DNA from: Blastocatellia bacterium
GTDB taxonomy: Bacteria; Acidobacteriota; Blastocatellia; HR10; J050
DNA length: 43,217 nucleotides
NCBI GenBank assembly: GCA_026985075.1
Contig: JALSQX010000048.1
Span: forward strand, 1-43,217
Reading direction: 5' to 3'
Shown: positions 1 to 43,217 of the stretch, in pieces
Numbering within the stretch: position 1 is the stretch's first letter
Layout of the letters: every line of letters begins with the position of its first letter
The notes under the pieces: generated by a model
Seen by the model: only the letters and a program-made list of their open reading frames with translations
Databases searched by the model: none
Told to the model about the DNA's origin: nothing
Program-made: the position numbers and the translations under genes

Positions 1-550
1 TGGCCATCAGATCCTTGCCCACCCCCGACTCGCCTTGCAACACCACACAGGAGGCCTCGCTCTCGGCCACCCGCCGCACCACCTCCAGCAACTCCCGCAT
101 CTGGGGCGACTCCCCCACGATCATATCGAAGCTGAAGCGCTTCCGGTGATAAGAATGTACGCGGTGAAGGGCATCGCGGAGCCGACTCGTCTCCAGGGCG
201 TTTCTCACCGAGGTTTGCAGCTCATCGTAGTTGATGGGCTTGCAGATGAAGTCGAATGCCCCCAGACGCAGGGCGGCCACGGCATTCTCCACCGTCGTGT
301 TCGCGGTGATGATGATCACGGGCGTATTGGGCTCTTGCTCTTTGATCTTCTTCAGAACATCGATGCCCGTGCCATCGGGGAGCTTGATGTCCAGAAGGGC
401 GAGGGCGGGCATCTCTTCGCCGAACAGTTTCAAGGCGCGCGCCGCCGTTTCCGCTTCAACGACCTCGTAGCCCCATTTCTCGAGTTTGGTTTTGAGCGAC
501 CAGCGGATCAATTCTTCATCATCGACGACCAGTATTTTTTGTTTGGACAT
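1..550 (-). CDS. NtrC-family sigma-54 response regulator, 3' end outside window
   Basis: Read on the minus strand from ATG at 550, this open frame gives a receiver domain (MSKQKILVVDDEELIRWS at the N-terminus, acidic DDE cluster, phospho-acceptor in ALLDIKLPDG, Lys in FICKPI) followed by the start of an AAA+ sigma-54 activator domain (IVGESPQMRELLE, then Walker A GESGVGKD). The frame leaves the window after about 183 codons, so the rest of the ATPase and any HTH are unseen. A GGAGG Shine-Dalgarno lies just before the ATG. The gene is divergent from the histidine kinase at 763, its probable partner. NtrC-type regulators hydrolyse ATP to open sigma-54 promoters. The controlled genes cannot be told from here. 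Confidence 0.93.
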   Translation of the reverse strand, partial: MSKQKILVVDDEELIRWSLKTKLEKWGYEVVEAETAARALKLFGEEMPALALLDIKLPDGTGIDVLKKIKEQEPNTPVIIITANTTVENAVAALRLGAFDFICKPINYDELQTSVRNALETSRLRDALHRVHSYHRKRFSFDMIVGESPQMRELLEVVRRVAESEASCVVLQGESGVGKDLMA

Positions 551-704
551 TCTCAAAACCTCCATCGAAAGCCAATGAACGAGGGAAGCGCGGTCGAACG
601 TGATGAGCGGGCAATGAGGTGGCGCGAGACCGGTTCGCCCACCCCCCGCCGCTCGACGCCCCGCGGAATGCCCGGGCTCCCCTCGCGGCGAGTTATTCTC
701 TCAT

Positions 705-734
705 TTGACTTCGTGATGGAAATCCCGGTATTAT
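705..734 (+). promoter_or_regulatory. sigma-70-like promoter of the histidine kinase
   Basis: TTGACT (705-710) and TATTAT (729-734) are separated by 18 bp and lie about 28 bp before the kinase ATG at 763. This is the best housekeeping-type promoter match in the divergent intergenic region. No start site has been mapped. Confidence 0.5.
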
Positions 735-762
735 TAAGGAATGGTTGTGAGCGAGCTAGCGT

Positions 763-2439
763 ATGCCGGTTAAGAAAGAGACCATTCCTCAAATAGCGAG
801 CCCGCACACCCCCCCAGCCGTGCCGCCGTCTCAGCTGGAATTGGAGCGCGCCATTGAGAAGTTCACCGCCTTGAGTTCGCTGGCCTCGGCCGTCAGTCGG
901 GCGCGCGAACTGGATCCCTTGCTGGCCGAGGTTCTGGATACGGTGATGGAGTTGTTTGGGACGGATCTGGCCCACGTGATGCTGTTCGATCCTGACACGG
1001 GAGACCTCTGCGTGCGCGCGGGGCGCGGGGCCCCACCCGAATATGTGGCGGCGATCAATCATCTTCGGCCAGGCGAAGGCGTAGCGGGGCGCGTCTACGT
1101 CTCGGGCAAACCATTGGTGCTGCGCGATGCTTCCACGGATCCCCGGATCACCCGGGACATCGTCAGAAAGATGAACGTTCACGCCCTGGCCTGCGTGCCC
1201 TTGATCGCTGGCGGGCGCACGCTCGGTGTGCTGGTCACGGCGACGCGCGATCCCGAGCATCGGATCACCGAAAACATCGAGCTGCTGGAAGCCATCGGAC
1301 ATCAATTGGGCATGGCCATCGAAAACGCCCGCTTGTTTGAGGAGAACCTGCGCGCGCGCCGATTGTGGGAGAGCACCTTCAACGCCATCAGCGATGGCAT
1401 TTCGGTGCATACCGAGGATATGAGGATCGTCAAGGCCAATCGGGCCCTCGCCCGGATTCTGGAGATCCCCCCCGAGCAGCTGGTGGGCACGCCCTGCTGT
1501 ATGGCCATGCTCGGCCGGGAGACGCCACTGCCCGACTGCGCTCACCGGCGGGCGACTGACGGTCACCTCAGTCATGTCAGAGAAGTCATTGAGCGCCCCA
1601 ATGGACAGATATTGCGCATCACCGTCGATCCCTTGTTGGACGAGGAAGGACGTCCTTACGGCTCGGTGCACGTGGTTTCGGATATCACCGAACGCATCGC
1701 CATGGAACGGCGCATTGCCCGCGCCGAGCAATTGGCATTGATTGGCGAGCTGGCCGCTGGCCTGGCGCATGAAGTGAAGAACCCGTTGGCCGGAATCAAA
1801 GGCGCGCTGGAGATCATTCTGGAGAGGTTGGCCGAGGATGATCCTCATCGGAAGGTGCTCGAGCATGTGCTCGCCGAGACGATGCGCATTAATCGCATCA
1901 TCAGCGATCTGCTCGATTATGCTCGCCCACATCGACCGAGTCGTACCCGTATCGATCTCAATGCGCTGGTCGAGCGCGTCATTGCCACCGCCCAGCTTCA
2001 GTTGCCCTCCGACCGGGTGAAACTGGAATTCCGGCCTGCGGCGCATGTGCCTCCTCTCCTGGTTGATCCTGATGAGATGCAGAAGGTCATCCTGAATCTC
2101 CTGCTCAACGCCATCCATGCCATCAAGGACGAAGGGCGCATCCTCATCACCACTGCCGCCGACGAAGACAATCGGGCGGTGAAACTCTCGATCACGGATA
2201 CCGGCGAAGGTATTCCACCAGAGAACGTGAGCAAGATCTTTCGGCCCTTCTTCACCACCAAGAAGAGAGGCACCGGACTCGGTCTGGCCACCTGTCATCG
2301 CATTGTGACCTCTTATGGGGGGACGATCACCGTCCACAGCGAAGTGGGCAAGGGAAGCACGTTCACCGTCGAGTTGCCCACTGCGGCCGAGCCGCTGGAT
2401 TTGAGTTCTCATGTTCAGACGGCTCCTCCCGCTTCCTGA
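763..2439 (+). CDS. GAF-PAS sensor histidine kinase
   Basis: The 558-residue soluble kinase has a GAF domain at about 30-195, a PAS domain at about 205-315 ending SVHVVSDITER, a HisKA dimerisation helix with the phospho-accepting His336 in LAHEVKNPL, and a HATPase domain with N box (NLLLNAIHAI around 445-454), G1 DTGEG (479-483) and G2 GTGLGLA (503-509). All catalytic boxes are present. No membrane segment is visible, so it should sense a cytoplasmic signal through GAF or PAS. An in-frame TGA at 748 leaves ATG 763 as the likely start. Its divergent neighbour is an NtrC-type regulator, so a two-component pair is likely. A CysCys in the PAS domain (residues 245-246) might be redox-related, but this is speculative. 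Confidence 0.95.
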   Translation: MPVKKETIPQIASPHTPPAVPPSQLELERAIEKFTALSSLASAVSRARELDPLLAEVLDTVMELFGTDLAHVMLFDPDTGDLCVRAGRGAPPEYVAAINHLRPGEGVAGRVYVSGKPLVLRDASTDPRITRDIVRKMNVHALACVPLIAGGRTLGVLVTATRDPEHRITENIELLEAIGHQLGMAIENARLFEENLRARRLWESTFNAISDGISVHTEDMRIVKANRALARILEIPPEQLVGTPCCMAMLGRETPLPDCAHRRATDGHLSHVREVIERPNGQILRITVDPLLDEEGRPYGSVHVVSDITERIAMERRIARAEQLALIGELAAGLAHEVKNPLAGIKGALEIILERLAEDDPHRKVLEHVLAETMRINRIISDLLDYARPHRPSRTRIDLNALVERVIATAQLQLPSDRVKLEFRPAAHVPPLLVDPDEMQKVILNLLLNAIHAIKDEGRILITTAADEDNRAVKLSITDTGEGIPPENVSKIFRPFFTTKKRGTGLGLATCHRIVTSYGGTITVHSEVGKGSTFTVELPTAAEPLDLSSHVQTAPPAS

Positions 2440-2949
2440 GGAAAAAAACTCCCCGGTCCATCGCTCGAGGATCGCATCCAGCAGATCATTCGTCATGGGA
2501 TGGTGGCGTTTGTGCAACATGCTCTTTGACTTCCACCTCCTGGATCCGTGACCTCACCCGCTGACCCTCCCCCTGCACGGAGCAAACAGTTTGTGCACCC
2601 CCATGGTCGAGTCTCACCCATCCGGGCGATGACAAGCCCACGCCCGCCTCAGCTCCCGCTGAGCGGCCTCCTCCGAACAGTGAGTGATGCAATAAGCGTA
2701 CCATTGAAGGTGCCGGGGCAATGAGCTGGAAAGCTGTTGCCACTCCGGGAGATACATTTGTGCTCGCCTCTTCCCGTGGTGAGAGAGAAGGGGCGGGAGT
2801 CGGGGGATATGACACGGGGCGGGTGAAATCCCCCAGGCCGGGATGGGGGACGCGATGGCGATCAATGTGTTGGCTTTCTCCAGGAGGCACAAAAACGGGG
2901 ATGCGGCCACCGCTCGCTTATGGTCGGCTCTTCGGTTTAGAATAGGGAT
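2440..2949. other. intergenic region without a convincing gene
   Basis: About 510 bp between the kinase stop and the GNAT start. Open frames exist on both strands, but their translations are rich in Pro, Ser, Arg and Gly and show no family signature. It presumably holds the GNAT promoter. I see no strong hexamers or long inverted repeat. Confidence 0.5.
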
Positions 2950-3555
2950 ATGACTGTCCAGCATTCCGAGGAGTTCATCCTTCGACTGGCGACGCCGGAT
3001 GATGTGCCTCGCCTGCTCCAGATGTATCTCGACTTCGAGCCCAAGGTCGAATTCCAGGGCCTTCCACCGCCCACCAGGGAGAAGATCGAGCAATGGCTCA
3101 CCTCGCTCATCGGTGGGGGCAACGTCAATTTCGTCATCGAAGCCGCCGACGGACGGATCATCGGTCATGCCGTCCTCTGTCGGGAGGCCACCGATCGCGC
3201 CGAAGTGGCCATCTTCCTGCACCAGGAGTTTCGCGGCAAGGGGTTAGGGCGAAAACTCATGGAAGCCGTCATCCACTTCGGCTGCCACTGTCTTCATTTG
3301 AAGAAGATCTGGCTCTCGGTGCAAACGCTCAACTTACCCGCCGTCGAACTGTATCGGAAACTGGGATTCGTCACGCTTCATGACATTGGTGACGTCTCTT
3401 CCGAGTTGCTCATGGAACGCCGCGTTGGTTGCCCGGTGTGTCGTCAGGAGGAGTGCCCGGTATTCGATAAACGTCTTCCTCTTCGGATCACGCTTCCCTC
3501 GGCCCGAGAGCCTTCCGGCCGCGATCAGTCCTCTGAGGAGGAGCACGCGCTGTGA
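2950..3555 (+). CDS. GNAT-family N-acetyltransferase with Cys-rich C-terminal tail
   Basis: A 201-residue protein. Residues 10-155 form a GNAT fold, with the acetyl-CoA pyrophosphate-binding signature in HQEFRGKGLGRKLM (about 91-104) and the usual late motif NLPAVELYRKLGF (128-140). After the domain comes a tail with Cys161, Cys164 and Cys169 (CPVCRQEECP), which could bind a metal or be a redox switch, then a hydrophilic acidic end. The substrate cannot be predicted. It starts at ATG 2950 after a GGG-containing weak ribosome site. It stands alone and is convergent with the unknown gene at 3684-4592. Confidence 0.85.
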   Translation: MTVQHSEEFILRLATPDDVPRLLQMYLDFEPKVEFQGLPPPTREKIEQWLTSLIGGGNVNFVIEAADGRIIGHAVLCREATDRAEVAIFLHQEFRGKGLGRKLMEAVIHFGCHCLHLKKIWLSVQTLNLPAVELYRKLGFVTLHDIGDVSSELLMERRVGCPVCRQEECPVFDKRLPLRITLPSAREPSGRDQSSEEEHAL

Positions 3556-3683
3556 GGTGGGGACTGCGAATGTGAGGCTCTCGCTCGTGCATATCGGCTC
3601 GCCCCGATGAGCATCACGTGGGGGAGGAGCGGGCGCGCCATCACCGCCGCGGCGATGTCTCTTGCCCGAGGAGGCGACAGACG

Positions 3684-4592
3684 CTATTTCCGGAGCAGTT
3701 TTTTCTTGATATCCGGCCAGAATTCTTTGCCCAGCACAAAGGCGACGACATCTAATCCCACCATGATGCCGAAGCGGCGGAACGTCGGTCCGACGCCAAT
3801 GCGCTGGTGACCGGGCGTATTCCGCTCCCAGAGATTGGCCAGAGCGCTGGCCGTCAGGTCTCCGCCGAGCTGGGCGATATTGACGCGCCGTCGACCATCG
3901 CGACTCTCGGTCACGAAGACGCGACTCATGGCGTAGAGGAGGCGTGCGCCGAAGCCGCGTCGCCTGGAGGGCCGATAGCGGGGGTCCTGATGGAAGATGA
4001 TCGGATAGAGGCCGGACGTCAGAAACCTCTTGGAGCTGGTGGTTCCCCACTGAATGGCGTATCGGGAGAGCGCATCGGCCACCTTATCGCCTCGATCCTT
4101 CTGCGGTTGCGGGCGTTCACGGAGTTGGATGATCGTCGCACTCAGTGCGGGGAGAACATAGGTCCCAGGACTGAGGAAAGCCCGCTTCGCGCCATAGATC
4201 AATTTCTCTCTCGCCGTCCACTTGGGCGGCGCGCGGCGTGACGTCTGGGCGGGCGTCGCCTCTCTATCGTCCCGCGCTGGGGAGCGCCCGTTTCCTCCGA
4301 ATGCGCCAGGGAAGAATCTCCCTCTCTGGAGCAAAGGATGGAGGGGGACCATTCCGCCGACGCGGACGCGCTGGTCGGCGATCGGTTTCCATGCGGGCAC
4401 CGGATGGATCATTTCCGGCATGCGGGCCACTTCATCGGATGGCCGTTTGATGGACGCCGTTTGAGCCCATGCCGGCTCACCGATCAGCAGAGGAACCACC
4501 AGCATTCCCATCCAGAGGAACCTCGCGCGCTTCCTGCTGGCTGGACGGGCGGAGAACATCACAGCAGTCTTCGGCACCCCGGATCGCCTCAT
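3684..4592 (-). CDS. exported or membrane protein of unknown function
   Basis: From the chosen start (ATG at 4592, other ATGs upstream at 4610, 4622 and 4628) the product is about 302 residues. A basic N-terminus and hydrophobic core (FLWMGMLVVPLLIGEPAWAQT) look like a Sec signal peptide cleaved after AWA. The mature part has a moderately hydrophobic region with the strings LPALSATIIQL, GLYPIIFHQDPRYR and RLLYAMSRVF, and ends EFWPDIKKKLLRK. I associate this layout with a common acidobacterial uncharacterised family, but that is recollection and not a search. It lies 185 bp downstream of the HgcAB-like gene on the same strand and may be the last gene of that transcript. The start is uncertain. 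Confidence 0.7.
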   Translation of the reverse strand: MRRSGVPKTAVMFSARPASRKRARFLWMGMLVVPLLIGEPAWAQTASIKRPSDEVARMPEMIHPVPAWKPIADQRVRVGGMVPLHPLLQRGRFFPGAFGGNGRSPARDDREATPAQTSRRAPPKWTAREKLIYGAKRAFLSPGTYVLPALSATIIQLRERPQPQKDRGDKVADALSRYAIQWGTTSSKRFLTSGLYPIIFHQDPRYRPSRRRGFGARLLYAMSRVFVTESRDGRRRVNIAQLGGDLTASALANLWERNTPGHQRIGVGPTFRRFGIMVGLDVVAFVLGKEFWPDIKKKLLRK

Positions 4593-4777
4593 AGCACGGT
4601 TCAACCTCATTACGGTCGACATGATCATGATCCACAGCCGGGATCTTCTCACCGCACGGGGTGACCTCGATGGGTCACCGGCTCCGGCTCGTCCCTCGAT
4701 ACCTCCAGCCCGACGGAGCCTTCTGGTGGAGAGTCGTTCTCCAGCGATCATCAGCGTGCGGTTGAATTGGCCGCGGC

Positions 4778-5917
4778 TCACTTCATGCGTTGCCCGAGAA
4801 GATTTAATTTGAATCTTCGGATCGTCTCCGGAGCGATCGTCTCGCCAGTCGGGCTCTGAAAAGACAGCGCGTCGAAAGGACACTGCACGATGCACGCCCC
4901 ACACTGGACGCAGAGGTGCCCCCTCGGTCGGGTTGCCCGATGTTGTCGGTGATCAACGTCGAAGCAGTTCCTCGGACAGACCTGTTCACAGAAGCCCGCT
5001 CCGCGACACGTGTTTTCGTCAAGGACGACTTCCAGCATGCGATCTTCATGCAATCCGCTCTTGTAGACCGGCGTGCTCCCCATGAGATCGAGACTGAGAA
5101 CGAGAACGACCACCAGTGAAGCGAATCCCCATCGCCATACGACGTCCCAGGAGAGAATCCCCTCCCAATTCGCATAGCCGACGACACCCAGCATGAAGGC
5201 TCCCCAGAGTATGAGTTGCAGGCCACCGCGCCCGAAGTCGAAGAATACGAATCCCACGCGCTTTCCCTCGGGACGCAGCCATCGGCTGTACAGGGGAAAC
5301 GAGAGGAAGATCAACAAGGCGAGTCCCCACACCAGGAGGGCGAGGGGAATGCTCCCGTCGGGCCACACCACCTGCGCGGCGAGCGCGGAGATGACGGAAA
5401 TAGGAAACGCCCAGGCCGCCGCCATCTCGAGCCGCTGCGTCCAAGGAAACGCCACCTGACGCATGGCCGGCGTCTTCTCGAATCCATGATCGATGAAAGC
5501 AGGAATGTCGCCCGCATAGACCGGTCCCCAGATGACCTTCCATCCGGTCTTTCTCTGGACGACGGAGGCCTCCACGCCAGTCGCCGCCAATTGAGGCAGA
5601 ATCACTCGCCGATGAGCGACACGTTGCTCGATGCCACTGGTCTTCAGAGCCGAGATGACATCATGATTGGTCAGATGTCCGCCCGCCGCCGCGCACCACA
5701 CGTTGATCCCACGACTATTGGCGATGAGAAGATAACAATCGAGACCTCGTAGTGCCCGTCGGACTCTCTCCACCGTCAGGTGATAATTCCCGGTGAGCAG
5801 GACGGGAGAGTGTTCATCAGGGTCTCCGATCACCCGCAGGCCGGTCGCACAGGGGATGGGGAGGACCCGGAGGAGCGTCTCCATAATGTTGATGAGCACA
5901 TAGCGCAGCTCATTCAT
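4778..5917 (-). CDS. HgcA-HgcB-like corrinoid protein/ferredoxin fusion
   Basis: A 379-residue protein. Residues 40-165 match the corrinoid-binding domain of HgcA: a cap-helix-like INVWCAAAGG (71-80, Cys75), then HRRVILPQLAATGV and GPVYAGDIPAFIDHGF. About four membrane helices follow (168-186, 190-210, 233-250, 260-281). Residues 300-350 are a ferredoxin domain like HgcB. Genuine HgcA has N(V/I)WCAAGK. Here GK is replaced by AG. The first iron-sulphur motif is Cys304-x2-Ala307-x2-Cys310-x3-Cys314, lacking the second Cys, while the second (336, 339, 342, 346) is complete. The C-terminal Cys pair of HgcB is absent. It overlaps the methyltransferase stop by 8 bp after GAGGAATCCAGG. It probably carries out a corrinoid methyl transfer other than mercury methylation; the substrate is unknown. 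Confidence 0.88.
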   Translation of the reverse strand: MNELRYVLINIMETLLRVLPIPCATGLRVIGDPDEHSPVLLTGNYHLTVERVRRALRGLDCYLLIANSRGINVWCAAAGGHLTNHDVISALKTSGIEQRVAHRRVILPQLAATGVEASVVQRKTGWKVIWGPVYAGDIPAFIDHGFEKTPAMRQVAFPWTQRLEMAAAWAFPISVISALAAQVVWPDGSIPLALLVWGLALLIFLSFPLYSRWLRPEGKRVGFVFFDFGRGGLQLILWGAFMLGVVGYANWEGILSWDVVWRWGFASLVVVLVLSLDLMGSTPVYKSGLHEDRMLEVVLDENTCRGAGFCEQVCPRNCFDVDHRQHRATRPRGHLCVQCGACIVQCPFDALSFQSPTGETIAPETIRRFKLNLLGQRMK

Positions 5918-6581
5918 CCTGGATTCCTCGCGGCTTTCGACTCACGATCTCGATGAAGTCCTCAAGCCGACTCCGCCTGATCGAGAGGATGGAGAAGCCT
6001 TTCTCCTGAAGCCTCTCGGGCAACTGATCGATCGCTCGCGTCGTCGTCTGGGTGAGCAGATAGGTGATGACGGCGAGCGGGCAGCGGATGAGCCGGGCGA
6101 GCATTCTCTTCGGGAGGCTTTCCGGGTTGGCTTCATCGGCGACGAGGAGCAGACCGCCGGGTTTCAAAATTCTTTTCACCTCATCGAGCGTATAGGTCAG
6201 TTCATCCTCGGTCAGTTCTGAGAAGCAAAGGCCGCTCATGACAACATCATAGCTCTCCGATGGCTCATTTCCAAGCTCGGCGACGCCCATTTCCGAGAAC
6301 TCGATAGTCGCCGTGAAGCCGGCGCCTCGGGCTCGTTGCTCGGCTTTCTCCAGCATCTGAGCATTGACGTCGATGCCTTTCACGCGGGCTCCTCTCTCTG
6401 CCGCTCTGAGCGTGAGAGCGCCGGTCCCACATCCCAGATCGAGGACGCGTTGCCCTTCTTGGATATGAGAAGCGAGTCGATCGTAGGCGCGCTCCAACCG
6501 TCCCAACGTCAACCAGCGGATGCCCCGGTCGTATCGATCCGGCGCCGATTCCAGAATCTTCATCAGGACGTAGGTGCTCAT
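5910..6581 (-). CDS. cpaM: SAM-dependent methyltransferase, CpaM type (corrinoid protein-associated)
   Basis: A 223-residue class I methyltransferase. The N-terminal block MSTYVLMKILESAPDRYDRG and the following LTLGRLERAYDRL are, as I recall, the hallmark of the CpaM family found beside HgcAB-like fusions. SAM-binding motif I is VLDLGCGTGALTL (about 46-58), followed by KGIDVNAQMLEKA. ATG 6581 forms an ATGA overlap with the stop of the thioredoxin-like gene and is preceded by AAGGGAG. Its own 3' end overlaps the fusion gene start by 8 bp, so the three genes are translationally coupled. It may supply a methyl group to the corrinoid protein or to the final acceptor. The acceptor is not deducible. 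The family name is from memory and was not checked. Confidence 0.85.
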   Translation of the reverse strand: MSTYVLMKILESAPDRYDRGIRWLTLGRLERAYDRLASHIQEGQRVLDLGCGTGALTLRAAERGARVKGIDVNAQMLEKAEQRARGAGFTATIEFSEMGVAELGNEPSESYDVVMSGLCFSELTEDELTYTLDEVKRILKPGGLLLVADEANPESLPKRMLARLIRCPLAVITYLLTQTTTRAIDQLPERLQEKGFSILSIRRSRLEDFIEIVSRKPRGIQDE

Positions 6582-7063
6582 CCGGTGCTCCCTTCGATCG
6601 ATGATGAGCCTCGGATCAAGGCGGCCAACTGCTCGCTGGTGGCGCATCCGAAGATTCGCCGGCCTTGGACATCCACGACGGGCACGGCGCGAATACCTTG
6701 AGCGATGAGAAGGTCCGGCTTGAGCGTGACGTCTACTTCCTGGAGAGCGAATCCCATCTCCTTCTGAAGGGCGCGGAGTCGTTGTCGGACTAACGGGCAG
6801 AACGGGCAACCCAGCGCCGTGTAGAGCGTGACCTCGGTCGGGACTCGACTGGTATTCTCGGGCCAGCGATCATCGACGCGGCCATAACCCAGATAGCGGG
6901 AGAGCGCGGGGAACGTGCGAATGTAGGCCCAGTGAGCGAGCGGCGCAATCATCACCCACACGATGGCCAGGATGTACGCCCCCTTCACGATGAATATGAC
7001 CAGGCCGCCGATGAAGATCGCCCAGCTCAAATAGATGAAGCTGATGTGACAGTATTGTTTCAT
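6578..7063 (-). CDS. membrane-anchored thioredoxin/glutaredoxin-like protein
   Basis: A 161-residue protein. Two hydrophobic helices (about 8-27 and 29-48) are followed by a thioredoxin-fold domain with active site Cys86-Pro-Phe-Cys89 (ALGCPFCPLVRQRL) and the cis-proline loop AVPVVD (126-131). A further Cys140 sits near the end. The start at 7063 is set by GGAGGGAGAACTC before the ATG; the frame upstream is longer but reads into a non-coding gap. It overlaps the methyltransferase by ATGA. Likely role: thiol-disulphide exchange at the membrane, perhaps keeping the corrinoid or iron-sulphur protein or its thiol ligand reduced. That role is inferred from context only. Confidence 0.82.
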   Translation of the reverse strand: MKQYCHISFIYLSWAIFIGGLVIFIVKGAYILAIVWVMIAPLAHWAYIRTFPALSRYLGYGRVDDRWPENTSRVPTEVTLYTALGCPFCPLVRQRLRALQKEMGFALQEVDVTLKPDLLIAQGIRAVPVVDVQGRRIFGCATSEQLAALIRGSSSIEGSTG

Positions 7064-7213
7064 GAGTTCTCCCTCCGTGGGATTCGCTGATCCACCCCGT
7101 TCCGTCGGTGATCGCGAGAATCGCTCTTCCATCGCGATCATCACATCTGCGTGCACCGACCAGATGGCGCACAGCGAACATGGGCGGGCGAAGCCGGTCC
7201 ACATTCTCTGTCC

Positions 7214-7242
7214 ATATTGTCATGCTCCCTGAAGAACAATAT
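7214..7242 (-). promoter_or_regulatory. inverted repeat upstream of the thioredoxin-methyltransferase-corrinoid genes
   Basis: ATATTGT (7214-7220) and ACAATAT (7236-7242) are perfect inverted 7-mers separated by 15 bp, about 150 bp upstream of the ATG at 7063 in an otherwise empty 250-bp gap. On the minus strand they overlap a weak TTGTTC / AATATG promoter-like pair. The arrangement suggests an operator giving these three genes separate control from the nos genes. Confidence 0.4.
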
Positions 7243-7313
7243 TTTCTCATTCACTCGAACCATGTGGCTGAGCCTTTCGAACTCTCCAAGCCATCGCCGC
7301 CAACATCGGAGGC

Positions 7314-7787
7314 TCATCCCATTGACCGGAAGCAGGCCCAGACAATGTAGCCGAGAATCAGGAATTCAGCCCCATCGAGGAGACCGATGACGAGAAGGGC
7401 GAAGGTGATCTTTCGCCGGCTCTCCGGGAGCGGATGGCGCACTTTGAGACGCTCATAGAGGCGGTGCGTGGCCGAGGTCGCTTCATTCACCAGCAGGCCC
7501 AGCCAATGATAGAAGACGACGAACAGGACGGGAATGATCGCCAGGACGCCGGGATAGATGAGGACGTACACCAGGAGCGCCGTGAAATAAGCCCCTTCCC
7601 AGCGAATGAGCGAACGGAGTTGGCCCACGCCCTTGATCTTCCGATTCACGTCCTCGGGGGAGAGTCCGTCGGTGCCACCGAGCAGGCCAACGAGCGCGCG
7701 AAGGCGCATCCATCCCGCAATGTTGATGCCGATGCAGGTCAGAGTGAAGACGAGCAATATGCCAGTGGCGAGTTGAAACGTATTCAT
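7314..7787 (-). CDS. small multi-pass membrane protein, unknown function, end of nos operon
   Basis: A 157-residue protein that I do not recognise. It has a hydrophobic segment at 5-27, a charged loop containing RLRALVGLLGGTDGLSPEDVNRK, two adjoining helices at about 65-100, an amphipathic charged stretch (TSATHRLYERLKVRHPLPESRRK) and a last helix at about 128-150, ending FRSMG. It lies 142 bp after nosY on the same strand. The ATG at 7787 has no clear Shine-Dalgarno. Position suggests a role in assembly of or electron flow to N2O reductase, but no motif proves it. Confidence 0.7.
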   Translation of the reverse strand: MNTFQLATGILLVFTLTCIGINIAGWMRLRALVGLLGGTDGLSPEDVNRKIKGVGQLRSLIRWEGAYFTALLVYVLIYPGVLAIIPVLFVVFYHWLGLLVNEATSATHRLYERLKVRHPLPESRRKITFALLVIGLLDGAEFLILGYIVWACFRSMG

Positions 7788-7929
7788 CGTTCGCGTGGAG
7801 AGGAACTGTTACCGTTCATCGAGCACCTGAATATCACCCCGGCCCGAGCCATACGTCACGTGCCGGCCCAAAATGAGAGAATCGGCCCCGCCCACCTGGG
7901 ATTGACCGGGCCCTGGAGTGAGATCGACG

Positions 7930-8760
7930 TTAGATGTCTTGCTTCCATAAAAGTCGGTTGGCGATGATCAAAGGGATGATGATCCAGAGCCCGATCATGG
8001 CCATCACCAGGATCATCACGCCGGTCGTTCCGCCCAGGGTGCGTACCAGCAGGGCGCCGGCGGGGCCGAACATTTCCCGACCACCGAGGAGAATCAATCC
8101 GGCCACGCGCACGATGTCGACCGGATTCCCGAATAGAGAGAACAGGGTGAACGCATTGGCCATGGTCGGCTTCATGAGAAAGGTCACGCCGATGACCAGG
8201 AGATCGTAAAAGATGACGAAGAAGAACCAGAGGAACAGAGCCAGTCCGAAAGCGCTCGCCCGTCTATGCGCCGCGATGGCCGCCAAGATGGCCAGACTGA
8301 GGAAGGCCAATCCTAAGCCGAGCGCCAATCCAACGAACATGAGATAGCGCAACGAGCCGTTCGCCCCAACGTTCACCGCGATGATGACGCCGGCCAGCCC
8401 GAACCCGATGAGCGTGGAAACGAGAATGGAGCCGAACAATCCCAACGTCTTCCCCAGCAGGATCTCGCTTCGACTGATGGGTTGAGCGAAGAGGAGGTCA
8501 TTGGCCGCCTTCTCGCTGGTGAAACTCAGCGTCCCCATGAGCAGGGCCATCAGAGGGACGATATACAGAACCAGGTTGAGCAGACTGGCCGAGGTGCGCG
8601 TGAACGACTGAAAGCCGGCATATCCGGCCGTCGTCAATCCAACGGTGGCGATGCCCAATGCCAGGACACCGAAGACGAGCGCGAAGATGAGCGTCCATTT
8701 GCTCCGAACGGTGATTTTCAGTTCCTGGCTGGCGATGTGTCGCATCACGTCCACGTCCAT
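7930..8760 (-). CDS. nosY: NosY, ABC transporter permease for NosZ maturation
   Basis: A 276-residue membrane protein with about six helices, of the ABC-2 permease type. It starts MDVDVMRHIASQELKITVRSKWTLIFALVFG, the usual NosY N-terminus, and contains SEKAANDLLFAQPISRSEILLGK, the ABC-2 coupling region. NosY with NosF and NosD forms the complex that supplies sulphur and helps assemble the CuZ centre of NosZ. It begins 3 bp after nosL stops. The ATG at 8760 has only a weak upstream GGGATCG; ATG 8745 is an alternative. Confidence 0.93.
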   Translation of the reverse strand: MDVDVMRHIASQELKITVRSKWTLIFALVFGVLALGIATVGLTTAGYAGFQSFTRTSASLLNLVLYIVPLMALLMGTLSFTSEKAANDLLFAQPISRSEILLGKTLGLFGSILVSTLIGFGLAGVIIAVNVGANGSLRYLMFVGLALGLGLAFLSLAILAAIAAHRRASAFGLALFLWFFFVIFYDLLVIGVTFLMKPTMANAFTLFSLFGNPVDIVRVAGLILLGGREMFGPAGALLVRTLGGTTGVMILVMAMIGLWIIIPLIIANRLLWKQDI

Positions 8761-8763
8761 GGA

Positions 8764-9210
8764 TCAACGATCCCACGTCTCCCAGAGCTCAGCGAATTGG
8801 AGCACCTGACCGCGATGCTGTTGGGCAAAGGCCTCGGCGGCGCGACGTTCCTCGAAGGCCACCAGGTGCGAGCCCATGGGTGTGCGGAGTTCCGGGGCGT
8901 AGACGAAGAACGCCCGCTCGGCCGGCAACCAGTGCCGGCGATGATAATCATTGACGAAGAACGCGCGGGCCGTGTCCCTCTGTTTGGTCATCCGGACGTA
9001 GTGAATCAGGCATCCAATGTCGTCGAATTTGAAGACTTCTCCATCGGCATTGATGAACTCGGCGGCGAACTGCTTCTCTGAGATGGCCATGCGACAGAAT
9101 GCGCACATGTCTTCGTTGAGCTGGAGAGGAACGGGCTCGGGTCGTCCTTCGGTGCACCCACCGAGCAACAACCCCATCACCAGGAGCATGTCCAGCCACT
9201 TAGGCCTCAT
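8764..9210 (-). CDS. nosL: NosL, copper-binding lipoprotein chaperone
   Basis: A 148-residue protein with a short signal peptide and a lipobox ending GGC (lipidated Cys19). The copper motif MCAFCRM (35-41) is the NosL hallmark, followed by FINADGEVFKFDDIGCLIHY. NosL delivers Cu(I) to apo-NosZ in the periplasm. ATG 9210 is preceded by GGGAG and overlaps the nosF stop by 11 bp. The frame extends upstream into nosF, but the lipoprotein signal fixes this start. Confidence 0.95.
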   Translation of the reverse strand: MRPKWLDMLLVMGLLLGGCTEGRPEPVPLQLNEDMCAFCRMAISEKQFAAEFINADGEVFKFDDIGCLIHYVRMTKQRDTARAFFVNDYHRRHWLPAERAFFVYAPELRTPMGSHLVAFEERRAAEAFAQQHRGQVLQFAELWETWDR

Positions 9211-9904
9211 GTCGTTCTCCCGCCCGAGCCAGGTAAAGATCTTCCAGCGAAATCTCTTCGGCACCAGAAGTGAGCGCCACCAGCCGGCCATTCATCATGA
9301 TCGCCACCCGATCGGCCAGGTGTTGCACCTCGGAGAATACGTGCGTGGCGAAAACGATCGTCGTCCCTTCGTCTCGCAGACGGCGCATGAGATCCCGAAA
9401 CCGAATGACTCCCTCCAGATCGAGACTCAACGTGGGCTCGTCCAGAATGAGATAGGGGGCATTGGGCAAACAGGCCACGGCCAGACCCAATCGTTGAATC
9501 ATCCCGCCGGAGAGTTCCCCGATGCGCTTCTCGGCAAAGCCATTGAAATTGAGTCCCGAGCGAGCGAGGAATTCGTCGATGCGGCTTGACGGCACGTCGC
9601 GAAGTCGGGCATAAAACTCCAGCACTTCGCGGGCCAGGAGTTGATCGTGAAAAGCCACCCGCTGTGGCAGAAAACTGATAAACTGGCGGGCTGCTTTCGG
9701 TTGTTCTCTCACGTCTATCCCATTGATGACAATCTGTCCCGACGTGGGGATGGTGAGGCCGGCAATGGCCTTGAGCGTGGTCGTCTTGCCGCTCCCGTTT
9801 GGACCGAGCAAGGCCAGGATTTCGCCCTCGCCAATTGCCAACGACAGATCATCGACGGCGACCACGCCATCATATTTTTTCACCAGATGCTTGATCTCGA
9901 TCAT
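9200..9904 (-). CDS. nosF: NosF, ABC transporter ATPase for NosZ maturation
   Basis: A 234-residue ATPase with Walker A GPNGSGKT (34-41), signature LSGGM (131-135), Walker B LILDEP (152-157) and switch His in FATHVFSEV. It powers the NosDFY complex that serves NosZ CuZ assembly. ATG 9904 overlaps the nosD stop (ATGA) and has GGAGGGAG upstream. A longer in-frame start at 10009 lies inside nosD and lacks family support. Confidence 0.95.
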   Translation of the reverse strand: MIEIKHLVKKYDGVVAVDDLSLAIGEGEILALLGPNGSGKTTTLKAIAGLTIPTSGQIVINGIDVREQPKAARQFISFLPQRVAFHDQLLAREVLEFYARLRDVPSSRIDEFLARSGLNFNGFAEKRIGELSGGMIQRLGLAVACLPNAPYLILDEPTLSLDLEGVIRFRDLMRRLRDEGTTIVFATHVFSEVQHLADRVAIMMNGRLVALTSGAEEISLEDLYLARAGERHEA

Positions 9905-11277
9905 CGCCGCTGCTCCCTCCAGAGGATCGTCAGCGAGACGCCGAATAGGGCGAGGGAGAGAAAAGCCGATGGTGGCGAGGGGGATCGGCGCTGGAAACGG
10001 CCCGGCCATATCCGCTCTGGAATATCCAATGGGGGCGGCCGCATCAACGGGAAAGGATCGCGCTCATGCGATCCTTCGATGACGGGGAACAGCGCTTCGG
10101 CCCGGGCCAACGCTTGGGCGGCCGGACTGTATAAATAGAGGCGCAATCGCGCATGGCGTCCTTCCAGGTACTGGAAGATGTTCTGTATCCGGAATGGGAG
10201 ATCCCCGATCCCATCTCCATCCAGATCATAACCGGTGTATCCATCCCAGTAGTTTCCTCGTCGGTGGTGAGACCAGTGGGTCGTCGTTCGCCGTCCGACC
10301 AATCGAAGTGGACTCAGGTTGTCAATGAAGACATTCTCGGTGAACGTGTTGTCCAGCGCGCTGCTGAACAGTTGAATGGCGGCATCGTTCCCGATGATCA
10401 GATTGCGTCGGAACAGATTGTGCATAGAATTGTCCAGGAACAGTCCCACACCATTATCGGCGATGACATTCTGTTCGGCCAGCGAGCGATCACAATCTTT
10501 GAACAAGACGCCCAATGCGCTGTATCCCACGCGATTGCGAAAGAAGACGTTGCGCCGGAAGGTCAACTCATCGGAGTACATGAGCGCCGCTCCGGCGTAG
10601 TTGCCGTACAACAGGTTTTCTTCGAACAGGCTCACGTTGGAGTACATGTAGTGCAACCCGTAGCGCGAGCGTTCGATGCGATTCCGGCGCACGACGTTGT
10701 GATCGGCGTGATCGAAGTAGATGCCATCGCGAACCCGGACGATGACGTTATCCGCGAAGGTGTTGCCGGTGCAGTTCCAGAGGTGGATGCCGTTTCCTCG
10801 TCGACCAATATCCAATTCGCTCCGACCCTCGATGCGATTCCCAACGATCGTGTTGTCGTTGGCCGCGGAGAGGTAGATCCCGAACAAGATGTGGCGGAGC
10901 TCATTATCAGCGATCGTATTCCCATCGGACTTGACGAGGATGCCGGCATCGTTGTCTTCCAGTCGGAGACCGCTCTGTTCGATGCGAAATCCGCGCACCG
11001 TGCACCGATCGGCCGTGATGGTGATGACGCTCCCCTTCCCGTCACCGCGAATGGTGGGGTGATCGATGCCCCGGAGTACGAGAGGCTTGTCAATGACCAA
11101 TTTCTCCCTGTAGAGCCCGGGCGAGACGAGAATGGTATCTCCCGGCCGAGCGGCGATGAGCGCCGCCCCGATCGTCCGAAAGGCCGCTCCCGTTGAACCC
11201 ACAGTCAGCGTGTGCGTCGGCGCGGCGAGCGCCAGGGCGACAAAGAGCCAACCGTTGATGAGCATCGCCTGTATCAT
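9901..11277 (-). CDS. nosD: NosD, periplasmic copper/CuZ maturation protein
   Basis: A 458-residue protein with a signal peptide (MIQAMLINGWLFVALALAAPTH region). A long right-handed parallel beta-helix of carbohydrate-binding/CASH type repeats follows, visible as recurring N-x-I-x-x-N-x-x-x strings such as NGIHLWNCTGNTFADN and YGLHYMYSN. The domain ends with the NosD-typical GNYWDGYTGYDLDGDGIGDLP. A hydrophobic segment close to the C-terminus (AFLSLALFGVSLTILW) probably contacts NosY in the membrane. The start at 11277 sits 4 bp after the NosB-like stop, with GAGG just upstream. Confidence 0.95.
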   Translation of the reverse strand: MIQAMLINGWLFVALALAAPTHTLTVGSTGAAFRTIGAALIAARPGDTILVSPGLYREKLVIDKPLVLRGIDHPTIRGDGKGSVITITADRCTVRGFRIEQSGLRLEDNDAGILVKSDGNTIADNELRHILFGIYLSAANDNTIVGNRIEGRSELDIGRRGNGIHLWNCTGNTFADNVIVRVRDGIYFDHADHNVVRRNRIERSRYGLHYMYSNVSLFEENLLYGNYAGAALMYSDELTFRRNVFFRNRVGYSALGVLFKDCDRSLAEQNVIADNGVGLFLDNSMHNLFRRNLIIGNDAAIQLFSSALDNTFTENVFIDNLSPLRLVGRRTTTHWSHHRRGNYWDGYTGYDLDGDGIGDLPFRIQNIFQYLEGRHARLRLYLYSPAAQALARAEALFPVIEGSHERDPFPLMRPPPLDIPERIWPGRFQRRSPSPPSAFLSLALFGVSLTILWREQRR

Positions 11278-11281
11278 GACC

Positions 11282-11908
11282 TCATTCTTCCGCCGGTCTG
11301 GCCGACATGACAATCGCCACGAACAAGAGTATAGCAAACAGCACCAACGAGTACGATGCTAATCCCGGCCAGCTATACACGGTGAAATTGGCGATCTGCT
11401 CCTTTCCGATGAGAGGCGGCGTGAATGGTTTCACCTTGATGGCGGCATCGGGCGCCAGATTGTGACCATAGGTGTAGAGCCGATAATAGAAACTCCACAA
11501 CGAGAAGAGCCCGAAGTAACTGAACAGCACGAACACGTCCACGAGATTGGACATCTTGCCGATGACCATGGCGCGGAGAGCGAGGAGAATGAGGGCTCCA
11601 ATCCCAAAGGGAATCCACTTGAATTCGCTGAAATCGCTCTCCAGGAGCGGTCGCATGCCGATGTAATGATTCAACTCGTTGATCTCTCGCAAGTCATCCC
11701 GTTGCGGCGTCTTCCCTCCCTCCAGCTTGTAGGCGTAGATGTGGAGCTTCAATCCATCGGGATACTGATTGGAGTAAAAGGTCATGTTCCACAGAGGAAA
11801 GTAATACGCCGGGAGCAGCACGACCACGGCCACCAGAATGAGGATGCGACTGTTCAGCGTGAGCGGCAGATCGAAGAAGATGTTCGCTTTGTCCAGCCAC
11901 TTTTCCAT
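11282..11908 (-). CDS. nosB: NosB-like membrane protein of clade II nos clusters
   Basis: A 208-residue protein with helices at about 22-41, 100-120, 122-145 and 182-203. A periplasmic loop contains YPDGLKLHIYAYKLEGGKT and REINELNHYIGM. A membrane protein right after nosZ is characteristic of clade II clusters, where it is called NosB; its biochemical role is not established. GGGAGG precedes the ATG by 5 bp. The call rests on position, topology and my recollection of the loop motif. Confidence 0.72.
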   Translation of the reverse strand: MEKWLDKANIFFDLPLTLNSRILILVAVVVLLPAYYFPLWNMTFYSNQYPDGLKLHIYAYKLEGGKTPQRDDLREINELNHYIGMRPLLESDFSEFKWIPFGIGALILLALRAMVIGKMSNLVDVFVLFSYFGLFSLWSFYYRLYTYGHNLAPDAAIKVKPFTPPLIGKEQIANFTVYSWPGLASYSLVLFAILLFVAIVMSARPAEE

Positions 11909-11940
11909 GAGATCCTCCCTTTCCTGCTCGGCCCGGAGTC

Positions 11941-11969
11941 GGGAGGGCGAGGCGGGCCCTCGCCCTCCC
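11941..11969 (-). repeat. 12-bp perfect hairpin between nosZ and the NosB-like gene
   Basis: GGGAGGGCGAGG (11941-11952) pairs perfectly with CCTCGCCCTCCC (11958-11969) around a 5-nt loop. It lies directly after the nosZ stop and before the next start, and no T-tract follows in the direction of transcription. It could be an attenuator, a pause site or a 3' stabiliser for abundant nosZ message. Confidence 0.65.
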
Positions 11970-11983
11970 TCTTCCGCTTCACG

Positions 11984-13837
11984 CTATCGCGGCTTGACGA
12001 GGAGGTATCCTTGCATCTCCTGGTGCAGTGCCGAACAGAAATTGGTGCAGTAGTAAGGGAATACTCCAGGCTTATTGGCGACGAACTCGATCGTTTTGGT
12101 CTCTCCGGGATCGACGACGACGTTGATGTTGTACTGGCAGATGGCGAATCCGTGCAGTTCGTCGGTCGTTTGTTCGATATTGGTCAGGTGGATGGTCACC
12201 CGATCGCCCTGGTTGACCTCGATCTTGGTCGGCGCGAAGCTGCTGCGAACGGCAGTCATCTTCACGATCACGTGATTGCCGCGGCGGGTGACGCCGGCTT
12301 GATTGACATCCCAGATGGCGTTGGGATTCTTGCTCTCTTCTTTGGGATAGACCTCGATGGGATGCAATTTGTCGGCGCGAATCGCCTGAGCGTAGTGTGG
12401 TTCCGGCTCGGTGAACGCATCGTAGAGCAACTTCATCTTCTCGCCGGTAATATCGATGAGTTGCGAGCACTCCGGTTGCGAGGGACCGACGCTCAGATGC
12501 TTGCCGTGCGAGAGCTTGTTCAGTGCGATGACGTACTTGCCATCGGGATGCATGGTGTCGCCGCCGGGAATGCAGAGGTGACCGATATTGTACGTGATGG
12601 GGATCTTGTCCACCACCGCCCAATCGCCGCCCAATCGCCACTTGGCGATGGCGCTCTCCACGAACAAGCTCGTATAGGCGAATCCCTTGTCGTCGAACTG
12701 GGTATGGAGTGGCCCGAGACCCACGTTGACCTCAGCTTCTTTGACCGAATCGTAATTGAGCACGGGGATGCCATCCTCCTCACCGGTGAAGTCCTTGTTC
12801 TCGATGGCCTTGAGTATCTTCTCGAAGCTGAACACGGTGGTGATCTCCTGGAGTTTCCCACTGGCCACGATATAGTTCCCGTCGGGGCTCACGTCCACAC
12901 CGTGGGGGCTCTTGGCGGCGGGGATGAGATAGGCCAGACCTTTGACCTCTTTGGGATCGATGACCTTGGCGCCGCCGATGATCTTGTATTTGCCTTCCTT
13001 GACCGCTTGCTCGGCGGCTTTCCAGTTGACGGCGATGACGTAGTCCCGGTCTTTCTGTGAAGCGGTCACCTCCAGCTTGCCGGTCGCGCGTTCGGAGTTG
13101 TAGCAGCTCCAGAATGCCCAATCTTCGCTCGGCCCCTTGCCACATGAGCCGAGATCCCAATTGAACGGCGGCGTGAGCAGTTCCCACCCCAGGCTCATCT
13201 GGCCCGTCTCCGGATCGACGGCCACCGCGCCCACCACACCTCGGTATTTGCTGGCGTAGTCCTCGATGCTCGCGTAGGTTCCCAGGGGAAGGGGAACGGA
13301 GAATCGAGTGGCGATGAGGACGTATTCCGTGTTGTTGGTCACGAAGCTACAACCGTGATTGCCCGAGACGTTGGGAATGGGGCCGAAGATTTGCTTGGTT
13401 TTGAAATCTCGGAGATCGATGCGCGCGATCCGAGCGTTGGCATTATCGTTGACAAACAGCCAACGACCATCGTAATCGCCGTTGGTCTTGCTCAACGCCG
13501 GATGGTGAACATCGCCCCAGGTGAACTCGCCGAGCATCTTCTTGCTCTCTTCATCGTATCCATAGCCCGTCGAGGGATACGGCGAGAACACCGGAATGGT
13601 GGCGATGTGTCGCATCGAGGGAATGCCCGCGACGAAGACCTGTCCAGAATGGCCTCCGCTGTAGAAGAGATAGTACTCGTCCTGATCGCCTGGCGGCACA
13701 TAAGTGGCAATGGCCGCTTCGGCCACCGCGCCGCGTTGTTCGGTCGGTTTCTGTCGGCAGGCCACGAAGGCGAGCGAGACCGCCAGCGCACACAGGACGC
13801 CTAATCCAAACCAGGTCCATTGCGTTCGGTTCCTCAT
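11984..13837 (-). CDS. nosZ: NosZ, nitrous oxide reductase, clade II (Sec type)
   Basis: A 617-residue protein that reduces N2O to N2 in the periplasm. The N-terminus has a basic start, a hydrophobic core and no twin-arginine motif, so export is by Sec. FVAC at Cys27 may be a lipobox. The beta-propeller carries CuZ-type histidines (GDVHHPALS, NVSGNHGC, KSPHGVDVSPDG, GPLHTQF, DTMHPDG, KLSHGKH). The C-terminal cupredoxin domain has the complete CuA set: DELHGF, then Cys597, Cys601, His605 and Met608 in CTNFCSALHQEM. AAAGGAGG precedes two adjacent ATGs (13840 and 13837); the second has the better spacing. It is fifth in an operon with its own electron-transfer chain. Confidence 0.98.
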   Translation of the reverse strand: MRNRTQWTWFGLGVLCALAVSLAFVACRQKPTEQRGAVAEAAIATYVPPGDQDEYYLFYSGGHSGQVFVAGIPSMRHIATIPVFSPYPSTGYGYDEESKKMLGEFTWGDVHHPALSKTNGDYDGRWLFVNDNANARIARIDLRDFKTKQIFGPIPNVSGNHGCSFVTNNTEYVLIATRFSVPLPLGTYASIEDYASKYRGVVGAVAVDPETGQMSLGWELLTPPFNWDLGSCGKGPSEDWAFWSCYNSERATGKLEVTASQKDRDYVIAVNWKAAEQAVKEGKYKIIGGAKVIDPKEVKGLAYLIPAAKSPHGVDVSPDGNYIVASGKLQEITTVFSFEKILKAIENKDFTGEEDGIPVLNYDSVKEAEVNVGLGPLHTQFDDKGFAYTSLFVESAIAKWRLGGDWAVVDKIPITYNIGHLCIPGGDTMHPDGKYVIALNKLSHGKHLSVGPSQPECSQLIDITGEKMKLLYDAFTEPEPHYAQAIRADKLHPIEVYPKEESKNPNAIWDVNQAGVTRRGNHVIVKMTAVRSSFAPTKIEVNQGDRVTIHLTNIEQTTDELHGFAICQYNINVVVDPGETKTIEFVANKPGVFPYYCTNFCSALHQEMQGYLLVKPR

Positions 13838-13915
13838 CATAAGTCCTCCTTTCGTTGTATGAATGTTTCGGCCACGGCCATTGGCCATGCTCACTTCGCT
13901 CTCCTCATCCGAAGG

Positions 13916-15106
13916 TCATCGACCCCCGGCCTTTTGCGCCTGTTGCTCCAGCTTCTTCTCGTAGGCTCTCTTCAGCAGTGAGATCGCTTCCAGCTTCTCA
14001 GCTTCGGTCAGGTGAATCTGTCGCGAGAGGACGACGGCCATCGTTCCCGTGGGATTGGCCAGGAAATCTTCCAACGTCCGGCCGAAACGCCGCTGCACAT
14101 CGACGTAGGCTTCGGCCAGATCGGGACCGATCTTGGTTGCCGAGATGATCCCCAAGCTGCTGACCGAGTGGCAGATGAAACAGCCGTGTTTGACGAAGAA
14201 CGCTCCTTCGCCTTGAAGCATCTGCCGTTCGCGCTCCAGCTCCTCCGGCGTCGGTTTGTCCACCGGTTTGGCTCCCGGAATGTAGTCGACCGGCAGGTTC
14301 ACATTCTTCCAGCTCATCACCAGGAGGGCCAGCGCTTGGGCATCGCGACTGTTGAACCCGAAGTCGGGCATGACGGTGGTCGGCGACACGGCCTTGGGAT
14401 TCTTGAAATGAGCCACGTGCCAGGCGAACACCGTCTTCTTGCCAATCACTCGGGAGTAGTCGTATTGCTCGGGCTTCTTATCCCCCACGAAGGTGAGATC
14501 GGGTCCAATGCGGCCGCCGCGACCGTTGATCTTGTGGCAGGCGCGGCACCCTTTGTCGCGCACCAACCGCTTGGCGTGATTGATCGTGGGGGCCCCTTCG
14601 GTCTGGCGATCATAGCGATGACAGAGATTACAGTTCATCTCCATGAGCGCGCGCTTGCTCCTCACCAGATAAAACTGGGCCAGCCTTTGACCCAACAGTG
14701 GTTCGTTCCAGTGTTCGACGAAGCCGTGGGCGGCTTCCGTCTCCGTCGCATACCCTTGACCGCCGTGACAGATCGTGCAGCCGTAGCGTCGGAGCGGGTG
14801 CTTCTGGAGGATCTCCTTGGGGTGCGTCCGGAAAGGCTGGGGCGCGTTTTCCAGTCCCTTCCATTCCACGCCTTGATGACAGGTGATACAGCGATCGACG
14901 CGCCCGAGTTCTTTGACCCAGATTTGCTGTAACCCTCGAGGTACCTGCGCCGCTCGATCCTCGCCGAATTTCTCCGCCACCAGAGCGCGGAATTCGGCTT
15001 GATACCTTTTCCACTCAGGCGTGAGCGCTCCCCAGTAGATGACGCCAGTGAGGACCAGCGCCAGCGCGCCAAACGAATAGAGCCAAAGAGAGTCTCTCTG
15101 ATACAC
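13916..15106 (-). CDS. pentaheme cytochrome c, membrane-anchored
   Basis: A 396-residue protein with an uncleaved N-terminal helix (about 10-28) and five CxxCH haem sites: CITCH (73), CTICH (110), CNLCH (159), CRACH (187) and CFICH (309). The N-terminal part is a multihaem module. The fourth and fifth sites sit in class I cytochrome folds with downstream Met candidates (VMPDFG and possibly GTMAVV). It lies 12 bp after cytochrome b and 78 bp before nosZ, so it most likely carries electrons from the Rieske/cytochrome b complex to the CuA site of NosZ. No matching symbol is used because naming of nos cytochromes varies. Confidence 0.92.
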   Translation of the reverse strand: MYQRDSLWLYSFGALALVLTGVIYWGALTPEWKRYQAEFRALVAEKFGEDRAAQVPRGLQQIWVKELGRVDRCITCHQGVEWKGLENAPQPFRTHPKEILQKHPLRRYGCTICHGGQGYATETEAAHGFVEHWNEPLLGQRLAQFYLVRSKRALMEMNCNLCHRYDRQTEGAPTINHAKRLVRDKGCRACHKINGRGGRIGPDLTFVGDKKPEQYDYSRVIGKKTVFAWHVAHFKNPKAVSPTTVMPDFGFNSRDAQALALLVMSWKNVNLPVDYIPGAKPVDKPTPEELERERQMLQGEGAFFVKHGCFICHSVSSLGIISATKIGPDLAEAYVDVQRRFGRTLEDFLANPTGTMAVVLSRQIHLTEAEKLEAISLLKRAYEKKLEQQAQKAGGR

Positions 15107-15118
15107 GGTGCGCCTCCG

Positions 15119-16435
15119 TCAGAATCGTCGTGGGAGCTCTGGCCAGCTCTCCCATGGCCAGTAGAAATCCCAGAATGGCCCTCGCATGAATGTACCGATG
15201 ATCGTCAGCGTGACGACGGCCAAGACGATGATGAGAAAGACGACATTCTGTCGCCGTCGTTCCCGCGGCCACCATACGCCCACCGTTTGCAGGGGCGTCT
15301 TGTCCAGATAAGGCCACGCCGCCAGCCAGATGAGAAGCACAGCGGGAATGAGAATCCCTCCCACCAATGCGCCATTGAGCGTCCATCCGCCAATATGGAT
15401 GGTCGTGTCGGCGACCAGTTCCTGCAACCAGAGGAAGTACCATGGGGCCTTCGCCGGATTGGGCGTCTCGCTGGGATTGGCCGGTTCCTCCAATGGAGCT
15501 CGGAACAGTATGGTCAGAAGGGCGGACACGGCGAACGTTCCCAGCATCACCGCCGCCAACCGACGCGTCAGATGAGGTGAGGCCTGAACCGTGTGTTCAT
15601 CCTCATCGACCAGCGCCGTCTCCACATGGACGGTGGCGCCACTGGCGATGCCGAGCAGGGAATACGTCTTGCTCTTCGCCGGCGGCCTCTTCTCCAGGCG
15701 TTGAGTGAGCGCCAGATGATCCACGCAGGCCAGTCCGCCATCTTTCCTGATCCGCCACATGTGGTAGGAGAAGAGGACCAGCACCAGCGTGGGCAGGAAG
15801 AAGCAGTGGAGGACGTAAAACCGAATGAGAGCGTTCTGCTCAATGGTAGTGCCACCAAGCAACAAGAAGCGGATCTTCTCCCCGACGATCGGAGCGGCGC
15901 TGGCGATGTTCGTCCCCACGGTGATCGCCCAGTAGGCCAATTGATCCCAGGGAAGCAGATAACCGGTGAACGAGAGGAGCAGCGTGGCCAGCAGCAGAAT
16001 CACCCCCACGATCCAGTTGAGCGGGCGATTCTGATGGACGGCCGTGCCATTCTTGTAAGCGCCGGTGAGGAAGACGCGTACCATGTGGAGAAACACGACG
16101 GCCACCATCAAATGGGCCGCAATCCGATGCAGTCCGCGCAAAAACCACCCGTACGAGACGGTGTACTCCAGATCTTTCACCGAAAGATAGGCGCGCTCCA
16201 CCGAAGGGACGTAGAGGAACATGAGGATGACACCGGTGATGGTCAGAATGAGAAACAGGACGGCGGAGATCGTTCCCAGCCAGAAGGAGTAACTCCAGGA
16301 GAGACTTCGGTGGGTCACTTTGGCCGGAAACCAGTGCAGCAAAAAGTTGCGGACGATGGAGTCGCCCGCCTCGCGGCTGCTGGCCGGCCGCCAGGTCCAG
16401 GTCAATTTTTCCCAGGTCGATCGTTTCGTGGCCAT
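15119..16435 (-). CDS. cytochrome b of a Rieske/cytochrome b (bc-type) complex
   Basis: A 438-residue protein uniting the haem-binding N-terminal half and the quinol-site C-terminal half. Haem ligands are His103 and His117 in helix B and His210 and His225 in helix D; the 14-residue gap in helix D is the b6-like spacing. The Qo loop has APWY (330-333) instead of PEWY, so the usual Glu is missing. GYLLPWDQ is conserved. About eight to nine membrane helices are predicted. It sits between the Rieske and pentaheme cytochrome genes. It probably oxidises menaquinol and delivers electrons towards NosZ. Confidence 0.93.
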
Positions 16436-16628
16436 GGTGCGATTCCTTCACAACACGTGTGAAGCCTCGGGTGGAAACGGTGAAACATCGGGCCGAAGGC
16501 GCGCGGCGGAGCCTCCGAAGGGTTATGGAAGGAAGCCGTGCGTGCCGTCTTCCACCCCCCCGCTCGCCTCGCCGCCGTTCCCGTTTTTCGGCGTTCGCTG
16601 TTCATGGTTTCAGTCCTCCTCGGACGCT

Positions 16629-17207
16629 TCACACGGTGAGTCTGAAGTCGTGCCCCACCTCTTGGGACATATCGACGATGAGCTGGCCATCGTCAGGGGC
16701 GATTTCCAGCTTGTAGTAGGCTAGTGGTCGCGGTGCCGGACCGGCATAATTGGTGCCGTCGCCGTAGTACTTCGAGCCGTGACAGGGACAGTGAAATTCG
16801 ACGCTCTCTTGGAATTGACGATTCCCGATCTTGACCATCTTGGGTCGGTTCAATCGTTGCAGTTTCACCGTGCAGCCGAGATGCGTGCAGATGGCCGAGA
16901 TGGCATAGAACGTGTTTCCCTGACGGAAAATGAACACTCGCTTGTCCTCGAGGAACTGGACGCCTTCGCTGAATTGGTCGGGCGGCCCGACCTTGAATCG
17001 GCGGGGTTCTTCGTAAAGGACGTTGGGCACCAGCGAGCGGATGAAGGCGTAGATCTGACCGGCGATGGCCGCCAGAGTGGCGCCGATGCCCAGCCGCACG
17101 AGGAAAGATCGTCGCGACGTCTTCATCTCCGATGATTTCCATTCCTCACCCGCCTCAGACTGGGAGAGCGCGGGCGTCGCCTCCGGCGAGGGCTTCTCGT
17201 TCTTCAT
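16629..17207 (-). CDS. Rieske iron-sulphur protein
   Basis: A 192-residue protein. A Tat-like signal (SRRSFLVRLG at 31-40) is followed by a hydrophobic helix, and the [2Fe-2S] motifs are CTHLGC (Cys107, His109, Cys112) and CPCHGS (Cys140, Cys142, His143). The start at 17207 is supported by GGAGG nine bases upstream and makes a 53-bp overlap with the preceding oxidoreductase gene. ATG 17126 just before the Tat motif is an alternative. It is the high-potential electron acceptor of the quinol-oxidising complex, exported by Tat and anchored by its N-terminal helix. The 190-bp gap before cytochrome b contains no gene. Confidence 0.95.
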   Translation of the reverse strand: MKNEKPSPEATPALSQSEAGEEWKSSEMKTSRRSFLVRLGIGATLAAIAGQIYAFIRSLVPNVLYEEPRRFKVGPPDQFSEGVQFLEDKRVFIFRQGNTFYAISAICTHLGCTVKLQRLNRPKMVKIGNRQFQESVEFHCPCHGSKYYGDGTNYAGPAPRPLAYYKLEIAPDDGQLIVDMSQEVGHDFRLTV

Positions 17208-19107
17208 AGTAGAAAACCTCCATCGTCATGGCATCGGTTGGGCAGCGAATGGCACACAGCCCGCAGCGGATACATTTCTCATCGTCTTTGATCATCGCCG
17301 AGAGCGGCTGGTCCGGAGAGAGCCCGCGTGCGGCGATGATGGCCTCCTTGATCTCGGGATCGACATCGAGCTCATCCAGTGGCACGAGCTTGAGGCAATA
17401 TTCGGGACAGACGTCGACGCAGCGATTACAGAGCACACATTTCTCGGGATCGTAGATGGTTTGAATGTGACAGGAGAGACAGCGCTCGGCCTGTTGCCGG
17501 GCTTCCGCTTCATCGTAACCCACCTCCACTTCGGAGATGCCCGTCCGCCGATCGAGCGAGATGGTCGGGGGCGGCTGGCGACGGCGCTTCTCATAACCTT
17601 CCGGCATGACATAGCGGCGGGTGGGGATCTTCTCCACGGAGAGGTGAACCACCGGTCGCTCGGTGACGCCACGGAGATAGTCATCGATGGACAGAGCGGC
17701 GCGCTTGCCGTTGGCCACGGCTTGGATGAGATTGCGCGGACCAAAGGCGACATCGCCGCCGGCAAACACCCCTGGAGCCGTCGTGGCCAGCGTTTCCGGA
17801 TCGACCTTGATCGTCCCCTGGGGCGTGATGTCCACACCATCTTCGGGTCTCAGGAAGGAGAGATCGGCCCGCTGTCCGATGGCCAGGATGACCGTATCGG
17901 TGTCCATGACTTCGTGAATGCTCTCATCGTAAATGGGATTGAAGCGCCCGTGCTCGTCGTAGGTGCGCTTGACGCCGATGAGTTCGACGGCGCGCACCCG
18001 TCCGCCATCGCCCAGGAAACGGCGCGCTCCCCGCTGGGTGTGGAAGACGATGCCCTCCTTCCGCGCCTCTTCGAATTCCTCTCGACCTTGAGTGGTGCGC
18101 ATCACCGGCATCTCGTCGAACGACTCCAGACTGATCATGCGCACATCGGGCACCCCGGCGCGCACGGCGGCGCGCGCCGCATCTAATGCCGCGACCATCG
18201 CTCCCTCGACGGCGCGTTGCTCCGAGTCCATCTCCAGCGCCGTGCGCAGCGCCAGGCGCGCCGCGTCGAAAGCGACGAATCCACCGCCGATGACCAGCAC
18301 GCGCCGACCGAGATGCACGCGATAGCCGTGATTCACGTTGATGAGGAAGTCGATGGCTTTGATGACGCCATCCAGGTCAGCGCCCTCGATTTGCAGATCC
18401 CGTCCTCGCTGCGTCCCTACGCTCAGGAACACGGCCTGATACCCCAGCTCGCGCAATTCTCGAAGTCCGAACGTCTCGTTGAGCGGTCGATTCAACTCCA
18501 GCGTCACGCCCAGGCTGAGGATCTTGTCGATCTCCTTATCGATGATCGATCGCGCCAGTCGAAATTCGGGGATGCCGTGGACCATCATCCCTCCGGGCAT
18601 GTCCGTCGCCTCGAAAATGGTCACCTGATAACCCATCAGAGCCAGATCGTGCGCGCAGGCCAAGCCAGCGGGTCCGGCTCCGACGACGGCCACCTTTTGT
18701 CCCCGGGCCACGTTCATTCGGCTAGCCGTGAGCACCGGAAGGTGCCAGAGCGTCTTGTTGCCCGGCTCCGTTCCGCCATCGAACAACTTGTTCTGGGTAT
18801 CCGGTTCCATCGATTCCACGCCGTAGCGCTCGCAGACGAATCGCTTCAGCGCGCGAATGCTGATGGGCGCGTCGATCCTCCCTCGACGACAGTGATCTTC
18901 GCAGGGGGCAGCACAGATGCGACCGCACACTGAAGCAAAGGGATTCGGCGAGCGGGCCGTCAAATAGGCCTCCTCATATCGCCCTTCGGCGATGAGTTGA
19001 ACGTATCGACCGGCATCCGTCTTGATGGGGCAGGCCGCTTGACAGGGGATCATCCCCTTCCAGAATTCGATGTCTGGTATGATCGTCTTATACTTGGCCT
19101 CGCTCAT
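17155..19107 (-). CDS. GltD-like FAD/iron-sulphur NAD(P)H oxidoreductase, first gene of nos operon
   Basis: A 650-residue cytoplasmic protein. Residues 22-75 hold the Cys-rich dihydropyrimidine-dehydrogenase-type domain (PCQAACP; CGRICAAPCEDHC). An FAD site VVGAGPAGLA (141-150) and an NAD(P) site VIGGGFVAFDAA (272-283) follow. A second FAD contact is GVFAGGDVAFGP (446-457). The C-terminus has CLSCH (543-547) and two ferredoxin motifs, CVLCNRCVDVCP (557-568) and CIRCGLCAIRCP (612-623). This architecture moves electrons between NAD(P)H, FAD and several [4Fe-4S] clusters. Placement ahead of the Rieske gene, overlapping it by 53 bp, suggests it feeds electrons from NAD(P)H or ferredoxin to the quinone pool or the complex. 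AGGGAG precedes the ATG by 8 bp. The partner is unproven. Confidence 0.9.
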   Translation of the reverse strand: MSEAKYKTIIPDIEFWKGMIPCQAACPIKTDAGRYVQLIAEGRYEEAYLTARSPNPFASVCGRICAAPCEDHCRRGRIDAPISIRALKRFVCERYGVESMEPDTQNKLFDGGTEPGNKTLWHLPVLTASRMNVARGQKVAVVGAGPAGLACAHDLALMGYQVTIFEATDMPGGMMVHGIPEFRLARSIIDKEIDKILSLGVTLELNRPLNETFGLRELRELGYQAVFLSVGTQRGRDLQIEGADLDGVIKAIDFLINVNHGYRVHLGRRVLVIGGGFVAFDAARLALRTALEMDSEQRAVEGAMVAALDAARAAVRAGVPDVRMISLESFDEMPVMRTTQGREEFEEARKEGIVFHTQRGARRFLGDGGRVRAVELIGVKRTYDEHGRFNPIYDESIHEVMDTDTVILAIGQRADLSFLRPEDGVDITPQGTIKVDPETLATTAPGVFAGGDVAFGPRNLIQAVANGKRAALSIDDYLRGVTERPVVHLSVEKIPTRRYVMPEGYEKRRRQPPPTISLDRRTGISEVEVGYDEAEARQQAERCLSCHIQTIYDPEKCVLCNRCVDVCPEYCLKLVPLDELDVDPEIKEAIIAARGLSPDQPLSAMIKDDEKCIRCGLCAIRCPTDAMTMEVFYYEEREALAGGDARALPV

Positions 19108-19421
19108 GTGCTCGCTCCCTGTCTGCTCCGATGGCCTGTGATGCAAAGGGCGTTCCACACCACGCTCCCGGGGTCGGTGTCGCGAACGGTCGTCGGCTCA
19201 ACCGGGGCATCCTCCAGCAGATTCAGCACTTGATGACCGGACGGAGCCGGTGCAATGTCCCCCGGCCCGCCACCGATTGTGGGGAAATTCACCCACCTCG
19301 ATGGGGAATATTCCGCGGTAGACCGGATTCTCCGGTCGCGCCTCATCGCCATCACTCGTCTCATCAATGTCTTCATCCTCATCCAGGGAATTCATTCTAT
19401 GAGCTGATCCTCATGTTTGGC

Positions 19422-19437
19422 TGTGACTAAAGTCATG
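19422..19437. promoter_or_regulatory. CRP/FNR-superfamily-like operator upstream of nos operon
   Basis: TGTGA-N6-TCATG, with the inner palindrome TGACT-AA-AGTCA at 19424-19435, resembles sites bound by CRP/FNR/DNR-type regulators, which often control nos genes. It lies about 315 bp before the first nos start codon. Only one site was found, and the gene for a regulator is not in the window. Confidence 0.35.
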
Positions 19438-19946
19438 GGTGCTGGGCCGGAGAGAAGTTGGAGGAGCCGGTGATCTGCGTGTCCAATGTTTTCCCTCGGT
19501 GGTGGACCCTCCGCGCCCGTGACCGGGGAGCGCGAGCAGGTTCTCAACCGAATGCGCCGGAGCGGGTTCGGCTGACGTCAGGCGCGCACCATGCCTTTAT
19601 TCACTCACCGGAATCGCGATACGCGCACGCCCGCCACGAGCCATGACAGGGAGACCGCAGAGCGTGTTCCCACGATGAATGCTCACGCTCTTCACAGCCC
19701 ATAGTTCTTCTCTGGACGCCGGGTCTTGAGGTGACAGCGGGGAAGTCAGGATTCTCAAAGAGGAAGAACTCGGCGTTTCGATCCAGCTAGCGCATCACGC
19801 CCGAGGAGTTGCTCCCGTGACTCAAACCCCATGAGCAATGGTGTGGCCCGAACAGCGCCCATCGAATCAGAATTCGGGGATGACCGACGTGGTACGAATG
19901 ATGGGTGAGACTCGTGCTCGCTGGAGCTCCGGTGAAAATACCTTTC

Positions 19947-19984
19947 GCACAGATTATTTAGTCCGTGAATCTGTTCATCTGTGC
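19947..19984. repeat. short palindromic element
   Basis: GCACAGAT (19947-19954) and ATCTGTGC (19977-19984) are inverted, and an inner CAGATT/AATCTG pair makes a nested hairpin. Its AT-rich, vocabulary-like sequence contrasts with the surroundings and resembles dispersed REP-type palindromes. No second copy was seen in this window. Confidence 0.4.
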
Positions 19985-20003
19985 TCTTTTTCATCCTTTG
20001 TGG

Positions 20004-20041
20004 TGGGCGCCTGCGCCCATGAGTGATTCCCTCGAAGGGAA
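20004..20041 (-). terminator. possible terminator hairpins after the kinase gene
   Basis: Two compact hairpins, TTCCCT/AGGGAA at 20027-20041 and TGGGCGC/GCGCCCA at 20004-20019, lie 25 to 60 bp downstream of the kinase stop. No clear U-tract follows in the direction of transcription, so factor-independent termination is uncertain. Confidence 0.35.
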
Positions 20042-20065
20042 GCTCAACCGCCCCTGTAGCAGGCC

Positions 20066-22720
20066 CTACTTCAATAGAGCGCGATACTGTGCGGCTCGCT
20101 CTGGTTTCTGCCAGGCGTCATAGAGGGTCACCAGCCGCTTGAGCGCCGCCGTGGTTCTGGGGTCTCGGTCGCCTTGGCTGATGTGGATCTCATCGTAGCT
20201 GTGAACGAGGAGGGGTTCGGCCTCGGCATAGCGCCTTTGGGTCATCAAGCACTCGCCCAACGCGCCTTCGGCCAGGGAGATGAGCACGTGTCCTCGGGCC
20301 AGTGCCTTCTTTCGGATGGCCAGGGCCTCGCGCAGATGGAGTTCGCCGGCCGCGGGTTCTCCTTTGCTGGTCAGAATTCGTCCGAGCACGACCAGTGAGC
20401 GAGCCAGATCGATGTGACCCTCCGGGAGCGCCTCTCGTTGCAGGCGCAACGCCGCGCGAATCTCTCTCTCGGCCTCGGCGTACTGACCCTGGCGGTACAA
20501 TAAGTCTCCCCAGTGGATCTGAGCGATGGCGACCCAGGGATGGTGCTCTCCGAGCAACTCGCGTCGCAGATCGAGGGCCTCTCGCAGCAGAGGCCTGGCC
20601 TCCGCATACCGACCTCCCGTCTTGAGCGTTGCTCCCAAGTTCTGCAAGTTAGTCGCCAGATTAGCCTGGTTTTCGCGATCGGCAGGAAGTTTTCGCCGAA
20701 TGGCGATCACCCTTCGGTAAAGTGCCTCGGCAGCATCCAGATCGCCCTGATAGCTCTTGAGCACGGCTAAATTGTTGAGCACGGCCGCTACCTGTTTATG
20801 CTCCTCTCCAAACAGTTGGCGATAGCGCTTCAGCGCTTCCTGATAGAGAGACTCGGCCGCCGCCAAGTCTCCCTTCTGGTTCATCACCAATCCGAGTTGA
20901 AGGAACGCATCGGCCACCGCCTGACTCTGGTCGCCGGCCGATCGACGAATGACTTCGAGATACTCCCTCAACACGCTTTCGGCCTCGGCAGACTCGCCCT
21001 TCAACCAGAGAAAATATCCCAAGGCGTAGAGGCTCTGGGCCGTTTCGGGATGTTCATCGCCATAGATATCCCTGTGGAGTTTCAGGGCCATTCGAAGATG
21101 AGGTTCGGAGGCATCCAGTAGGCCAATGCTGTAGTAGATGATACCGATAGTGCGATGCGTTGTGGCCAGCACCTCCGGCTGATCGGCCAATGCCTTCTCC
21201 ACGCGCTGAGCCGCATCGTGCAAAGCGTCCACGACCGTCACCTGGCGGCCCTTCCTGGCCGGATGAGCGGCCCCGAAGACCTGTTGCAGGAAGGCGTTGA
21301 TGCGCTCGGCCTTGCGAGCTTCTCGACGCGCCTTGTCGCGCTGCTGAGCGGCAATTTGAGCCTGCCAGGTCGTGGCGACGATGCCGCCAATGAGCGTCAG
21401 AATGAGCGTCACCACCGCCGCCGCCCCCGCCCAATGCCGCTGCATGAACTTGCCCGCCCGATAGGTGAACGTTCCTCGGCGCGCCATCACCGGCAACCCT
21501 TCCAGATGCCGCCGGATGTCTTCGGCCATCTGCTCCACGGACGGATACCGTCGCTCGGGCTCCTTCCGGAGCGCTTTCAGCACGATGGCATCCAAGTCTC
21601 CTCTGAGCCGCCGCCGCAACTGCTCCGGCGTCGTGCCCCGCCGCCGACTGATCGCCTCCACGGTCAGCCCGCCGGTCGACAGTGATCCTGCATCCGCGGC
21701 CAGAGGGTGGCCACTGTCGGCCTCACCTTCTCCCTCGCCCATTCTCCCTTCCTCCCGACTGATGGCCGTGCTCGGCCGCTCCGGCTCCTCTTCGCAAATG
21801 GCCCGCATCATCTCCAGCGGCTGTCCCGTCCTCACTCGATAGGGCCGATGCCCGGTCAGCAACTCATAGAGCACCACTCCCAACGAATAGACATCGCTGG
21901 CCGTGGTGATCGGCTCGCCGCGCACCTGCTCCGGGCTGGCATACTCGGGCGTCATCGGTCGCACTTCGGTCGTCGTCTCGGGCGTCTGACTGACCAACCC
22001 CGGATCGAGAATCTTGGCGATGCCGAAATCCACCAGCTTGGGCACCCCTTCGGCGGTCACCAGGATGTTGCTCGGCTTCAAGTCCCGATGCACCACCAGA
22101 TTACGATGCGCATACCCGACGGCGGCGCACACCTGCTGAAACAGCTTCAACCGCTCGACGGTCGAGAGCCTATGGCGATCGCAATGGTCGGTGATGGAGA
22201 CCCCTTCGATATATTCCATCACAAAATAAGGCTGTCCCTCCTCGGTGGTCCCCCCATCCAGGAGTTTGGCAATGTGAGGATGATTCAGATTGGCCAGGAT
22301 CTGCCGCTCCCGGCGAAACCGCCGGATGATAGCAGCGTTGTCCAGGCCGCGCCGAATGAGCTTGATGGCCACTTGCTTGTGGTACTGCTCATCGGCGCGG
22401 ACCGCCAGATAGACCTCGCCCATTCCCCCATGGCCAATCTGGCGGATGAGTCGATAGGGGCCGATGCGCTGTCCCACCAGCGAGGCCGATGAGTCCTGCA
22501 GCCAGGCTTGAGCCGCTTCCCGCCCCACCAGCGCTTCCATGAAGCTCCCCGCCTCCTCGTGATAGCTCAATAGATCGATGACCTGCTGGCGCAGCCCCTC
22601 GTCGCCCCCACAGGCCTCGTCCAGAAAGGCGGCCCGCTCCCGGGGCGGCCGCTCCAGAGCCGCCTCAAACAGAGTCTCGATGCGGTGCCACCGCTCCGGT
22701 GTCATCCGTTCCCGATTCAT
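20066..22720 (-). CDS. serine/threonine protein kinase with TPR repeats
   Basis: An 884-residue membrane kinase. Residues 5-70 form the N-terminal MTPERWHRIETLFEAALERPP... domain typical of ECF-linked kinases. The kinase domain (89-420) is intact: glycine loop GHGGMG (96-101), Lys120, HRDLKPSN (211-218), DFG (231-233) and TPEYASPEQ. A low-complexity acidic insert occurs around 325-345. One membrane helix follows at about 436-456, then a short coiled region and ten or so TPRs to the C-terminus, probably periplasmic. The start at 22720 follows GAGGT closely; residue 6 is another possible start. In such modules the adjacent ECF sigma factor is thought to be the partner, but here the adjoining sigma gene is broken. 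Confidence 0.95.
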   Translation of the reverse strand: MNRERMTPERWHRIETLFEAALERPPRERAAFLDEACGGDEGLRQQVIDLLSYHEEAGSFMEALVGREAAQAWLQDSSASLVGQRIGPYRLIRQIGHGGMGEVYLAVRADEQYHKQVAIKLIRRGLDNAAIIRRFRRERQILANLNHPHIAKLLDGGTTEEGQPYFVMEYIEGVSITDHCDRHRLSTVERLKLFQQVCAAVGYAHRNLVVHRDLKPSNILVTAEGVPKLVDFGIAKILDPGLVSQTPETTTEVRPMTPEYASPEQVRGEPITTASDVYSLGVVLYELLTGHRPYRVRTGQPLEMMRAICEEEPERPSTAISREEGRMGEGEGEADSGHPLAADAGSLSTGGLTVEAISRRRGTTPEQLRRRLRGDLDAIVLKALRKEPERRYPSVEQMAEDIRRHLEGLPVMARRGTFTYRAGKFMQRHWAGAAAVVTLILTLIGGIVATTWQAQIAAQQRDKARREARKAERINAFLQQVFGAAHPARKGRQVTVVDALHDAAQRVEKALADQPEVLATTHRTIGIIYYSIGLLDASEPHLRMALKLHRDIYGDEHPETAQSLYALGYFLWLKGESAEAESVLREYLEVIRRSAGDQSQAVADAFLQLGLVMNQKGDLAAAESLYQEALKRYRQLFGEEHKQVAAVLNNLAVLKSYQGDLDAAEALYRRVIAIRRKLPADRENQANLATNLQNLGATLKTGGRYAEARPLLREALDLRRELLGEHHPWVAIAQIHWGDLLYRQGQYAEAEREIRAALRLQREALPEGHIDLARSLVVLGRILTSKGEPAAGELHLREALAIRKKALARGHVLISLAEGALGECLMTQRRYAEAEPLLVHSYDEIHISQGDRDPRTTAALKRLVTLYDAWQKPERAAQYRALLK
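22622..22720 (-). repeat. 99-bp repeat, copy A (5' end of intact kinase)
   Basis: These 99 bp match 24538-24636 with four differences by eye. Both begin at the start codon of a kinase gene, so this is the nucleotide trace of a module duplication. Confidence 0.9.
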
Positions 22721-22734
22721 ACCTCGTTACCTTG

Positions 22735-22962
22735 AGCGAAAATCGTCGAAGTCCGGTTCACACCGGCCACACGCTAAACCGGAGATAGGTTCGCGCACGA
22801 GGATCTTTCGTGGCCACATGTGCTCGGGACGCTCCTGGCGCACGGACTCTCGGTCTGCCAATGTGGTGCATCGTAGACGAGAAACCTCAGCTTGTCCAGC
22901 ACCTCCTGGTCGCCGTGCCACCACTTTAGTAGCCATTGCCTGGACTCTCCAGGTGAAGGCAT
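22735..22962 (-). pseudogene. decayed ECF sigma factor (copy A)
   Basis: Just upstream of the kinase, a frame opening MPSPGE...LLKWWHGDQEVLDKLRFLVYD matches the first 30 residues of the intact sigma gene at 24713-25279 (MPSPGEITELLLEWRHGNQAALERLMPLVYD). A frameshift follows, after which VRQERPEHMWP...ILVREPISGL parallels MRQERPGHTLQPTALVHEAYLRLV. The remaining two thirds of the gene are absent, and the kinase begins directly. It is therefore a truncated, frameshifted remnant. Confidence 0.85.
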
Positions 22963-23534
22963 GAGGAACCTCCCGATTGACACTGACTCGCTCAGTGGGA
23001 ATTGTATCGATAGAGTCGGCATGCCGTCAATAAAAAACTGATCTCAGGGGAACCGTCGGGTGGAGCGTGGATTACCATTTCCAAAGCTCGGTTGCGGCAG
23101 AGGAAGGTTCGTCAGCCCTACCAGCGAGGGTTCGTTGATGCTTGGCGTCTAGCCTCCGAGGACGGACCTGAACCCATCCACCGACGGCCATCGACGGGTT
23201 CCATGCAAAGCTGATCGGACTCTTTGGAGATTGGACGTGCAAGCACCGCCGGTGGATTGGACACTCGGTGAGTGACCGATCTTACGGAACAGCACCCCTG
23301 GGCGCGGAGGCAGCCCTCTCAAGGGAGTATATGCGCCCGGTCACCCGAGCCTTCTTTACAACGTATGAGGGCCATGTTATTCTCTCTGTATAAGGGAAGG
23401 CGCTTGAGATGACGGCTTGAAGGTCAAAAACATCGACGTTCTGACCCTGTACATGACGTCGGATGTGAACGCTATAATAGGTGAAGCCCGTCGGGTGAGT
23501 TCACGACATGCTGCTGTCTGCAGTGGAGGATAAA
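22963..23534. other. intergenic region between sigma remnant and toxin-antitoxin pair
   Basis: About 570 bp without a recognisable gene. It contains the promoter of the DUF433 gene near its right end. No convincing mobile-element ends were found, although a junction of this kind could be where the toxin-antitoxin pair entered. Confidence 0.5.
23473..23504 (+). promoter_or_regulatory. promoter and possible operator of the toxin-antitoxin pair
   Basis: A perfect TATAAT at 23473-23478 gives a predicted start near 23485, about 50 bp before the antitoxin ATG. No good -35 box is seen, so activation or an extended element may be needed. GTGA-GT-TCAC (23495-23504) in the leader and two GTGAA words flanking the -10 are candidate sites for autoregulation by the antitoxin. 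Confidence 0.45.
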
Positions 23535-23762
23535 ATGCCGGGGAATTGGAGAGAACATATCGTCAGCACGCCGGAGGTGCTTCGGGGGAAACCGCGCATC
23601 AAAGGCACGAGAATTCCTGTGAGCCTGATTCTCGGCTATCTGGCGGCGGATTATACGGTAGAGGATATTATTCGGGAGTTTCCGGATCTCACCAAGGAAC
23701 AGATCGGGGCCTGTTTGGATTATGCCCGCGAACTCGCCGAATTTGAGGTGGTGGCTTTGTGA
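23535..23762 (+). CDS. DUF433 antitoxin (VapB45-like)
   Basis: A 75-residue protein with the DUF433 core STPEVLRGKPRIKGTRIPVSLILGYLAADYTVEDIIREFPDLT (split here by domain: beta hairpin, then helix-turn-helix). DUF433 proteins pair with PIN-like partners and bind DNA as antitoxins. GGAGG at 23525-23529 sits five bases before ATG 23535; an upstream in-frame ATG at 23508 is less well supported. It overlaps the next gene by GTGA. Confidence 0.88.
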   Translation: MPGNWREHIVSTPEVLRGKPRIKGTRIPVSLILGYLAADYTVEDIIREFPDLTKEQIGACLDYARELAEFEVVAL

Positions 23763-24127
23763 ATCTGAGATTCTTTGCCGACCACTGTATCCCCAATAGT
23801 ATCATTGCATCGCTGCGAGAAGCAGGCCACGAAGTGCTTCGACTCAGAGACCATCTGCCAACCGATGCAGAGGATTCATTGGTGATCTCAAAAGCCCAGG
23901 AACTCGATGCGATTCTGCTCTCGTTGAACGGAGATTTTGCCGATATCGTGATGTATCCGCCAGCTCGTTACAAAGGGATCATCGCTCTCCAGGTGAAAAA
24001 CCACCCGGAAATTCTCCCTCAGTTGGTCATACGATTGAAAAATTACCTCTCAGCTCATCCGGATATGAATCATTACCACGGGAAATTGTTCACAGTGAGC
24101 GTCCATCGGATTAGAGTTCGCGGGTAG
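23759..24127 (+). CDS. DUF5615 PIN-like toxin (VapC45-like)
   Basis: A 122-residue protein starting at GTG 23759, overlapping the DUF433 stop. It has FADHCIP at residues 5-11 (first acidic metal ligand), DAEDSLVISKAQELDAILLSLNGDF with further acidic residues, and a C-terminal strand rich in basic residues. This is the PIN-like fold of MtVapC45-type RNases, which cut RNA with a divalent metal. The gene order, antitoxin first with a 4-bp overlap, is standard. It lies within the decayed kinase region. Whether it is active has not been tested. Confidence 0.85.
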   Translation: MNLRFFADHCIPNSIIASLREAGHEVLRLRDHLPTDAEDSLVISKAQELDAILLSLNGDFADIVMYPPARYKGIIALQVKNHPEILPQLVIRLKNYLSAHPDMNHYHGKLFTVSVHRIRVRG

Positions 24128-24636
24128 CTGACCCGACATCCGTGACCGGTGAGACATCTCTTCGAAGCGAGACCAGACCACCTTTCGTGACCGGCTTCAT
24201 TATCAGTAACAGAACGCGAGACCGGACTGCTCGCTCGGGCTTCTGCCAGAGGGCGACGATGGCCGGTAGCGCTTCGCGGGTGCGCTCGTGGTGCTCACCC
24301 AGATGAGCCTTCAATCCAGCATATCCCTTCAGCAGAAGACGTTCCGTCTCACCGAAGCGCTCTCATCTCACCGGACATGCCCCCAACACGCTCCCACTGC
24401 TGGCGATCAGCCAGTGATGGGCAGGAGGGGTTTCCCGGCGTAGTTCCAAAACTCTCTCGCCGAACTTGTGCCGCCGGCATCGGATCGCCTTGCTCGGCCA
24501 AGCTCCTTCCCAACACCTGTAACGTGCTGGCCGTGACCAGAAAGGCGGCCCGCTCCCGGGGCGGCCGCTCCAGAGCCGTCTCAAACAGAGCCTCGATGCG
24601 GTGCCACCGCTCCGGCGTCATCCGTCCCCGATTCAT
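24128..24636 (-). pseudogene. collapsed serine/threonine kinase-TPR gene (copy B)
   Basis: The 5' end encodes MNRGRMTPERWHRIEAL and FETALERPPRERAAFL, 95 of 99 bases identical to the intact kinase gene. It then jumps directly to TPR sequence (VTASTLQVLGRSLAEQGDP, compare RSLVVLGRILTSKGEP of the intact copy), shifts frame, and continues as RFGETERLLLKGYAGL ... VALWQKPERA, compare RYAEAEPLLVHSYDEI ... DAWQKPERA. The whole kinase domain, membrane helix and most TPRs, some 750 codons, are missing. The toxin-antitoxin pair abuts its 3' end. Confidence 0.88.
24538..24636 (-). repeat. 99-bp repeat, copy B (5' end of collapsed kinase)
   Basis: Second copy of the 22622-22720 repeat, same orientation, 1916 bp away. 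After its left end (24538) similarity to the kinase N-terminal domain stops abruptly. Confidence 0.9.
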
Positions 24637-24712
24637 AGTCCACCCCCTCAGAGAGGTCTTCTGGTGGAGTCGAGCGCTTCCTGCTTCGGACCGGCCAACT
24701 CCTCCTCACCAC

Positions 24713-25279
24713 TTACGCGTCTCCCTTCAATTGGCCGTAGAGCCAGGCGCGGGCCAATCGCCAATGGCGGCTGACCGTGGCCGGGGAGAGGCCGAGCACC
24801 TCGGCCGTCTCTCTGATGCTCAATCCTCCGAAGAAACGCAATTCCACGATCTGACTCTTCCGGGGATCGAAGGCGGCCAGATGAGTCAAGGCGCGATCCA
24901 GGGTGATCAAATCCACCGTGCGCTCGCCCAAGGGTGACGCCAGATTGTCCAGTGTCAGCAAAAAGCCCACCCTCGCTCGCTTAGCTGCTCGGCGACGGCG
25001 GGCATGATCCACCAGGATGTGTCGCATGGCCTGAGCGGCGGCAGCGAAGAAATGAGCGCGGTTTTGCCACGACGGCGACTCGGTGCCCACCAGCCGGAGA
25101 TAGGCTTCGTGCACCAACGCCGTCGGTTGGAGTGTGTGACCGGGGCGCTCTTGACGCATGTAGAGTTCGGCCAATCGATGAAGTTCGTCATACACTAAAG
25201 GCATCAGCCGCTCCAGTGCCGCCTGGTTGCCATGACGCCACTCCAGGAGCAATTCAGTAATCTCTCCGGGCGAGGGCAT
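24713..25279 (-). CDS. ECF RNA polymerase sigma factor (acidobacterial/planctomycete type)
   Basis: A 188-residue sigma factor. Region 2 is at about 10-85 (ALERLMPLVYDELHRLAELYM, QPTALVHEAYLRLV, ...AMRHILVDHARRRRA) and region 4 at about 128-182, with the HTH LSIRETAEVLGLSPATVSRHWRLARAWL. This family is encoded next to serine/threonine kinases instead of anti-sigma factors, and phosphorylation is believed to control it. Its own adjoining kinase (24128-24636) is a pseudogene, so the intact kinase at 20066-22720 may be its functional partner. GGGAGG lies 12 bp before ATG 25279, with a nearer AGGA. Confidence 0.93.
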   Translation of the reverse strand: MPSPGEITELLLEWRHGNQAALERLMPLVYDELHRLAELYMRQERPGHTLQPTALVHEAYLRLVGTESPSWQNRAHFFAAAAQAMRHILVDHARRRRAAKRARVGFLLTLDNLASPLGERTVDLITLDRALTHLAAFDPRKSQIVELRFFGGLSIRETAEVLGLSPATVSRHWRLARAWLYGQLKGDA

Positions 25280-25520
25280 GGGTCCTGGTTACCTCCCTGA
25301 TCGCCGAATAACTCACCACCATTATATTCCCACAAAGAAAGCGCGGTCAATTAAATTTTAGGTCGTCCATATCCCACTCCTGAATGACCCGCAGATGCTC
25401 ACCCCCCAAGGCGAGATCTGCTCCAGATCCTCCTCTCCTCCGTCTGCGGTGATCGTGGCATTTCTGTGTTCGTCCACATGTTATTCCCGAGTGACCCGCA
25501 GGTGTTCGCAGCGAGAGGTT

Positions 25521-25705
25521 CGAAGAAAAATGCATTTTGCGTGATGCACTTTCCTATCATTTTGCGCTTTTAAGGAGTAGAGAAAAAAAACAAACCAAGG
25601 AATGGGGTGGGTCACCAACGAAAATGAAGAAACTCGGTCTTCGGACGAGGGCGGACCCGCCCCACCCCCTGAAGGGAACTCGCTCTCGGGGAGAGCGGCT
25701 GGAGT
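25521..25705 (+). promoter_or_regulatory. structured leader element, copy 1 (before metalloprotease)
   Basis: First of four related leaders. It starts with an A-rich run, then a GATGCACTTT block and the core ATTTTGCGC (25559-25567). Downstream the arms GGGGTGGGTC (25604-25613) and GACCC..CCACCCC (25654-25668) form a long stem. Inside are a small hairpin and CGAGGGC (25646-25652). The tail CCTGAA (25668-25673) follows, then a perfect hairpin CGCTCTC-GGG-GAGAGCG (25681-25697). The upstream 240 bp to the sigma gene hold only a short direct repeat (GACCCGCAG at about 25388 and 25496). This is the most diverged copy. Confidence 0.65.
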
Positions 25706-25721
25706 CCCTTCCTCGGGGTGA

Positions 25722-25808
25722 ATGGACAAGATTGTGGAGAAGATGAATGAGTGGGAGGGCTGGAACCGCTACCGAGCCATTCCGCTCCGGGAGCTGGACC
25801 GCTGGTGA
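25722..25808 (+). CDS. possible 28-residue small protein in the leader
   Basis: ATG 25722 follows GGGGTGA and opens a 28-codon frame ending TGA at 25806-25808. The peptide begins MDKIVEKMNEWEGW, contains four Trp in all, and has charged and aromatic residues in a coding-like mix. There is no homology I recognise. It lies between the leader stem and the metalloprotease start. It may be a leader peptide or chance. Confidence 0.3.
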   Translation: MDKIVEKMNEWEGWNRYRAIPLRELDRW

Positions 25809-25842
25809 GTCATGAAAGAAAGGGCCACTCCTTGATGACTCA
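25806..25842 (+). repeat. 8-bp inverted repeat before the metalloprotease
   Basis: TGAGTCAT (25806-25813) and ATGACTCA (25835-25842) are perfect inverted copies around 21 bp. The first arm overlaps the stop codon of the small frame at 25722. It could be a transcriptional operator or mRNA hairpin. Confidence 0.4.
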
Positions 25843-25880
25843 TCCATGAGCGCCGGTCAATGAGAGGAAGGAGGTGAGCA

Positions 25881-25973
25881 ATGAGCAGTGAAGAGAGCGT
25901 GAGGTGTGGGAGGGGCGCTCGACTCCTGAGGTCATCGGGGGGCGGCGCAGGCGAAGATGGAATCTGGTCGTGA
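25881..25973 (+). other. 30-codon frame with ideal ribosome site: leader ORF or frameshifted 5' end
   Basis: GGAAGGAGGTGAGCA immediately precedes ATG 25881, the same layout as the starts of the next genes. This frame closes at TGA 25971, which overlaps an ATG of the metalloprotease frame (TGATG). One extra base in the G6 run at 25937-25942 would join it to the downstream frame and give a basic n-region (RRRRW) ahead of the hydrophobic core. It is either a translationally coupled leader peptide or the true, frameshifted start of the protease. Confidence 0.6.
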
Positions 25974-27784
25974 TGGGTCTCCTGCTTCTTCCCGGGTGCC
26001 TGGTCTCTCTGCCATCGGGGGAGGCGGGGGGTGTTCTCTCAGCAAGGGCGCCGGAGTTGATCTCCCGCTTCTCTGCCGGGGGAGCGCGGGCCGAGCTCTT
26101 GTCGCCCTCGGTGGCGCGCGGGCGGGGTGGGTTTGTGCAGTACGTGGATGAGGGGAATCTCATCTGTCGTCGGGCAACCCGGGAAGAGAGGCTCTCCATG
26201 AGACGACGCACTCTAATGCTCCCTCTGCGGGTCATTTCCCCCGTTCATCTCACCCAACAGCCGGATGGGCTGAACATCATGTTGCGCGGCACGTCGCAGC
26301 TTGAGAGCTTCCCCGAAGCCCAGGCCGCCTTTTTAAGGGCTGCCGCCAGGTGGGAAGCGCTGATTCACACGCCCATCACCATCGTGATCGACGTTGATTT
26401 TGGGCCCACCCGCTTCGGTGAGCCATTCGATGAGGGTGTGTTGGGATCGACGATCGGGCAGCCCCTCCTCCTTCGTTCCGGATACCCGGATATCCGCTCT
26501 CGTTTGATTGAGGGAGCATCCAATGCGCAAGAAGCGTCGCTTTACCCGCTGCTGCCGATTGGTGCCGTTCCCACCGATCTTGGCGACACGGCCGATGTGT
26601 TTGCTCCTTCCGCTGTGTTCCGCGCGCTCGGTCTTATCGATCCCGTGGCCGATCCCGATGGGGAGCGAGGCCGATTTGGCGATCCACCCAACATCGGATT
26701 CAACGCCAACTTCCAATTCGACTTCAATCCCGCCGATGGGATCGATCGTGAGGCGTTCGATTTTGAGACCGTGGCCGCGCATGAGATCGGTCATGTACTG
26801 GGGTTCATATCCAATGTGGGCGAGCAAGAGTTGAGTCCTTCGGCGCGCCTTTCTCTCACCACGTGGGATCTATTTCGGTTTCGTCCGGACACGACGCGGG
26901 GAACGTTCCCTGCGGCTCAACGAATTTTGTCTTCGGGGGGTGATCAGGTGTTTTTCGCCGGGGGCCCCGAGCTGCCGCTCTCCACGGGGCGACCAGATGG
27001 CTCTGGCGGGGATGGGCGTCAGGCCAGTCACTGGAAGGATGACGATCTCACGGGACAGTACATCGGCATCATGGACCCTACCATACCGCCTGGTGTGCGT
27101 CAGGAGATCACTGACAATGATCTGTTAGCCCTCAACTTCATGGGCCACAGGATCGAAGCCCCGGCGGTGCAGCGCGGCGATGTGAATCAGGATGGGGTGG
27201 TCAACGTGCAGGATGTGATTCGTCTGATTCAACATCTGACGGGCGAGCGCCCGCTCACCGGGGCGGGGTTGGAGGCGGCCGATGTGAATCGGGATGGGGT
27301 GGTCAACGTGCAGGATGTGATCCTGCTCATCCAGATGCTGACCGGCCAGCAATCCACAAGGTTCACCATCGTCGCCCGGCGGGCGCTGGCTCGCGGGATT
27401 GCTCTTGGTGAGGGAGAGCAAACACGCACGGGGATGAGCGTGCCGATCGTCATCGACGATGGCTCGGGCATCGCTGCTGCTCAGGTGGTGATCGCCTATG
27501 ATCCCGTGAACCTCCAACTGGCCGGCCCGCCGGTCGTCACCAGAGGCGAGCTCGTCCCCGGAGACGTCGAGCTTCATGTGAACGCCGGTGAACCGGGGCG
27601 GATCGTCGTGGTATTGGCGCCGCCGGTCAGGTCGCCGGTGCCCATGCTGCGGAGAGGTCCGGGCACTCTGTTGTGGATGCACTTCAGGCCTGTGGGAGAA
27701 GCTGGCGCGGCGAGCGTGCGCCTTGTACAGGCAGTGTTCGCGGACGGGGCCGGACATCATATTCCGGCGCTCCATGAGCATTAA
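25904..27784 (+). CDS. secreted zinc metalloprotease-like protein with dockerin and cohesin-like domains
   Basis: A 626-codon frame from GTG 25904; the real start may be ATG 25881 (frameshift) or ATG 25973. A hydrophobic segment LVVMGLLLLPGCLVSL (a possible lipobox) directs export. The N-terminal half holds a metalloprotease domain with HEIGHVLGF at about 293-301, a zincin motif whose third ligand would lie downstream. Residues 425-482 are a type I dockerin with two calcium loops, GDVNQDGVVNVQDV and ADVNRDGVVNVQDV. Residues 490-620 resemble a cohesin-type beta-sandwich (VPIVIDDGSGIAAAQVVIAYDP). It may be a cell-surface or secreted protease that binds partners by dockerin-cohesin pairing. It is the first of four tandem exported proteins. 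Confidence 0.85.
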   Translation: MWEGRSTPEVIGGRRRRRWNLVVMGLLLLPGCLVSLPSGEAGGVLSARAPELISRFSAGGARAELLSPSVARGRGGFVQYVDEGNLICRRATREERLSMRRRTLMLPLRVISPVHLTQQPDGLNIMLRGTSQLESFPEAQAAFLRAAARWEALIHTPITIVIDVDFGPTRFGEPFDEGVLGSTIGQPLLLRSGYPDIRSRLIEGASNAQEASLYPLLPIGAVPTDLGDTADVFAPSAVFRALGLIDPVADPDGERGRFGDPPNIGFNANFQFDFNPADGIDREAFDFETVAAHEIGHVLGFISNVGEQELSPSARLSLTTWDLFRFRPDTTRGTFPAAQRILSSGGDQVFFAGGPELPLSTGRPDGSGGDGRQASHWKDDDLTGQYIGIMDPTIPPGVRQEITDNDLLALNFMGHRIEAPAVQRGDVNQDGVVNVQDVIRLIQHLTGERPLTGAGLEAADVNRDGVVNVQDVILLIQMLTGQQSTRFTIVARRALARGIALGEGEQTRTGMSVPIVIDDGSGIAAAQVVIAYDPVNLQLAGPPVVTRGELVPGDVELHVNAGEPGRIVVVLAPPVRSPVPMLRRGPGTLLWMHFRPVGEAGAASVRLVQAVFADGAGHHIPALHEH

Positions 27785-27944
27785 AGGCTGGCGCTCATGG
27801 GTTGCCTCCCACTGACGACTCCTCCGCGGTCGGGACTCGCTCATGGCGCGGGCTGCGGGGGGTCGGCTGGGTCACCGAGGGTGACATATGAGCGAGATGC
27901 TGAACGGTAGTAGTAAGAGGGCAGCCTCTTTCCCATGTGCTCTG

Positions 27945-27989
27945 CTTCGTCGGGGGAACGTTAATGGAGTAGAGGTTCTCCCGACGAAG
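27945..27989. repeat. 15-bp inverted repeat after the metalloprotease
   Basis: CTTCGTCGGGGGAAC (27945-27959) pairs with GTTCTCCCGACGAAG (27975-27989), one pair being G-U, around a 15-nt loop. It lies about 160 bp after the protease stop and 15 bp before the second leader. It lacks a T-run on either side. It could be a terminator, a boundary or part of the leader. Confidence 0.55.
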
Positions 27990-28003
27990 TTGGCGAAGAC
28001 ATC

Positions 28004-28190
28004 CCGAAAAAATTTATCTCGCATGACGCATTGTGTGGCGATTTTGCGCTATAGAGGATGAAGGAGAAGAATGTGGAGCGGGAGATCCGAGAGGGCGCGG
28101 GCTGACGTTGAATTCCTCCTCTGGGCGAGAGTGCGTCGTCCCGATCTCCTGAAACAATTGAGTCTCTCCTCTGGGGAGAGGCCTGGGTCC
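28004..28190 (+). promoter_or_regulatory. structured leader element, copy 2 (before RHS protein)
   Basis: It begins CCGAAAAAA, then GCATGACGCATTGTGTG and the core GCGATTTTGCGCTATAGAG (ATTTTGCGC at 28041-28049). The stem is GGAGATC (28081-28087) with GATCTCC (28143-28149). The inner segment reads GGGCGAGAGTGC, aligned with CGAGGGC of the other copies, and the tail is CCTGAAACA. A second hairpin, CTCTCC/GGAGAG, is at 28164-28180, as in copy 1. The stem sequence differs from the other copies, but pairing is preserved. Confidence 0.72.
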
Positions 28191-28263
28191 ATTTGCCGGG
28201 GCGGATGATTCGGAAATGGCCAGAGTGGAGTATGACAACCTGTACGGTGATTTCGCGCCATAT

Positions 28264-28285
28264 ATTTTGCCCAAAGGGCCAAAAT
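28264..28285 (+). repeat. small palindrome beside the RHS ribosome site
   Basis: ATTTTGCCC-AAA-GGGCCAAAAT forms a hairpin with one bulged C and sits just before GAGGAGGTGAGG and the ATG at 28307. Part of it (GATTTTxCCCAA..GGGCAAAATC) recurs in the larger palindrome at 33964-34004. Confidence 0.5.
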
Positions 28286-28306
28286 CGCCAAAAGAGGAGG
28301 TGAGGA

Positions 28307-31300
28307 ATGAGAAAACTCATCATGGCATTGCTCATGACCGCGTTTCTGGCCCCTTTGTCTGGGGTAAGAGGACCAACCACCGTCGTTTCTCAGGCTGGCT
28401 GCGTGGCGCCGCCAGCAGGGATGATCAGTTGGTGGGATGCCGATGAAGTCATAGGGACGACCGTCGTTGATATTCAAGACGGAAATGATGGGACAATGGT
28501 AGGCAACGTGACGATTGTTCCCGGTATCGTCGGCGATGCGTTCAACTTTGATGGGGATGCCTCTATCCAGGTGCCGAACTCGGCGAACCTGGAGCCCTCG
28601 GAGGTCACCGTTGATGCCTGGGTGAGAAGCGATGGGCCCGGTTCTTTTGCCTACATCGTGTCCAAAGGAGCGGACAGTTGTCTTTTCTCCTCTTATGCCC
28701 TGTATACAGGCAGTAGTGGAGGGCTCTTTTTTTACATCTCCAACGGTTCTATATTTTTTCTCTCCCCTGATGCGGGGACAGGCGTTTGGGATGGGGCGTG
28801 GCATCACGTCGCGGGCACATTTGATGGGAGCACCGTCAGGTTATATGTGGACGGCGCAGAGGTTGGATCCGGAACCTCCGTGTCAGATTCAATTGCCTAT
28901 AATCTCCCCACTACGAATGATCTTTTCATCGGGGAGTATGCCGCATCTGGTAGCTGTTCTGTTGATGTTTCTTTCGTGGGCGACATTGACGAAGTGGAAA
29001 TCTTCGACCGCGCGCTCTCGGAGGCGGAAATCGCGGATATCTTCGCCGCTGGCAGCGCAGGTAAATGCAAAGATGGGACGCCTCCACCACCGCCACCACC
29101 ACCTCCCCCACCCCCGTCCGGCGTCAGTTGCACATTGGAGCCGGCCACAGCCACGAACCTGGTGGGCACGAGTCACACGGTGACCGTCACGGTGACCGCC
29201 GACGGGGAGCCACAACCGGGCGTCATCGTGTTCTTCACCATCACGGATGGGCCGAATGCCGGCATCACGACCGGCGCCATCACTGAACGCGATGGCCGAG
29301 CCAGCTTTTTCTACGTCAGTAATGGGATTGCGGGCACTGACACTATTGAGGCCAGTGGTACGGTGGGAGGGGAATCCTTCTCCTGTACAGCAATGAAGGA
29401 GTGGACTGAGAACACTTGCATCCTGCAGCCGGAGGCGGTGCGCGGTCCAGTAGGCATCGACCACACGGTCAGAGTCACCGTCTTCGTCAACAGGAAGCCG
29501 CAACCGGGCACACGGGTGAGGTTCAGAATTACGCGAGGACCGAATATTGGGCTGACAGATATGGCTCTCACCGATTTCTTTGGTCAGGCTTTCTTCACCT
29601 ATACGAGTGAGGAGGTGGGGACTGACGTCATCAAAGCTAGCGGCACGGCCAATGGCATGTCTTTCAGTTGCACAGCGATCAAGGAGTGGACAGAGGGTGG
29701 AATCATATCGGGGTTGAGGCCGTTGCCTGGACCCGTCTTTTCGGGCCCTGGCAACTTGGGCAACCCGTCCATCACCAGTGGAACCGCCGTTGGTTGTCCG
29801 GTGAACGTGAGCAGCGGGAATATGTTCCATCAGTTCGAGGATATGAACATTTCCAGTCGTGGATTTCCCATTCGGCTCGTGCGCACGTATAACAGTCGCT
29901 CGGCGATTGATGGTCCGTTCGGCTTCGGGTGGACGCACAGCTACAACATGTTTCTGGCAAAGGTTCGGCGCTCGGTCGTGTTCTTTAATGAGAGTGGCGG
30001 GCAATTTACGTTCACCAAACGGGGCCGAGGGTTTGTTGCTCCGCCCGGATTGAATATGACGCTGACCGGAGAGAGCCACGGGTTCACGTTGCGCAAGAAG
30101 GACGGCACTGAGTTGCGATTCGATGGGAATGGGAGATTGCAGAGCCTCACCGATCGCAATGGGAATGCGCAGACGTTGAGCTACGATGATCAAGGGAATC
30201 TCCAAACAATTACCGATGCGCTCGGGCGCCAGATCACCTTCACGTACGACGCGAAGAACAAGATCGTGGAGATCCGGGATTTCACCGGTCGGCGACTCAC
30301 GTATGATTACGACGATGAGGGCAATCTCATCGAGTCAGTCGATTTCGGCGGGAACAAAACGACGTACACGTACTACGGCAACTTCTTCAATGACCACAAT
30401 CTGAAGACGATCACTTTCCCGGAAGGGAACACGATCACGTACATCTATGACATGGATGACCGGGTGACCAAGGTGATCGGCCCCGGCGGGGGTGAGATGA
30501 AGTTCGAGTATGGGCCGTTTCGGAGGACGCGGGTCACTGATGAGCGCGGATTTGTCTGGACGTTCAAATACAACGGGAATGGGAACGTGACGCGGATCAT
30601 CAATCCGGAGGGGAATCTCATCGAGCAGGAGTGGGACGAGAATGCCAATTTGATGGCTCGGACGGATGAAGCGGGCTTCACGACCCGGTTCGAGTATGAC
30701 GAGCGGGGGAATTTGCTCAAGCGCACCGATCCACTTGGGAATACAGTCCAGTTCACGTACGAGCCAAGGTTTAATCGGGTCACGAGCCTCAGGGACAAGA
30801 ACGGCCACCTCACGCGGTTTGAGTATGACGCCAATGGTAATCCAATGAGGATTATTGATCCGCTCGGCGGAGAAATTACATTGACCTACGATAGTTTCGG
30901 CAATGTACTCACTGTCACCAACGAGGAAGGTCATATCTTCTCCACCACCTACGACCTGCTTGACAATCCTATAGAGATCCGAGACGCACTTGGGAATGTG
31001 GTGAGATTGAGGTTCGACGCACTCAGACGCCTCACAAACGTGATTAATCCGCTCAACAACGAACTGCGCCTGGAATACGACAGCCTGGATCGCATCACGA
31101 AAATCACAGATGAGTTGGGCAACGTCACCGCTTTCAACTACGATGGGAACAGTAATATAGTGCAATGGACGGATGGCAGTGGAAATGTGACACGCTTTGC
31201 CTATGACCAGCTGAATAATTTGACTCAGGTGACCGATGCATTGGGAAACGTGATCCAATACGGGTATGAAACTGAGGAATGTTTTTGTGTCTCCACGTCG

Positions 31301-33271
31301 AATGTAACTTCATTCATCAACGCGAGAGGTGAGACCTGGACGTACGCATACAATTTCCGAGACCAACTCATAGAGATTCGCGATCCCTTAGGCAACGTCA
31401 CTCACCTCGCTTACGACGCCCGTGGCAATCTGATCAAAAAGACCGATGCGAACGGGAACACAATTCGATTTGAGTATGACGAATTGAATCGTTTGGTCCG
31501 AAAGATTTTTCCCGACGGAACAGAAGAGACGTTCACATATGACGCCAACAGCAATCTGCTCACGGCGTCCAATCAACACATGACGCTCACGTTCACTTAT
31601 GACGAACGGAGTCGCATCACCAGTGTCACTGACTCACGCTTTCCCAAGAGAATTCGCTACACGTATGATCGCATTGGCAATCGTGTGACGATGACGGACC
31701 CTGACGGAGGAGTCACAAGATATAGCTATGATGGGAACCGTCAGATCGGAACAATTGTGGACCCTCGTGATCAGATCATCAGTTTCAATTATGACGCTTT
31801 GGGTCGCCGAATCGAGCTGAGTCTGCCCAATAATGTGGTCACCACTTATCGCTATGATGATGCCGGTCGACTTCTCAGCTTGGTGAATCAACTTGCTCGT
31901 AGTTCCAATCTGATCTCCAGCTTCTCCTACACTTATGATGGAATAGGGAACCGAATGAGCATGGCCCAACAGCGACCCAATGTCGCTGCAAGCCCTCAAC
32001 TCTCCTTCACATATGATAATCTCTACCGCTTAATAGAAGCCACCCGCCCGTTACCCCATCAGCCACTCGAGACCTTTCAGTACGATCCAGCGGGCAATCG
32101 CCTCCGCCGCGATGGGCAGGCGGCCGCCTCCGTCTTCGATGCTGCTAATCGACTTATTGAGGATGAGACCTTCACCTACACCTATGATGCCAATGGCAAT
32201 CTCATCAGCAAGACAAATAAGATCACAGGGGCCATCACAGCTTACCACTATGACTTTGAAAATCAGCTTGTCCGGGTTGACTTGCCCAATGGGGCCGTGG
32301 TGCGCTATCAGTATGATGCTCTTGGACGGCGCATCGAAAAGGATGTCAATGGTGAGATCACTCGCTATGTCTATGATGACGAAGACATCCTCTTGGAATT
32401 GGATGACGCGAATCGTCTCGTAGCTCGCTACACTCACGGCCTGGGCATCGACGAGCCACTGATGATGGAGCGCGATTTGAATGGCAACGGGACGTTCGAA
32501 GCCGATGAGCGATTCTTCTATCACACTGATGGCCTCGGCAGCATCACGGAATTGACTGACTCAACCGGTATCGTGCAGCAGAGCTATGTCTATGACTCAT
32601 TTGGGAATATTGTGGCGGTGACCTGTGAGGGCGAAACCTTCACCGGCACGAAGGTGGTGCAGACTGCGCTCGCCGATCCCTCCGTCTGTCTGCCGAACCC
32701 ATACACGTACACGGCGCGCGAATTTGATGCCGAGAGTGGTCTGTACTACTACAGAGCGAGGTACTATGACGCAAGCGTGGGGAGATTCCTCTCTGAAGAT
32801 CCCATCCTGTTTGCGGATTTCGGGCTGGAGGTCGTGTTGAAGTTGATGTCCAGGAGATTGATCTCGCGGAATCTGACTCGCTTCCTGTTTGCAGGTGACC
32901 AAACGCACCTTTATGTGTATGTGAACAATAACCCTTTAACGTTTGTCGATCCAACCGGGTTGCAGGCAGACAACGAATCGAACGGCTTCTTGGAGTGGGT
33001 TAAAACTATGTTTAGTATTGGCTCTCGAGCTCCGGTCCCGGGACCTATAAAAGGAGGAGCGGGGGCAACCGAGGGCATGGTGGAAATTCAAAAGAGCGGT
33101 ATATCAGGTGATAGATATTATCTGAAGCTTCTGCTTTACGACCAAGAAATGGCTGATAAGTTTTTCAGGGATGTAGGTCCAAACGCTAATATTGCGGAAA
33201 CCTTGCAATGGATTCAAGATCACCGGGAAATTCTTAAAGAACGGGGGATCCCGGTTTGTAGGATAAAATAG
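28307..33271 (+). CDS. LamG-Ig-RHS/YD repeat surface protein with variable C-terminus
   Basis: A 1654-residue exported protein. Signal peptide at 1-31; LamG/concanavalin-like jelly roll at about 35-250; a run of prolines at about 257-268; two Ig-like (Big-type) domains at about 270-465, each opening C-x-L-x-P and closing with SFSCTA; a DUF6531-like entry domain (VNVSSGNMFHQFEDM, about 497); dozens of YD repeats (typically GN-x(n)-YDxxGNL) at about 600-1440; RHS core RYYDASVGRFLSEDPI; and DPTGL at about 1557. The last 95 or so residues (from ADNESNGFLEW) are a unique tip of the kind that in RHS polymorphic toxins is the effector. No nuclease or other motif is recognisable in it, and no immunity-like gene follows. 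GAGGAGGTGAGGA precedes the ATG. Confidence 0.92.
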   Translation: MRKLIMALLMTAFLAPLSGVRGPTTVVSQAGCVAPPAGMISWWDADEVIGTTVVDIQDGNDGTMVGNVTIVPGIVGDAFNFDGDASIQVPNSANLEPSEVTVDAWVRSDGPGSFAYIVSKGADSCLFSSYALYTGSSGGLFFYISNGSIFFLSPDAGTGVWDGAWHHVAGTFDGSTVRLYVDGAEVGSGTSVSDSIAYNLPTTNDLFIGEYAASGSCSVDVSFVGDIDEVEIFDRALSEAEIADIFAAGSAGKCKDGTPPPPPPPPPPPPSGVSCTLEPATATNLVGTSHTVTVTVTADGEPQPGVIVFFTITDGPNAGITTGAITERDGRASFFYVSNGIAGTDTIEASGTVGGESFSCTAMKEWTENTCILQPEAVRGPVGIDHTVRVTVFVNRKPQPGTRVRFRITRGPNIGLTDMALTDFFGQAFFTYTSEEVGTDVIKASGTANGMSFSCTAIKEWTEGGIISGLRPLPGPVFSGPGNLGNPSITSGTAVGCPVNVSSGNMFHQFEDMNISSRGFPIRLVRTYNSRSAIDGPFGFGWTHSYNMFLAKVRRSVVFFNESGGQFTFTKRGRGFVAPPGLNMTLTGESHGFTLRKKDGTELRFDGNGRLQSLTDRNGNAQTLSYDDQGNLQTITDALGRQITFTYDAKNKIVEIRDFTGRRLTYDYDDEGNLIESVDFGGNKTTYTYYGNFFNDHNLKTITFPEGNTITYIYDMDDRVTKVIGPGGGEMKFEYGPFRRTRVTDERGFVWTFKYNGNGNVTRIINPEGNLIEQEWDENANLMARTDEAGFTTRFEYDERGNLLKRTDPLGNTVQFTYEPRFNRVTSLRDKNGHLTRFEYDANGNPMRIIDPLGGEITLTYDSFGNVLTVTNEEGHIFSTTYDLLDNPIEIRDALGNVVRLRFDALRRLTNVINPLNNELRLEYDSLDRITKITDELGNVTAFNYDGNSNIVQWTDGSGNVTRFAYDQLNNLTQVTDALGNVIQYGYETEECFCVSTSNVTSFINARGETWTYAYNFRDQLIEIRDPLGNVTHLAYDARGNLIKKTDANGNTIRFEYDELNRLVRKIFPDGTEETFTYDANSNLLTASNQHMTLTFTYDERSRITSVTDSRFPKRIRYTYDRIGNRVTMTDPDGGVTRYSYDGNRQIGTIVDPRDQIISFNYDALGRRIELSLPNNVVTTYRYDDAGRLLSLVNQLARSSNLISSFSYTYDGIGNRMSMAQQRPNVAASPQLSFTYDNLYRLIEATRPLPHQPLETFQYDPAGNRLRRDGQAAASVFDAANRLIEDETFTYTYDANGNLISKTNKITGAITAYHYDFENQLVRVDLPNGAVVRYQYDALGRRIEKDVNGEITRYVYDDEDILLELDDANRLVARYTHGLGIDEPLMMERDLNGNGTFEADERFFYHTDGLGSITELTDSTGIVQQSYVYDSFGNIVAVTCEGETFTGTKVVQTALADPSVCLPNPYTYTAREFDAESGLYYYRARYYDASVGRFLSEDPILFADFGLEVVLKLMSRRLISRNLTRFLFAGDQTHLYVYVNNNPLTFVDPTGLQADNESNGFLEWVKTMFSIGSRAPVPGPIKGGAGATEGMVEIQKSGISGDRYYLKLLLYDQEMADKFFRDVGPNANIAETLQWIQDHREILKERGIPVCRIK

Positions 33272-33312
33272 CCAAGTAGGGCAACTGGCTTGGGTAAGGC
33301 CCGGCTGGTGGA

Positions 33313-33684
33313 GTGACATTTGAGCGGACAGTGACTGATCCATGCGAGGCGACTGGCACAGACACAGCCGATGTCAATATCAATGATGTGCTGGGGCTCG
33401 AAGACGAGAGTAACGATCACCGTCTGCGACTCTTCCCTTGCAGTGGGCGCTACATCTGGCAGAAGCCCGATGGGACCGAAGTGACGCACTTTGCCACGAT
33501 CACGGTGGTGAGTGGGGTAGCCATCCAGTTTGCGAATGTGCCGAGCGATCTGAACCTGCTGAAGGGAAGGATTTTGCTGTCGCGGCGGCTGGACAATGCG
33601 CGGCTGACGGAGCCGAGAGGGCATTGTGGGCGAACCTCCACGATCGTTGATGCGGACATGGATGACAACGGGCCGTGCCCGTAG
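33313..33684 (+). pseudogene. fragment resembling the C-terminus of an exported protein
   Basis: A GTG-started frame of 123 codons opens with VTDPCEATGTDTADVNIND, the style of beta-sandwich surface proteins, and continues with an unfamiliar domain containing GRYIWQKPDGTEVTHFATITVVSG and Cys pairs, ending DADMDDNGPCP. It lacks a signal peptide. It directly follows the RHS gene, where an immunity gene would sit, but it looks more like the remnant of a larger surface protein. An expressed small protein cannot be excluded. Confidence 0.4.
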
Positions 33685-33830
33685 ATCAGCACTGGAGGAC
33701 CGGACTGGCTCCGGCCCGTCCGAGCCTGAGTGGGTGTTCGGCACCGATCCAGGCTGTTCCGGCTCTTTGGCGTAGGGCGCGTGCCTGCGGACATGCGCCT
33801 CGCCCTGGTCACGGATCTTTCAGTCTGGAG

Positions 33831-33860
33831 CTTGGCGAATTTCCGGCGAAATTCGCCAAG
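33831..33860. repeat. 13-bp perfect palindrome after the RHS region
   Basis: CTTGGCGAATTTC (33831-33843) and GAAATTCGCCAAG (33848-33860) are perfect complements with a 4-nt loop. No T-tract follows. It may be a terminator for the RHS transcript or a REP-like element. Confidence 0.6.
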
Positions 33861-33963
33861 TTCACACGCTCGAGCCCAAAAGAATTCCGCGAGACTCACT
33901 TTATTTCTCCTGTTCCATGAATGTGGCCATTTCCTTGAGGATTTGGCCAAGCGCGGGTTCATT

Positions 33964-34004
33964 ACTGTGGCGATTTTTACCCAAGGGGCAAAAATCACCA
34001 CAGT
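33964..34004. repeat. long imperfect palindrome before leader copy 3
   Basis: Arms ACTGTGG, GATTTTT and CCC pair with GGG, AAAAATC and CCACAGT, with two single mismatches and an AAG loop. Its TGTGGCGATTTT word is repeated 15 bp later as part of leader copy 3, suggesting that the leader core and this palindrome share an origin. Confidence 0.6.
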
Positions 34005-34010
34005 TAAGCC

Positions 34011-34140
34011 TGACACACTTTGTGGCGATTTTGCGCTAGAGAGAGTGAAAGGGAAAAATGTGGCTCGGGAGGTCAGGGTCGCCGGCAGACAGAGAAGGCC
34101 TGATCTTCGGGCGAGGGCATGACTCCTGGCCTCCCGAACA
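34011..34140 (+). promoter_or_regulatory. structured leader element, copy 3 (before beta-propeller)
   Basis: The core TGTGGCGATTTTGCGCTAG has ATTTTGCGC at 34028-34036, then AGAGAGTGAAAGGG. The stem is CGGGAGGTCAGG (34066-34077) with CCTGGCCTCCCG (34125-34136), twelve pairs with one G-U. Inside is a small hairpin ending TTCGGGC and the conserved CGAGGGC (34112-34118). The tail is CCCGAACAA. The A-rich 5' block of the other copies is replaced by the palindrome at 33964-34004. Confidence 0.72.
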
Positions 34141-34224
34141 ATGTGCAGTGTTATGTGAATGCCCGTTTGGTGGATGCCGTTGTGTACTCGCCAAATGGCC
34201 AGAGGAAAAGGAGGTGACAGGAGT

Positions 34225-36276
34225 ATGTCATTGAGAGCTATGCCAAGCACGGTTCTGACCTTATTCGTGATTCTGAATTCGAGCGTCCACCTGCTCGACG
34301 CGGCGCCGCCGGTACCGGGCCCGAGTCAGCAGCCGAACGTGTGGGAGCAAACCAGTGGGCCGATTGCTCCATTAGTTCGTGCATTGCTGGTCAACAATGT
34401 GGGCCATCTGTTTGCTGGGACGGCCGGCGGCGTCTTCCGTTCCACGGATGGCGGCGACACCTGGCGGGCAACCAATGTTGGCTTGACCCGGTTGGGTGTC
34501 TCGGCCCTGGCAGTCACCGGCGGGAACGATCTGTTTGCGGGGACCTTCGGAGGTGGCGTGTTTCGCTCCCGAGATGACGGCGAGTCGTGGACCGCCGTCA
34601 ACACGGGCCTGACAAATCTGAATGTCCGGGCCCTGGTGGTTAATGTCGCGGGGGATCTGTTTGTGGGAACCTCGGGCGGCGGCATCTTCCGCTCGCGGGA
34701 TAACGGCGAGTCGTGGACCGCCGTCAACAGGGGATTGAGCAATCTGACCATTCTGGCCCTGGCGGTCAATGCCCGGGGGGATCTGTTTGCGGGGACCTTC
34801 GGAGGTGGCGTGTTTCGCTCCCGAGATGACGGCAGCTTGTGGACGGCTATCAACAGGGGGTTGAGTAATTTGAACGTCCTGACCCTGACGGTTACCGGCG
34901 CGGGCCATCTGTTTGCCGGGACGGTGGGTGGCGGCGTCTTCCGTTCCACGAACAATGGGAGACGGTGGCGACCAGTCAATACCGGCTTGAGTAACCTCAG
35001 CATTCAGGCGCTGTTTGTTACCAGCGTCGGCCATCTGTTTGCCGGCACGGTGGGCGGCATCTTCCGCTCGACGAACAATGGCGACCGATGGGAGGCAGTG
35101 AATGCGGGCTTGACGGTGTTGGTGGTGGCGGCCCTGGCGGCCAATGCCATGGGTGATCTGTTTGCCGGCACGGTGGGCGGCGGGGTGTTTCGCTCTCACG
35201 ATAATGGTGACTCGTGGACCGCCGCGAATACTGACCTGCGGTCCTCCAATGTGGGAGTTCTGGCCGTCAGCCGCACGGGTGATGTATGGGCCGGGACCGC
35301 CGGTGGCGGCCTCTTCCGTTCCTCGGATCGAGGGGACACCTGGATCAACCGAGGCTTGGCCAATCTCTTCATCTTAGCATTAGTGGAAGATGCGGCAGGA
35401 GTTCTGTTTGCTGGGACTAATGACGGCGTGTTTCGCTCCACCGATCAGGGCGAGAGTTGGATGGCCATCAACACGGGGCTGACCAATCTTGTGATTCGGG
35501 CCTTAGCAGCGAATGCGGCAGGTGATCTGTTTGTTGGAACGCAGAGCGGTGGGGTGTTTCGCTCGCAGGATGAGGGGGATTCCTGGACGGCCATCAATAC
35601 GGGCCTGACGAATTTGAACGTCTTCACGCTGGCCATCAGTAGTGCTGGCGATCTGTTTGCCGGGACGTTTGGCGGTGGGGTGTTTCGCTCTCGCGATGGG
35701 GGTGAGACCTGGACGGCCATCAACATGGGCCTGACCAGTCTTCAAGTAAACACAATAGTGGCCCGGGCGGCCGGGGACGTGTTTGCCGCCACGTTTAGCG
35801 GCGGGGTGTTTCGCTCACAGGATGGCGGCGATTCCTGGACGGCCGTCAATCAGGGGCTCACCAATCTCAATCTCCGTGCGCTCATTGCGACCTCCAGCGG
35901 CGATCTGTTTGTGGGGACCTCGGGCGGCGGCGTGTTTCACTCTGCAGATGATGGGAACACCTGGACAGCGATCAATAGCGGACTGACGAATTTGGCCGTC
36001 TCCGCATTGACGGCCAATGCCGCGGGCGATCTGTTTGGGGGCACGGCCGGCAGTGGCGTCTTCCGTCGCCGTGCAGAGCGACAAGAGGTGAGACGCTCTG
36101 CGATTTCCACCCCTCGCGCTCCCCGAGCCCCAGCCAAGCATACCGGTTTGGCGATGCATGAGCGTCGAGCAGGAGTGAAGAGCCTGGCTCAACATGTTCC
36201 ACGGTTCATCTTTGGGGCCGAAAAAAGTTCATCTTGGATGAGGCACTGTTTGTCGATTTTGCGCTATAGAGAGTGA
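34225..36276 (+). CDS. exported beta-propeller protein with 14 BNR/Ycf48-like repeats
   Basis: A 683-residue protein. Signal peptide MSLRAMPSTVLTLFVILNSS... to about 26, then fourteen repeats of about 42 residues with consensus ALxxNxxGDLFAGTxGGGVFRSxDxGxSWTAxNxGLTNL, enough for two seven-bladed propellers. The fourteenth repeat breaks off after GVFR, and the last 70 residues are Arg/Pro-rich with no repeat pattern. The final 20 are encoded by DNA belonging to leader copy 4, so the natural end appears to be lost. AAGGAGGTGA lies seven bases before ATG 34225. The upstream in-frame ATG 34159 would precede the signal. No catalytic motif is seen; a binding role at the surface is likely. Confidence 0.88.
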   Translation: MSLRAMPSTVLTLFVILNSSVHLLDAAPPVPGPSQQPNVWEQTSGPIAPLVRALLVNNVGHLFAGTAGGVFRSTDGGDTWRATNVGLTRLGVSALAVTGGNDLFAGTFGGGVFRSRDDGESWTAVNTGLTNLNVRALVVNVAGDLFVGTSGGGIFRSRDNGESWTAVNRGLSNLTILALAVNARGDLFAGTFGGGVFRSRDDGSLWTAINRGLSNLNVLTLTVTGAGHLFAGTVGGGVFRSTNNGRRWRPVNTGLSNLSIQALFVTSVGHLFAGTVGGIFRSTNNGDRWEAVNAGLTVLVVAALAANAMGDLFAGTVGGGVFRSHDNGDSWTAANTDLRSSNVGVLAVSRTGDVWAGTAGGGLFRSSDRGDTWINRGLANLFILALVEDAAGVLFAGTNDGVFRSTDQGESWMAINTGLTNLVIRALAANAAGDLFVGTQSGGVFRSQDEGDSWTAINTGLTNLNVFTLAISSAGDLFAGTFGGGVFRSRDGGETWTAINMGLTSLQVNTIVARAAGDVFAATFSGGVFRSQDGGDSWTAVNQGLTNLNLRALIATSSGDLFVGTSGGGVFHSADDGNTWTAINSGLTNLAVSALTANAAGDLFGGTAGSGVFRRRAERQEVRRSAISTPRAPRAPAKHTGLAMHERRAGVKSLAQHVPRFIFGAEKSSSWMRHCLSILRYRE

Positions 36277-36400
36277 AGGGAGCATTGGCTCGGGAGGTTG
36301 GGGAGGGTCGCGGGCGAACAGGAGCCCGGTCATCGGGCGAGGGCGCGACCCCCGACCTCCTGAAATGAGCGAACCGGCTCTTGGGGAGGTGACGGGAAGC
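36218..36400 (+). promoter_or_regulatory. structured leader element, copy 4 (before giant surface protein)
   Basis: CCGAAAAAAG, then ATGAGGCACTGTTTGTC and the core CGATTTTGCGCTATAGAG (ATTTTGCGC at 36256-36264) and AGTGAAGGG. The strongest stem of the four has GGAGGTTGGGG (36293-36303) pairing with CCCCGACCTCC (36350-36360), continued by GTCGCG/CGCGAC (36307-36312, 36344-36349). Inside are GCCCG-GTCAT-CGGGC (36324-36338) and CGAGGGC (36338-36344). The tail is CCTGAAATGA. It overlaps the last codons of the propeller gene. Confidence 0.72.
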
Positions 36401-36430
36401 CACCCTCTTAGAGAGGGAGGGGAGAGAGCG

Positions 36431-39400
36431 ATGAACAGATTCTCCATATTCGGTCTGGTCATGACGGGGGTGGTGAGTCTGGCTTTGGCGATGTTGGCCT
36501 GGCCCTCATCGCCGGCGGGGGCCACCAGTGAGATGAGGCGCGTGGGTCCTGACAGCGTCTTTGCGCTTGATGTGATGGAGGAAGTCTCGGCGGGGCGGTT
36601 GTCCGCGTCCGGGGTGGTGCGGGCGGCCGGGCGCGGTGCGCCGTGGATCAATCTGCAGGATGGTCGGGAGTTGTCGACCGAGTATGTGGGAGCCGCCGGG
36701 CTGGTACAGGTGCTGCGGCGAGGGGTGGTCGAGCCGCGGGCGCTTGTGGCGGCCGATTTTGACGAGGATGGGATGCCGGATCTGATGAGCGGGTATGTGG
36801 GGCCTGCCGGTGGGATTCTGACGGAGCATCGAGGCAATGTGGCCTCGATTTTTCCCTATGCGCTTCGGACGATGGGCGATGGGCGACCGACGGCAGGCGG
36901 TGGGCGGCGGGCGAGGGGCGATGGGCCCTTTTTGCCCGAGGCGCGGGTGGTTGAGGTACCGGAGGTGCCGGACTTTGTGGGGGCGGGAGATTTTGATGCC
37001 GATGGGCATCAGGATGTGGTGGTGGCGGCGCGGGGCGGCGATCGGCTCATCTGGCTGCCGGGGGATGGGCGTGGTGGGTTTGGTGAGGCTCGGTCGGTGG
37101 AGTTGCCGGGTGGGGTCACAGCTCTGATCACGGGAGAGATCAACCGGCGGGACGGATTGACCGATGTGGTGGTTGGCGTGGTGGGGCCACATGGTCCGCA
37201 GGTGGTGGTGTTTGAGGGGCCCGGTGGGGCGCTGAATGGTGCCAGTCTGGTTGCTGGTAGGGCGGAGACCCACAGAGAGACGCCCGTACAGCCCGAGATC
37301 CTCCCGCTGCCTGATGAAGCCACGGCCTTGGCGCTGGGTCAGTTGGATGAGCATTATTGCATGGATCTGGCCGTGGCCGCGGGCAGCGAACTGCTCATCA
37401 TTCACGGGCGGGATCGGCGGTTGTCAACCGGGGGTCGGAACGTGGCACCCGCCGTCATCGATCAACGATCGTTCCCATTCCAGATCACCTCGCTGGTGAT
37501 GGGTGATTTCACGCCGAATCGGACGAAAGAGCTGGCCTTGCTGTCGGTGGAAGGAGGGATGTATGTGTTGGAGGTGGCCCGCGGGCTGAGGGATGAGGAA
37601 CAGCAGCAGGAGATCGATCTGGCGCGGCGGCGCGAGCGGTTGTACCGGCGGATGTATCAGGAGGAACGCCGACGGCATCGGGCGCTGATGGCGGGAGACC
37701 GAATCGCTCTCAGGGAAATGGAGCAAATCATACATCGAGAAGCTCGTCGATTGGATCTTGGCCAGGAAGCATTCGGCCATCTGGAGGAGCCGAGGAGCAT
37801 CCCCTTGCGCCAGTGGACGCTACGGGAGGTTGCGGCGCTGGGAGCCGCGACTCTTGTCTCGCCTGGCAGTGGCCGGGAGTTGATACGGGTGCGGATTTCT
37901 AGTCGGCCGACCGACGATCTGGTGGTCATCGATCCGGCCAATCGCCAGCTCCACATTCTGATTGCGGGCGATGGGCGATGGATGATGGACGATGGACGCT
38001 GGACGCTGGTGTCGCTCGATGTATTGAGCGCCCCGGTAGCTGTCTTGCCTATGCGGCTGAATCGGGATGCACTCAGCGATCTGGTGATGTTGCGGGAAGG
38101 AGAAGAGACGCCCTCGGTGGCGTTGACGGCGGCGATGGCGACGTTTGTGGTGGATTCGACGGCAGATGATGCGGATTTTGACACGACCGATGGAGTATGT
38201 GACACGAATGATAGTGTAGGCGATGGGCCCTGCACGTTGCGAGCGGCGATCCAGCAGGCCAATGCCAGCGCGGGGATGGATACGATCGAGTTCGCCATTC
38301 CCGGGGCGGGGCCGCATACGATTCAGCCCGGGTCGGCGCTGCCCAACATCACCGATCCGGTGGTGATTGATGGCTACACGCAGCCGGGGGCGAGTGCGAA
38401 CACGAATCCGGTGGGGATGGGGTTGAACACGGTGTTGCAGATCGAGCTGGATGGGAGCATGGCCGGGACCTCGAATGGACTGACCATTGCGGCCGGGAGC
38501 AGCGTCGTACGAGGATTGGTGATCAACCGCTTCAATCCTGATCCTGCTTTTCCTGGAGGGATTCGTTTAAAGACGAACGGGAACATCATCGAGGGGAATT
38601 TCGTCGGCACCGATGTGACGGGGACTGTGGCGTTAGAGAACGAGCCCCTTGATGTGGCTACGAGGAATTTGACGGGGAGCAACACCATAGGTGGGACAGT
38701 GGAAGCAGCGCGCAACCTCATCATCGACTTGGGTCTTTTTGGTGCTGGAGATATTGTGCAAGGCAATTTTATTGGCACTGACGTCTCAGGCATGGTTGAC
38801 TTAGGTGGCGCTGTCGAAGGTAGTTTCAGTACCATCGGGGGCACCGTGGTCGGGGCGCGCAATGTCATCGCCGATGTTGCCTTATCATCGGGTGCCCAGA
38901 ACAATCTGATCCAGGGCAATTTCATCGGCACCGACGTGACGGGTACTGCCGGCTTGGGCAGTAGTGGTACAGGGCGTGGGGGCATAACCATACAATTCGG
39001 AGCGCTTGATAACACGATCGGTGGAACGACGCCTGCGGCACGCAATGTCATAAGGCGAGGAATCCATGCTGGTCCCACCTTTTTCTTTGGGCAAGGAGCG
39101 ATTAACAACCTGATCCAGGGCAATTTCATCGGCATGGGCGTAACGGATGCTCCTCTGGATAATGACCTAGGTGGTATAACCCTCACAGGTGATTTTCATA
39201 GAGATAATACAATCGGCGGAACGGTGGCAGGGGCAGGCAACGTCATTGCGTTTAATGGAGGAGTTGGTGTGGGTAGTTTTTTTAGTATACGCACTGCTGT
39301 TCTCTCTAATTCCATCTTTTCCAACGGAGGTCTAGGGATTGACCTTGGATCTATTGGGGTAACGCCAAACGATCCAGGCGATGCTGATGCGGGCGCCAAT

Positions 39401-42400
39401 AACGTGCAAAACTTCCCGGTCTTAACCTCGGTTTCAACCGGCAGTAGTACGACGATCGACGGGTTCCTCAACAGCACGCCCAATACCACATTTCGCCTCG
39501 AGTTTTTTGCCAACAGCGAATGCGACTCGGTCGGTCCCGGCATCTGTGATTCACTGGGGTTTGGTGAGGGGGAAACATTTTTGGGCTCGGCGGAAGTGAT
39601 CACCGATGACGGGGGCGATGTCAGCTTCTCGGTCACCTTTGCCGAAACCGTTCCGGCGGGTCATTTCATCACAGCGACGGCCACTGACCCGGACAATAAC
39701 ACCTCAGAGTTTTCCCAGTGCTTGCGCGTCAGTGGTCCGGTTGTCTGCTCGCTGGAGCCGGCGACGGCTTCTAATCCGGTGGGCGACAGCCACACGGTGA
39801 CCGTGACGGTGACCGAAAATGGCGCGCCGGCGGTAGGGATTTCGGTAAGCTTCGACGTCCTGGCAGGTCCGAACGCCGGTGAGAGTGGGTCGGATGTGAC
39901 CGATGCCAGTGGTCAAGCCAGCTTCACCTATACGAGTAATGGCGCAGCGGGCGTGGATGAGATCGAAGCCTGTGGGTCAGTCAGTGGCACGACCTTCCGT
40001 TGCCGGGCTACCAAGGTGTGGCTCGCAGTTGCATTGGAGCCAGCTACAGCCGTCAATCCGGTGGGCTCGGTCCATACGGTGACGGCACACATCGATCCGC
40101 CGACATCGGGAGTGGTAGTCAACTTTGAGGTCACTGCCGGCCCCAATGTTGGCCAAAGTGAAATGAGCATCACCGATGCCAGCGGGCGAGCCAGCTTCAC
40201 TTACATGAGCAATGGCACGCTGGGCACCGACACCATTGAGGCTGGCGCCACGATCAGCGGCTTTCCCTTTACCCTTACAGCAGAGAAGACGTGGATCACG
40301 CCTGATGTCCATTGCAGCCAGGATATCCCCAAGGCCTTTTCCGGAAGCTTTGCCACCTCTACCCTGACGATCGAGGATGATCTGGTCATTGGCGACGTGA
40401 ACGTGAAGTTATTCATCACGCACCCATTCGTTTTTGACGTCACAGTCGAACTGATCTCGCCCAATGGGACCACTGTGGAGTTATTCTCGAACGTCGATGG
40501 CAGTGGGGATAACTTTGGTAGCACCTGCTCGCCAATGCCCGATTGCATCATTGACGATCAAGCGGGGACGAACATCGCCAACGGGAGCGCGCCGTTTGTG
40601 GGGCGGTTCCAATCCGAGATGCTGACGCTGGGGGCATTCATCGGTGAGAATGCCAAAGGCACTTGGTCACTACGGGTTAGATCGGATTTCCATCCCGGCA
40701 CGCTCGAATGCTGGTGCTTGGAAATCACGCCCTTGCTGGCTGCTTGTGTGCTGGAACCTGCGACGGCCACCAATCAAGTGGGCACCAGCCATACGGTCAC
40801 CGCGACGGTGCTGGACACAGGCAATCCGGTGGGCGCTGGCGTGACAGTGAACTTCGAGGTCACCGATGGGCCCAATGCTGGCACGATGGGCACAGTGATC
40901 ACTGATGCCAATGGTCAGGCCAGTTTCACTTACACGAGCGACGGCACACCGGGCGTGGATACCATCGAGGCTGGCGGAGCGATCGATGGGGAGCCGTTCA
41001 GTTGTACAACCGAGACGCTCTGGATGGCCGACATCTGCAGCACGGATGCGCCTCAGGTTCTCCCCAGTGGAGAGACAGTCACGTCCACATTCACGATCAG
41101 CGAAGATTTGATCATTAACGATCTCAACGTCAGGTTGTTTCTTACACATCCTTTTGACTTCTTTCTGATGGTCTCGCTGACCTCGCCCGGTGGGACCACT
41201 GTGGAGTTATTTTCTGGGGTGGGAAGCACTGGAGACAACTTTGGTAGCACCTGTTTTCCCTTAGCCGATTGCGTCATTGACGATCAAGCCCTGACCAATA
41301 TCGCCGATGGGAGCGCTCCGTTTGTAGGACGTTTTCAATCAGAAGGGCTCGTTTTGGGAACGTTCAATGGCGAGAACGCAAGGGGCACCTGGACGCTGAC
41401 GGTGACAAACGATTTTCTGACCGGCATGTTGGAGTGCTGGTGCTTAGAAATCACGCCGCTCCCAGAGGTAGCGTGCATGCTCTCACCGGTGGTAGCGACC
41501 AATCCCGTCGGCGGCCAACATACGGTCATAGCAACGGTCACATTAGATAATGAACCGGTAGCTGGAGCCACCGTCAGCTTCAGCATCACTGGCGGACCCA
41601 ATGCTGGCCTAACAGAAATGGCCACGACCGATCTGAGCGGCCAGGCTTCGTTCACCTATACGAGCAATGGCACGCCGGGCACCGACACGATCCAGGCCAG
41701 TGGGAGCGTCAGTGGCGTTCCCTTCTCCTGCACGGCCGAGAAGACGTGGATTGATGTGAGTTGTACGCTGGCGCCCGCAACGGCCACCAATCCGGCGGGG
41801 ACCGATCACACGGTGACGGCGACGGTGACGCAAAATGGCGCGCCAGCTTCGGGTGTGGTGGTCAATTTCCAGGTGAGTGGGGCGAACACGGCCTCGGGCA
41901 GTGCCACAGCGGATGCCAGCGGCCAGGCCACGTTCACCTACACCGGCAATAATACGGGCACCGACACGATCCAGGCCAGTGGGAGCGTCAGTGGCGTTCC
42001 CTTCTCCTGCACGGCCGAGAAGACGTGGATTGATGTGAGTTGTACGCTGGCGCCCGCAACGGCCACCAATCCGGCGGGGACCGATCACACGGTGACGGCG
42101 ACGGTGACGCTCAACGCTGCTCCGGCCTCGGGGGCGGCGGTCAGTTTCCAGGTGACGGCGGGTCCGAATGCTGGGGCGATGGGTAGTGGGACGACGGATG
42201 CCGGTGGGCAGGCCAGTTTCACCTACACCGGTAGTGGAGGTGCGGGCACGGACACGATCACGGCCAGCGGCACCATCAGTGGCGTGGCGTTTTCCTGCAC
42301 AGCCGAGAAGACCTGGCTACCGCCTGAGTGCACGTTGGCGCCCGCAACGGCCACCAATCCGGCGGGGACCGATCACACGGTGACGGCCACCGTCACGGCC

Positions 42401-43217
42401 GATGGCACGCCACTGGCCGGGGTGGCGGTCAACTTTGAGGTCGTCTCAGGTCCGAATGCCGGGACGATGGGCAGTGGGACGACCGATGCGAGCGGCCAGG
42501 CTTCGTTCACTTACACGAGCAGTGGCACGCCGGGCACCGATACGATCCAGGCCGGCGGCAGTGTCGGCGGGGTCGCGTTCTCCTGCACGGCGACCAAGCA
42601 GTGGGTGACCAATCGGCCGCCGGTGGCGCAGTGTCAGGATGTGACCGTGTCGGCTGACGGCAGGTGTCAGGGGGTGGTGAGTGCTGGTGATGTGGATAAT
42701 GGGTCGTTCGATCCCGATGGTGATCCGATCACGTTGAGTTTAGATCCGCCGGGGCCGTATTCGTTGGGGGCGACGGCGGTGACGTTGACGGTGACCGATG
42801 ACCAGGGGGCGACGGACAGTTGCACGGCGGTGGTGACGGTAGTGGACACCGCGCCGCCTCAGATCAGTTGTCCGGCGGATGTGACGCTGGTGGCCGATGC
42901 CGGTTGTCAGGCGGTGTTCAACACCTTGGCGACGGCCACGGACGATTGCGATCCCAGTCCGGTGATCAGCAGTGATCCGCCGTTGCCGGCGGTGTTGGCC
43001 GGGCCGGTGGGAGCGGGAGCGGTCACCCACACGATCACGTTCACGGCGACGGATGCCTCGGGCAACAGTTCCAGTTGCACGGTGACGGTGACGGTGGTCA
43101 ACAATGGGCCGGTGGCCGATGCCGGTGTGGATCAGGAGGTGGATGAGGGGGCGATGGTGACGCTGGATGGCAGTGGGAGCCATGATCCCGATGCGGGGCA
43201 GCCGCTCACCTTCCAGT
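36431..43217 (+). CDS. giant exported multidomain protein (FG-GAP, CSLREA, Ig, P-domain, HYR, PKD), 3' end outside window
   Basis: The frame from ATG 36431 stays open to the window end, at least 2262 residues. Signal peptide MNRFSIFGLVMTGVVSLALA...; FG-GAP/VCBS-like repeats at about 100-480 (DFDEDGMPDLMSG, DFDADGHQDVVVAA); a coiled, Arg/Glu-rich stretch near 385-440; CSLREA-type entry (FVVDSTADDADFDTTDG, then CTLRAAIQQANA) at about 570-615; a beta-helix with N-x-I-x-GNFIGTD repeats to about 980; then seven or more Ig-like domains of about 93 residues, with two proprotein-convertase P-like domains between (around 1290-1440 and 1530-1680); HYR domains with CPADVTL; and the start of a PKD domain at the end. 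GGGAGG lies upstream of the start. It is likely a surface adhesin or structural protein; the C-terminal sorting signal is not visible. Confidence 0.9.
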   Translation, partial: MNRFSIFGLVMTGVVSLALAMLAWPSSPAGATSEMRRVGPDSVFALDVMEEVSAGRLSASGVVRAAGRGAPWINLQDGRELSTEYVGAAGLVQVLRRGVVEPRALVAADFDEDGMPDLMSGYVGPAGGILTEHRGNVASIFPYALRTMGDGRPTAGGGRRARGDGPFLPEARVVEVPEVPDFVGAGDFDADGHQDVVVAARGGDRLIWLPGDGRGGFGEARSVELPGGVTALITGEINRRDGLTDVVVGVVGPHGPQVVVFEGPGGALNGASLVAGRAETHRETPVQPEILPLPDEATALALGQLDEHYCMDLAVAAGSELLIIHGRDRRLSTGGRNVAPAVIDQRSFPFQITSLVMGDFTPNRTKELALLSVEGGMYVLEVARGLRDEEQQQEIDLARRRERLYRRMYQEERRRHRALMAGDRIALREMEQIIHREARRLDLGQEAFGHLEEPRSIPLRQWTLREVAALGAATLVSPGSGRELIRVRISSRPTDDLVVIDPANRQLHILIAGDGRWMMDDGRWTLVSLDVLSAPVAVLPMRLNRDALSDLVMLREGEETPSVALTAAMATFVVDSTADDADFDTTDGVCDTNDSVGDGPCTLRAAIQQANASAGMDTIEFAIPGAGPHTIQPGSALPNITDPVVIDGYTQPGASANTNPVGMGLNTVLQIELDGSMAGTSNGLTIAAGSSVVRGLVINRFNPDPAFPGGIRLKTNGNIIEGNFVGTDVTGTVALENEPLDVATRNLTGSNTIGGTVEAARNLIIDLGLFGAGDIVQGNFIGTDVSGMVDLGGAVEGSFSTIGGTVVGARNVIADVALSSGAQNNLIQGNFIGTDVTGTAGLGSSGTGRGGITIQFGALDNTIGGTTPAARNVIRRGIHAGPTFFFGQGAINNLIQGNFIGMGVTDAPLDNDLGGITLTGDFHRDNTIGGTVAGAGNVIAFNGGVGVGSFFSIRTAVLSNSIFSNGGLGIDLGSIGVTPNDPGDADAGANNVQNFPVLTSVSTGSSTTIDGFLNSTPNTTFRLEFFANSECDSVGPGICDSLGFGEGETFLGSAEVITDDGGDVSFSVTFAETVPAGHFITATATDPDNNTSEFSQCLRVSGPVVCSLEPATASNPVGDSHTVTVTVTENGAPAVGISVSFDVLAGPNAGESGSDVTDASGQASFTYTSNGAAGVDEIEACGSVSGTTFRCRATKVWLAVALEPATAVNPVGSVHTVTAHIDPPTSGVVVNFEVTAGPNVGQSEMSITDASGRASFTYMSNGTLGTDTIEAGATISGFPFTLTAEKTWITPDVHCSQDIPKAFSGSFATSTLTIEDDLVIGDVNVKLFITHPFVFDVTVELISPNGTTVELFSNVDGSGDNFGSTCSPMPDCIIDDQAGTNIANGSAPFVGRFQSEMLTLGAFIGENAKGTWSLRVRSDFHPGTLECWCLEITPLLAACVLEPATATNQVGTSHTVTATVLDTGNPVGAGVTVNFEVTDGPNAGTMGTVITDANGQASFTYTSDGTPGVDTIEAGGAIDGEPFSCTTETLWMADICSTDAPQVLPSGETVTSTFTISEDLIINDLNVRLFLTHPFDFFLMVSLTSPGGTTVELFSGVGSTGDNFGSTCFPLADCVIDDQALTNIADGSAPFVGRFQSEGLVLGTFNGENARGTWTLTVTNDFLTGMLECWCLEITPLPEVACMLSPVVATNPVGGQHTVIATVTLDNEPVAGATVSFSITGGPNAGLTEMATTDLSGQASFTYTSNGTPGTDTIQASGSVSGVPFSCTAEKTWIDVSCTLAPATATNPAGTDHTVTATVTQNGAPASGVVVNFQVSGANTASGSATADASGQATFTYTGNNTGTDTIQASGSVSGVPFSCTAEKTWIDVSCTLAPATATNPAGTDHTVTATVTLNAAPASGAAVSFQVTAGPNAGAMGSGTTDAGGQASFTYTGSGGAGTDTITASGTISGVAFSCTAEKTWLPPECTLAPATATNPAGTDHTVTATVTADGTPLAGVAVNFEVVSGPNAGTMGSGTTDASGQASFTYTSSGTPGTDTIQAGGSVGGVAFSCTATKQWVTNRPPVAQCQDVTVSADGRCQGVVSAGDVDNGSFDPDGDPITLSLDPPGPYSLGATAVTLTVTDDQGATDSCTAVVTVVDTAPPQISCPADVTLVADAGCQAVFNTLATATDDCDPSPVISSDPPLPAVLAGPVGAGAVTHTITFTATDASGNSSSCTVTVTVVNNGPVADAGVDQEVDEGAMVTLDGSGSHDPDAGQPLTFQ
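36868..36925 (+). repeat. low-complexity GATGGGC/GGCGGGC insertion within the giant gene
   Basis: A run of GATGGGCGATGGGC, GGTGGGCGGCGGGC and GGGCGATGGGC words encodes an out-of-character stretch (MGDGRPTAGGGRRARGDG) between FG-GAP repeats. A similar GATGGACGATGGACGC run is at 37968-38004. Slippage-prone and possibly inserted. Confidence 0.6.
41676..41831 (+). repeat. 156-bp perfect direct repeat, copy 1, inside Ig-domain array
   Basis: Identical base for base to 41955-42110, at a spacing of 279 bp, exactly 93 codons, the length of one Ig-like domain. Part of it recurs once more at about 42340-42390. Confidence 0.93.
41955..42110 (+). repeat. 156-bp perfect direct repeat, copy 2, inside Ig-domain array
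   Basis: Second copy of the 41676-41831 segment. Flanking bases differ at once on both sides, so the identity is bounded and looks like recent duplication or gene conversion. Confidence 0.93.

What the first reader, a model, noticed from the sequence alone, without database searches (positions are those of the whole stretch)
4778..5917. HgcA-HgcB-like fusion with altered cap-helix motif
The corrinoid domain matches HgcA along its length (NVWC, HRRxILPQL, GPVxAxDIPAFI) and is fused through membrane helices to a ferredoxin domain. The mercury-methylator signature NVWCAAGK reads NVWCAAAG, keeping the Cys but losing the Gly-Lys. This suggests a related corrinoid methyltransferase with a different substrate or chemistry.
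Basis: partly seen in the sequence, partly recalled or inferred. Interest (0 to 1): 0.8.

Follow-up and report, generated by a model that had tools for sequence, protein, structure and literature searches.

The report
HgcAB-like corrinoid protein with methyltransferase partner
The gene encodes a membrane vitamin-B12 protein fused to a ferredoxin that is a cousin of the bacterial mercury-methylating enzyme HgcAB but belongs to a separate, already named family whose substrate is unknown; comparing about 105 relatives shows that it works with its own S-adenosylmethionine methyltransferase and lacks the cysteines that handle mercury.

Summary
The minus-strand ORF 4778-5917 (379 aa) has an HgcA-type corrinoid domain with the Co-ligating Cys75, four membrane helices and a dicluster ferredoxin; the cap motif reads NVWCAAAGG instead of NVWCAAGKG. 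It is not an oddity: it scores 469 bits against NCBIfam NF043039 'HgcAB-like fusion protein' (cut-off 285), and the overlapping upstream gene is NF043040 'CpaM', a SAM methyltransferase. The non-GK cap marks a separate clade (67 rows, 93/92); true HgcA is its own clade (97/100). CpaM lies directly upstream of, or fused to, 61 of 63 testable HgcAB-like genes and 0 of 34 true hgcA genes. Ten loci carry natural CpaM-HgcA fusions, two with the ferredoxin too. The window protein lacks every HgcB cysteine needed for Hg methylation (Cys73, C-terminal pair) and the second Cys of ferredoxin cluster I. Most likely it is a membrane SAM:corrinoid methyltransferase: CpaM methylates Co(I), the Cys-ligated methyl-corrinoid passes the methyl to an unknown acceptor, probably not Hg, and the fused ferredoxin re-reduces cobalt. 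Known family, new member; the fusions, ferredoxin change and cap/CpaM switch were not found in the papers searched.

The parts
4778..5917 (-). HgcAB-like fusion protein, 379 aa (corrinoid domain, membrane domain, dicluster ferredoxin)
5480..5860 (-). corrinoid-binding domain, residues 20-146
   Evidence: PF03599 at residues 20-141; structural match to CFeSP gamma 2ycl_A Z 18.9, 127 residues, 1.9 A
5678..5704 (-). cap motif NVWCAAAGG (residues 72-80); Cys75 is the predicted lower axial Co ligand; HgcA has G-K at 78-79
   Evidence: Cys 64/64 in relatives of this type and 36/36 in true HgcA; Lys79 column is G 62/64 against K 36/36
5090..5443 (-). membrane domain, four helices (residues 159-276); the fifth helix of HgcA is missing
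   Evidence: AF2 helices 159-184, 186-205, 228-251, 257-276; hydropathy: 4 segments in 50 of 57 fusions (3 in the other 7), 5 in 30 of 37 unfused HgcAs
4856..5032 (-). dicluster ferredoxin domain (residues 296-354)
4997..4999 (-). Ala307 at the position of the second Cys of cluster I (C304-x2-A307-x2-C310-x3-C314-P); predicts a 3-Cys cluster
   Evidence: second ligand not Cys in 41 of 67 HgcAB-like ferredoxins, Cys in 34 of 35 HgcBs
4787..4810 (-). C-terminal motif KLNLLGQR (residues 370-377), in place of the HgcB Cys tail
   Evidence: KLNLxGxR-type pattern in 28 of 41 proteins with the altered cluster I, 0 of 26 other relatives and 0 of 35 HgcBs
5910..6581 (-). CpaM, class I SAM-dependent methyltransferase, 223 aa; overlaps the HgcAB-like gene by 8 bp
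   Evidence: NF043040 293 bits, cut-off 180; translation
6578..7063 (-). membrane-anchored glutaredoxin-like protein (CPFC), 161 aa; overlaps cpaM by 4 bp; not conserved with the pair outside this genus
   Evidence: PF05768; translation; also in same-genus G396, 89%; absent from the other loci

Best explanation
CpaM and the HgcAB-like fusion form one membrane-bound SAM:corrinoid methyltransferase. Inferred cycle: the ferredoxin domain reduces the corrinoid to Co(I); CpaM binds SAM and transfers CH3+ to Co(I); Cys75 ligates the methyl-Co(III) from below, as Cys93 does in HgcA; the activated methyl is handed to an acceptor; cobalt is re-reduced. The acceptor in this clade is unknown and probably not Hg(II). 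Shown here: the domain anatomy, the family membership, the near-invariable CpaM linkage and the CpaM-HgcA fusions, the conserved cap Cys, and the absence of the HgcB mercury-handling cysteines. Inferred: that CpaM methylates cobalt rather than the acceptor, and that the acceptor is not Hg.
For: NF043039 and NF043040 hits far above cut-off. CpaM is directly upstream (typical overlap 4 bp) or fused in 60 of 62 testable relatives plus the window, and in 0 of 34 true hgcA loci with room upstream. Ten single-ORF CpaM-HgcA fusions, two with the ferredoxin in the same chain. The triple fusion L050 folds as one confident model (pLDDT 90.3, pTM 0.89) with a class I SAM methyltransferase at its N-terminus. 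CpaM and corrinoid-domain identities correlate, r 0.754, 0 of 2000 permutations as high. SAM is the methyl donor, via Cys-ligated methylcobalamin, in purified HgcAB (PMC11588087). The genome has no other PF03599 protein, hence no CFeSP of the Wood-Ljungdahl pathway, but has other B12-binding proteins. HgcB Cys73 and the C-terminal Cys pair, needed for Hg methylation (PMC7305189), have no counterpart. Two strains with fused hgcAB do not make MeHg.
Against: HgcAB accepts methyl from SAM without any added methyltransferase (PMC11588087), so CpaM need not be the Co-methylating subunit. CpaM resembles ordinary small-molecule and lipid methyltransferases and might methylate the final acceptor. No conserved neighbour names a substrate. 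Model coordinates could not be inspected, so the placing of the SAM site beside the corrinoid is untested. The motif block 71-80 has low model confidence (pLDDT about 61).
Confidence: 0.55

Rival explanations
1. It is a corrinoid methyltransferase in which the HgcA part takes methyl from SAM by itself, as in HgcAB, and CpaM acts on the acceptor side: it activates, or methylates a second time, the acceptor or product.
For: HgcAB needs no separate methyltransferase for Co methylation (PMC11588087). CpaM is a class I methyltransferase similar to enzymes for small molecules and lipids and scores weakly with ArsM models.
Against: CpaM is near-obligate while other neighbours are not conserved. Presence of CpaM tracks loss of the cap GK, which would fit a role at the corrinoid. 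CpaM is fused directly to the corrinoid domain.
Confidence: 0.25
2. It is a genuine mercury methylator, HgcAB in fused form.
For: Same fold as the HgcAB model, Cys75 conserved, corrinoid-domain motifs shared.
Against: Separate clade; scores below the HgcA and HgcB cut-offs; no GK; no Cys73 or C-terminal Cys; fused strains P. furiosus and M. methylutens negative for MeHg.
Confidence: 0.06
3. On the acceptor: it methylates a soft metal(loid) other than Hg (As, Sb, Se, Sn) as a detoxification or signalling step.
For: One relative subclade has ArsR-type regulators upstream (L049, L051, L054) and Cys-rich ferredoxin tails (L044, L049, L051, L054, L055, L089). ArsR-like regulators also accompany true hgcAB (PMC7438021).
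Against: The window clade has neither the ArsR gene nor any tail Cys. No ars or mer gene was seen beside the window pair.
Confidence: 0.25
4. On the acceptor: it methylates an organic or membrane-bound acceptor (thiol, lipid, quinone).
For: Scattered neighbours: PEMT-family methyltransferase at L016 and L052, fatty-acid hydroxylase/sterol desaturase at L017. In the window a membrane glutaredoxin is translationally coupled.
Against: Each neighbour is in one or two loci only; none is conserved.
Confidence: 0.2

Closest known systems
NCBIfam NF043039 HgcAB-like fusion protein with NF043040 CpaM
   Same: Both genes score well above the curated cut-offs (469.5 against 285; 293.4 against 180), full length, adjacent.
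   Different: Nothing excludes membership. The altered ferredoxin cluster I and the KLNLxGxR C-terminus belong to a subset of the family that includes the window.
HgcA/HgcB mercury methylation pair
   Same: Cys-containing cap, CFeSP-type corrinoid domain, membrane domain, dicluster ferredoxin; SAM as donor in HgcAB.
   Different: Separate clade; AAGK replaced by AAxGG; one chain instead of two; four membrane helices instead of five; cluster I lacks one Cys; Cys73 and the C-terminal Cys pair absent; CpaM present.
Corrinoid iron-sulfur protein gamma subunit (CdhE/AcsC, PF03599) of the Wood-Ljungdahl pathway
   Same: Corrinoid domain fold (2ycl_A Z 18.9).
   Different: From established knowledge and PMC7305189: no Cys on the cap, no membrane domain, a different Fe-S domain, and methyl from methyl-THF via a TIM-barrel enzyme.
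Fused hgcAB of Pyrococcus furiosus and Methanococcoides methylutens
   Same: Fused hgcAB gene; no MeHg made in culture (PMC5893877).

Membership tests
NF043039 HgcAB-like fusion | full-length score above the curated cut-off | tested here: met
   469.5 bits, cut-off 285, residues 9-352 cover profile 2-350 of 350
NF043039 HgcAB-like fusion | CpaM encoded next door | tested here: met
   NF043040 293.4 bits, cut-off 180, overlapping upstream gene
NF043039 HgcAB-like fusion | falls in the HgcAB-like clade | tested here: met
   inside the 67-row clade, support 93/92; smallest starred set 19 rows, 100/97
HgcA (NF040863) | score above the curated cut-off | tested here: not met
   170.9 bits, cut-off 275
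HgcA | N(V/I)WCA(A/G)(A/G)K signature | tested here: not met
   NVWCAAAG; definition quoted from PMC8163782
HgcA | cap Cys for Co ligation | tested here: met
   Cys75 present and invariant; ligation itself not tested
HgcA | placement in the HgcA clade | tested here: not met
   37 other rows form that clade at 97/100
HgcA | five membrane helices | tested here: not met
   four in the model and by hydropathy
HgcB (NF040864) | two CxxCxxCxxxCP motifs | tested here: not met
   first motif has Ala307 for the second Cys
HgcB | Cys73 and C-terminal Cys | tested here: not met
   no Cys after the second cluster motif in the window protein; 32 of 35 HgcBs have at least one, and the other three read TGA at the Cys73 position
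HgcAB | Hg methylation activity | not testable with these tools
   needs a biochemical assay
Corrinoid proteins | binds cobamide | not testable with these tools
   fold match only
7Fe-type ferredoxin | holds a [3Fe-4S] cluster | not testable with these tools
   predicted from three Cys in cluster I; needs EPR

The most novel reading that the evidence does not exclude
The cap GK of HgcA and the CpaM subunit are alternative solutions for loading methyl from SAM onto a Cys-ligated corrinoid, and the CpaM-type enzymes, spread across bacteria and archaea, carry out an undescribed corrinoid methyl transfer to an acceptor other than Hg, in this clade with a ferredoxin that has a three-Cys cluster I.
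Probability: 0.3. Interest if true: 0.75.

Novelty: new member of a known kind. Interest (0 to 1): 0.42.

Why it matters
SAM was reported in 2024 as the unexpected methyl donor of HgcAB. The natural CpaM-HgcA and CpaM-HgcA-ferredoxin fusions link a SAM methyltransferase physically to an HgcA-type corrinoid domain, and give single-chain proteins on which the first half-reaction can be tested without making methylmercury. The sequence rules found here (cap GK, Cys73 and tail Cys, no CpaM for HgcAB; the opposite for most of this family) also help to avoid counting these genes as mercury methylators in metagenome surveys.

Tried and rejected
Nitrous-oxide link: the pair sits next to a nosZ/D/F/L/Y cluster, but none of the relatives has nosZ or nosD within the stretch held, so adjacency is taken as local. 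Glutaredoxin as an obligate partner: only in this genus. Conserved third gene: clustering of 605 neighbouring ORFs (greedy ORF calls) gave nothing widespread beyond CpaM; TetR-type genes in six loci, ArsR in three. Plasmid carriage: no match in 72,556 plasmids. Literature on CpaM or CpaM-HgcA fusions: none found. Papers on HgcA mutagenesis and selenoprotein HgcB were not held. A site-differentiated [4Fe-4S] cluster that binds SAM, as in radical SAM enzymes, was considered for cluster I and judged unlikely, since the domain is a ferredoxin fold.

Full report
OBSERVATION. The ORF at 4778-5917 on the minus strand (379 aa, ATG) is as described. Pfam finds the C-terminal part of CdhD (PF03599) at residues 20-141 and a dicluster ferredoxin at 297-351. 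The motif is G70-I-N-V-W-C75-A-A-A-G-G-H. NCBIfam assigns it to NF043039, HgcAB-like fusion protein, at 469.5 bits (cut-off 285), full length, while HgcA (170.9, cut-off 275) and HgcB (44.7, cut-off 99) are not reached. The next gene upstream, 5910-6581, overlapping by 8 bp, is NF043040, 'corrinoid protein-associated methyltransferase CpaM', 293.4 bits (cut-off 180). The gene before that, 6578-7063, overlaps cpaM by 4 bp and encodes a membrane-anchored glutaredoxin-like protein. A same-genus genome (G396) keeps the three genes (92, 81 and 89% identity).

RELATIVES. A scan of genome contigs returned 80 loci, and a phylum-wide search of 396 genomes gave 9 above the family cut-off, patchily placed. 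The closest relatives (60-67% identity) come from Desulfobacterota, Chloroflexota, Neomarinimicrobiota and other members of the window's phylum, which suggests horizontal spread; organisms are known only from record titles, mostly MAGs.

CAP MOTIF. In 64 relatives without GK, the Lys position is Gly in 62; in 36 true HgcAs it is Lys in all. The cap Cys is invariant in both. A careful tree of 110 corrinoid domains puts the 67 HgcAB-like rows on one side of a branch (93/92) and 37 true HgcAs in their own clade (97/100), with CFeSP-type proteins as outgroup. The change in the window is therefore an old family trait. One locus, L057, reads GE, carries a CpaM-HgcA fusion, and sits apart with a long branch.

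CPAM. Among relatives, 60 loci have CpaM directly upstream on the same strand or in the same reading frame; of the seven without, five are cut off by the contig end, leaving 60 of 62 testable (61 of 63 with the window). None of the 34 true hgcA loci with at least about 0.9 kb upstream has it (counts by hand from that table). Ten loci have CpaM and the HgcA domain in one ORF; in L045 and L050 the ferredoxin is in the same chain, 590-591 aa. Parsimony needs at least two changes between fused and split. CpaM and corrinoid-domain identities correlate over 59 loci, r 0.754, none of 2000 permutations as high. This co-inheritance and fusion is the main evidence that CpaM and the corrinoid protein work as one enzyme.

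FERREDOXIN. In the window, cluster I reads C304-x2-A307-x2-C310-x3-C314-P, so the second Cys ligand is missing; it is not Cys in 41 of 67 HgcAB-like ferredoxins and is Cys in 34 of 35 HgcBs. A [3Fe-4S] cluster, or a [4Fe-4S] cluster with another ligand, is predicted; the tree needs at least three changes of this residue. HgcB needs Cys73 and at least one C-terminal Cys for Hg methylation (PMC7305189). All 35 HgcBs found here have a tail Cys or, in L058, L060 and L074, a TGA at the Cys73 position, consistent with selenocysteine. The window protein has no Cys after the second cluster; instead it ends in KLNLLGQR, a motif found in 28 of 41 proteins with the altered cluster and in none of the others. 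A different subclade (L044, L049, L051, L054, L055, L089) does have a Cys-rich tail, and three of its loci have an ArsR-type regulator upstream, so acceptors may differ within the family.

TOPOLOGY. Fused proteins have four hydrophobic segments (50 of 57; three in 7), unfused true HgcAs five (30 of 37; four in 7). Dropping helix five would keep the fused ferredoxin on the same, cytosolic, side as the corrinoid domain. This is an inference from hydropathy and the model.

STRUCTURE. AF2 on the window protein gives pLDDT 89.6, pTM 0.87. Foldseek and VIA-align give CFeSP gamma for the corrinoid domain (Z 18.9, 127 residues, rmsd 1.9) and the HgcAB model 9a0b_A for residues 2-288 (Z 16.3, 262 residues, rmsd 4.8). 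AF2 on the natural triple fusion L050 gives pLDDT 90.3, pTM 0.89, with an N-terminal class I SAM methyltransferase.

MECHANISM. Purified HgcAB takes methyl from SAM, via methylcobalamin with a Cys ligand (PMC11588087). The genome here has no other PF03599 protein and no HgcB above cut-off, but has other B12-binding proteins. The best reading is a SAM:corrinoid methyltransferase in which CpaM loads the corrinoid and the methyl goes to an unknown acceptor. Mercury is unlikely for this clade because of the missing cysteines. The two cultured strains with fused hgcAB made no MeHg (PMC5893877), but their sequences were not compared here. Whether CpaM methylates cobalt or the acceptor is not settled.

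STATUS. Ordinary as to membership: a clear member of a named family. The fusions, the GK/CpaM exchange, the cluster I change and the helix count were not found in the papers searched, but that library is partial. Limits: top-scoring hits only, MAG contigs, start sites chosen by rule, and weak support for some deep branches.

Noticed in passing
window 7930-19158, minus strand: A nosZ (Sec-dependent type), nosD, nosF, nosL, nosY cluster with cytochrome b, cytochrome c and Rieske genes lies directly upstream of the glutaredoxin-cpaM-hgcAB-like genes, all on one strand.
   Followed up: partly
L058, L060, L074 (hgcB downstream of hgcA): TGA stands at the HgcB Cys73 position in three HgcB genes, with the reading frame open beyond it, which fits selenocysteine.
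   Followed up: partly
L002:3262-3759, L003:2524-3021: A methylated-DNA-cysteine methyltransferase gene follows the HgcAB-like gene in two related loci.
   Followed up: no
L016:8777-9283, L052:969-1628: A PEMT-family membrane methyltransferase is encoded beside the pair in two loci.
   Followed up: no
L049, L051, L054: ArsR-type regulators with a Cys-rich N-terminus lie upstream of HgcAB-like genes whose ferredoxin tails are Cys-rich.
   Followed up: partly
window 3684-4904, minus strand: Protein with a signal-peptide-like stretch and no Pfam or NCBIfam match, downstream of the fusion gene; pieces of it are also present there in the same-genus genome G396.
   Followed up: no

Follow-up and report, generated by a model that had tools for sequence, protein, structure and literature searches.

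The four surface-protein genes in the stretch of Blastocatellia DNA analysed here (43,217 nucleotides, referred to as the window) probably share one promoter type that is read by the kinase-linked ECF sigma factor encoded next to them. As an explanation of the whole, we favour a regulon in which each promoter of this sigma factor is followed by a hairpin leader, and we hold this reading to be moderately likely. The computed support consists of a promoter that is tied to this class of sigma factors, a hairpin on the sense strand and compensatory stem arms. The features of the window are as follows.

20066-22720, minus strand: Ser/Thr protein kinase of 884 aa, kinase domain and TPR repeats (Pfam Pkinase 5.5e-49, TPR_12 6e-53)
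24713-25279, minus strand: ECF sigma factor of 188 aa, QPTA in place of acidic DAED (TIGR02999, Pfam Sigma70_ECF)
25321-25350, minus strand: sigma-70-like promoter of the sigma gene, TTGACC-18-TATAAT (11/12 match, consensus only)
25541-25577, plus strand: copy 1, predicted ECF promoter (core pattern, weight matrix)
25595-25674, plus strand: copy 1, leader hairpin with arms 25603-25613 and 25654-25664 (z -2.8)
25904-27784, plus strand: exported metalloprotease with dockerin (NF038122 4.6e-59, Dockerin_1 3e-14)
28023-28059, plus strand: copy 2, predicted ECF promoter (core pattern)
28078-28154, plus strand: copy 2, leader hairpin with arms 28079-28087 and 28143-28151 (alignment, hairpin model)
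28307-33271, plus strand: exported RHS-repeat protein with LamG and Ig-like domains (RHS_repeat 2e-129, Laminin_G_3 9e-30)
34010-34046, plus strand: copy 3, predicted ECF promoter (core pattern)
34065-34139, plus strand: copy 3, leader hairpin (z -2.4)
34225-36276, plus strand: exported BNR/sortilin-like propeller protein (Sortilin-Vps10 2.8e-29)
36238-36274, plus strand: copy 4, predicted ECF promoter (core pattern)
36290-36365, plus strand: copy 4, leader hairpin (z -2.8)
36431-43217, plus strand: large exported protein with FG-GAP, P-domain, Ig-like and HYR domains, running past the contig end

Copies of the element and their distribution

An element of about 130 nt occurs in four collinear copies, all on the plus strand and each 5' of an exported-protein gene. 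This arrangement had been noticed in a sequence-only reading of the window and proved to be real, with limits that we refined to 25541-25674, 28023-28153, 34010-34139 and 36238-36365 for copies 1 to 4. The leaders had been placed 150-350 bp before the genes; the upstream position holds, and the distance from element start to gene measures about 190-360 bp. Each copy consists of a 5' core of 37 bp (TGANGCACT...ATTTTGCGCTATAGAG) joined to a 3' hairpin of about 75 nt, in the order core with ATTTTGCGC, outer stem, inner CGAGGGC and tail CCTGAA, the inner segment being CGAGAGT in copy 2 and the tail CCCGAA in copy 3.

A 33-base core pattern, allowing up to three mismatches, matched the 5.2-Mb genome six times (four times in the window and once each on contigs C44 and C33) and the sister species once; the same-family genome G002 had no match, and the reversed pattern gave none. 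A covariance model trained on the four window copies, which themselves score 109-135 bits, detected a fifth full copy in the sister species that had stayed outside model building (99.7 bits, E 2e-20), and gave weaker scores of 30.5 and 26.4 bits to degenerate copies on C44 and C33. Counting the latter, the genome holds six copies and not four, and their occurrence is not due to chance. The covariance-model search of Acidobacteriota proposed in the sequence-only reading thus yielded one further full copy within the genus and none beyond it: full copies are confined to one genus, of which two genomes were examined, and outside this genus no homologue turned up in 10 genomes of the order, in 147 from the class or in 396 from the phylum, the last set having been searched with stricter filters. 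G002 is without a recognisable element despite carrying a sigma/kinase pair with 59% identity. In agreement with the earlier statement that the leader belongs to no known riboswitch class, Rfam gave no relevant match at gathering thresholds or at E values up to 5, the sole subthreshold match being gyrA at another location (E 2), and a search for tRNA and tmRNA returned none.

The core as a promoter

The 5' core is very likely a promoter rather than an RNA aptamer. The -35 element would be TGANGCACT and the -10 element would lie at about TTGCGCTATA, for recognition by the adjacent kinase-linked ECF sigma factor. The view of the core as the heart of a structured RNA, as first proposed, gives way in our reading to that of a DNA site: the motif recurs at other sigma loci without the hairpin and behaves as a promoter. 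For 79 related sigma genes from other genomes, mainly of Acidobacteriota and Planctomycetota, we scanned the 400 upstream bases with a weight matrix built from seven cores. Divergent-strand sites scoring above 8 were present at 6 of the 79 loci, with a best score of 25.4, compared with none of 79 for the reversed matrix and none on the strand of the sigma gene. The -35/-10 motif shared by the target genes therefore recurs at loci of related sigma genes, in the form of a TGANCC-like sequence, a spacer and a TTTGCGC(G/T)(T/A)TA-like sequence, and these sites, divergent to TIGR02999-type sigma genes, come without the window hairpin. The promoter consensus is only partial, since most of the 79 loci have no clear site. 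Both species also carry a paralogous sigma/kinase locus with a distinct form of the promoter, ATGAGCCATTCCC...CGATTTGCGCGTTATG, which in the three genomes searched is confined to the paralogous loci and one contig end.

A reading of the core as a sigma-54 or sigma-70 promoter was rejected by eye on account of unfit spacing, and no sigma-70-like sites were found before the four genes. If taken as DNA that is read by the sigma factor, the core explains the coordination of the genes, and the promoter alone can explain how they are switched on together. The suggestion of a cis-regulatory RNA coordinating surface proteins is thus upheld with regard to the structured leader and the coordination, while the part of coordinator passes from the RNA to the sigma factor.

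The adjacent sigma factor and kinase

The ECF sigma gene (TIGR02999, 222 bits with a cutoff of 126; Pfam Sigma70_ECF PF07638, 1.1e-54) lies directly 5' of copy 1, from which it diverges, and is preceded by a near-perfect sigma-70 site of its own (25350-25321, minus strand), a consensus match only. Beyond it, in the same neighbourhood, follows the gene for a Ser/Thr kinase with TPR, separated from the sigma gene by about 2 kb of rearranged DNA. On contig C245 of the sister species, a sigma gene with 90% identity and the gene for a kinase of 887 aa (L012 4321-6984) adjoin the single full element copy, again in divergent orientation, so that sigma and kinase genes adjoin the element in both genus genomes examined.

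In kinase-linked ECF43 factors, the DAED motif is replaced by uncharged residues and phosphorylation of a Thr activates the protein (PMC8999054, PMC8103513, PMC13147305). The sigma factor of the window resembles this type, as judged from its domain, the adjacent kinase and the motif QPTA at residues 51-54, which includes T53, is invariant in four homologues and was placed by eye against the published description. As in EcfP/PknT of Vibrio parahaemolyticus and EcfK/PknS of Xanthomonas citri, the sigma gene stands beside a Ser/Thr kinase gene and the DAED counterpart is uncharged with Thr (QPTA here, STTA in EcfP, QATE in EcfK). Unlike EcfP and EcfK, it is a TIGR02999/PF07638 member from Acidobacteriota, and its predicted targets are large surface proteins instead of polymyxin resistance or type VI secretion. 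The cited papers do not describe leaders with a hairpin for ECF43-type systems.

The DNA at 22612-24637 is what rearrangement has left of a second sigma/kinase pair, with unrelated DNA in between. It comprises two copies, 93.6% identical, of a 109-bp segment from the start of the kinase gene (about 22612-22720 and 24528-24636) and a degenerate sigma N-terminus at 22846-22962. An ORF of 122 aa at 23759-24127, between the sigma and kinase genes, encodes a putative DUF5615/PIN-like protein.

Target genes

All core matches in the genome stand 5' of genes with an exported appearance, as judged from domains and, by eye, from signal-peptide-like starts. The genes downstream of the four window copies belong to unrelated families; behind the C44 copy lies a gene for a reprolysin-like protease and behind the C33 copy one for a protein without Pfam match. 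In the sister species, no separate leader precedes the BNR gene, whose transcription may start at the element further upstream.

Several further observations were made around these genes. At 36238-36276, the copy 4 promoter overlaps the last codons and the stop of the preceding BNR gene. Within the copy 1 leader, 116 nt at 25715-25829 are 78% identical to an internal part of the gene that follows the C33 copy and encodes its exported protein, as if a gene behind this promoter had been deleted or replaced. At 25881, a strong ribosome-binding site and an ATG open a frame of about 30 codons (25881-25973) that overlaps the GTG start of the metalloprotease (25904), which reflects either translational coupling or a wrong start call. 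A C-terminal tail, DDNGPCP-stop, is encoded at four places in this genome (G000), namely at 33658-33684 of the window and at C33:161824-161850, C44:44909-44935 and C80:115176-115202; three of the four tails lie near elements of this study and none was found in four related genomes searched. It is possibly a sorting tail of exported proteins. Moreover, inverted repeats around TGGCGATTTTT...AAAAATCACCA (33965-33999 and 28243-28291) adjoin copies 3 and 2 and contain the promoter spacer sequence TGGCGATTTT.

The leader hairpin

In the full copies, a long stem contains an internal loop and is capped by a short apical hairpin, with TGAA or CGAA following it, and we regard a functional RNA hairpin as likely. 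When stem arms were exchanged between copies, the true assignment ranked 1 of 720 by pairing energy, with mean duplex energies of -24.2 kcal/mol for own and -16.9 kcal/mol for foreign arms. This is a stronger test than alignment covariation. In the alignment of the four copies, 96% of the outer helix is paired, with several G-U changes and two double-sided pair changes; 72 of 500 shuffles reach as many double changes, and the shuffle-controlled covariation is not yet significant. The covariation put forward in the sequence-only reading is real, as the compensatory arms show, but modest, given the small number and close similarity of the copies. The outer arms given there were confirmed for copies 2-4, whereas GGGGTGG/CCACCCC in copy 1 competes with a longer register, TGGGGTGGGTC/GACCCGCCCCA. 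Compared with shuffled sequences, z-scores were -2.4 to -3.3 for copies 1, 3, 4 and 5, and near zero for copies 2 and 6 as whole leaders, the stretch tested for copy 6 being incomplete. Furthermore, the sense strand folds better than the antisense strand in 7 of 8 hairpins (summed energies of -281 versus -244 kcal/mol), which favours an RNA over a DNA palindrome.

A hairpin-only model made without copy 1 recovered this copy at 20.6 bits, and in the 147 class genomes the hairpin was seen only 3' of this promoter, with the exception of one partial 33-base match (E 0.03). The C44 copy has kept the promoter and carries a different stem, GGTGGGGAGG/CCTCCCCACC, copy 7 is without a matching hairpin, and at the paralogous loci another hairpin, GAGGAAGGCCAATGGGCCGATCCTC and GAGGACGGTCAATTGGCCGATCCTC, directly follows the promoter 5' of an exported gene. 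Within the genus, promoters of this sigma class are therefore repeatedly followed by a 5'-end hairpin, whose sequence differs; it is absent after most candidate promoters in other genera.

Two further readings of the leader were rejected. A terminator or attenuator is contradicted by the TGAA or CGAA after the stems, with no U-run, and by the lack of a predicted terminator in the four leaders. An upstream reading frame starting from the GTG or ATG after the -10 element was dismissed by eye despite its seeming conservation (VKGKN..REV); it is interrupted at differing points, copy 1 has GTA, which is not a start, and the differences in the paralogue leaders are non-synonymous.

Proposed mechanism and alternative explanations

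In the regulon that we propose, the Ser/Thr kinase would sense a signal and phosphorylate the sigma factor at T53 of QPTA, the position of the acidic residues in ordinary ECF factors. The activated sigma factor would then transcribe a small exported-protein regulon from six promoters in the genome, and a long, GC-rich hairpin would begin about 15-35 nt into each transcript, counted from the presumed start site. In every hairpin the 5' arm is rich in purines and the 3' arm is rich in pyrimidines and includes a CCTCC-like stretch, and the 5' arm (GGGAGG type) would lock the 3' arm (CCTCC type) within the mRNA. Most likely, the hairpin would thereby shield the 5' end of the long mRNAs from decay and keep CCTCC off the gene's own GGAGG ribosome-binding site, although we put forward this stabilising or insulating role tentatively, as a possibility that falls short of probable. 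The 3' arms could pair with their own ribosome-binding sites at -9 to -18 kcal/mol, and a protective or insulating hairpin is favoured over a switch because the hairpin is the stronger of the two structures in every copy except copy 2. In whole-leader folds, the ribosome-binding site is neither consistently free nor consistently masked.

The 5' untranslated regions of the ompA type carry a stabilising stem near the 5' end of surface-protein mRNAs, without a terminator. The leaders described here are similar in having a stable stem near the mRNA 5' end of surface-protein genes and no terminator, but their hairpin is longer, has an internal loop and a conserved inner strand, and is bound to the promoters of one sigma factor. 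Translational riboswitches of the anti-SD type classically present a 5' arm, an anti-SD-like 3' arm and a downstream SD, and the same order is found here; in contrast to them, the leaders show no aptamer conservation past one genus, no Rfam match and no convincing alternative fold.

The last comparison bears on the possibility that the element is a new cis-regulatory RNA, either a riboswitch or a protein-binding leader, in which a ligand or protein would be bound by the internal loop together with the conserved GGGCGAGGGC strand, and the CCTCC of the 3' arm would pair with the downstream GGAGG in the off state. The conservation of the inner CGAGGGC across copies and the capacity of every 3' arm to pair with its own ribosome-binding site are in line with this explanation, which we nevertheless consider unlikely: the alternative pairing is less stable than that of the hairpin arms except in copy 2, the downstream genes have no metabolic theme in common, and the restriction to one genus and the Rfam result also speak against it. 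A riboswitch in particular is not supported: the analysis revealed neither a ligand nor a switch or terminator, and the full hairpin occurs in one genus, unlike typical classes.

Alternatively, the hairpin could be a by-product of gene duplication, in which promoter and leader were copied together and the stem was inherited or serves as a regulator-bound DNA palindrome. Column by column, copies 2-4 agree to about 80% on average, which points to similarity that is partly due to recent descent, and rearrangement is evident in the region. Yet the diverged arms still pair, sense folding exceeds antisense folding and the downstream genes are of unrelated families, so that we judge this origin to be improbable. 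A dispersed repeat or mobile element such as REP or MITE, which several similar copies might suggest, is highly improbable, as orientation and position relative to the genes are constant in all copies rather than random, there are no inverted copies and none elsewhere, the hairpin-only model found no convincing promoter-free copy in 147 genomes, and by eye neither terminal repeats nor target duplications were seen.

Overall, we see the system as a probable regulon of a kinase-linked ECF sigma factor with genus-specific hairpin leaders. The kinase-linked TIGR02999 sigma group is common in Acidobacteriota and Planctomycetota, and the cited papers report no regulon for it; our results provide a concrete, testable target set and a promoter motif for such factors. 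An undescribed cis-regulatory RNA that is obligatorily tied to the promoters of one sigma factor, as a common RNA tag for a regulator or ligand, is a rather remote prospect; if true, it would mean a sigma regulon with a second, RNA-level control common to its members. The joint occurrence of promoter and hairpin leader before unrelated surface proteins would combine transcriptional control with control by RNA in an uncommon way.
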